A stretch of DNA of 42,850 nucleotides from Pelagibacterales bacterium SAG-MED31 (GTDB lineage Bacteria; Pseudomonadota; Alphaproteobacteria; HIMB59; GCA-002718135): the NCBI GenBank assembly GCA_014653715.1, contig JACWEB010000006.1, positions 1 through 42,850 of the forward strand. The letters run 5' to 3'. The notes beneath the pieces were generated by a model, which did no database searches, had not been told where the DNA came from, and was given only the letters and a program-made list of their open reading frames with translations. The position numbers were made by a program, and so were the translations under genes. Below, one piece after another: positions 1-42,850 of this stretch. The stretch's first letter is position 1, and the number at the start of each line of letters is the position of its first letter.

Positions 1-1692
1 GGTTATAATTTTGAAGACTCAATATTAATTTCTGAAAAAGTTGTTCAAGATGATGTTTTTACCTCAATTCATGTTGAGGAGTTTGAAGTAATGGCTAGAG
101 ATACAAAGTTAGGTCCAGAGGATATTACCAGAGATATTCCTAATGCTGGTGAAGAAATGCTTATTAATCTAGATGAGACTGGGATTGTTTATATTGGAGC
201 GGAGGTATCATCTGGAGATATACTTGTTGGTAAAGTTACACCAAAGGGCGAGTCTCCTATGACTCCAGAAGAGAAACTCTTAAGAGCTATTTTTGGTGAA
301 AAAGCTGCAGATGTTAAAGATACTAGCCTTCGAGTACCTCCCGGAGTAAAGGGAACTGTTGTAGAAATTAGAGTGTTTTCTAGAAGAGGAATTGAAAAAG
401 ATGAAAGAGCTATAAGCATTGAAAATTCCCAAATTGAAATGATTTCCAGAGATAGGGATGATGAATTAGATATTTTGAGAAAAAGTTTTGGTAATCATTT
501 AAAAGAAACTCTAATTGGTAAGACATATATTTCTGGATTAGATAATTTTGATAAAAATACTAAACTTTCATTTGAGCAACTAGACTCATTGAGTGTAAAC
601 GACTTAATGAAGATTAATATTGAAGAAGAAAAAATAACTTTACAAGTTGAGTCATTGATTAAGAATTATGAAAATCAGTTAGGAAATATTAATCAAAAGT
701 TTGAAAATAAAATTGACAAAATACAAAGTGGAGATGAGCTTTTGCCTGGTGTTTTAAAACTGATAAAAGTTTTCATTGCTGTTAAAAGAAAATTACAACC
801 TGGTGATAAAATGGCTGGAAGACATGGAAATAAGGGCGTAATTTCAAAAATTTGTCCTGTTGAAGACATGCCTTATTTAGAGGATGGTAGACCGGTAGAT
901 ATTGTCTTAAACCCATTAGGAGTTCCAAGTAGAATGAATATAGGTCAGATATTAGAGACACATTTAGGCTGGGCATCTGCATCATTAGGTAAGCAGGTAT
1001 CTGAAATGATTTCAAAAATGAAAATTGAAGGTCAAACAAATGATTTAAAAGATAAACTTTTACAAATTTATGAACAGAAGAACCATAAAGATAAAATAAA
1101 TGAAATGAATGATGATGAAATGCTTGAACTTGCAGAAAATTTGAAAGAGGGTGTTCCTTTTGCAACACCTGTTTTTGATGGTGCTAAAGAAAAAGACATA
1201 ACTTCTCTTCTTGAACAATCTGGGGTGTCTACTTCAGGTCAAGAAATTCTTTATGATGGTATATCTGGTCAAAAATTTGAGAGACCTGTAACAGTAGGCT
1301 ACGTATATATGTTAAAGCTTCATCATTTGGTTGATGAAAAAATTCATGCTAGGTCAATTGGTCCTTACAGTCTTGTAACTCAACAACCTTTAGGAGGAAA
1401 AGCGCAATTTGGAGGACAAAGATTTGGAGAAATGGAAGTCTGGGCTTTAGAGGCCTACGGAGCAGCTTATACTTTACAAGAAATTTTAACAATCAAATCT
1501 GATGACGTTGCTGGTAGGACAAAAGTATACGAGTCTATTGTTAAAGGTGACAATAATTTTGAGTCTGGTACCCCAGAGTCGTTTAACGTCATGGTCAAAG
1601 AATTAAGATCTCTAGGGTTAAACTTAGAGTTTAAAGAAAGTAAAAAAGAAGAATTAAATAAAATAGAAGCTATGGTGACTGATAATGAATAA
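1..1692 (+). CDS. rpoB: DNA-directed RNA polymerase subunit beta (C-terminal part, truncated at window start)
   Basis: Frame open from base 1 ([30 protein letters not shown]...), upstream of the listed ORF start at 91; contains RpoB motifs [19 protein letters not shown] and [30 protein letters not shown]; followed by rpoC. Confidence 0.98.
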
Positions 1693-4600
1693 AGAATTAA
1701 TGAATATTTTTAACCAAAACCTAGGTGTTCAAAATTTTAATAGCCTAAAAATCTCAATAGCCAGTCCAGATGACATAAGATCATGGTCATTTGGTGAAAT
1801 AAAAAAACCAGAAACTATTAATTATAGAACTTTTAAGCCAGAAAAAGATGGACTATTTTGTTCAAGAATCTTTGGGCCAGTTAAAGATTATGAATGTCTT
1901 TGTGGAAAATACAAAAGAATGAAGTTCAGAGGAATTATCTGTGAAAAATGTGGTGTAGAGGTTACACTTTCTAAAGTTAGACGAGACAGAATGGGTCATA
2001 TTGAGCTTGCAGCTCCGGTTTCACATATTTGGTTTATGAAATCTCTTCCTAGTAGAATTGCAACATTATTAGATATGACAATTAAAAATTTAGAAAAGGT
2101 TTTATATTTTGAACAGTTTATAGTTGTCGAACCAGGTTTAACAGATTTAAAAAAAGGTGATATTATTTCTGAAGATCAATTCATTGATTATCAAGATGAA
2201 TATGGTGAAGACTCTTTTAGTGCATCAATAGGCGCTGAGGCAATTGAGCAAATACTTCTTAATATTGATTTACAAGCTGATTTCAATCAAACAAAAAATG
2301 ATCTTTTAGAAACTAAGTCAGAATTAAAAAAAACTAAGCTTACAAAACGTCTTAAACTTTTAGAGTCTTTTATAGTATCTAAGAATAAACCAGAATGGAT
2401 GATTTTAAGGGTATTGCCAGTAATACCTCCTGAGCTTAGACCACTTGTTCCTCTTGACGGGGGTAGATTTGCAACTAGTGATTTAAATGATCTTTATAGG
2501 AGAGTTATAAATAGAAACAATAGGTTGAAAAGATTAATTGATTTAAGAGCCCCTGATATCATCATAAGAAATGAAAAAAGAATGCTTCAGGAATCAGTTG
2601 ATGCATTATTTGATAATGGCAGAAGAGGTAGAGTAATAACTTCTACTAATAAGCGTCCTTTAAAGTCTCTTTCGGACATGCTTAAAGGTAAACAAGGTAG
2701 ATTTAGACAAAACCTATTAGGTAAAAGAGTAGATTATTCTGGTAGATCAGTAATAGTTGTAGGTCCAAATTTAAAATTGCACCAATGCGGAATTCCAAAA
2801 AAAATGGCACTTGAATTATTCAAACCATTTATTTTTCATAAACTAGATATTTATGGTTGGGCAAATACTATAAAGGCTGCAAAGAAATTAGTTGAAAAAG
2901 AAGATCCAAGAGTCTGGGATATACTCGAAGAGGTAATTAGAGAACATCCTGTTTTATTAAATAGAGCGCCTACTTTGCATAGGTTGGGTATACAGGCGTT
3001 TGAGCCAGTTTTGATTGAAGGTAAGTCAATACAATTACACCCATTGGTATGTACTGCTTTTAATGCTGACTTTGATGGTGATCAAATGGCAGTTCATGTT
3101 CCATTAAGTCTTGAAGCTCAATTAGAGGCAAGGGTTCTTATGATGAGTACAAATAATATACTTTCTCCTTCAAGTGGTAAACCTATCATTGTCCCATCGC
3201 AGGATATTGTATTGGGAATTTATTATCTTTCAATTATGAGAAATAAACAAAAAGGTGAAGGTAGATATTTTCTCGATACTAACGAAATTTTAAAAGCAGT
3301 TGAGCTAAAAGATATTAGTTTACACTCAAAGATTAATGTCAGAATTAAAAATTTTGATGATACAACTTCAAAAGTTGAGACAACTGCAGGAAGAATGTTA
3401 TTAGCTGAATCTCTACCTAAAAATAATAAAATAGATTTTAGTTTAATTAACAAAACTCTTACAAAAAAAGAGGTTAGTAATCTTATTGATACTGTTTATA
3501 GATTTTGTGGACAAAAAGAAACCGTATTATTTGCAGACAGCATTATGCAAATAGGTTTTAAATATGCAGCAATTGCTGGTATTTCCTTTGGAAAAGACGA
3601 TTTAATAATACCTGAAGAAAAGCAGAAATTGCTCGATGAAACTCAAGCAAAAGTCCAGGAATATGAAAATCAATATCAGGACGGCCTTATTACTCAAGGA
3701 GAGAAATACAACAAAGTAGTTGATGCTTGGTCAGAATGCACAAATAGAGTTGCAGATAAAATGTTGGATGTTATTTCAAATCCAGAAGATGACCAACCAA
3801 TTAATTCAGTTTATATGATGGCTCATTCTGGAGCAAGGGGATCTGCTGCTCAATTAAAACAGTTAGCCGGTATGAGAGGTTTAATGGCAAAACCATCTGG
3901 TGAAATTATTGAAAACCCCATAAAATCAAATTTTAAGGAAGGACTTTCCGTCTTAGAATATTTTACATCTACACACGGAGCAAGGAAAGGTCTTGCTGAT
4001 ACAGCTTTAAAAACAGCTAGTAGTGGGTACTTAACCAGAAGATTAGTTGATGTAGCTCAAGATGCAGTTATTAGAGAATTAGATTGTGGTACAAATAATG
4101 GTGTTTTTGTTGAAGAAATAGTTGACTCTGGAAATATTACCTCTCCATTATCTGAGAGAGTTCTCGGACGTACCCCTGCTAATGATATTCCAAATTCAAA
4201 TAATGATATTATTATTAAAGCTGGAGAAATAATTGAAGAAAAACATCTTGAGGAAATAAATAACTCAGGAATAAGATCAATGAAAATTAGATCAGTTTTA
4301 ACATGTCAAACAGAAGATGGAATTTGCTCTAAATGCTATGGAAGAGACTTAGCAAGAGGTACTGAAGTAAACATTGGTGAGGCTGTCGGAATCATTGCGG
4401 CTCAATCTATTGGTGAGCCAGGTACACAGCTAACTATGAGAACATTCCATATTGGAGGCGCTGCAAGTTCTTCAGTTGAGCAATCTAATGCGGTTTCTCC
4501 AATACAAGGTACTGTAAAGTTTGAGAACATAAGATTAATTGAAGATAAAACAGGCAATAAGATAATATTAAGCAGAAATGCAAAAATTAAAATAATATTA

Positions 4601-5815
4601 GAAAAAGATGAAAAGTTTTCATTCAACATACCTTTTGGATCAAAGCTACTTATTCAGGATAATCAAACAGTTAAAATAAATGAGCTTTTAGCAGAATGGG
4701 ATCCTTATACTCTTCCAATAATAGCTGAAAAAGAGGGAATAATAAAATATGTTGATTTACAACAAGGTATTTCATTTAGAGAGTCTATTGATGATACAAC
4801 TGGTATTTCAAGTAAAATTGTAATTGATTGGAGTCAAAATCCAAAATCTAAGAATTTTAAACCAGCCATAAATATTACTAACTCTCTAGATGGTAATCAA
4901 GATGATGATTCAGAGATAATCAATTATCCAATGTCTATTGACTCTATTCTTAGTGTCGAGGATGGACAAGAGGTTTCTGCTGGTCAAGTGCTAGCGAGAA
5001 TTCCAAAGGAGTCGTCGAAAACTAAAGACATCACTGGAGGCCTTCCAAGAGTTGCTGAACTTTTTGAGGCCAGAAAACCAAAGGATCCAGCAATTATGTG
5101 TGAGATTGATGGACAAATTTCTTTTGGTAAAGATTATAAGAATAAAAGAAGATTAATAATAACAGGTGTAGATGAGGAAAATACATTTGAAACATTAATT
5201 CCAAGGTCTAAATATCTTAATGTCCAAGAAGGAGATTTTGTTAAGAAGGGAGACATATTAGTTGAAGGAACCCCAGTACCTCATGATATTCTGCGAATTT
5301 TAGGTGTTGAAGAATTAGCAAGATATTTAGTTAAAGAGGTCCAGGCTGTTTATAAACTTCAGGGTGTATATATTAATGATAAGCACATAGAGACTATTGC
5401 AAGACAAATGTTGCAAAAAGTCTTAATTAAAGATCCTGGTGACTCAACTTTAATTGCTGGAGAGCAAATTCAAAAAAGAGATTTATTAAAAATTAATAAA
5501 CTGCTTGAGTCTCAAAACAAAAAACTTGTCAACTTTGAACCAGTACTCTTAGGTATTACTAAAGCAAGTCTTCAAACTTCTTCATTTATTTCTGCAGCAT
5601 CATTTCAAGAAACCACAAAAGTACTTACAGATGCAGCTACAATAGGTAAGATTGATACTTTGTCTGGTCTTAAAGAAAATGTTATTGTTGGACGTCTGAT
5701 TCCTGCAGGAACTGGCAAAATGACATCTGAATATGAAAAAATTGCTAAGGTTAAAGATCAGGAGATATTAGCTCAAAAAAATAATATGGAAGAAAACAGT
5801 GAAATATCTGAATAA
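1685..5815 (+). CDS. rpoC: DNA-directed RNA polymerase subunit beta'
   Basis: 1376 aa; zinc-binding [24 protein letters not shown], catalytic [12 protein letters not shown]; overlaps rpoB by 8 bp. Confidence 0.99.
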
Positions 5816-5828
5816 TTTGCATATATTT

Positions 5829-5865
5829 CTTGACTTTATTGCCCTCAATTAATAAAGACCTGAAA
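5829..5865 (+). promoter_or_regulatory. Candidate promoter upstream of rpsL (CTTGACTTT -35-like element)
   Basis: CTTGACTTT at 5829-5837 in the 103-bp rpoC-rpsL intergenic region; same 9-mer occurs upstream of rpsM. The -10 is weak (TAAAGA at 17 bp spacing). Confidence 0.4.
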
Positions 5866-5918
5866 CTTTTTGTTAATGGTAGTGGAAAATTAATTCCAAA
5901 CACTTAACAGGGGAAATT

Positions 5919-6290
5919 ATGCCGACTATAAACCAATTAGTTAGAAAAGGAAGAACAGCCCAAAAAAAAAGGAACAAAGTTCCTGCTTTGGGAGCTTGCC
6001 CTCAAAAAAGAGGAGTGTGTACTAGGGTTTATACAACAACACCAAAAAAACCTAATTCAGCACTTCGTAAAGTAGCTAGAGTTAAACTCACTAATGGACA
6101 GGAGGTATCTGCGTACATTCCTGGAGAAGGTCACAATCTTCAAGAACATTCAGTTGTCTTGCTTAGAGGTGGAAGAGTAAAAGATTTACCTGGGGTTCGA
6201 TACCATATTTTAAGAGGCACTTTAGATACACAAGGTGTTAGTGCAAGAAAACAAAGACGCTCTTTATATGGCGCAAAAAAACCTAAATAG
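5919..6290 (+). CDS. rpsL: 30S ribosomal protein S12
   Basis: [12 protein letters not shown]...[19 protein letters not shown]...; AGGGGA Shine-Dalgarno upstream. Confidence 0.99.
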
Positions 6291-6292
6291 AT

Positions 6293-6763
6293 ATGTCAAG
6301 AAGAAGAGCTGCTGAAAAAAGAGTTGTTATACCAGATCATAAATTTAAAGATATTGTTCTAACTAAATTTATGAATAGGATAATGATTGATGGAAAAAAA
6401 TCTACTTCAGAAAAAATAGTTTATGGGGCATTTGAAATTTTATCTGAAAAAACTGAAAAAAGTCCTATAGATTTTTTCCATGAAGCTCTTAACAATGTTA
6501 AACCAAGTCTTGAAGTAAGATCAAGAAGAGTTGGTGGAGCAACATACCAAGTACCAATGGAAGTTCGACCTAGAAGAGCTCAAACTCTAGCAATGAAATG
6601 GATAGTTGACGCAGCTATTAAAAGAAATGAAAAAACCATGAGGGAAAGAGTAGCTAATGAAATTTTTGATGCATTTAATAATAAAGGTAATTCTGTAAAA
6701 AAACGTGAAGAAACTCATAAAATGGCCGAAGCAAACAGAGCATTTTCTCATTTTAGGTGGTAG
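6293..6763 (+). CDS. rpsG: 30S ribosomal protein S7
   Basis: [10 protein letters not shown]...[30 protein letters not shown]. Confidence 0.99.
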
Positions 6764-6769
6764 TAAAAT

Positions 6770-8848
6770 ATGTCTAGAACTCATAGCTTAGCAAAGTATA
6801 GAAACATTGGCATAATGGCACACATTGATGCAGGTAAAACAACAACAACAGAAAGAATATTATATTATACTGGAAAGTCTCATAAAATAGGTGAGGTTCA
6901 TGATGGTGCTGCCACAATGGATTGGATGGAGCAAGAGCAAGAAAGAGGTATAACTATTACTTCAGCGGCAACCACTTGTTTTTGGAATGATCATAGAGTT
7001 AATATAATTGACACTCCAGGGCATGTTGACTTTACTATTGAAGTTGAAAGATCCCTTAAAGTACTTGATGGTGCTGTAGCTGTATTTGATGGAGTCGCGG
7101 GTGTTGAACCTCAATCAGAAACTGTTTGGCGTCAAGCTGATAAATACAATGTTCCTAGAATGTGTTTTATAAATAAATTAGATAGAACTGGAGCTAACTT
7201 TTTTATGTGTGTTGATATGATTCCTGATAGACTAGGCTCTTATCCATTAGTGTTGCAATTACCAATAGGAATTGAGAGTGATTTAAAAGGAGTAGTTGAT
7301 TTAGTTTCAAATCATGCAATAGTATGGCAGGATGAAAGTCTAGGTGCTAAATTTGATATTACAGAAATACCTGATGATTTAAAAAAACAAGCAGGAGAAT
7401 ATAGAGAAAAGTTAATTGAAAAAGTTGTTGAAGAAGATGATTCTATCATGGAGTCATATTTAGAAGGAAACGAACCTTCTGTAGAGGAATTAAAAAAATG
7501 CATTCGAAAAGGTACAATTAAGGGATCATTCGTTCCTGTACTAACTGGATCTGCTTTCAAAAATAAAGGAGTTCAACCTCTACTTGATGCAGTCATAGAC
7601 TACATGCCCTCACCTATTGATGTAGCCAGTGTGCGCGGTGTAGCTGTTGATGATGATACAAAAGAATTAGATAGAAAATGTGATGATAGTGCGCCTTTTA
7701 GCGCTTTAGCATTTAAAATTATGACAGATCCATTTGTTGGAAGTTTAACTTTTACCAGGATTTATTCTGGAACTATTAATACAAAAGACTCAGTTTTAAA
7801 TTCAAATTCAGGAAAGAAAGAAAATATAGGTAGAATGCTTCTCATGCATGCAAATAATAGAGAAGAGATCAAAACTGCCAATGCCGGTGATATTGTTGCT
7901 CTCGTGGGTTTGAAAGATGTAACTACCGGGGAAACACTATGTTCTGTTAATGATCCTATAGTGTTAGAAAGAATGGATTTTCCAGATCCTGTTATAGAAG
8001 TTGCCGTTGAGCCTAAAACCAAGGCTGATCATGAAAAAATGGGAACAGCATTAGGCAGATTAGCCCAGGAAGATCCGAGTTTTAGAGTAACAACTGATCA
8101 CGAAAGTGGTCAAACAATAATTAAAGGTATGGGGGAACTTCATCTAGAAATTTTAGTTGATAGAATGAAAAGAGAGTTCAAAGTTGAAGCAAATGTTGGC
8201 GCTCCTCAAGTTGCTTACAGAGAAACAATTTCAAGTCCCTTTGATGTTGATTATACTCACAAAAAGCAGTCTGGTGGAGCTGGTCAATTTGCAAGAGTAA
8301 AAATAACTTTTGAACCAGGAGATCCAGGAAGTGGATATGAATTCATAAATAAAATTAAAGGTGGAAATATACCTACAGAGCTTATTCCTGGTGTTGAAAA
8401 AGGTCTAATTGCACAACAACAAACTGGTGTTATGGCGGGTTTCCCATGTATTGATTTTAAAGCAACTTTAACTGATGGTGCTTACCATGATGTTGACTCT
8501 AGTGTTTTAGCTTTTGAAATAGCTGCTAGGGCTGCATTTAGAGAAGGTATTGCTAAAGCAAATCCCGTTTTGCTTGAGCCAATGATGAAAGTTGAAGTTG
8601 TAACTCCAGAAGAATATATGGGTGACGTAATCGGAGATTTAAATAGTCGAAGAGGACAAGTTCAAGAGATGTCAACAAGAGGAAATGCAAATGTTGTTGA
8701 TGCAATGGTCCCTCTTGCAAACATGTTTGGATATGTAAATAATCTTAGATCTCTTACTCAAGGTAGAGCAAATTATTCAATGCAATTTGACCATTATGAG
8801 CAAGTTCCATCCAATGTTGCAGATGAAGTAAAGGCAAAGTTAGCATAA
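6770..8848 (+). CDS. fusA: Elongation factor G
   Basis: 692 aa; [42 protein letters not shown]. Confidence 0.99.
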
Positions 8849-9156
8849 TGGAATCTCAAAATATTAGAATAAGATTAAGAGCTTTTGATAATAAACTCTT
8901 AGATAATAGTACCGGTGAAATTATTAACACTGCAAAAAGAACTGGCGCCAAAGTAAGAGGCCCTATTCCATTACCTACAAGATTTGAAAAATTTACTGTA
9001 AATAAATCTCCTCACGTAGATAAAAAAAGTCGTGATCAATTTGAAATAAGAACACACAATAGATTAATTGACATTATTGATCCAACTCCTCAAACAGTGG
9101 ATGCATTGATGAAACTCGATTTATCAGCTGGTGTGGAAGTAGACATAAAGATTTAA
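8848..9156 (+). CDS. rpsJ: 30S ribosomal protein S10
   Basis: [14 protein letters not shown]...[45 protein letters not shown] 1-bp overlap with fusA. Confidence 0.98.
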
Positions 9157-9158
9157 TT

Positions 9159-9806
9159 ATGAAAAAAAGAACAGGTTTAATAGCAACTAAAATTGGTAAT
9201 AGTTCATATTATAGTGAAGATGGTAATGTAATTCCCGTTACTGTTTTAAAGGTTGATGAGTGTATTGTTTCAAATATTAAAACTTTTGAAAAAGATGGAT
9301 ATTCATCACTTCAAGTAGTCTCTATAGATAGTAAGACTGATGTAAAAAAAATTAAAAAACCTCAACAAAAATTGTTTGCAAATATAAAGTCTAATCCAAA
9401 AAAAATTATAAAAGAATTTAGAATTGATCCAGAGAACGTTTTAGAAGTTGGTACAAAACTTAGTGTAAATCATTTTAAAAAGGATCAATTTGTTGATGTT
9501 ACATCTAAATCAATTGGTAAAGGTTTTGCTGGCGTAATGAAAAGACATAACTTTGGTGGCTTAAGAGCTTCACATGGTGTTTCAATATCTCATAGATCCC
9601 ATGGTTCTACAGGTCAGAACCAAGATCCTGGAAGAGTTTTTAAAGGTAAGAAAATGGCAGGCCACATGGGTGCAAAAAAAGTAACTAAACAAAATCTCAA
9701 AGTAATAGATGTCGACGAAGAAAATAAAATACTTATTATTAATGGATCTGTTCCAGGTAGAAAAAATTCAGTAGTTTTTGTTAATGACGCAATAAAGAAA
9801 ATTTAA
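9159..9806 (+). CDS. rplC: 50S ribosomal protein L3
   Basis: GLIATKIG...GKGFAGVMKRHNFGGLRASHGVSISHRSHGSTGQNQDPGRVFKGKKMAGHMG. Confidence 0.98.
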   Translation: MKKRTGLIATKIGNSSYYSEDGNVIPVTVLKVDECIVSNIKTFEKDGYSSLQVVSIDSKTDVKKIKKPQQKLFANIKSNPKKIIKEFRIDPENVLEVGTKLSVNHFKKDQFVDVTSKSIGKGFAGVMKRHNFGGLRASHGVSISHRSHGSTGQNQDPGRVFKGKKMAGHMGAKKVTKQNLKVIDVDEENKILIINGSVPGRKNSVVFVNDAIKKI

Positions 9807-9808
9807 AT

Positions 9809-10432
9809 ATGAAAAAACAAATAGTTAACCTTGAAAATAAAAAAATAAAAGATTTTGAAATTAATTTGAATATCTTTGGTATTAAGCTTTTACCTGATAT
9901 AATTCATCAATACATCAGATATCAAAACGCTAAATCAAGACAAGGGACGCATAAAACAAAATCTAGATCAGAAGTAAATGGTAAGGCAAAAAAACCTTTT
10001 TCTCAAAAAGGGACAGGTAATGCTAGACAAGGAAGTAGTAAACCGCCTCACTTTAGAGGTGGAGCAACATCTATGGGGCCAGTTCCAAGAGATCATTCAT
10101 TTACTCTCAACAAAAAGGAAAAAAAGATTGCTCTAAAATCAGCACTTTCATCAAAGCTACTTGAAGACAATATTATCTTCTTAGATACATTAGAGGTTAA
10201 GACTCATAAAACAAAAGATTTAGTTTCTAAGCTTGAAAATTTTGATTTTAATACTGCATTATTTGTTTACGGAGAAGAAAAAATTAATGATAATTTTAAG
10301 AAAGCATCTTCAAATATACCCCATGTGTCACTTTTAAGTTGTAGTGGTATCAACGTTAAGGATTTAATATCAAATCACAAGATTTTTATAGATGAAAAAT
10401 CTATTAATCACATAACTAAAAGATTGTCATGA
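9809..10432 (+). CDS. rplD: 50S ribosomal protein L4
   Basis: KKPFSQKGTGNARQGSSKPPHFRGGATSMGPVPRDHSFTLNKK. Confidence 0.97.
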   Translation: MKKQIVNLENKKIKDFEINLNIFGIKLLPDIIHQYIRYQNAKSRQGTHKTKSRSEVNGKAKKPFSQKGTGNARQGSSKPPHFRGGATSMGPVPRDHSFTLNKKEKKIALKSALSSKLLEDNIIFLDTLEVKTHKTKDLVSKLENFDFNTALFVYGEEKINDNFKKASSNIPHVSLLSCSGINVKDLISNHKIFIDEKSINHITKRLS

Positions 10433-10743
10433 AAAATAATAATATAATATCTGACGAAAAAGCTCTTAGTATTATTCTTAAGCCAATGTTAACAGAAAAA
10501 TCTACCAACCTAAATCAATTCAATCAATATACCTTTATAGTTAATAAAAATTCTAATTCTCATGATATTCAGCAGGCAATTGAGAAAATTTTTAAAGTTA
10601 AGGTTACTAAAGTAAATACATCTGTAATTAGAGGAAAGCTTAAGTCTTTCAAAGGCAACCTTGGATTTAAAAAAGATATTAAGAAAGCAATTGTAACTTT
10701 GGCTGATGGAAATACAATTGACTCATCTTTGGAGATTAAATAA
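10429..10743 (+). CDS. rplW: 50S ribosomal protein L23
   Basis: [49 protein letters not shown]; position between rplD and rplB. Confidence 0.96.
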
Positions 10744-11564
10744 TGTTAATAAAATTAAAACCTAATACACCAGGCCAAAGAGGTACTGTTTTAGTATCAA
10801 AAAAACATTTATCAAAGGAAAAACCTTTTAAAAATCTTACGAAAGCGCAAAAGTCTACTGGGGGAAGAAATAATCAGGGACGAATTACATCCAGAAGAAT
10901 GGGCGGTGGGGTTAAAAGAAAATATAGAGTTATTGATTTTAAACGAAATAAATTCGACATTAATGCTGAAGTTGTAAGGAACGAATATGATCCCAATAGA
11001 TCCTCATTTATTTCTTTAATTAAATATGAAGATGGAGAATATAGATATATCCTATCTCCAAAAAATATCTCTGTAGGTGATAATGTTTCATCTGGAATGA
11101 ATGTTGAGATTAAAGATGGTAATTGTCTTCCTCTTAAAAATATACCTATTGGAACATATGTTCATAATATTGAGCTAAAACCAGGCGCTGGTGGTCAGCT
11201 TGTAAGATCTGCAGGAACATCAGCACAAATTGTTTCAAAAGAAGATTTATATATTCAAATTAAACTAGTTTCAGGTGAAATAAGACTTATAAACAAAAAT
11301 TCTATGGCTACTGTTGGTGTTTTATCTAATCCAGATAATAAAAATATTAAATTAGGTAAGGCTGGTAGAAAAAGATATCTTGGATTTAGACCTAAAGTTA
11401 GAGGTGTAGTTATGAATCCCGTTGATCACCCGCATGGTGGTGGTGAAGGAAGAACTTCTGGAGGTAGGCATCCAGTAACGCCTTGGGGAGTTTCAACAAA
11501 AGGAAAAAAAACAAGAAGTAATAAAAAAACAAATACATTTATAATTAGAAGAAGGAAAAAATAA
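10743..11564 (+). CDS. rplB: 50S ribosomal protein L2
   Basis: [26 protein letters not shown]...[25 protein letters not shown]. Confidence 0.99.
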
Positions 11565-11842
11565 TGGCTAGATCAGTTTGGAAAGGACCTTTTGTAGATA
11601 TTAATTTGCTAAAAAAAGCAGAAAAAGTATCTGACTCTGGAAGAAAAGAAGTCATTAAAACGTGGTCAAGAAGATCAACAATTCTTCCTCAATTTGTTGG
11701 TCTCACCTTTGGTGTATATAATGGGCAAAAATTTGTACCAGTAAGTGTTACTGAACATATGGTTGGGCATAAATTTGGAGAATTTTCACCAACAAGAAAT
11801 TTTAAAGGGCATACAGCTGCAGATAAGAAGGCTGGTAAATAA
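11564..11842 (+). CDS. rpsS: 30S ribosomal protein S19
   Basis: [12 protein letters not shown]...[28 protein letters not shown]. Confidence 0.99.
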
Positions 11843-11845
11843 AAT

Positions 11846-12214
11846 ATGAGTTTAGAAACTACATCAATAGCTAGAGACAATACTATAAGAGTAAGTCAGT
11901 TAAAACTTGCTAACATTACTAGGTTAATTGTTAATCAAAAAGTAAGTAAGGCGGTTGAACAACTTAAATTTTCAAATAAAAGAATCTCTCAAAATGTTTT
12001 AAAAGTATTAAATTCAGCTATTGCTAATGCTGAAAATAACAAACAATTAGACATTGATAATTTATATATAAAAGAAGCATATGTTGGAAAAAGTTTAAGT
12101 ATGAAAAGATTCAGACCAAGAGCAAAAGGAAGAGCATCTTCAATTTTAAAACCATTTAGTAAATTAACTATAATCTTAGAAGAAAGAACAAATAAAAAAG
12201 AGGAACAAAAATAA
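11846..12214 (+). CDS. rplV: 50S ribosomal protein L22
   Basis: L22 core ([38 protein letters not shown]); position between rpsS and rpsC. Confidence 0.96.
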
Positions 12215-12216
12215 CA

Positions 12217-12894
12217 ATGGGACAAAAAGTAAATCCAAATGGTATAAGATTAGGTATCAACAGAACTTGGTCATCAAGATGGTTTTCAAATTCTGATTAT
12301 TCAAAGCTGCTACATCAAGATTTAGAAATAAAGCAGTTTGTTGAAAAAAAATTAAAAAATGCAAGTGTTTCAAAAGTAAATATAGAAAGAGCTGCAAAAA
12401 AATTAAGAATTTCAATCTATAGTTCTAGGCCTGGAATTATAATTGGAAAAAAAGGGGCAGATATAGAAAGTCTAAAAAATAAATTATCCTCTTTATCAAA
12501 TCTAGAAGTGTTTCTTGATATTAAAGAGGTTAGAAAGCCAGAAGTTGAAGCTAAACTCGTTGCTGAAAATATAGCTTCTCAATTGGAGAGACGTATATCA
12601 TTTAGAAGAGCTATGAAAAAAGCTGTGCAATCTTCAATGAGATTAGGTGCAAAAGGTGTAAAAGTTGTATGTAGTGGAAGATTGGGTGGCGCAGAAATTG
12701 CTAGAACTGAAAAGTATCATGAAGGAAGCGTTCCTCTTCATACACTAAGAAGTGATATAGATTATGCTCAAGCAGAAGCTGAAACAACTTATGGAATATG
12801 TGGAATAAAAGTTTGGATAAACAAAGGTGATATACTTGCAAAAGATCCATATGCGAGTGAAAAAAAGCAAATTGAAATGGGGAGTGTAAGATAA
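12217..12894 (+). CDS. rpsC: 30S ribosomal protein S3
   Basis: [23 protein letters not shown]...[14 protein letters not shown] (KH domain). Confidence 0.98.
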
Positions 12895-13310
12895 TGAACA
12901 TGCTTTCTCCAAAAAAAACTAAGTTTAGAAAACAGTTTAAAGGAAGAATTCATGGTAATTCTAAGGGAAATTATGCTCTAAACTATGGAAGTTTTGGTTT
13001 AAAAGCTTTGCAACCAGAGAGAATTACATCAAGACAGATTGAGTCTGCGAGAAAAGCCATAACAAGACATTTAAAAAGAGCTGGAAAAATGTGGATTAGA
13101 ATATTTCCTGATGTGCCAGTTTCGAAAAAACCTGCTGAAGTTAGGATGGGTAAAGGCAAAGGTTCAAATGAGTATTGGGCTTGTCGTGTTAAACCAGGAA
13201 GAATTATGTTTGAAATTGATGGTGTAAATGTAACTGATGCTAAGAAGGCAATGTCTTTAGCTGCTGCCAAGCTTCCAATTAAGTGTAAATTTGTTGAAAG
13301 AAATATATGA
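12894..13310 (+). CDS. rplP: 50S ribosomal protein L16
   Basis: [24 protein letters not shown]...[25 protein letters not shown]. Confidence 0.98.
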
Positions 13311-13483
13311 TAGAGAATAAATTAAAAAATCCTGAAGTAAAAAAACTAAGAGCAGAAGTTGTGGATCTCAAAAGATCTCTTATGAATCTTAGGTTTCAAA
13401 AATCAACTGGTCAACTAGAAAAAACTGCTGAAATAAAAAAAAACAAGAATAAAGATAGCAAGACTAAAAACAAATATGAGTAA
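13307..13483 (+). CDS. rpmC: 50S ribosomal protein L29 (small, divergent C-terminus)
   Basis: Missed by the supplied ORF track. Translation [59 protein letters not shown]29 core [21 protein letters not shown] overlap with rplP; located between rplP and rpsQ. Confidence 0.92.
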
Positions 13484-13500
13484 AATTCTAGGAGAGCAAA

Positions 13501-13746
13501 ATGCCTAAAAGAATATTATCTGGTACAGTTATTTCATCAAACTCAAATAAAACCATAGTCGTTAAGGTTACAAGAAGGGTAAAACATAAATTATACAAAA
13601 AAATAATCACTTTATCTAAAAATTATCATGTCCATGATGAAGATAATTTATTTAAGAGTGGTGATATAGTAAATATAGTTGAGTCTAAACCAATATCAAA
13701 ATTAAAAAAATGGATAGTTTCAAATAATAATGGTGATCAAAAATGA
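13501..13746 (+). CDS. rpsQ: 30S ribosomal protein S17
   Basis: [36 protein letters not shown]...; position between rpmC and rplN. Confidence 0.97.
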
Positions 13747-14111
13747 TACAAATGCAATCTAACCTTTTCGTTGCTGATAATTCTGGAGCCAGAAGAATTC
13801 AATGTATAAAGGTATTGGGTGGATCTAAGAGAAGATTTGCTTCGATTGGTGACATAATAGTTGTTTCAATTAAAGATGCTATACCACGAGCTAAAGTAAA
13901 AAAAGGTGAGGTTTTTAAAGCAGTAATAGTTAGAACTTCTAAAGCATTTGGGAGATCTGATGGGTCATCAATTAAATTTGATAAAAATGCTGCAGTTCTC
14001 TTGGATAAACAAGAAGAACCTATTGCCACTAGAATTTTTGGCCCAGTTACAAGGGAGCTCAGGACAAAAAAGTTTATGAAAATAATTAGTCTTGCACCTG
14101 AGGTACTTTAA
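13743..14111 (+). CDS. rplN: 50S ribosomal protein L14
   Basis: [27 protein letters not shown]. Confidence 0.99.
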
Positions 14112-14429
14112 ATGAATATCAAATTTAAAATTAAAAAAGGTGATGAAGTTATTGTTCTTGCTGGTAAAGACAAAGGAAAAAAAGGCAAAATAGTTAAGCT
14201 ACTCCCTAAGTTAAATAAGGCAATAGTATCAGATGTAAATAAAGTAAAAAAACATCAAAAACCTGGAAATAATGAACCTGGAGGAATTGTAGAGAAAGAA
14301 ATGCCTATTCATATTTCTAATTTAAACTTTTTTGATTCAAAATCTAATAAAGGTACAAGAATTGGATTTAAACTTAATAAAGATGGGAAAAAATTAAGAA
14401 TTAATAAAAAAACAGGAACTGAGATTTAG
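14112..14429 (+). CDS. rplX: 50S ribosomal protein L24
   Basis: KKGDEVIVLAGKDKGKKGKI (KOW motif)...GGIVEKEMPIHISNL. Confidence 0.98.
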   Translation: MNIKFKIKKGDEVIVLAGKDKGKKGKIVKLLPKLNKAIVSDVNKVKKHQKPGNNEPGGIVEKEMPIHISNLNFFDSKSNKGTRIGFKLNKDGKKLRINKKTGTEI

Positions 14430-14430
14430 T

Positions 14431-14982
14431 ATGAGCAGACTTTTAGATAACTACAAATCAAATATTATTGGCGATCTTAAAAATAGATTAAGTGTCAGTA
14501 ATATTCACCAAGTTCCTAAAATTACTAAAATTGTAATTAATATGGGTATTGGTGACGCTAAGGATGACTCAAAGTTAATCGATAAGGCGCAAGAGGAATT
14601 ATCATTAATATCTGGCCAAAAGGCAGTTAAAACAAAAGCTAAAAAAGCAATAGCGGGCTTTAAAATTAGAGCTGGTATGGAATTGGGGACTTCAGTAACT
14701 CTTAGAAATAAAAAAATGTATGAATTTTTAGATAGACTAGTCAACATTGCCATTCCTAGAATAAGAGATTTTAGAGGGTTAAATCCTAAAAGTTTTGACG
14801 GAAATGGTAACTATTCTATGGGAATAAAAGAACAAATTATATTTCCTGAAATTAATTATGACAAAATTGACAAAGTAAGGGGTTTGAGCATTACTATTTG
14901 CACATCTGCAAAGAATAATAATGATGCTTTAGAATTACTAAAATGTTTTAACATGCCTTTTTCAGGCGGAGAGGAAAATTAA
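14431..14982 (+). CDS. rplE: 50S ribosomal protein L5
   Basis: NIHQVPKITKIVINMGIGDA...SGQKAVKTKAKKAIAGFKIRAGMELGTSVTLR. Confidence 0.98.
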   Translation: MSRLLDNYKSNIIGDLKNRLSVSNIHQVPKITKIVINMGIGDAKDDSKLIDKAQEELSLISGQKAVKTKAKKAIAGFKIRAGMELGTSVTLRNKKMYEFLDRLVNIAIPRIRDFRGLNPKSFDGNGNYSMGIKEQIIFPEINYDKIDKVRGLSITICTSAKNNNDALELLKCFNMPFSGGEEN

Positions 14983-14987
14983 TTTAA

Positions 14988-15293
14988 ATGGCAAAATTAA
15001 GTTCAGTTCAAAAAAATTTAAATAGATTAAGATTGATTGATAAATTTAGTAATAAAAGAAAAACTCTTAAGAAAAAAATAATGGATAAAAGTATATCTAT
15101 TGAAGAGAGATTGAAGCTTCAAAATAAATTAAATGATCTTCCAAGAAATAGTTCAAACATTAGATATCGAAATAGATGTAAGTTAACTGGAAGAACAAGA
15201 GGAGTTTATAGAAAATTTGGTTTATCAAGAATTAAAATTAGGGAATTATCTATGTCTGGAGATTTACCAGGTATGGTAAAATCAAGTTGGTAG
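14988..15293 (+). CDS. rpsN: 30S ribosomal protein S14 (zinc-independent long form)
   Basis: RYRNRCKLTGRTRGVYRKFGLSRIKIRELSMSGDLPGMVKSSW. Confidence 0.98.
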   Translation: MAKLSSVQKNLNRLRLIDKFSNKRKTLKKKIMDKSISIEERLKLQNKLNDLPRNSSNIRYRNRCKLTGRTRGVYRKFGLSRIKIRELSMSGDLPGMVKSSW

Positions 15294-15302
15294 GAGGAGA
15301 AT

Positions 15303-15701
15303 ATGGCTTTTAATGACTCTTTATCAGATATGTTAGCAAGAATAAAAAATGCTCACAGGGCAAGAAAATCTATAACTTCTTGCTATAAATCAAACCTTAA
15401 TATGAATGTTCTATCAGTCTTAAAAGATGAGGGATATATAAGGGATTTTAAAGATGTAGAGGTTAGAAAAGGAATAAATTCAATACAGATTGATCTTAAA
15501 TATTATAATGGAACTCCGGTTATTAAAAATATTAAAAGAATTTCAAAACCTGGTATTAGGGTTTATTCAAAAATTTCAGATTTACCTAAAACATACGGAG
15601 GTTTAGGTATATCAATTCTTTCAACTCCAATGGGTGTAATGTCTGACAATAAAGCTAGGCAAAAAAATGTAGGTGGTGAAGTTTTGTGTGAGGTTTTCTA
15701 A
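15303..15701 (+). CDS. rpsH: 30S ribosomal protein S8
   Basis: DSLSDMLARIKNAHRA...GGLGISILSTPMGVMSDNKARQKNVGGEVLCEVF. Confidence 0.98.
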   Translation: MAFNDSLSDMLARIKNAHRARKSITSCYKSNLNMNVLSVLKDEGYIRDFKDVEVRKGINSIQIDLKYYNGTPVIKNIKRISKPGIRVYSKISDLPKTYGGLGISILSTPMGVMSDNKARQKNVGGEVLCEVF

Positions 15702-15702
15702 T

Positions 15703-16236
15703 ATGTCAAGAATAGCAAAAAATAGCATCAACATATCAGACAACATTACTTGTAGTTTTGAAAATGGTAACTTTTTAGCAAAAGGCAAACTAGGAGAAAT
15801 GTCTTTAAAAGTTGATGAGTTATTTACTGTTCAAATAAAGGATAAAGAAATTTTTGTATTACCAAAAGATGATAAAGATAAACTTAATCCAAACTGGGGT
15901 ACTACCAGGTCTCTTATATTTAATATTGTGCAAGGTATTGCTGAAGGTTATACAAAAACTTTGGAATTAAATGGAACAGGATACAGAGCGAGTGTCTCAG
16001 GCTCTAAATTAAAATTACAATTAGGTTATAGTCATGATATTAACTATGAAATTCCAAAACAAGTTAAAGCTGAGTGTCCAAAGCAAAATATTATAAAATT
16101 ATCCAGCTTTAATAAAGAAATTCTTGGAGCGACTGCTGCAAAAATACGATCTTATAGAAAACCAGAACCTTTTAAAGGTAAGGGTATAAAGTATGAAAAT
16201 GAGTATATTTTTAGAAAAGAAGGCAAGAAAAAATAA
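15703..16236 (+). CDS. rplF: 50S ribosomal protein L6
   Basis: Start moved from 15673 to ATG 15703 (MSRIAKNSINI...) just after the rpsH stop; EPFKGKGIKYENEYIFRKEGKKK C-terminus. Confidence 0.96.
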   Translation: MSRIAKNSINISDNITCSFENGNFLAKGKLGEMSLKVDELFTVQIKDKEIFVLPKDDKDKLNPNWGTTRSLIFNIVQGIAEGYTKTLELNGTGYRASVSGSKLKLQLGYSHDINYEIPKQVKAECPKQNIIKLSSFNKEILGATAAKIRSYRKPEPFKGKGIKYENEYIFRKEGKKK

Positions 16237-16248
16237 ATTGGCAAAACT

Positions 16249-16584
16249 ATGAATGATAAAAGAACAAAAAGAGTTAGATTTAAACTAAAGCAAGTTTCTA
16301 ACAGAAAGAGATTAACTGTATTTAGATCAAACAAACATCTTTATGCACAAGTCATTGATGATAGTGTTGGCAAAACTCTCGCCAGCGCATCTTCAAAAGA
16401 AAAAAATATTGAAATTGATACTAAGGACAGAAAATCTATAGCTGAAATTATTGGCAAAAATATTGCTCAGAGATCTCTTGAGCAAGGAATTAAAGAAGTA
16501 GCTTTTGATAAAGGTAAATATAAATATCACGGTTTAATTAAAATCCTTGCTGACTCTGCTAGGACTGAAGGATTAATTTTTTGA
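16249..16584 (+). CDS. rplR: 50S ribosomal protein L18
   Basis: RKRLTVFRSNKHLYAQVIDDSVGKTLASASS...YHGLIKILADSARTEGLIF. Confidence 0.98.
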   Translation: MNDKRTKRVRFKLKQVSNRKRLTVFRSNKHLYAQVIDDSVGKTLASASSKEKNIEIDTKDRKSIAEIIGKNIAQRSLEQGIKEVAFDKGKYKYHGLIKILADSARTEGLIF

Positions 16585-16593
16585 GGATACAAT

Positions 16594-17109
16594 ATGTTTG
16601 AAAATGAAAATAAAGATTTTAGTGAGCATTTAGTAACAATAAATAGAGTTGCTAAAGTCGTAAAAGGTGGACGACGTTTTGGTTTTGCTGCAATTATGAT
16701 AGTTGGAGATAATAAAGGTAGAGTAGGTTACGGAACAGGTAAAGCAAAAGAAGTTCCTGAAGCTGTTAGAAAGGCCTCTGAAAATGCAAAAAATAAAATG
16801 ATTAGAGTTTCTTTGAAGGATAATAGAACATTACATCACGATGTAGTTGGCAGATATGGTGCTGGAAAAGTTATCTTGAGATCTGCAGCACCAGGTACTG
16901 GAATTATAGCTGGAGGTGCTATGAGAGCTCTTTTTGAGTCTCTTGGAATTAAAGATGTAGTTGCCAAGTCTACTGGAACTTCTAATCCTCATAACATGCT
17001 AAAGGCTACTTTCGATGCTTTTAAAAAATCAGAATCCCCTAAATCAGTCGCAGCTAAAAGATCAAAAAAAGTCACTGATATTATGAAAAATAAAAAAGCT
17101 GAAGGATAA
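16594..17109 (+). CDS. rpsE: 30S ribosomal protein S5
   Basis: [47 protein letters not shown]. Confidence 0.99.
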
Positions 17110-17115
17110 TAATTT

Positions 17116-17574
17116 ATGAAAATTAATGAGATACCATCAAGTTTAATTTCTAGCTCTAAACGAAAAAGAAGAGGTAGAGGTGCGGGATCAGGATTAGGCA
17201 AGACCGCAGGAAGAGGCGTTAAAGGTCAAAAGTCTCGATCTGGAGTATCAATCAATGGTTTTGAGGGTGGTCAAATGCCTCTATATAGACGTTTACCAAA
17301 AAGAGGTTTTAAAAATAAATTTAAGAAAAAAATTCAAACAATTAATTTTTCAAAAATCAATACAATTATCTCTAAATATGGAATTGACTCAAATAATATC
17401 AAAGAATCTGATTTGTTTGATAAAAAAATTCTAAATAAATCTAAAGGAAGTTTAAAACTTCTTAATTTTGGAGACCTAAAAGAAACAATTAATATTGAAA
17501 TTTCGTTTGCATCTAAAACCGCAATTGAAAAAATTGAAAAATTAGGTGGAAAAATTAAAATAATAAACAATTAA
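17116..17574 (+). CDS. rplO: 50S ribosomal protein L15
   Basis: [49 protein letters not shown]. Confidence 0.98.
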
Positions 17575-17576
17575 CA

Positions 17577-18917
17577 ATGGCTACAGCAGCAGAAAAACTT
17601 GCAGGAAATTTAAACTTTGGAGCTCTTGGCAAAGCTACAGAGTTAAAAAATAGGCTTTTATTCACTCTAGGTGCATTAATTGTATTTAGGCTTGGAACAT
17701 TTCTTCCAATTCCTGGCATCAATCCTGTTTCACTTCAGCAATTTTTTGAACAACAGTCCTCAGGTATTTTAGGTATATTTGATACCTTTTCTGGTGGTGC
17801 ATTAGGTAGAATGGGAATATTTGCATTAGGAGTAATGCCATATATTTCTTCATCAATAATTATGACACTTATGCAGGGCTCAATACCTTATATGAAAAGT
17901 TTAAAGGAACAAGGTTCGAAAGGGCAAAGGCAACTTCGTCAAATTACAAGATATGTAACTGTTTTAATAGCAGCTTTGCAAGGCTATGGTGTTTCAATTG
18001 GTTTAGAGTCCATGCAAACGGCATATGGAAATATTGTTATAGATCCAGGTCTATTCTTCAGAATTACAACTGTAGTCACATTAGTTGGAGGAACTATCTT
18101 TTTAATGTGGTTAGGAGAGCAGATCAGCTCAAGAGGTGTTGGAAATGGAATATCTTTAATAATCACAGCTGGTATACTTGCTAATTTACCAAGTGCATTT
18201 GTAAGTACTTTGCAACTTGGAAGAACTGGTGAATTAAGCACTATATTTATTTTATCCATTTTAATCCTTATTTTAGGTTTAATTATTTTTATTGTTTTTA
18301 TTGAAAAGGGTCAAAGAAGGTTAATTGTTCAATATCCAAAAAGACAGGTCGGAAATAAAGTTTATGGTGGTCAAAGCTCCCATTTACCACTTAAAATAAA
18401 TACTGCAGGAGTAATACCAGTTATTTTTGCTTCATCTATTTTGCTTCTTCCAAACACAATGTCTGGTTTTGGAGCAGGATCATCTAGTGATATATTTCTA
18501 TTTATTTCAAGCTATCTTGGCAGAGGTCAACCACTTTACTTAGCATTATTTGCAGCCATGATAATTTTCTTTGGGTTCTTTTATACTGGAATTGTTTTTA
18601 ATCCTGATGAACAAGCAGAAAATCTTAGAAAGTATGGTGGATTTATTCCAGGTATTAGGCCTGGTGAGAATACAGCAAAATATATTGATTTTGTATTAAC
18701 AAGATTAACAACTATTGGAACAATTTATCTTGCAGTTGTGGCTCTTTTACCAGAATTTTTAATTTCAAAAACCTCAATTCCATTTTACTTGGGTGGAACA
18801 AGTCTTCTTATTGTTGTGGTTGTAATGATTGATTTTATTAACCAAGTCCAATCGCATTTATTCCAACATCAATATGAGGGTTTATTAAAGAAAACAAAAC
18901 TTAAGGGTAGAAGATAA
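17577..18917 (+). CDS. secY: Preprotein translocase subunit SecY
   Basis: 446 aa multi-TM; FRLGTFLPIPGINP, FSGGALGRMGIFALGVMPYISSSIIMTLM. Confidence 0.99.
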   Translation: MATAAEKLAGNLNFGALGKATELKNRLLFTLGALIVFRLGTFLPIPGINPVSLQQFFEQQSSGILGIFDTFSGGALGRMGIFALGVMPYISSSIIMTLMQGSIPYMKSLKEQGSKGQRQLRQITRYVTVLIAALQGYGVSIGLESMQTAYGNIVIDPGLFFRITTVVTLVGGTIFLMWLGEQISSRGVGNGISLIITAGILANLPSAFVSTLQLGRTGELSTIFILSILILILGLIIFIVFIEKGQRRLIVQYPKRQVGNKVYGGQSSHLPLKINTAGVIPVIFASSILLLPNTMSGFGAGSSSDIFLFISSYLGRGQPLYLALFAAMIIFFGFFYTGIVFNPDEQAENLRKYGGFIPGIRPGENTAKYIDFVLTRLTTIGTIYLAVVALLPEFLISKTSIPFYLGGTSLLIVVVVMIDFINQVQSHLFQHQYEGLLKKTKLKGRR

Positions 18918-18920
18918 TTA

Positions 18921-19493
18921 ATGAAGTTAATATTATTCGGACCACCAGGTTCTGGAAAAGGCACTCAAGCATCTTTACTAAAAAATAAATATAATATTCC
19001 GCATCTTTCAACAGGTGATATATTGAGATCTAAACTTGATGATAATGATGAATTAGCTCTAGAATTAAATAAAATTATGTCAAGTGGCAATCTTGTTCCG
19101 GACACAATTTTAAATCCGATAGTAACTGAAAAACTTCTCAGTGATGAGTGCAAAAATGGTTTTATTTTAGATGGATTTCCAAGAAATATATCACAATCAG
19201 ATTTTCTTATAAATTTTTTAGAGCATAATCAAATAGCAGTTGATTTAGTTATAGATTTTACTGCTGATACAAATACTGTTAAAAATAGAATTTTAGAAAG
19301 ATCTAAAATTGAAAACAGAACTGACGATAACATAGCAGTGATTAAAACAAGATTAAAAAAATATTTTGAAGAAACTAAACCGTTGGCAGATATTTTTAAA
19401 AATAAATATGGGGAAAAGTTTATCGAGATTAATGCTATGCAAGAAATATCTAAAATTCAATCTGATATTGAAAAAAGGGTTAAAAATGCCTAA
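18921..19493 (+). CDS. adk: Adenylate kinase
   Basis: MKLILFGPPGSGKGTQASLL (P-loop), STGDILRS, GFILDGFPRN. Confidence 0.98.
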   Translation: MKLILFGPPGSGKGTQASLLKNKYNIPHLSTGDILRSKLDDNDELALELNKIMSSGNLVPDTILNPIVTEKLLSDECKNGFILDGFPRNISQSDFLINFLEHNQIAVDLVIDFTADTNTVKNRILERSKIENRTDDNIAVIKTRLKKYFEETKPLADIFKNKYGEKFIEINAMQEISKIQSDIEKRVKNA

Positions 19494-19511
19494 ATTTAGG
19501 CCAAAAACTTT

Positions 19512-19534
19512 GTATCAAAGCTTGACTTTGATAC
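19512..19534 (+). promoter_or_regulatory. 9-bp perfect hairpin with an embedded CTTGACTTT -35-like element upstream of rpsM
   Basis: GTATCAAAG (19512-19520), loop CTTGA (19521-19525), CTTTGATAC (19526-19534), in the 89-bp adk-rpsM gap; no U-tract follows. Confidence 0.5.
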
Positions 19535-19582
19535 TCATATTAATGTATGCACCCTCATTCAATTCTTTAATGGACAAATAAT

Positions 19583-19963
19583 ATGGCTAGGATCTCAGGT
19601 GTTAACATTCCAACTGGTAAAAAGATACATATTGCTCTCACTTACATTTTTGGCATTGGTCCAAAAATAGCTAGTGAATTGTGTATCCAAGCATCAATAG
19701 ATAAATCGAAAAGAGTTAATCAGTTGAATGATGATGAGATAAATAAAATAAGAGAAATCATAGATCAAAAACATGTTGTTGAAGGTGATTTGAGAAGAAA
19801 AGTATCAATGGATATTAAAAGGTTAAATGATCTTGGATGTTATAGAGGATTAAGACATAGAAAAAAACTTCCTGTACGTGGACAAAGAACACATACAAAT
19901 GCAAGAACAAGAAAAGGTAAAGCAGTAGCAATTGCCGGTAAGAAAAAAGTAACTAAGGGTTAA
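19583..19963 (+). CDS. rpsM: 30S ribosomal protein S13
   Basis: [26 protein letters not shown]...[24 protein letters not shown]. Confidence 0.99.
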
Positions 19964-19964
19964 G

Positions 19965-20351
19965 ATGGCTGATAAGAAAAAAACTAAATCTAAAATTAAA
20001 AAAAAAGTATCTTCTGGAGTAGCTCATGTTGTATCTTCTTTTAATAATACAATAATAACTATTACTGATGAAAATGGTAATGCACTTGCATGGTCCTCTG
20101 CTGGCCATAAAGGATTTAAAGGTTCACGCAAATCCACACCTTATGCTGCACAAATTGCTGCTGAAGATGTTGGTAATAAAGCTAAAGAATATGGTCTAAA
20201 ATCTTTAAAGGTTGAAGTTTCAGGCCCTGGCTCTGGAAGAGAATCAGCACTGAGATCTCTTCAGGCAATCGGATATATTATTACTTCTATTAAAGATGTT
20301 ACGCCAATACCTCATAATGGTTGCAGACCACGTAAGAGAAGAAGAGTTTAA
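19965..20351 (+). CDS. rpsK: 30S ribosomal protein S11
   Basis: [50 protein letters not shown]...[12 protein letters not shown]. Confidence 0.99.
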
Positions 20352-20368
20352 ATTACAAGGAGATTATA

Positions 20369-21391
20369 GTGTTACAAAAAAATTGGATGGAATTAATTAA
20401 ACCAAGTAAAATGGATGTAAATGTCCAAAATGACAATAATAAAAAAGGTATATTAATAGCTGAGCCACTAGAGAGAGGATTTGGCTTAACTTTAGGTAAT
20501 GCTATAAGAAGGGTACTTCTATCTTCTTTACAAGGGGCTTCTATAACTTCTGTAAAAATTAAAGGTGTTGTTCATGAATTTTCAACGATACCTGGTGTAA
20601 AAGAAGATTTAACTGATATCTTACTTAATCTTAAGTCAGTAGCCGTTAAGGTTCACTCACCTGGTTTAAAAAAAATGTTTATTAAGTCATCTGGCTCTGG
20701 AGAAATAAGAGCTGGAAATTTTGAAACTGACTCAGAAACTGAAATTATGAATCCTGATCAATTAATAATGACTCTTGATTCAAATGCAGATATTGAAATC
20801 GAAGCAAATATAGAAACGGGCAAAGGTTATGTCTCTGCAGAAGTGGCAGAAGATGAAGATAAAATTATTGGTGAAATTAAATTAGACGCAATGTTCAGTC
20901 CAGTAATTAGGACTTCATACAAAGTTGAAAATAGTAGAGTAGGTCAAGTAACCGATTATGATAAACTAATTTTCGAAGTTGAAACAAATGGAGTAATAAC
21001 ACCTGATGATGCAATTGCTCTTGCAGCTAGAATTTTACAAGATCAGTTGCAACCATTCATAAACTTTGATGAACCTGAAATTCAACAAGACCAAGCATCA
21101 GCAGAAAAACTATCATTTAACACAAATCTCCTTAAAAAAGTTGAAGAGCTCGAATTATCGGTTAGGTCAGCAAATTGTCTCAAGAATGACAATATAATTT
21201 ATATTGGTGATCTAGTTCAAAAATCAGAGTCTGAAATGTTAAGAACTCCAAATTTTGGAAGAAAATCCTTGAATGAAATTAAAGAAGTTTTGCAACAAAT
21301 GGAACTTAATTTAGGTATGTCTGTACCTGATTGGCCACCTGAGAATATCGATGATTTAGCCAAAAAATATGAAGATCCATTTAATAAATAA
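20369..21391 (+). CDS. rpoA: DNA-directed RNA polymerase subunit alpha
   Basis: [60 protein letters not shown]-terminal [16 protein letters not shown]-type domain. Confidence 0.99.
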
Positions 21392-21397
21392 TTAGAT

Positions 21398-21832
21398 ATG
21401 AAACACAATATAAAGCATAGAAAATTAAATAGGACTTCTTCTCACAGAAAAGCTCTATTAATGAATTTGTCTAATTCTTTAATAAAACATGAACAAATTA
21501 CAACAACTTTGCCTAAGGCAAAGGAATTAAGACCTTTTGTAGAAAAATTGATATCATTAGGTAAAAAAGGAGATCTAGCCTCAAGAAGAAAATCAATATC
21601 TATTCTTCAAGATGAAAAAATGTCAAAAAAAATTTTTGATACTTTGGCAGATCGTTATAAAGATCGTAGTGGTGGTTATACAAGAATTATAAAGCTAGGC
21701 AATAGATATGGAGATAATGCCCCTACTGCTGTCATAGAACTTGTAGATAGAGATGAAAATGCCAAAGGTCTAGACTCTGGACCTATAATAGAAAAGAAAA
21801 CAACTGAAGAAGATAAACTTCCTCAAAATTAA
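21398..21832 (+). CDS. rplQ: 50S ribosomal protein L17
   Basis: [47 protein letters not shown]. Confidence 0.98.
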
Positions 21833-21834
21833 AG

Positions 21835-22215
21835 TTGATTAACTTATTACTTGTCACCATTGGTGGATCTATTGGTGCATCAACAAGATTCTTTACGTAC
21901 TTGTTTTTTAAAAACTATTTATTTACTAATTATTTATTTTTAAGTACACTTTTTGTAAATATTATTGGATCTTTTTTTATTGGATTTTTAATTATGCTGA
22001 TGGAAAGTAAAAATATGTCATCTGATTTTATAAAATATTTCTTAATTATTGGTGTTTTAGGATCATTCACAACTTTCTCCTCTTTCTCTTTAGAGAGTAT
22101 AGATTTGTTATTAAGTAAAAAATTTTTACTGGCATTTTCTTATATAATTTTATCATTATCTTTATGCTTAATATTTACATTTATTGGTTTAAATATTAAC
22201 AAACTAATCAATTGA
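21835..22215 (+). CDS. crcB: CrcB/FluC-type fluoride ion channel
   Basis: GGSIGASTRFF...NIIGSFFIGFL...GVLGSFTTFSSFSLE; TTG start, 2 bp after rplQ stop. Confidence 0.92.
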   Translation: MINLLLVTIGGSIGASTRFFTYLFFKNYLFTNYLFLSTLFVNIIGSFFIGFLIMLMESKNMSSDFIKYFLIIGVLGSFTTFSSFSLESIDLLLSKKFLLAFSYIILSLSLCLIFTFIGLNINKLIN

Positions 22216-23099
22216 TAAAAAAAATTAAAATAACTCTAGACTCTGAAGATCAAAGATTAGATAAATTTTTAAAATTTTTTTTTTCTAACTTGTCTCAAAG
22301 TTTTATTGAAAAAAACCTAAGAAAAAAAAATATCTTAGTAAATGACTCAACTGTAAAATCAAAATACTTAGTTAAGGTAAATGATTTAATAATTATAAAA
22401 AATTTTTCTAATAAGATATATTCAGACCATAAACGAAAAAAAAATAAAAATATAATTAATCATGTTGAAACAAAAAAATTTAATGAATCAATATTATACG
22501 AAAATGATAATTTTTTGATAATTGATAAGTGGTGCGGAATATCGACACAAGGTGGAACAAATATAAGTATTTCAATAGATAATATTATAAAAAATATTTC
22601 AATAAATTATAATTTAGTTCATAGACTGGACAAAGAGACATCTGGCTTATTAATTATTGCAAAAAACTTAAAGTATACAAAAATATTTGGTAAACTTTTT
22701 AAATTGCAGCAGATTAAAAAAACCTATTTAGCTCTTTGTGATGGAAAACCTAAGATGAAAGAGTCTTATATTGATTTACTATTGTATAATGATAATCAAA
22801 ATGAGATTAAGACAAAAACCTATTATAAAATCATATCTTATAATCAAAAAACTTCACTTATACAATTTGAGCCAAAGACAGGCAAAAAACACCAGTTAAG
22901 AATAGTTGCTAAAAATCTTGGCTGTTCAATTATAGGGGACAATAAATATAATTTAAATAATGCAAACAGAAGTGAAAACTTAAAATTAAATGCTTATCAA
23001 TTAGAATTTAAGATTGAAAATAATGCTTATATTTTTAGTTCAAAATTACCAAAAGACTTTACTGATTTAATCAAAAAAAAACAAATTATTTTTGCATAG
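22212..23099 (+). CDS. rluC: RluC/RluD-family 23S rRNA pseudouridine synthase
   Basis: N-terminal S4-like domain (DQRLDKFLKFFF), catalytic HRLDKETSGLLIIAKN, GKKHQLRIVAKNLGCSIIGDNKY. Confidence 0.88.
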   Translation: MIKKIKITLDSEDQRLDKFLKFFFSNLSQSFIEKNLRKKNILVNDSTVKSKYLVKVNDLIIIKNFSNKIYSDHKRKKNKNIINHVETKKFNESILYENDNFLIIDKWCGISTQGGTNISISIDNIIKNISINYNLVHRLDKETSGLLIIAKNLKYTKIFGKLFKLQQIKKTYLALCDGKPKMKESYIDLLLYNDNQNEIKTKTYYKIISYNQKTSLIQFEPKTGKKHQLRIVAKNLGCSIIGDNKYNLNNANRSENLKLNAYQLEFKIENNAYIFSSKLPKDFTDLIKKKQIIFA

Positions 23100-23101
23100 T
23101 T

Positions 23102-23749
23102 TTATTTAAGTTTTTTTAATTTTTTTAAAAAAATATCAGAATATTCTTTATCAAAATTTTCTTCATTTAACTCGATTCCTAACTCTTGCAACGATGTATT
23201 AGTAAAACTTTCAAGACCACATGCATTAATGAATTTATAATTTTTCATTTGTGGTTTGATGTTAAAACTTAATCCATGGTAGGTAACCCAGTTCTTTAAT
23301 CTTAACCCAATAGCTCCAATTTTTTCTTCTTTTCTAAATATTTTACCATTCTTACCAGTAACCCAAATTCCAACTCTATCTTTAAAAGTTGAAGATTCAA
23401 TGTGATAGTTTTTTAAAAAATCAATAAGTGATTGCTCAATAATGGAAATAAATTTTCTGATATCTTTTTTTTTATTGTTAAGATCTATCATAAAATACAC
23501 TATTCTTTGCCCAGGTCCATGATATGTAGTTTTACCTCCTCGATTTGTTTTTACTATTCTTATTTTGTTCTTTTTCAGTATTTCGTTTTCAGAAGCACTT
23601 GTACCTTGCGTATAAATATGATCGTGATTTAAAAACCAAATAAGTTCAGTATTAGAGTTATTATGAATTTGATTTACTCTTAGTTTCATAAATTCTACTG
23701 CTGCTTCATAGTTTACTAGATCATATTGTTTTTTTATTTCTATATTCAT
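23102..23749 (-). CDS. lipB: Octanoyl-[acyl-carrier-protein]:protein N-octanoyltransferase (lipoate biosynthesis)
   Basis: TNRGGKTTYHGPGQRIVYFMIDL, EEKIGAIGLRLKNWVTYHGLSFNI. Confidence 0.95.
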   Translation of the reverse strand: MNIEIKKQYDLVNYEAAVEFMKLRVNQIHNNSNTELIWFLNHDHIYTQGTSASENEILKKNKIRIVKTNRGGKTTYHGPGQRIVYFMIDLNNKKKDIRKFISIIEQSLIDFLKNYHIESSTFKDRVGIWVTGKNGKIFRKEEKIGAIGLRLKNWVTYHGLSFNIKPQMKNYKFINACGLESFTNTSLQELGIELNEENFDKEYSDIFLKKLKKLK

Positions 23750-23804
23750 GAATTTAAGCTTATTGATATTATTAACTTATCTGCTATTTAATTCTAGTAA
23801 ATAT

Positions 23805-23891
23805 GCGGCTGTGGCGGAATTGGTATACGCGCAGCGTTGAGGTCGCTGTGGGATTTATCCTGTGGAAGTTCAAGTCTTCTCAGCCGCACCA
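23805..23891 (+). tRNA. tRNA-Leu (anticodon GAG)
   Basis: Acceptor GCGGCTG pairs perfectly with CAGCCGC; discriminator A and encoded CCA; anticodon stem-loop CAGCG-TTGAGGT-CGCTG; long class II variable arm; T-arm containing GTTCAAG. Confidence 0.95.
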
Positions 23892-23925
23892 ACTGCTTAT
23901 TTATAATTGTCGAAATAGAGGAAAA

Positions 23926-25263
23926 GTGATTAGAAAACCCGAATTAATAGAGTATTTTTACGAAGGTATTAAATCCAAGGATAATCTCAAAATTGGTGTT
24001 GAGCATGAAAAATTTGTATTAAATAAAAACACTTTTCTTCCAGTTTCATATTACGATAACAATGGTATAAAAGCTATTTTAGAAAAATTAGTTACAAAAG
24101 GATGGAAACCATTTTTTGATGATAACGAGCAAACAATTATTGCACTTAAAAAAGAAAAAGAAGCTATTACTCTAGAACCAGGAGGTCAAATTGAGTTGTC
24201 GGGCGCTCCTTTGGATAATATTCATGAAACATGTGAAGAAACAACTAATCATCTCAATGAATTAAAAGTAATTGGAAATGAATTTAATTTTATCCTACTA
24301 GGAATGGGCGTTGAGCCTAATCTAAGAGTTGATGATTTTTCATGGATGCCAAAGCAACGCTATGGAATAATGAAAGAATATATGAAGAAAGTTGATACTC
24401 TTGGTCATCATATGATGAAACGTACTTGCACAAATCAGGTTAACTTAGACTTCTCTTCTGAAAAAGACATGATTGAAAAATTTAGAATAATGTTAAATCT
24501 TGAGGCAATTGCAACAGCAATGTTCTCAAATTCACCTTTTGACCAAGGTAAAATTTCTAAATATAAGAGTTTACGGTCACATTTTTGGCATCATACGGAT
24601 CCTGACAGAACAGGTTTATTACCTTTTGTTTTTAAAAAAGATTTTAATTTTGAAAAATATACTAATTATGCTCTGAATGTTCCAATGTACTTTATAAATA
24701 GAAATAATAAATACATTAACATGACAAAATATACTTTTAAGGATTTCATTGAAGGGAAAATAACTGATATTGAGCATGAAGTTAATTTAAAAGATTGGGA
24801 AGATCATTTATCAACTCTTTTTCCTCAGGTAAGACTAAAGCATTATTTAGAAATTAGATCAATGGATGCATGTAATTGGAATCTGATTTGCTCTCAACCA
24901 GCTTTTTGGATTGGTATTTTATATGATGATGAAATTTCTGATAAAATTAATGAAATTACTGAAGATTGGTCAGAAAAAGATAGAGAATACTTGAACAAAA
25001 AAGTTGTTAGAGAAGGACTTCAAACTCAATTTAAAGGAAAAAAATTGATCACTTTTGCTCAAGAGTTTCTTGAACTATCAAAAAAAGGCTTACAAAAAAG
25101 AAACCAATTATCAAAAAATGGTGAGTTTGATGAAAGTATTCATGTGAAAGAATTAGAGAAAAATTTAGAAAATGGATACTCACCAGCTGACTTTTTAATA
25201 GATAAATATAATTCAACTTGGAAAAAATCAGTAATGCCTATTTATGAAGAAATGATATTTTAA
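23926..25263 (+). CDS. gshA: Glutamate-cysteine ligase (GCS2/plant-alphaproteobacterial type)
   Basis: IGVEHEKFVLN...ITLEPGGQIELSGAPLDNIHETCEE; listed ORF start 23803 runs through the tRNA, so the in-frame GTG at 23926 is preferred. Confidence 0.93.
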   Translation: MIRKPELIEYFYEGIKSKDNLKIGVEHEKFVLNKNTFLPVSYYDNNGIKAILEKLVTKGWKPFFDDNEQTIIALKKEKEAITLEPGGQIELSGAPLDNIHETCEETTNHLNELKVIGNEFNFILLGMGVEPNLRVDDFSWMPKQRYGIMKEYMKKVDTLGHHMMKRTCTNQVNLDFSSEKDMIEKFRIMLNLEAIATAMFSNSPFDQGKISKYKSLRSHFWHHTDPDRTGLLPFVFKKDFNFEKYTNYALNVPMYFINRNNKYINMTKYTFKDFIEGKITDIEHEVNLKDWEDHLSTLFPQVRLKHYLEIRSMDACNWNLICSQPAFWIGILYDDEISDKINEITEDWSEKDREYLNKKVVREGLQTQFKGKKLITFAQEFLELSKKGLQKRNQLSKNGEFDESIHVKELEKNLENGYSPADFLIDKYNSTWKKSVMPIYEEMIF

Positions 25264-26204
25264 TGAATAGTAAAATTGCAATTCAGATGGATGATATAAA
25301 CTTAATTGATTATACATTTGATTCATCTTTTATGATTGGTCTTGAAGGTCAAAAAAGAAATTATGAAATATTTTATTATCATCCAAATGATTTATTCATT
25401 AACTCTGGAATAGTTAAGGCTAGGGGATTTTATATAGAGTTGTTTGAACATAATAATAGTTATTTTAAATTTTTATCAGAAAAGATTGAAATTAACTTAG
25501 CAGAATTTAAATTTATTTTTTTAAGACAAGATCCTCCTTTTAATATGCATTATATTACATCTACTTACTTGCTAGATTGTCTTCCTGAAAGTACTATCGT
25601 TGTAAATAATCCTACCGCTGTTCGTAATTGTACAGAAAAAATTTTTCCTTTCAAATTTAAAGAATTTATGCCTCCAACTTTAATTTCACAAAATGTAAAC
25701 GATATTGTAAATTTTTTAAAAACATACAAAGATATCATTACAAAACCATTATATGGAAATGGTGGAGAAGGTATAAATAGAAGTAACAAAGATAAACTTG
25801 AAGGTATTGACTTACAAAGTGAGTATTTAGATATGCCAATGATAGCTCAAAAATATATTCCTGAAATCATTGAGGGAGATCGCAGAATAATTTTCTTTGA
25901 TGGGGATTATGTTGGTTCTGTTGCAAGAATTCCAATAGAGGGAAGTATTAAAGCTAACTTTCATGCTGGTGGAATAGCAAAAAAAACAAATTTAGTATTC
26001 CGTGATCAGGAAATAATCGAAAAAGTAGGAAAAGAATTAAAAGAACTGGATCTTTTTTTTGTTGGTATTGATATTATAGGTAACTTCCTTACTGAAATAA
26101 ATGTTACATCACCAACTGGCATAAAGCAAATCAACAAATTAAATAAAGTCAAACTAGAACATGTATTTTGGGATAAACTTGAAGCAAAATATAAAATAGT
26201 TTAA
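25263..26204 (+). CDS. gshB: Glutathione synthetase
   Basis: IFLRQDPPFNMHYITSTYLLD, NNPTAVRNCTEKIFPFKF, ITKPLYGNGGEGI; TAATG overlap with gshA. Confidence 0.96.
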   Translation: MNSKIAIQMDDINLIDYTFDSSFMIGLEGQKRNYEIFYYHPNDLFINSGIVKARGFYIELFEHNNSYFKFLSEKIEINLAEFKFIFLRQDPPFNMHYITSTYLLDCLPESTIVVNNPTAVRNCTEKIFPFKFKEFMPPTLISQNVNDIVNFLKTYKDIITKPLYGNGGEGINRSNKDKLEGIDLQSEYLDMPMIAQKYIPEIIEGDRRIIFFDGDYVGSVARIPIEGSIKANFHAGGIAKKTNLVFRDQEIIEKVGKELKELDLFFVGIDIIGNFLTEINVTSPTGIKQINKLNKVKLEHVFWDKLEAKYKIV

Positions 26205-26228
26205 AAGGAAACTAGCAAAGGAAAATTT

Positions 26229-26792
26229 ATGAATAATAGTAGAATTCTAATTAACAACTTAAAAATTTTTCAAGGTATCAATCAAAATATTACAAGCGTA
26301 TTACTTATTATTTTTGGTACTTTGTTGCTAACAATATCAGCTAAAGTCCAAGTACCTTTCTGGCCCGTGCCAATGACGATGCAGACATTTGTAGTATTTT
26401 TAATTGGATCTACATATGGTGTTCGTTTATCTTTTTTAACTCTAGTAGCTTATTTAATTGAAGGAGCGTTGGGTTTACCAGTGTTTGCTGCTGGAGGGGG
26501 TATTATTTATTTGACTGGACCTACTGCAGGCTATTTATATGGAATGACAATCGCAGCTGCAGTTATAAGTTACTTTGCTAACATAGGTTATAGCACATCT
26601 TATATAAAATCTTTTATTAGTATTATAATTGGATCAATTATAATTTTTGCTTTGGGTGTTTTATATTTAGGTTCAATAATTGGATATAGCAAAGCGTTAC
26701 AAGCAGGATTATTACCATTTATTCCTAGTGAGTTATTTAAAATAGCACTAGCTGTACTACTAATACCTACTCTTAATAAAATTATAAAATAA
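26229..26792 (+). CDS. bioY: Biotin transporter BioY (ECF S component)
   Basis: VQVPFWPVPMTMQTFVVFLIGSTYG...GALGLPVFAAGGGIIYLTGPTAGYLYG. Confidence 0.94.
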   Translation: MNNSRILINNLKIFQGINQNITSVLLIIFGTLLLTISAKVQVPFWPVPMTMQTFVVFLIGSTYGVRLSFLTLVAYLIEGALGLPVFAAGGGIIYLTGPTAGYLYGMTIAAAVISYFANIGYSTSYIKSFISIIIGSIIIFALGVLYLGSIIGYSKALQAGLLPFIPSELFKIALAVLLIPTLNKIIK

Positions 26793-26798
26793 TTTTAA

Positions 26799-27689
26799 AT
26801 GAAAATAGGAATAGATCTCGGTGGGACGAAGACCGAGGGCATTTTAATTGATGAAGGTGGTAAAGAACTTTCAAGAACAAGAATTAAAACTGAAAAAAAC
26901 TATGATGGAACAATTCAAGGCATCATATCAATAGTTAAAAAGTTTGAAAGTAATTTTGGTAACTCAACATCTGTTGGAATTGGAATGCCAGGTGCAGTTT
27001 CTGCAGACTCAGCTTTAGTCAAGAATGCTAATTCTATTTGGCTGAATGGAAAACCTTTTAGAAAAGATTTAGAGAAAGAACTTGATCGAAAAGTGAATTT
27101 AGAAAATGATGCAAACTGTTTTGCTTTATCAGAAGCAGTTGATGGAGCTGGTAAGGGTCATGCTGTAGTGTTCGGAGTGATAATTGGAACTGGTACAGGA
27201 GGAGGAATATCAATTAACGAAAAAATATTGACAGGAAGAAATAACATAGCTGGCGAATGGGGTCATATAAGTTTACCTAACAGATCTGATGAAGAAAAAA
27301 ATTTTGTCAGTCAGTGTTATTGTCAAAAAAGTGGGTGCATGGAAACTTTTGTTTCTGGCCCAGGTTTTTCTAATTGCTTTAATCTAAAACATAGTACAAA
27401 TTATGACTCTCATGCCATTTTGAAAGAATTTGAACAAAATGAAAAGAGGGCAATTGAAGCCTTGGATAATTATGTCGATCATCTTGCCAGAGGATTGTCT
27501 CTTGTTTGCAATATATTAGACCCAGATATCATTGTACTAGGTGGGGGGATGTCAAATATCTCATATATTTATGAAAATATAAACAGTGTAATAAGAAAAT
27601 ATATTTTTAGCGATTCTTTTCATACGAAGGTTGTTAAAAATATTCATGGTGACTCTGGAGGAGTAAGAGGAGCAGCTTGGCTTTCTTAA
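26799..27689 (+). CDS. ROK-family sugar kinase (fructokinase/N-acetylglucosamine kinase-like)
   Basis: MKIGIDLGGTKTEGILID, GVIIGTGTGGGISI, GEWGHISL, zinc motif CYCQKSGCMETFVSGPG. Confidence 0.9.
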   Translation: MKIGIDLGGTKTEGILIDEGGKELSRTRIKTEKNYDGTIQGIISIVKKFESNFGNSTSVGIGMPGAVSADSALVKNANSIWLNGKPFRKDLEKELDRKVNLENDANCFALSEAVDGAGKGHAVVFGVIIGTGTGGGISINEKILTGRNNIAGEWGHISLPNRSDEEKNFVSQCYCQKSGCMETFVSGPGFSNCFNLKHSTNYDSHAILKEFEQNEKRAIEALDNYVDHLARGLSLVCNILDPDIIVLGGGMSNISYIYENINSVIRKYIFSDSFHTKVVKNIHGDSGGVRGAAWLS

Positions 27690-29137
27690 ATACCAGCCAT
27701 TGAAATATATTTTATATTTAAATAATCATCCAGACCATAACGAGAACCCTCTCTTCCAAGTCCTGATTCTTTAATTCCACCAAAAGGTATTTCGGCTTTT
27801 GTTGTCAATCCTGTGTTTACACCAACCATTCCATATTCAAGTGCTTCTGCTACCCTCCATATTCTACCTATATCCCTTGAGTAAAAATAAGATGCCAAAC
27901 CATAAGGTGTATCATTAGCAAGTTTAATTACTTCTTCATCTGAAGTGAATTTATATAGTGGGGCAACAGGGCCAAAAGTTTCTTCATATGTAATTTTTGC
28001 CTTTGTTGTAACATTTGAAAGAATTGTTGGTTGATAAAAGTTACCACCTAGAGGATGCACATCTCCACCGACTGCAATTTTTGCTCCTTGATTAACAGCA
28101 TCCTTTACCTGATCATGAACTTTCATAAGAGATGGTTGATCAATTAGAGGTCCAGAAACAATACCTTCATCCAAACCATTACCAACTTTTATTTTATTAA
28201 CTTCCTGAATAAATTTATTTAAAAATTCATCATAAACTTTTTCATGTACAAAGATTCTATTTGCACAAATACAAGTCTGTCCAGAATTTCTAAATTTACT
28301 CTGCATAGCACCCGTTACTGCTTCATCAATGTTTGCATCATCAAAAACTACAAAAGGTGCATGACCACCTAATTCCATTGATACTTTTTTCACTGTAGAA
28401 GCGCTTTGTTGTAAAAGAATTTTTCCAACTTCTGTTGATCCTGTAAAAGAAATCTTTCTTACAATAGGATTCTCTGTCAATTCTTTACCGATAGCATTTG
28501 CTGATCCTGTAATTATATTAATTACACCATTAGGAAAGCCAGCCTCTTTCGCCAAAACTCCAAGAGCTAATGCAGAAAAAGGAGTTTGACTAGCTGGTTT
28601 AATTACTACAGTACAACCAACAGCAAGTGCAGGAGCACATTTTCTTGTAATCATTGTACTTGGGAAGTTCCAAGGAGTAATTGCCCCTACAACACCAACA
28701 GGTTGTTTAATTACAACTATTCTTCTGTCAGGCATTGGATCAGAAATGATATCTCCGTAAACTCTTTTTCCTTCTTCTGCATAGAAATCAATATACGTCA
28801 CTCCCATTAAAATTTCACCTTTTGCCTCTGCTAGAGGTTTGCCTTGCTCTACAGTCATGATTTTTGCTAAGTCATCAACATTTTCCTCAATTAACCGTGC
28901 CCATTTTTGAAGTATGACAGATCTTTCCTTTGCAGTTTTATCTCTCCATGAGGGAAAAGCTCTTTGTGCTTCGTTTATCGCTTCACTAGTTTCAGGAGTT
29001 GAGCATTTAGGAACTTTACCAATAATTTCACCGTTTGCAGGATTATTTACTTCAACTTTTTCACCAGAATTGCTATCAATCCAATTACCGCTGATAAAAC
29101 AATTTTCTTTGAAAAGGGCATTATTTTTAAGTTCCAT
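27686..29137 (-). CDS. gabD: NAD(P)-dependent aldehyde dehydrogenase, succinate-semialdehyde dehydrogenase-like
   Basis: 483 aa ALDH: ITPWNFPSTMITRKCAPALAVGCTVVIKPA, ISFTGSTEVGK, MELGGHAPFVVFDDA, NSGQTCICANR. Confidence 0.88.
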   Translation of the reverse strand: MELKNNALFKENCFISGNWIDSNSGEKVEVNNPANGEIIGKVPKCSTPETSEAINEAQRAFPSWRDKTAKERSVILQKWARLIEENVDDLAKIMTVEQGKPLAEAKGEILMGVTYIDFYAEEGKRVYGDIISDPMPDRRIVVIKQPVGVVGAITPWNFPSTMITRKCAPALAVGCTVVIKPASQTPFSALALGVLAKEAGFPNGVINIITGSANAIGKELTENPIVRKISFTGSTEVGKILLQQSASTVKKVSMELGGHAPFVVFDDANIDEAVTGAMQSKFRNSGQTCICANRIFVHEKVYDEFLNKFIQEVNKIKVGNGLDEGIVSGPLIDQPSLMKVHDQVKDAVNQGAKIAVGGDVHPLGGNFYQPTILSNVTTKAKITYEETFGPVAPLYKFTSDEEVIKLANDTPYGLASYFYSRDIGRIWRVAEALEYGMVGVNTGLTTKAEIPFGGIKESGLGREGSRYGLDDYLNIKYISMAGI

Positions 29138-29204
29138 ATTTACTTCCTCTTTTTTATATATTTACTAGATTACTCTTTTAAACTTTTAATTTATAGAGAC
29201 AGAT

Positions 29205-30311
29205 ATGACAATAGTTAACTCTTGGAATGAATGGGATCCTTTAAAACATGTAATTGTTGGTACAGTTGAGCACTCGAATATTCCACCAATGGAACCTGCA
29301 TTGGAACCTAAAATTAGTAAAGATAGTGGTATGGCTGGATCTCATGGACCGCGCCCAAGTGAAGCTATAGAAAAAGCAAATATACAACTTGATAATTTTG
29401 TTAAAATTCTTGAGTCACATAATATAAAGGTAGACCGTCCAACACCTATTGATTTTACCAAAGCAATTCAAACACCTGACTGGTCAAATGATGGACAATT
29501 TGGATCTATGCCCCCAAGGGATGTTATCTTAACTGTTGGTAATGAGATGTTAGAAGCTCCAATGTCATATCGTTGTAGATGGTTTGAATATCTTGCTTAC
29601 AGACCTTTACTTGAAAAGTACTATGATGAAGATCCTAATATGCGATGGGAGTCTGCTCCAAAACCAAGATTAACTAGCGCTACGTATAAGTCTAATTATT
29701 TACCTGAAGGAATTACTGAGGAAGAAAGGTATAAAAAAATTGAAGACAGAGATATGATTTTAACAGAACAAGAGCCATTGTTTGATGCAGCTGAAATATT
29801 ACGTTTTGGAAAAGATTTATTTTATCACAATAATTTTACTTCAAATTTAAAAGGATTAAATTGGTTAAAAAGACATTTCCCACATCACCGTGTTCATCAA
29901 GTTAATTTACCAGGGGAGTTAATTCCCACTCATATAGACGCTTGTTTTACACCAATTAAACCTGGTGTGATTATTATAAATCCAAATAGAAAAATTTCTA
30001 ATGAACAAAGAAAAATCTTCGATGATAACAAATGGGAAATTATTGATGCAGCACCATCAGTTCATAATACTCCTCCACCAATGTGCTATTCATCAATTTG
30101 GTTATCTATGAACGTTCTTATTTTAAACCCTACAACTATTTGTGTTGAGGCATCAGAAGAAAAGATGATTAAGCAAATGGAAGACTTTGGTATGACGGTA
30201 GTTCCTGTTCCTTTTAGAGATGTATATGCTTTTGGAGGAAGTCTTCATTGTGCAACAACAGATGTTTATAGGGATGGAGAATGTGAAGACTACTTTCCTA
30301 AACAACTATAA
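29205..30311 (+). CDS. Amidinotransferase, glycine/arginine (GATM)-like
   Basis: NSWNEWDPLKHVIVGTVE; His-containing THIDACFTPIKPGVIIINP; catalytic Cys in FGGSLHCATTDVYR. Confidence 0.88.
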   Translation: MTIVNSWNEWDPLKHVIVGTVEHSNIPPMEPALEPKISKDSGMAGSHGPRPSEAIEKANIQLDNFVKILESHNIKVDRPTPIDFTKAIQTPDWSNDGQFGSMPPRDVILTVGNEMLEAPMSYRCRWFEYLAYRPLLEKYYDEDPNMRWESAPKPRLTSATYKSNYLPEGITEEERYKKIEDRDMILTEQEPLFDAAEILRFGKDLFYHNNFTSNLKGLNWLKRHFPHHRVHQVNLPGELIPTHIDACFTPIKPGVIIINPNRKISNEQRKIFDDNKWEIIDAAPSVHNTPPPMCYSSIWLSMNVLILNPTTICVEASEEKMIKQMEDFGMTVVPVPFRDVYAFGGSLHCATTDVYRDGECEDYFPKQL

Positions 30312-30313
30312 CC

Positions 30314-31066
30314 ATGAGTAGCTTTATACAAAATGATTTAACACCAGATATTATCAAAACTACCAATCCTAAAGTTGGTGTAATTGCTTTATCAACTGAC
30401 TTTACTATAGAGCAAGATTATAGGAGTATTTGTCATCAAATTCCCTTAGACATCTTTGTTAATCGTATACCATTTGAAAATCCTTTAAATCATGAAAATT
30501 ATTTAAAAATGGCTAATCATATCAGTAGTGTTTCTGAGCAGATTTTACCATCTCAACATATAGATATCATTGCATATGGATGTACTTCTGGAACAATTGC
30601 TATTGGTTCAAAAAAAATAAAAGAAGAGATTAATAAAGCAAAGCCAAATGCTAAAGTCACAACACCCATAACGGCAGCTTTAAAAGCTTTTAAACACCTA
30701 GGATTAAAAAATATAGCTGTTCTCACCCCTTATCCAAAAGATGTAAATGTAACCGTTTATAATTATTTGAATGATAATAATATCAATGTTGAATCTTTTA
30801 GTTCTTTTAATTTAGAATATGATTCTGAAATTGCCCAAGTAAGTTTAGATAGTTTGGAGAAAGAAATTACAAAAATAGCTCTTAGTAAAGTTGATGGATT
30901 GTTTGTTTCTTGTACTGCACTTAAAATTGTAGATGTTTTAGATAGAATAGAAAAAAACCAAAATACTATAGTAATATCGAGTAATCAGGCTATTATTTGG
31001 GATTGCTTGAGGTCAGTTGGTATTGACTCAAAAATTGAAGGCTATGGTAAATTACTTGTTAGCTGA
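30314..31066 (+). CDS. eutA: Asp/Glu racemase / maleate isomerase-family protein, EutA-like
   Basis: PKVGVIALSTDFTIEQDYRS; DIIAYGCTSGTIAIG; VDGLFVSCTALKIVDVLDRIE (two Cys); followed by EutB- and EutC-like genes. Confidence 0.72.
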   Translation: MSSFIQNDLTPDIIKTTNPKVGVIALSTDFTIEQDYRSICHQIPLDIFVNRIPFENPLNHENYLKMANHISSVSEQILPSQHIDIIAYGCTSGTIAIGSKKIKEEINKAKPNAKVTTPITAALKAFKHLGLKNIAVLTPYPKDVNVTVYNYLNDNNINVESFSSFNLEYDSEIAQVSLDSLEKEITKIALSKVDGLFVSCTALKIVDVLDRIEKNQNTIVISSNQAIIWDCLRSVGIDSKIEGYGKLLVS

Positions 31067-31103
31067 AATATGAAATTTTTAAACCAAATAAATGTAAATT
31101 ATT

Positions 31104-32054
31104 TTGATTAGTTTAGAAAAAATTAAGCAAGCTCACAAAGCGATATCTCCCTATATTAATAGAACACCTTTGGTATTATCTAATTATTTATCTAAAAATA
31201 GAATTGTTAAATTAAAATTAGAGTCTCTTCAAATTACTAACTCCTTTAAATTACGTGGCGCTACGAATAAATTATTGTCATTAAATAATGAGCAAAAACA
31301 AAAAGGTGTAATTGCCGTATCTACAGGTAATCATGGTAAGGGAGTTGCTTATGCCTCTAGTGTACTGGGAATACATTCAACTATTTACATGTCTTCAATG
31401 GTTCCTCAATATCGCAAAGAAGCAATTGAAGCTTTAGGAGCTAAAGTTGAGATAATTGGTAACAATAGTGATGAGGCAGATTTGTATGCGAAAAACCTAG
31501 CAAAAGAAAAAAACATTACATTGGTGCATCCTTTTGATGATGAAGAGGTAATTGCTGGTCAGGGTACTGTTGGTCTAGAAATGTTAGAAGATTTTCCTGA
31601 AGTTGATACTGTCATTATACCTACATCAGGCGGTGGTTTAATTGGAGGTATTGCTCTAGCTATTAAACTACAAAAACCATCTGTTAAAATAATTGCAGTT
31701 TCTATGGAAAGAGGACCTTCAATGTTTGAGAGTTTAAAAAATGGTAAGCCAACAGATGTTGAAGAATTAGAAACTTTAGCTGATTGTTTGGGAGGTAGTA
31801 TTGGTTTGGATAATCAATATACTTTTAAAATAGCACAGGAGACAATCGATGATTTTGTTCTTGTAAATGAAAATAAAATTGCTGAGGGTATAAAATTTAA
31901 TTTTGTTGAACACAAGCTTGTTACTGAGGGAGCTGCAGCTACTGGAGTTATGGTAGTTAAAGACAATATGTCAAAAAAATTAGGTAAAAACATAATCAGT
32001 TTAATTTGTGGTGGAAATATAGACGCAAATTTATTTAATAAAATAATAGCGTGA
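31104..32054 (+). CDS. eutB: Threonine dehydratase-like PLP enzyme, EutB-like
   Basis: LKLESLQITNSFKLRGATNKL (PLP lysine), VSTGNHGKGVAYAS, PTSGGGLIGGIALAIK; TTG start. Confidence 0.75.
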   Translation: MISLEKIKQAHKAISPYINRTPLVLSNYLSKNRIVKLKLESLQITNSFKLRGATNKLLSLNNEQKQKGVIAVSTGNHGKGVAYASSVLGIHSTIYMSSMVPQYRKEAIEALGAKVEIIGNNSDEADLYAKNLAKEKNITLVHPFDDEEVIAGQGTVGLEMLEDFPEVDTVIIPTSGGGLIGGIALAIKLQKPSVKIIAVSMERGPSMFESLKNGKPTDVEELETLADCLGGSIGLDNQYTFKIAQETIDDFVLVNENKIAEGIKFNFVEHKLVTEGAAATGVMVVKDNMSKKLGKNIISLICGGNIDANLFNKIIA

Positions 32055-33034
32055 CTTTAATTCTTAATTCAACTGAGATTAAGGACTGTGTAAAATTTAA
32101 TGCAAAACTGATTCCTGTAATTGAAGATGCTTTTAAAAGTTTATCACTAGGCAAAACAGTAATGCCTCCAATACTAAGAGTTGATATTGTAAAATATCAT
32201 GGAGAGTCAGATGTTAAAGCTGCATACATAGAGGGCTTAGATAGTTTTGCAGTGAAAGTAGCATCAGGTTTTTTTAATAATCCAAAGTTAGGACTACCTT
32301 CTAGTAATGGTTTAATGATTCTTTTAGACTCACAAACTGGAGTAATAAAATCAGTCTTATTGGATAAAGGTTATTTAACTGATGTAAGAACAGCTATTGC
32401 GGGAGCAATTGCTTCAAAATATTTATCTAACTCAAACTCATCAACAGTTGCAATAGTCGGAACAGGAATACAAGCACGAATGCAGCTCGAGGCACTTACT
32501 TTAGTTAGAGATATTAAAAATGTAAATGTATGGTCACGAGATATAAAGAAAGCTCATGCTTACATTGAAAATGTAGGTAAAAACATTAATCTCAATTTTC
32601 AAGCATTTGATATCATCAACGAAGTTGTTAAAACGGCTGATATATTAATTACAACTACCCCAAGTAAAAAACCTCTCATTGACTTTTCTGCATTACCTAA
32701 GGGAATACACATAACCGCAATGGGCTCAGATGCAGAAGAAAAAAATGAATTAGATCCTAATATAATTAAAAATTGTGATGCTTATGTGCCAGACAGTCAG
32801 GGTCAAACAAGCATCTTAGGCGAGTTAAATCATGCTATTAAAAACAATTTAATCAAAAATGACATGATCTTTAATGACCTAGGAAAAATTATTTTAAATC
32901 CAGAATTAGGGAGAAAAAATACTCACGATATTACCGTAGCAGATTTAACAGGTACAGGTGTTCAAGACACTGCTATAGCTAGTTACGCTTACTCAATTGC
33001 TTTAAATAAAAATCTAGGAAAGAAAGTAGAATAG
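32051..33034 (+). CDS. eutC: Ornithine cyclodeaminase/mu-crystallin-family protein, EutC-like
   Basis: TDVRTAIAGAIASKYLSNSNSSTVAIVGTGIQARMQLEAL; ITAMGSDAEEKNELDPNII; GTG start overlapping the eutB stop. Confidence 0.78.
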   Translation: MTLILNSTEIKDCVKFNAKLIPVIEDAFKSLSLGKTVMPPILRVDIVKYHGESDVKAAYIEGLDSFAVKVASGFFNNPKLGLPSSNGLMILLDSQTGVIKSVLLDKGYLTDVRTAIAGAIASKYLSNSNSSTVAIVGTGIQARMQLEALTLVRDIKNVNVWSRDIKKAHAYIENVGKNINLNFQAFDIINEVVKTADILITTTPSKKPLIDFSALPKGIHITAMGSDAEEKNELDPNIIKNCDAYVPDSQGQTSILGELNHAIKNNLIKNDMIFNDLGKIILNPELGRKNTHDITVADLTGTGVQDTAIASYAYSIALNKNLGKKVE

Positions 33035-33066
33035 GTATAGTCCGTATCTGAAATATTTAAAATTTT

Positions 33067-34509
33067 ATGAATTCAAGTGTAATAGAAAAAACTGCAAATT
33101 ATTTTCGAAGTAAGAATGTTGTACTCCCAACTATAGCTGAGTTGAAAAATCCACATTTAATAAGTGAGGATATTAAAAATAAAGTTTTAAAACTAGATAA
33201 GGATGCAATGGATCCAGTAAATTTATTTAGAGTGCACTGGTTTAACAAAAGAGATCATAGTAAATTTTTAGATGTTCCTGAACATATCGTTTTACCAAGT
33301 GAGTTTACTGGAGTTGATGCAAAAATTATTGTCAATCTTGGTCGTTATTTTCCACTTATTACTGCTCATAAAGTTTTAGCAGCATATGGATGTTTACTTC
33401 CAAGAATTTTAAATGGTACATTTGATTATACGACGCATAAAGCTGTATGGCCATCTACTGGTAATTACTGCAGGGGAGGTGTTGCTATTTCTAAAATATT
33501 AGGTTTTAAAAGTGTGGCTATTCTCCCTGAGGGTATGAGCAAGGAGAGATTTGATTGGCTTGAAAAATGGGTGGAGGATAAAAATGATATTATAAAAACC
33601 ACTGGTACAGAAAGTAACGTAAAAGAAATATATGATGCTTGTAATGAATTAGAAAAAGATAAGAATAATGATATTATCAATCAATTCGATGAATATTATA
33701 ATTATGCAACGCACAGAGCTATTACTGGATCATCTTTTGAAAAATCTTTTTTAAAAGTTAAGGGTGATTCCAATCTTCAAGCTCGGTTTTACGTCTCTGC
33801 TTCTGGCTCAAGTGGCACATTAGCTGCTGGTGATTATTTAAAAGAAAACCTTAATATTAAAATTGCAGTTGTTGAAGCAAATGAATGTCCGACTCTTCTC
33901 TATAATGGGTATGGTGAGCATAATATTCAAGGTATTGGTGATAAACATGTTCCATTAATTCATAATGTGATGAATTCTGATTACGTAGTAGGTGTATCAG
34001 ATGAAGCAACTAATAATCTTAATTTATTATTTAATACGGATGAAGGAAGAGAATATCTAACTAACAGAAGAGGTTTAAATAAAGAGTTTGTTGGGAGACT
34101 TCCAGAATTTGGATTTTCTTCTATCGCAAATATTATTGCTTCTATTAAACTTGCTAAAAAAATGAAATTAACAAAAGATGATGCAATTATTACTGTTGCA
34201 ACAGATGGAGCTGATTTATACGAAACTGAATTAGCAAAAACAAAAAAACAGTTTAGTAAAATTTATGATCAAATAACTTGTGCTGAAATTTTTTCAAAAA
34301 ATTTTGATGCTATTTCAATTGATCATACTTTAGAGTTAAGTCAGATTGATAAAGAGAGAATATTTAACTTGGGCTATTACACATGGGTAGAGCAACAAGG
34401 AACAAGTTTGGAAGAGTTTGAAAATAGAAGAAACCAATCTTTCTGGGATAAGCACTACAAGGATATGATTTCACTTGATGAAAAAATTAAAGAGTTTAAT
34501 TCTCTTTAA
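33067..34509 (+). CDS. Fold-type-II PLP-dependent enzyme of unassigned substrate (cysteine synthase/threonine synthase-like)
   Basis: 480 aa; DYTTHKAVWPSTGNYCRGGVAISKILGFKSVAILPEGMSKERFDWL (probable PLP Lys and phosphate-like STGNY loop); SASGSSGTLAAGDYLKE. Confidence 0.7.
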   Translation: MNSSVIEKTANYFRSKNVVLPTIAELKNPHLISEDIKNKVLKLDKDAMDPVNLFRVHWFNKRDHSKFLDVPEHIVLPSEFTGVDAKIIVNLGRYFPLITAHKVLAAYGCLLPRILNGTFDYTTHKAVWPSTGNYCRGGVAISKILGFKSVAILPEGMSKERFDWLEKWVEDKNDIIKTTGTESNVKEIYDACNELEKDKNNDIINQFDEYYNYATHRAITGSSFEKSFLKVKGDSNLQARFYVSASGSSGTLAAGDYLKENLNIKIAVVEANECPTLLYNGYGEHNIQGIGDKHVPLIHNVMNSDYVVGVSDEATNNLNLLFNTDEGREYLTNRRGLNKEFVGRLPEFGFSSIANIIASIKLAKKMKLTKDDAIITVATDGADLYETELAKTKKQFSKIYDQITCAEIFSKNFDAISIDHTLELSQIDKERIFNLGYYTWVEQQGTSLEEFENRRNQSFWDKHYKDMISLDEKIKEFNSL

Positions 34510-34513
34510 TAAA

Positions 34514-35671
34514 ATGAAAACTAACGGACTGCATAATCAATTAGTTGAATGGAGGCATGATTTACACATGCATCCACAGATAAGTTTTGAAGAAGAATAT
34601 GCTTCAAATAAAGTAGCTAATTTATTAAAAGAATTTGGGATAGAGGTGCATCAAGGAATTGCTAAAACTGGTGTGGTAGGGGTATTAAAAAAAGGAAACA
34701 GTAATAAAAGCATTGGTATAAGAGCAGATATGGATGCATTACCAATCAATGAAATAAATACTTTTTCTTATAAATCTACAATTGAGAATAGAATGCATGC
34801 TTGTGGTCATGATGGACATACAACAATGTTATTAGGTGCAGCAAAATACTTAGCCAAACAAGGCAATTTTGATGGGACTGTATATTTTATTTTTCAACCT
34901 GATGAAGAAAATACTTTGGGTGCTAAGACAATGATTGAGGAAGGTTTATTTACTAAGTTTTCAATTGATGAAGTTTACGGTATGCATAACATTCCAGGGA
35001 TGGAAGCTGGAACATTTGGAACAAGAAAAGGTGGAATTACTACCAGCGAAAATTTATTTGAAATCTCTATAAATGGTAAAGGGGGTCACGCAGCTTTACC
35101 CCATATGAGTAAAGACACGATTACAATAGGTAGTCAGATAATAGTAGCTTTACAAACTATTGTTTCTCGTAAATTAGATCCTGTAGATGCAGGCGTGGTA
35201 TCTGTGACTGAATTTATTACTGATGGAAAAAAAAATGTATTACCTGGTAATGGTTTAATCAAAGGAGATGCTAGAGCATTTAATGAAAAAACTAATACAA
35301 TAATTGAGCAAAGTATGCGTCAACTCGCAAATGGTATTTGTGATTCTTATGGAATTTCTTGTGATGTAAAGTATAAAACAACTTGCCCAATGACTTTTAA
35401 TAAACCGGAACAAGCTGAGGCGGCAACAAGAGCTGCAATTACATTGTTAGGAAACGATAGCTGTAATGGTGATATTGAACCCAGACCTTTTTCAGAAGAT
35501 TTTTCTATCATGTCAGAAAATACCCCAGGGTGTTTTGTATTAATGGGCAATGGAACTAAAGGATCACAAGGAAGGCCTTTGCACTCAGCAGATTATGATT
35601 TTAATGATGAATTATTAGTAAAAGGCTCTTCTTATTGGGTAGAATTAGCAGAACAACAATTGCAAAAATAG
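34514..35671 (+). CDS. M20 (hippurate hydrolase-like) amidohydrolase
   Basis: WRHDLHMHPQISFEE, GIRADMDALPINE, MHACGHDGHTTMLLGAA, FQPDEEN, GKGGHAALPH; start moved from 34475 to ATG 34514, after the upstream stop. Confidence 0.88.
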   Translation: MKTNGLHNQLVEWRHDLHMHPQISFEEEYASNKVANLLKEFGIEVHQGIAKTGVVGVLKKGNSNKSIGIRADMDALPINEINTFSYKSTIENRMHACGHDGHTTMLLGAAKYLAKQGNFDGTVYFIFQPDEENTLGAKTMIEEGLFTKFSIDEVYGMHNIPGMEAGTFGTRKGGITTSENLFEISINGKGGHAALPHMSKDTITIGSQIIVALQTIVSRKLDPVDAGVVSVTEFITDGKKNVLPGNGLIKGDARAFNEKTNTIIEQSMRQLANGICDSYGISCDVKYKTTCPMTFNKPEQAEAATRAAITLLGNDSCNGDIEPRPFSEDFSIMSENTPGCFVLMGNGTKGSQGRPLHSADYDFNDELLVKGSSYWVELAEQQLQK

Positions 35672-35693
35672 TTATTTCTTATGAAAATTCGAG

Positions 35694-36842
35694 ATGTTTA
35701 AAAAAAATCTTGAAAACTTACAAATAACTCTTCAGGAAAATAACATTGATCTAGCTATAATTACTGATGACGACTCACTTTATTATTTTACTGGTTATTA
35801 TGATTTTTTACATATGTCATTTGGACGACCTACTATTTTATTGGTACCAAAAGACTCAGAAACTATCTTGATTACCCCTCTGATTGATGCTCATTTGGTT
35901 AAGAAAAATTGTCCAGTTGATAAAATAGTTACATGGAACGATGGTATTGACAATGAATGGAGAGAATATCTACCAAAATACATAAAAAAAAATTTAGTTA
36001 TAGCAACTGAAAAATTTAAAATTAGTACTTTGGTATTAAATTACATATCTTCTTTATGTGATGAAAAATCACTTAGCAATATTTCACCAATATTAGATTC
36101 TATAAGAATGGTTAAAACAGTGGAAGAATTAAAAATTGCAAGGTCAGCTGGAAAAGTTGCAGAAGCAATGATGCGTGCTGGAAAAGAAGCTATAGGACAT
36201 AATGTTCCTGAATATGAAGTGGCATTAGCAACTTCTCAAGCAGGAACAAGAAAAGCCGCCGAAATATTAAAAAAAGAATTTGAAGAAAGTGATATGTCTC
36301 CTTTAATACATTTTCTGCAGATTATGGCCTCTGGTAAAGATTTGCCAAAAACTCATCACCGAGCTTCAACTAAATTATTAAAAGATGGCGACCCTGTCTT
36401 CCTTTGCTTTTGTGGAATGACAAATTTTCATAAGTTTAAACTTGGTTTTGATAGAACATTTTGGTTAAAAGAAATTAACGATAGATCTCAAATTAAAACT
36501 TATGAAACTGCTGTTCAATCACAAAAAGCAGCCCTGAGTGTTTTAGGCCCTGGTGTAAAAGCTGAAGATGTTCATGCAGCTTATGCAGAAGCTATTCAAA
36601 GTGCAGGTTATCCTTATCCTACATTTAGATGTGGAAGAGCAACAGGTTTTAGTATGCTAGAGGAACCTCAGCTAGTAGCAGGAAATAAAACAATATTAAA
36701 ACCAGGAATGGTATTTGCTGTGGATGGATCTGCTAATGAAGAAAACTTTCGTGCTCAAGTTGGAGATAGTTTTATAATAACTGAAAATGGATATGAGCAA
36801 ATAACTAATTTTTCAAAAAATGTTGAGGATTTAATCATCTAA
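35694..36842 (+). CDS. M24 (pita-bread fold) protein, creatinase/ectoine hydrolase (DoeA)-like
   Basis: SLYYFTGYYDFL N-domain; IRMVKTVEELKIARSAGKVAEAMMRAG linker; GDPVFLCFCGMTNFHKFKLGFDRTFW; LKPGMVFAVDGSANEENFRAQVGDSF. Confidence 0.75.
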   Translation: MFKKNLENLQITLQENNIDLAIITDDDSLYYFTGYYDFLHMSFGRPTILLVPKDSETILITPLIDAHLVKKNCPVDKIVTWNDGIDNEWREYLPKYIKKNLVIATEKFKISTLVLNYISSLCDEKSLSNISPILDSIRMVKTVEELKIARSAGKVAEAMMRAGKEAIGHNVPEYEVALATSQAGTRKAAEILKKEFEESDMSPLIHFLQIMASGKDLPKTHHRASTKLLKDGDPVFLCFCGMTNFHKFKLGFDRTFWLKEINDRSQIKTYETAVQSQKAALSVLGPGVKAEDVHAAYAEAIQSAGYPYPTFRCGRATGFSMLEEPQLVAGNKTILKPGMVFAVDGSANEENFRAQVGDSFIITENGYEQITNFSKNVEDLII

Positions 36843-37864
36843 TGTCAATAATTGAAATTTATAATACTCATTGTTGTGGAGAAATAGGAGATGTCATTGT
36901 TTCAGGTGATATTAAATTAGAGGGTCAGACTATATTTGAACAATCAAATTATTTATTTGAAAATAAAAAACTAAGAAACTTTATATTAAATGAGCCAAGA
37001 GGAGGGGTGTTTAAGCATTGTAATTTGATAGTGCCTCCACTAGATAAAAAAGCTTCTGCAGGTTTTATAATTATGGAGCCTGAAGACAATCCTCCAATGA
37101 GTGGCTCAAATAGTATTTGTGTAGCTACCGTATTATTAGAAAAAAACATTATTAAATCAGTTGAACCTTATACTAATTTTACTCTTGAAGCCCCTGGTGG
37201 TTTAATTTCAATAAAAGCTGAAGTAAGAAACAAACTCACAAAATCAGTTGAAATAGAAAACCTACCTTCTTTTGTCAATTTATTAGATGTTAAACTTAAA
37301 ACCAAAAACTTCGGTGAAATAATCGTTAGTACTGTTTTTGGAGGTGATACTTTTATAATATGTAATGCAAATGATTTTAATTTAGCGATCGAACCCAAGA
37401 ATGCCAAAAAATTTGTCGACATATCAAAAGAAATTATAAAAATTGCAAATCAAGAATTTGGTTTTTTGCATCCAACCATACCGTCTTTAGATTATATTTC
37501 ATTTTGCCAATTCATTGAACCTGTGAAAGTAAATAGTTTTCAACAAAAAGAGGGGTGGAACACAGTCTGCATCAGACCTGGTAAATTAGATAGATCACCA
37601 TGTGGAACTGGAACATCAGCGAGATTGGCATTAATGAAAGAAAAAAATGAAATTGATGTTAATGAAATATTTATATCTAGATCAATAATTGGATCAACAT
37701 TTGAGACAAAGATAAAAGAAGAATTTATTAGCAACGGTAAAAAAATGATTAAGCCTTTAATTAAAGGTTCTGCATTTATCACTGGTAAACAAGAACTTTA
37801 TGTTTCCAAAAATGATCCATTTCCAGAAGGCTACAGACTTAATGATACGTGGCCTGATTTTTAA
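36842..37864 (+). CDS. Proline racemase superfamily protein (4-hydroxyproline epimerase / trans-3-hydroxyproline dehydratase-like), Ser/Cys catalytic pair
   Basis: DVIVSGDI; EPRGGVFKHCNLIVPP; MSGSNSICVATVLLE; GGDTFIICNA; LDRSPCGTGTSARLALM; GSAFITGKQELYV. Confidence 0.88.
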   Translation: MSIIEIYNTHCCGEIGDVIVSGDIKLEGQTIFEQSNYLFENKKLRNFILNEPRGGVFKHCNLIVPPLDKKASAGFIIMEPEDNPPMSGSNSICVATVLLEKNIIKSVEPYTNFTLEAPGGLISIKAEVRNKLTKSVEIENLPSFVNLLDVKLKTKNFGEIIVSTVFGGDTFIICNANDFNLAIEPKNAKKFVDISKEIIKIANQEFGFLHPTIPSLDYISFCQFIEPVKVNSFQQKEGWNTVCIRPGKLDRSPCGTGTSARLALMKEKNEIDVNEIFISRSIIGSTFETKIKEEFISNGKKMIKPLIKGSAFITGKQELYVSKNDPFPEGYRLNDTWPDF

Positions 37865-37870
37865 TTAAAA

Positions 37871-38872
37871 TTATTCTGATAAAGAAGTAATTTTATTTAC
37901 TAATTCAGCATTAATACTTCGAGAGCCAGTGTCTAAACGATTTTTATGTCTTCTCTCTCCAGGGAGTCTTACACCTTCAAGTGATTTCATTTGATCAAAA
38001 AATTTCTCAGCATGATCATTCCAATTTTGACCTGCAATTAATTCTGGAGATAAAGCAATGATAAATTCTCCACCTCTTGCAGGACCTCCATCATTATTAT
38101 CTGCTTCTTTTGCCTCAAAACTAAATAAATCACCCACTAATCCAGCGGCTAATAATTCAATCATCATTGCAATAGCAGACCCCTTGTAATCACCAAAAGT
38201 TAATAAGACGCCACCATTAGCAATTTCAGATGGGTTATCTGTTTTTTCACCATCTTTATTTAAACCTGTACCGTAAGGCACTTTATGACCATCTCTAGCA
38301 GCAACTTGAACTTCACCCATAGCCATTGTGGAAGTTGCCATGTCATAAACAACTGGAGTTTTATTTTTTCTTGGCCATGCAAATGAAATAGGATTTGTTC
38401 CAAACAAAGGTTTTTTTGCACCAGCAGGAGCAACACTTGGTTTATATGCTGTGCATGCGATTCCAATTAATTCGTTTTCTGCTAAAGCTTCAGTCTCATG
38501 CCATAAGGCAGCAAAGTGGTGAGTGTTTGTAATAGTTAAAACACCAACACCATGTTTTTTTGTAACATCTACTAAAGCAGGAATGCCAACACCGATTGCA
38601 GTCGGAGCAAAACCATAATCACCTTCAACTCTTACTGCATTTTGAGTTAAAAAATTATTTTTAGGTCTTGCATTACCTTTTGCTTTTTTGCTTTTTAACG
38701 CTGCAATATATCCAGGAATCCTAAAAAGACCATGCGATACACTCCCATCTCTTTCAGCGTTCATTACAGTATGTGCAACGGCTTTTGCATTGAGTTCATC
38801 ACAACCATTAAATTTAAGTGTTTTTAAGGCTAAGTTATATATTTCTTCAAGAGATAGATCGGTAGTTGTCAT
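37871..38872 (-). CDS. Malate/L-lactate dehydrogenase (Ldh_2) family oxidoreductase
   Basis: NAERDGSVSHGLFRIPGYI; ITNTHHFAALWHETEALAENELIGIACTAYKPSVAPAGAKKPLFGTNPISFAWP; FGDYKGSAIAMMIELLAAGLVGD. Confidence 0.88.
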   Translation of the reverse strand: MTTTDLSLEEIYNLALKTLKFNGCDELNAKAVAHTVMNAERDGSVSHGLFRIPGYIAALKSKKAKGNARPKNNFLTQNAVRVEGDYGFAPTAIGVGIPALVDVTKKHGVGVLTITNTHHFAALWHETEALAENELIGIACTAYKPSVAPAGAKKPLFGTNPISFAWPRKNKTPVVYDMATSTMAMGEVQVAARDGHKVPYGTGLNKDGEKTDNPSEIANGGVLLTFGDYKGSAIAMMIELLAAGLVGDLFSFEAKEADNNDGGPARGGEFIIALSPELIAGQNWNDHAEKFFDQMKSLEGVRLPGERRHKNRLDTGSRSINAELVNKITSLSE

Positions 38873-38964
38873 AATATTCCTTTTATATTTTAAGCTAATG
38901 TGTCTATTTATAGCGCATTTACAATAAGGATTAAATGGCTAAAGATATGTGTATATTTTAATTT

Positions 38965-38981
38965 GTTTCAAATTTTGAAAC
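38965..38981. promoter_or_regulatory. 17-nt perfect palindrome GTTTCAAATTTTGAAAC, candidate regulator-binding site
   Basis: 8-bp inverted repeat around a single central T in the ~150-bp divergent region between the Ldh_2 gene (-) and soxB (+). Confidence 0.55.
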
Positions 38982-39021
38982 TTATTATTTTGGTCTAAAA
39001 AATTGAGGATATAGGAATTTT

Positions 39022-40287
39022 ATGACTCGTTTTAATGCATGGAATGTATTTAAAAATGGTTTTACTGGTCAAAAAAATTGGGATAGACAATGGCGTGATC
39101 CTGAACCAAAAAAAGAATACAACATAATAATTGTTGGTGGAGGCCTTCATGGTTTAGCCACTGCTTATTATCTGGCAAAAAATCATAATAAAAAAAATAT
39201 AGCAGTTTTAGAAAAAGGATGGATTGGCGGAGGAAATGCTGGACGAAATACAACGATAGTACGTTCAAATTACATGATGCCTGGTAACCATGAATTTTAT
39301 GAACACTCATTAAAACTTTGGGAAAATTTAAGTCACGATTTAAATTACAACGTGATGTTTAGTCAAAGAGCGCATGTATCATTATTTCATAGCCCGAGTG
39401 CAAGAGACGGGGCTGCGAGGAGATATAATATAATGCGTCTCCATGGAACTGATGGTGAGTTATGGGATTTGGATACTCTAAAAAAAAATATTCCTCATTT
39501 GAATTATAATAATGCACGTTTTCCAATTTTAGGAGCAGCAGTTCAAAAAAGAGCTGGCAATGCAAGACATGACTCTACAGTATGGGGATTTGCAAGGGCG
39601 GCAGATAGTTTAGGTGTAGATATTTTACAAAATTGTGAAGTGACAGGAGTAAAACGATCACAAAATAATATTGAAAGTATTGAGACTTCAAGAGGAACAA
39701 TGAAAGCTAAGAAAGTAGGTTTTGCTGTGGCAGGACATACTTCTCTTTTATGGCAAATGGCTGGACTTGGTAACTTACCAATTGAGTCTCATAAACTTCA
39801 AGCTTTTGTTACTGAAGCTATTAAGCCTCTGTTGGATCAAGTAGTTGTTTACGGTGTGGGAGGTGCACATTTTTATATTTCACAATCGGATAAGGGAAGT
39901 ATGGTTTTTGGTGGTGATTTAGATTGGTATAAATCCTATGCTCAAAGAGGGAATCTACCTATGGTTCAGGATTCTGCAGAAGCTGCAATGGCTATTATGC
40001 CTTGTTTAGGAAGAATAAGACTACTTCGACACTGGGCTGGAGTTATGGATATGTCAATGGATGGTTCATTTTTCATATGTAAAACTCCTCTATCCAATTT
40101 ATATCTCAATGCTGGCTGGAATTATGGAGGTTTCAAAGCAAGTCCTGCTTCAGGTTGGTATTTTGCAGATCTGATTGCTAATGAACAGCCTCATAAAAAT
40201 GTTCAAAATCATAATCTAGAGAGATTTGAACAAGGAATTAATATTGACGAGCGTGGTGCTGGTCCAGATCCGAAGTTGCACGGTTGA
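39022..40287 (+). CDS. soxB: Sarcosine oxidase subunit beta (FAD oxidoreductase)
   Basis: YNIIIVGGGLHGLATAYYLAKNH...AGRNTTIVRSNYMMPGNHEFYEHSLKLWE; followed by soxD and soxA. Confidence 0.92.
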   Translation: MTRFNAWNVFKNGFTGQKNWDRQWRDPEPKKEYNIIIVGGGLHGLATAYYLAKNHNKKNIAVLEKGWIGGGNAGRNTTIVRSNYMMPGNHEFYEHSLKLWENLSHDLNYNVMFSQRAHVSLFHSPSARDGAARRYNIMRLHGTDGELWDLDTLKKNIPHLNYNNARFPILGAAVQKRAGNARHDSTVWGFARAADSLGVDILQNCEVTGVKRSQNNIESIETSRGTMKAKKVGFAVAGHTSLLWQMAGLGNLPIESHKLQAFVTEAIKPLLDQVVVYGVGGAHFYISQSDKGSMVFGGDLDWYKSYAQRGNLPMVQDSAEAAMAIMPCLGRIRLLRHWAGVMDMSMDGSFFICKTPLSNLYLNAGWNYGGFKASPASGWYFADLIANEQPHKNVQNHNLERFEQGINIDERGAGPDPKLHG

Positions 40288-40288
40288 T

Positions 40289-40573
40289 ATGATAAGAATT
40301 AAATGTCCATATTGTGGTGAAAGAGATCATAGTGAGTTCACTTATGGGGGTGATGCCTCTGTAGAGTATCCAGTACTTGATGCTTCTGTGTCAGAGTGGA
40401 CAAAGGCTATTTTCTTTCGTGAAAACATAAGAGGTATTCAAAAAGAAACTTGGCACCATACAAATGGATGTAGACTTTGGTTAGAAGTAGAGAGATCTAC
40501 AATTACCCATGAAATTAAAAGTGTTAAAGCTTGTCATCCACAAATTGATAAAATTACAAAAAATAAATCATGA
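40289..40573 (+). CDS. soxD: Sarcosine oxidase subunit delta
   Basis: MIRIKCPYCGERDHSEFTYGGDASVEYP...EWTKAIFFRENIRGIQKETWHHTNGCRLW; ATG at 40289 preferred over listed ORF start 40226 (overlaps soxB). Confidence 0.93.
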   Translation: MIRIKCPYCGERDHSEFTYGGDASVEYPVLDASVSEWTKAIFFRENIRGIQKETWHHTNGCRLWLEVERSTITHEIKSVKACHPQIDKITKNKS

Positions 40574-42850
40574 CATCTTTAAGAAAAAAAAATTATGGTA
40601 AAATTAATAGAGATAAACCTATTCTATTTACTTGGGATAATAAAGAGTATTCCGGTTATGAGGGTGACTCTTTAGCTTCTGCACTTTTAGCTAATGATAT
40701 CAGAATAGTTGGTAGAAGTTTTAAATATCATCGTCCACGCGGTATCATGTCTTGTGGAGTTGAAGAATCAGGTGCTCTTGTAACTATTGGATCTGGAAGT
40801 AAAAGAGATCCGAATATTCGCGCAACTACACAAGAGCTTTACTCAGGATTAAATGCATCGGGACAAAATGCTTTCCCAAGTGTAAATTTTGATTTTGGAG
40901 GTATAAATAATTATTTAGGTCGTTTTTTTGCTGCAGGTTTTTATTACAAAACTTTTATGGGTTTACCTCCCTTTGAATGGGGGAAGGGTACTGGAATCTG
41001 GATGGTTTTTGAAAAAATTATTCGAAAAGCTGCAGGGATGGGTAAAGCTTCAAGAGAACCTGACCCAGATAGTTATGAGCATGCTAATGATTTTTGTGAT
41101 GTAATTGTTGTTGGATCTGGTCCTGCTGGTGTTGCTGCAGCTGAAGAAGCTGCTAACAATAATTTGGATGTTATTTTAATCGAACAAGACTCATTGCTTG
41201 GAGGAAACAACTTATCTGAAAAAGAATTTGACCAAAGTCTTTTACAAAATCAATTAGAGAGTAATGGTGTAAAAGTAATGTCTAGGACAACAGCATTTGG
41301 TGTTTATGATAATACTGTAGTTGGAGCATTAGAAAGAGTGACAGATCATATATCTAGTACAAATAATTACTTGCCACGTCAACGTTTTAGAACAATTAGA
41401 GCAAAGCATATTATTTTAGCAAGTGGAGCTCTAGAGCGACATATTGCTTTTAACAATAATGATATTCCAGGCGTGATGACAGCAAATGCTTCAAGGCATT
41501 ATTTGAATAGATATGGAGTTTTAACTGGAAAAAATATTGTTATTACAACAAACAATGATTCTGTTTATCAAACAGCTATTGAACTGTATGAAGCTGGTTC
41601 AAAAGTCACTGTTTTAGATTCAAGAAAAGATATAAATATCGACTTACCTAAAGAGATAGAACTTCATTTAGAAACTGTACCTTATAGTATTAATGGTAGT
41701 AAAAAAATTGAGAGTCTAGATGTTTGTAAGGCTTCAGATAAAAAAAATAAAAATACAATTATTTGTGATCAGGTTCTGGTTTCTGGCGGTTGGTCACCAA
41801 TAGTTCACTTAGTTTCACACCGAGGAATAAAACCAGTTTGGAATGAAGAAAATCTCTGTTTTGTTCCTGGAGATATTAAAGAAAATATTACAGTTGTAGG
41901 TTCTGCAAAAGGTATATGGAATAATAAAGATTGTATAAATTCTGGTATTGTTGGAGCAAATGAGGCAATGAACGCTCTTGGTATACATCAAAAAGAAATT
42001 TCTTTTCCTTTAGTTGGTGGTTGGTCAAATCCTATAGATGCTCTTTATGAAGTTAAATCAAATAAATTTCCATCTAAGAGTTTTATTGATTTCCAGCATG
42101 ATGTTACAGCTGAAGATGTAAGGCTGGCTCATAGAGAGGGTTTTGTTTCTGTTGAACATTTAAAACGATATACAACTTTAGGCATGGCTAATGATCAAGG
42201 AAAAATGGGCAACATAATTGGCCTATCATTGATGGCTGAACAACTAGATAAAACTATACCAGAGGTTGGGACTACCGTTTTTCGACCACCGTATACTCCG
42301 GTACCAATAGGTGCCTTAACTGGTAGAAATGTTGATAAACATTTTAGACCGTTAAGAGTTACACCAATGCATCAATGGAATATTGATCATGGAGCAAAAA
42401 TGATTGATGTTGGTTTGTACCAACGACCTTGGTATTATCCAAAAAGTAATGAAACATTAAGTGACTCCTACATAAGAGAAACTACCATTGTTAGAAAGAC
42501 AGTTGGTATTTGCGATGTAACGTCGTTGGGTAAAATTTCTATTCAAGGACCTGATGCAACTGAACTTGTAAATCGTATATATACAAACCCATTTGCAAAG
42601 CTTCCTATAGGTAAAGCGCGTTATGGTATTATGCTAAGAGATGATGGCATCGTAATGGATGATGGCACTTCATGGAGATTAGCGGAGAATGAATATTTTA
42701 TGACAACTTCAACTGCTGCTGCAGCTAAAGTAATGTCATGGTTAGAAGAGTTATTGCAAACAAGGTGGATAGATCTCAAGGTGAATGTAACAAGTGTTTC
42801 AGAACAATGGGCGGGGGCAGCAATTGCAGGACCTAAGTCAAGAGATGTAT
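40570..42850 (+). CDS. soxA: Sarcosine oxidase subunit alpha (truncated at window end)
   Basis: Not in ORF track because it runs off the end. MTSLRKKNYGKINRDKPILFTWDNKEYSGYEGDSLASALLAND...SFKYHRPRGIMSCGVEESGALV; DVIVVGSGPAGVAAAEEA; C-terminal GcvT-like domain begins; ATGA overlap with soxD. Confidence 0.93.
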   Translation, partial: MTSLRKKNYGKINRDKPILFTWDNKEYSGYEGDSLASALLANDIRIVGRSFKYHRPRGIMSCGVEESGALVTIGSGSKRDPNIRATTQELYSGLNASGQNAFPSVNFDFGGINNYLGRFFAAGFYYKTFMGLPPFEWGKGTGIWMVFEKIIRKAAGMGKASREPDPDSYEHANDFCDVIVVGSGPAGVAAAEEAANNNLDVILIEQDSLLGGNNLSEKEFDQSLLQNQLESNGVKVMSRTTAFGVYDNTVVGALERVTDHISSTNNYLPRQRFRTIRAKHIILASGALERHIAFNNNDIPGVMTANASRHYLNRYGVLTGKNIVITTNNDSVYQTAIELYEAGSKVTVLDSRKDINIDLPKEIELHLETVPYSINGSKKIESLDVCKASDKKNKNTIICDQVLVSGGWSPIVHLVSHRGIKPVWNEENLCFVPGDIKENITVVGSAKGIWNNKDCINSGIVGANEAMNALGIHQKEISFPLVGGWSNPIDALYEVKSNKFPSKSFIDFQHDVTAEDVRLAHREGFVSVEHLKRYTTLGMANDQGKMGNIIGLSLMAEQLDKTIPEVGTTVFRPPYTPVPIGALTGRNVDKHFRPLRVTPMHQWNIDHGAKMIDVGLYQRPWYYPKSNETLSDSYIRETTIVRKTVGICDVTSLGKISIQGPDATELVNRIYTNPFAKLPIGKARYGIMLRDDGIVMDDGTSWRLAENEYFMTTSTAAAAKVMSWLEELLQTRWIDLKVNVTSVSEQWAGAAIAGPKSRDV

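Follow-up and report, generated by a model that had tools for sequence, protein, structure and literature searches.

The locus at positions 29205–38872 of the window, the whole 42,850-nucleotide stretch of Pelagibacterales bacterium SAG-MED31 DNA analysed here, raises the question of which substrate is degraded by a gene set that combines hydroxyectoine-type genes with an amidinotransferase, an additional PLP enzyme, M20 and M24 hydrolases and a proline racemase-like protein. All genes named for this interval are present, each as a full-length open reading frame with a clear family match at the coordinates given below. Eight plus-strand genes run in the same direction with intergenic gaps of −4 to +37 bp, and the gene order is kept across the genus, being the same in about a dozen genus loci; within it, the EutB–EutC–PLP2–M20–M24–ProRac–Sox core is constant. 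PLP2, the inserted PLP enzyme, is found in 31 genomes, the window's own among them (conservation search), and gives no strong match in 24 sister-family genomes. Tight spacing together with conserved order places the grouping far beyond chance, so that the eight-gene block is, as judged from its sequence, an operon; chance adjacency, and with it the earlier note's concern that the neighbours might not be conserved, is ruled out. The interval given in that note is too short, as the unit spans gabD (from 27686) and continues past the window end to include soxBDAG and an EutD-like gene. Specifically, soxA (40570..42849, plus strand) is cut by the window end, and contig C18 of the same genome starts with the last 224 residues of soxA, followed by soxG and an EutD-like M24 gene; this contig seems to be the continuation of the window contig.

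The first part of the operon resembles hydroxyectoine utilisation genes. The EutA-like protein of the Asp/Glu racemase superfamily (30314..31066, plus strand) carries two active-site-type cysteines at positions 90 and 200 and shares 37% identity with Leisingera EutA, scoring 204 bits against TIGR02990, below the cut-off of 318. The adjoining EutB-like protein (31104..32054, plus strand), a predicted fold-II PLP beta-hydroxy-amino-acid dehydratase, is 42–48% identical to annotated Eut proteins and scores 385 bits against PRK07476; the EutB profile scores of 385 and 355 both fall short of the equivalog cut-off of 413. In the best tree, the EutB proteins of the genus form the sister of 21 EutB-like proteins (support 90/78) and are separated from threonine dehydratases (100/99), which is suggestive of a sister clade outside the canonical EutB clade. 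The EutC-like imine reductase/cyclodeaminase of the OCD family (32051..33034, plus strand) is assigned from identities and HMM scores, with 45–51% identity to annotated EutC, 444 bits against NF006141 (above its cut-off of 408) and 417 bits against TIGR02992 (below its cut-off of 471). Published work still describes the exact EutABC activities as unknown (PMC8739950). Upstream, the succinate-semialdehyde-type aldehyde dehydrogenase gene gabD (27686..29137, minus strand; TIGR01780 718 bits, above cut-off) diverges from the operon across 67 bp, a position kept across the genus, and its product shares 48% identity with Ssd from the hydroxyectoine cluster of Leisingera. The proposed match of the EutA–EutB–EutC order to hydroxyectoine utilisation holds, whereas the M24 protein of the window is not its EutD/DoeA partner (57 bits, cut-off 613; 18–20% identity).

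A better candidate for that partner is the EutD-like protein encoded after soxG, which gives 379 bits to PDB 6TWK and retains glutamate in the column of Glu255, a residue with a role in EutD/DoeA ectoine hydrolase. Its counterpart in a relative scores 462 bits, under the TIGR02993 cut-off of 613. Of 51 relatives searched, 11 carry the gene, every one of them in the genus and the window's genome included, and some genus members lack it after soxG (L068). The window itself encodes no transporter, as the earlier note observed, yet one relative carries EhuABCD within the same operon (EhuB 290 bits against a cut-off of 191, EhuA 388 against 345), its EhuB giving 273 bits to S. meliloti EhuB 2Q88. 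Because the EutD-like gene is patchy and EhuB is found in only 1 of 28 genus genomes, the shared substrate may be something other than ectoine. The DoeB/EutE deacetylase is absent from eight of ten genus genomes, which are incomplete, with weak partial matches of 32–34% in the other two, and no clear DoeD/Atf transaminase was found, the class III aminotransferases in the genomes being 33–38% identical to Atf. In the position where DoeB/EutE would be expected, there is indeed an M20 amidohydrolase/deacylase (34514..35671, plus strand; TIGR01891 316 bits, above cut-off), which scores 317 bits against the DoeB2 profile (cut-off 550). No asnC or enuR was seen in the operon.

The cluster is headed, as predicted, by an amidinotransferase of the AGAT/GATM family (29205..30311, plus strand), which has no Pfam or NCBIfam match and gives 249 bits to human L-arginine:glycine amidinotransferase (1JDX/1JDW). 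Full-length alignment to these structures shows a complete catalytic set, made up of Cys349, His243, Asp245 and Asp194, and the donor-site residues are also kept. The extra fold-II PLP enzyme is likewise confirmed as the full-length, 480-residue PLP2 (33067..34509, plus strand), a CysK-like protein with N- and C-terminal extensions. Its AlphaFold2 model (pLDDT 93) matches cysteine synthases and beta-cyanoalanine synthase best among PDB entries (TMt about 0.8), and by this model PLP2 has the CysK fold, which performs beta-elimination or replacement; Lys102, invariant in 49 homologues, is the candidate Schiff-base lysine. The PLP2 family comprises over 580 relatives across many phyla, and a second PLP protein lies beside PLP2 in 26 of 84 loci. 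Some loci (L085) adjoin an SsnA-like aminohydrolase, a carbamoyltransferase and a carbamate kinase, neighbours that by analogy are suggestive of the reductive urate pathway of PMC12507026, a paper that makes no mention of a PLP2-like protein. Annotated PLP2 neighbours on two plasmids give no clear functional lead.

The M24 protein (35694..36842, plus strand) has the pita-bread fold without the metal ligands. Specifically, the five ligand positions (Asp, Asp, His, Glu and Glu) are occupied by Cys238, Asp253, Arg315, Asp344 and Gly, and this loss excludes a metallopeptidase. Cys238, the candidate nucleophile, aligns with EutD Glu255 and with the metal Asp, and Cys238, Cys240, Asp253, Arg315 and Asp344 are invariant in 18 homologues. 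Downstream, SoxB (39022..40287, plus strand) belongs to a special subfamily of sarcosine oxidase beta subunits (TIGR01373 592 bits, cut-off 529) and lies in soxBDAG order, as in a heterotetrameric sarcosine oxidase. It is 75–76% identical to the M24-adjacent SoxB of Roseovarius and Aminobacter, at most 61% identical to SoxB of 12 genomes outside the genus, and 50% identical to a second SoxB of the genus itself. The presence of this second SoxB and the closeness to M24-linked SoxB elsewhere make it unlikely that soxBDAG is an unrelated housekeeping neighbour; M24 and operon-type SoxB form a linked pair in three genera. Taken on gene content, the operon is a hybrid of hydroxyectoine-type genes and a putative second hydrolase/N-demethylase module.

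Between M24 and soxB lies the gene of a proline racemase superfamily protein (36842..37864, plus strand) with a Ser87/Cys254 pair, which gives 359 bits to PDB 4K8L and 330 bits to t3HypD 4K7G, with a profile score of 424 against a cut-off of 550. It is followed by an Ldh_2/MLD2-family dehydrogenase gene (37871..38872, minus strand; PF02615 291 bits), which is confined to the window's subclade and absent at the same place in L059–L068 and L054.

Each of the two routes put forward in the earlier note survives in part. Hydroxyectoine-like breakdown with GabD and unusual additions is supported by the Eut likeness, the EutD-like gene and EhuABCD in one relative; guanidino/imino acid breakdown gains from the M24–SoxB pair, which recurs elsewhere, and loses from an M24 without most creatinase residues and a proline racemase-like protein with Ser/Cys rather than Ser/Thr. 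The best reading is a variant operon of the ectoine class with an added capacity for an N-methyl or guanidino group, its substrate being predicted, and we tentatively regard it as a single co-transcribed unit, assembled from two recruited modules, for the breakdown of nitrogen-rich, ectoine-class compatible solutes. The EutD-like hydrolase would open a cyclic amidine ring, giving an N-acyl diamino acid from which M20, instead of DoeB, would remove the acyl group. EutA would epimerise, EutB would turn a 3-hydroxy-amino acid into an imine by dehydration, and EutC would reduce this imine, the net conversion being hydroxy-diaminobutyrate to diaminobutyrate by a logic like that of BhcB/BhcD. PLP2 may remove ammonia by elimination, substituting for the missing transaminase DoeD, and GabD would oxidise an aldehyde. 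In the second module, the Cys-type M24 would cut a guanidino or amidine C–N bond through a covalent thio-intermediate and pass an N-methylated amino acid to SoxBDAG for demethylation, while the amidinotransferase could shift amidino groups from the substrate to an acceptor (ornithine or glycine, for example) or back. In favour of this scheme, M24, SoxB and M20 recur with Ehu-type transporters on Roseovarius and Aminobacter plasmids; against it, EutA, EutB and EutD all lie under their equivalog cut-offs, and the scheme assigns no part to the proline racemase-like protein. A bolder form is unlikely: an undescribed pathway for an N-methylated or guanidino ectoine-like solute, in which M24, as a new metal-free type of pita-bread hydrolase acting through a Cys nucleophile, would supply an N-methyl amino acid to a dedicated SoxBDAG, and the step of the diaminobutyrate transaminase would fall to a CysK-like ammonia-lyase.

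A divergent but otherwise ordinary ectoine/hydroxyectoine pathway would use EutABC, EutD, M20 as DoeB2, GabD and a transaminase encoded elsewhere, with M24, SoxBDAG, the proline racemase-like protein and the amidinotransferase as passengers. All Eut genes and an Ssd-like gabD are present, Ehu occurs in one relative, pNGR234a is annotated with M20 for DoeB beside eutBC and Ehu, and the class III aminotransferases could supply the missing step. However, the supposed passengers are interleaved within the operon and kept genus-wide, and the window's genome has its best Atf-like gene within a cluster of fatty-acid/carnitine-like type (L186). The fully canonical arrangement, with transporter and DoeD/DoeC nearby, does not apply here, given an EutB that appears to fall in a sister clade (90/78), no DoeB detected and no clear DoeD. 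The divergent pathway is rather improbable.

Alternatively, independent short pathways for hydroxyectoine, an N-methyl amino acid or creatine, and 3- or 4-hydroxyproline could share one promoter in a streamlined genome, such that regulation but not substrate is common. The gene groups differ in phylogenetic source (identity comparison) and vary as groups: the amidinotransferase and EutA are both absent at the operon position in relative G004 (L187), Ldh_2 marks one subclade, the EutD-like gene is patchy, and Ehu and BisC occur in one to two genomes, although most genomes are incomplete and absence elsewhere in a genome weighs little. A proline racemase-like protein with OCD/MLD2 enzymes also follows known hydroxyproline logic (PMC4113996). 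Nevertheless, PLP2, M20, M24 and EutA-like genes also cluster in distant alphaproteobacteria (L073, L080, L153), which is unlikely for unrelated pathways, and the core order is constant in the genus; such an island is a doubtful account.

Creatine/guanidinoacetate catabolism is less probable again. Here, M24 as a creatinase analogue would yield urea and sarcosine, SoxBDAG would convert sarcosine to glycine, the amidinotransferase would exchange amidino groups, and EutABC with M20 would process side products. The nearest PDB sequence to M24 is creatinase 1CHM, and the FGR motif and a catalytic-type His are kept. Of the creatinase active-site residues Phe62, Arg64, His232, Glu262, His324, Arg335, Glu358 and His376, M24 retains the first three, while the other five are Asp, Arg, a gap, Asp and a residue other than His. 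With its metal ligands lost and an invariant Cys in place of EutD Glu255, M24 is judged to be neither EutD nor a canonical creatinase. Its linkage to SoxB in three genera and the urease genes adjoining a related PLP2 locus (L073) favour creatine, as does the annotation of Ca. Indicimonas, from which creatine and sarcosine use is predicted (PMC11366302). Creatine use, however, needs no EutABC, PLP2, M20 or EutD, and the transporters that accompany these genes are Ehu-type. For lack of evidence, BMAA, opines and 1-methylhydantoin were not retained as candidate substrates.

The uncultured host is apparently a member of an abundant group of the open ocean (AEGEAN-169/HIMB59-like), for which PMC11366302 reports a share of up to 6% of cells in the South Pacific Gyre. 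The published prediction of a creatine diet comes from single-gene annotation and may rest on this operon; if it does, it may have to be revised. The operon suggests that these bacteria feed on a compatible solute rich in nitrogen, through a route without a full match among described pathways; the genus offers a compact natural variant, with the M24 and PLP2 families as concrete uncharacterised enzymes.

Compared with the known hydroxyectoine cluster (L169), the operon shares the eutA–eutB–eutC order, an EutD-type hydrolase and an Ssd-like aldehyde dehydrogenase, and one relative shares the Ehu transporter; it differs in the apparent sister-clade position of EutB, in lacking a detected DoeB, clear DoeD/Atf, asnC and enuR, and in adding the amidinotransferase, PLP2, Cys-type M24, proline racemase-like protein and SoxBDAG. 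With the t3HypD/4HypE systems and their OCD or MLD2 reductases (PMC4113996), the family and neighbour types are common, whereas the window protein has Ser/Cys where the solved trans-3-hydroxyproline dehydratase has Ser/Thr, and Ldh_2 is limited to the window's subclade. The creatinase–sarcosine oxidase route likewise places a metal-free pita-bread hydrolase beside sarcosine oxidase, with FGR motif and His in common, whereas M24 has most active-site residues replaced and an invariant Cys238/Cys240 pair. On pNGR234a, the cluster ehuBCDA–M20–eutB–eutC–M24–M24 (L164) also places M20 beside eutBC with Ehu and M24 proteins; its M20 (27%) and M24 proteins (21–23% identical) are distant, and the annotated stretch contains no PLP2, Sox or amidinotransferase. 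The plasmids of Roseovarius pelagicus and Aminobacter sp. SR38 (L167, L168) carry M20–DAPAL–EhuBCDA–M24–EutA-like–soxBDAG, with a diaminopropionate ammonia-lyase in place of EutBC and no amidinotransferase or proline racemase-like gene listed. In these clusters, M24 (59–60%), SoxB (75–76%) and M20 (49–51% identical) are all linked as in the operon, showing at the sequence level that a putative M24–SoxBDAG–M20 module exists separately elsewhere.

The cluster reads as an ectoine-class catabolic variant not seen before, carrying a second half that is real and without explanation. The observation made in the earlier note, a mixed cluster joining an amidinotransferase and Eut-like enzymes to M20, M24 and proline racemase-like proteins, was confirmed, all of its named genes being found in the window with unchanged coordinates, while its interpretation as breakdown of a hydroxyectoine-like amidine or of guanidino/imino acids was borne out in part only.

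The eight plus-strand genes running from the amidinotransferase to the proline racemase-like gene are separated in the window by successive gaps of −4 to +37 bp (M20 start taken as the ATG at 34514), a spacing that resembles a single operon with predicted co-transcription. The gabD gene diverges from the amidinotransferase-led block across 67 bp, and 149 bp separate the minus-strand Ldh_2 gene from soxB. The end of the window falls within soxA, and contig C18 of the same genome opens with the part of soxA that encodes the final 224 residues, followed by soxG and a gene for an EutD-like M24 protein; since this order is unbroken in relatives (e.g., loci L189 and L190), C18 very probably continues the window directly. 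The extent of 29205–38872 proposed earlier holds its genes, but the unit is bigger, very probably reaching soxG and the EutD-like gene on C18. The genes downstream of the latter (L185:2454-8504) encode a DUF3726 protein, a protein of 569 aa with no Pfam match, an M19 dipeptidase, an EamA transporter and, as the last, a TOBE-type ABC transporter that may be the uptake system. Upstream, window 20369–27689 carries rpoA, pseudouridine synthase, lipoate ligase-type, GCS2, glutathione synthetase, BioY and ROK genes, and the GCS2–gshB–BioY–ROK flank is likewise conserved across the genus.

A probe with the fold-II PLP enzyme PLP2 matched 31 of 61 genomes, 30 of them strongly and all of these in the genus, the window's own genome included; among 24 sister-family genomes the sole match was weak (E 5.6e-6) and CysK-like. 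The operon order recurs in single-cell and metagenome records L058–L068 and in genomes G001, G020 and G220, with most genes showing 57–97% identity. Ldh_2 is limited to the window's subclade. In G004, two DoeA-like M24 proteins occupy the places of amidinotransferase and EutA. In L058, BisC and EhuABCD are inserted between eutC and PLP2; its EhuA and EhuB exceed curated cut-offs, and EhuB, found in 1 of 28 genus genomes searched, aligns with its S. meliloti counterpart (2Q88). The genus most probably corresponds to AEGEAN-169 subclade II. The prediction that Ca. Indicimonas of AEGEAN169 uses creatine, urea and sarcosine (PMC11366302) may derive from this operon.

The Eut-type half resembles annotated ectoine-cluster proteins at 37% (EutA), 42–48% (EutB), 45–51% (EutC) and 48% (gabD) identity. 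Phylogenetic placement of EutB, proposed earlier as a check, was carried out in a maximum-likelihood tree: threonine dehydratases are separate from the EutB group (100/99), and the genus EutB is sister to 21 EutB-like proteins at a support of 90/78, which is not decisive. The C18 EutD-like protein scores 379 bits against the solved ectoine hydrolase 6TWK and retains Glu255, which we take to be the nucleophile. The deacetylase DoeB was not found in 8 of 10 genus genomes, the other two giving weak partial hits, and Atf-related aminotransferases reach 33–38% identity at best, the window genome's copy lying in a different cluster; because the genomes searched are 54–96% complete, these absences are not proof. 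Ectoine-type clusters without eutE exist in Bacillota and other phyla (PMC13188858). R. pomeroyi needs EutABC for growth on 5-hydroxyectoine, through uncertain reactions, and hydroxy-DABA rapidly becomes DABA (PMC8739950).

PLP2 (window 33067–34509; loci L057–L136) belongs to a widespread CysK-like family of 480–500 aa without a curated name. Its AlphaFold2 model (mean pLDDT 93) best matches cysteine synthases, beta-cyanoalanine synthase and cystathionine beta-synthase in Foldseek (TM ~0.8 by target), so that beta-carbon elimination or replacement would be expected. More than 580 encoded relatives occur among the matches listed, across many phyla and often with different neighbours. A second PLP-enzyme gene adjoins PLP2 in 26 of 84 loci, and some loci carry SsnA-like, carbamoyltransferase and carbamate kinase genes. 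In a Rhodobacteraceae genome, urease genes (L073:13817-17250) directly adjoin a PLP2–M20–DAPAL–Ehu locus, a placement that would fit urea release. A BisC-type molybdopterin S/N-oxide reductase (L058:4592-6886; L187:17963-19900; L073:11418-13754; L079:11567-13858) recurs in distant genomes with PLP2, Ehu or eutB as its neighbour and possibly plays a part in the pathway.

The window M24 protein (35694–36842) shares an FGR motif and one His with creatinase 1CHM, and most other residues of what we take to be the creatinase active site are not kept. Across 18 homologues (38–69% identity), its metal-ligand positions are Cys238, Asp253, Arg315, Asp344 and Gly, with Cys238 and Cys240 invariant; in a joint alignment, Cys238 shares a column with EutD Glu255 and the first metal Asp. 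We suggest that M24 may use a Cys to attack a guanidino or amidine carbon covalently. A broader M24 family (L143–L151, L156–L161, L174; 38–42% identity to the window protein), in which the CFC motif is likewise invariant, adjoins genes for nitrilase-, amidase- and racemase-like proteins in other Proteobacteria.

Of the remaining enzymes, the amidinotransferase lacks none of its catalytic residues. The proline racemase-like protein carries a Ser/Cys pair; the solved t3HypD of the same branch has Ser/Thr, and OCD and MLD2 (Ldh_2 family) reductases are known partners (PMC4113996). Plasmids of Roseovarius pelagicus and Aminobacter sp. SR38 carry a linked set of proteins to which M20, M24 and SoxB are 49–51%, 59–60% and 75–76% identical. 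In 12 genomes outside the genus no SoxB exceeds 61% identity, those of the sister family reaching 55–57%, and G220 has a second SoxB that is 50% identical to the operon SoxB. M24 and the operon SoxB thus form a linked functional pair. Eut genes with gabD, and M20/M24/SoxB, match different sources, and the operon is a hybrid of the two. The plasmid clusters are adjoined by EhuBCDA-type transporters and diaminopropionate ammonia-lyase.
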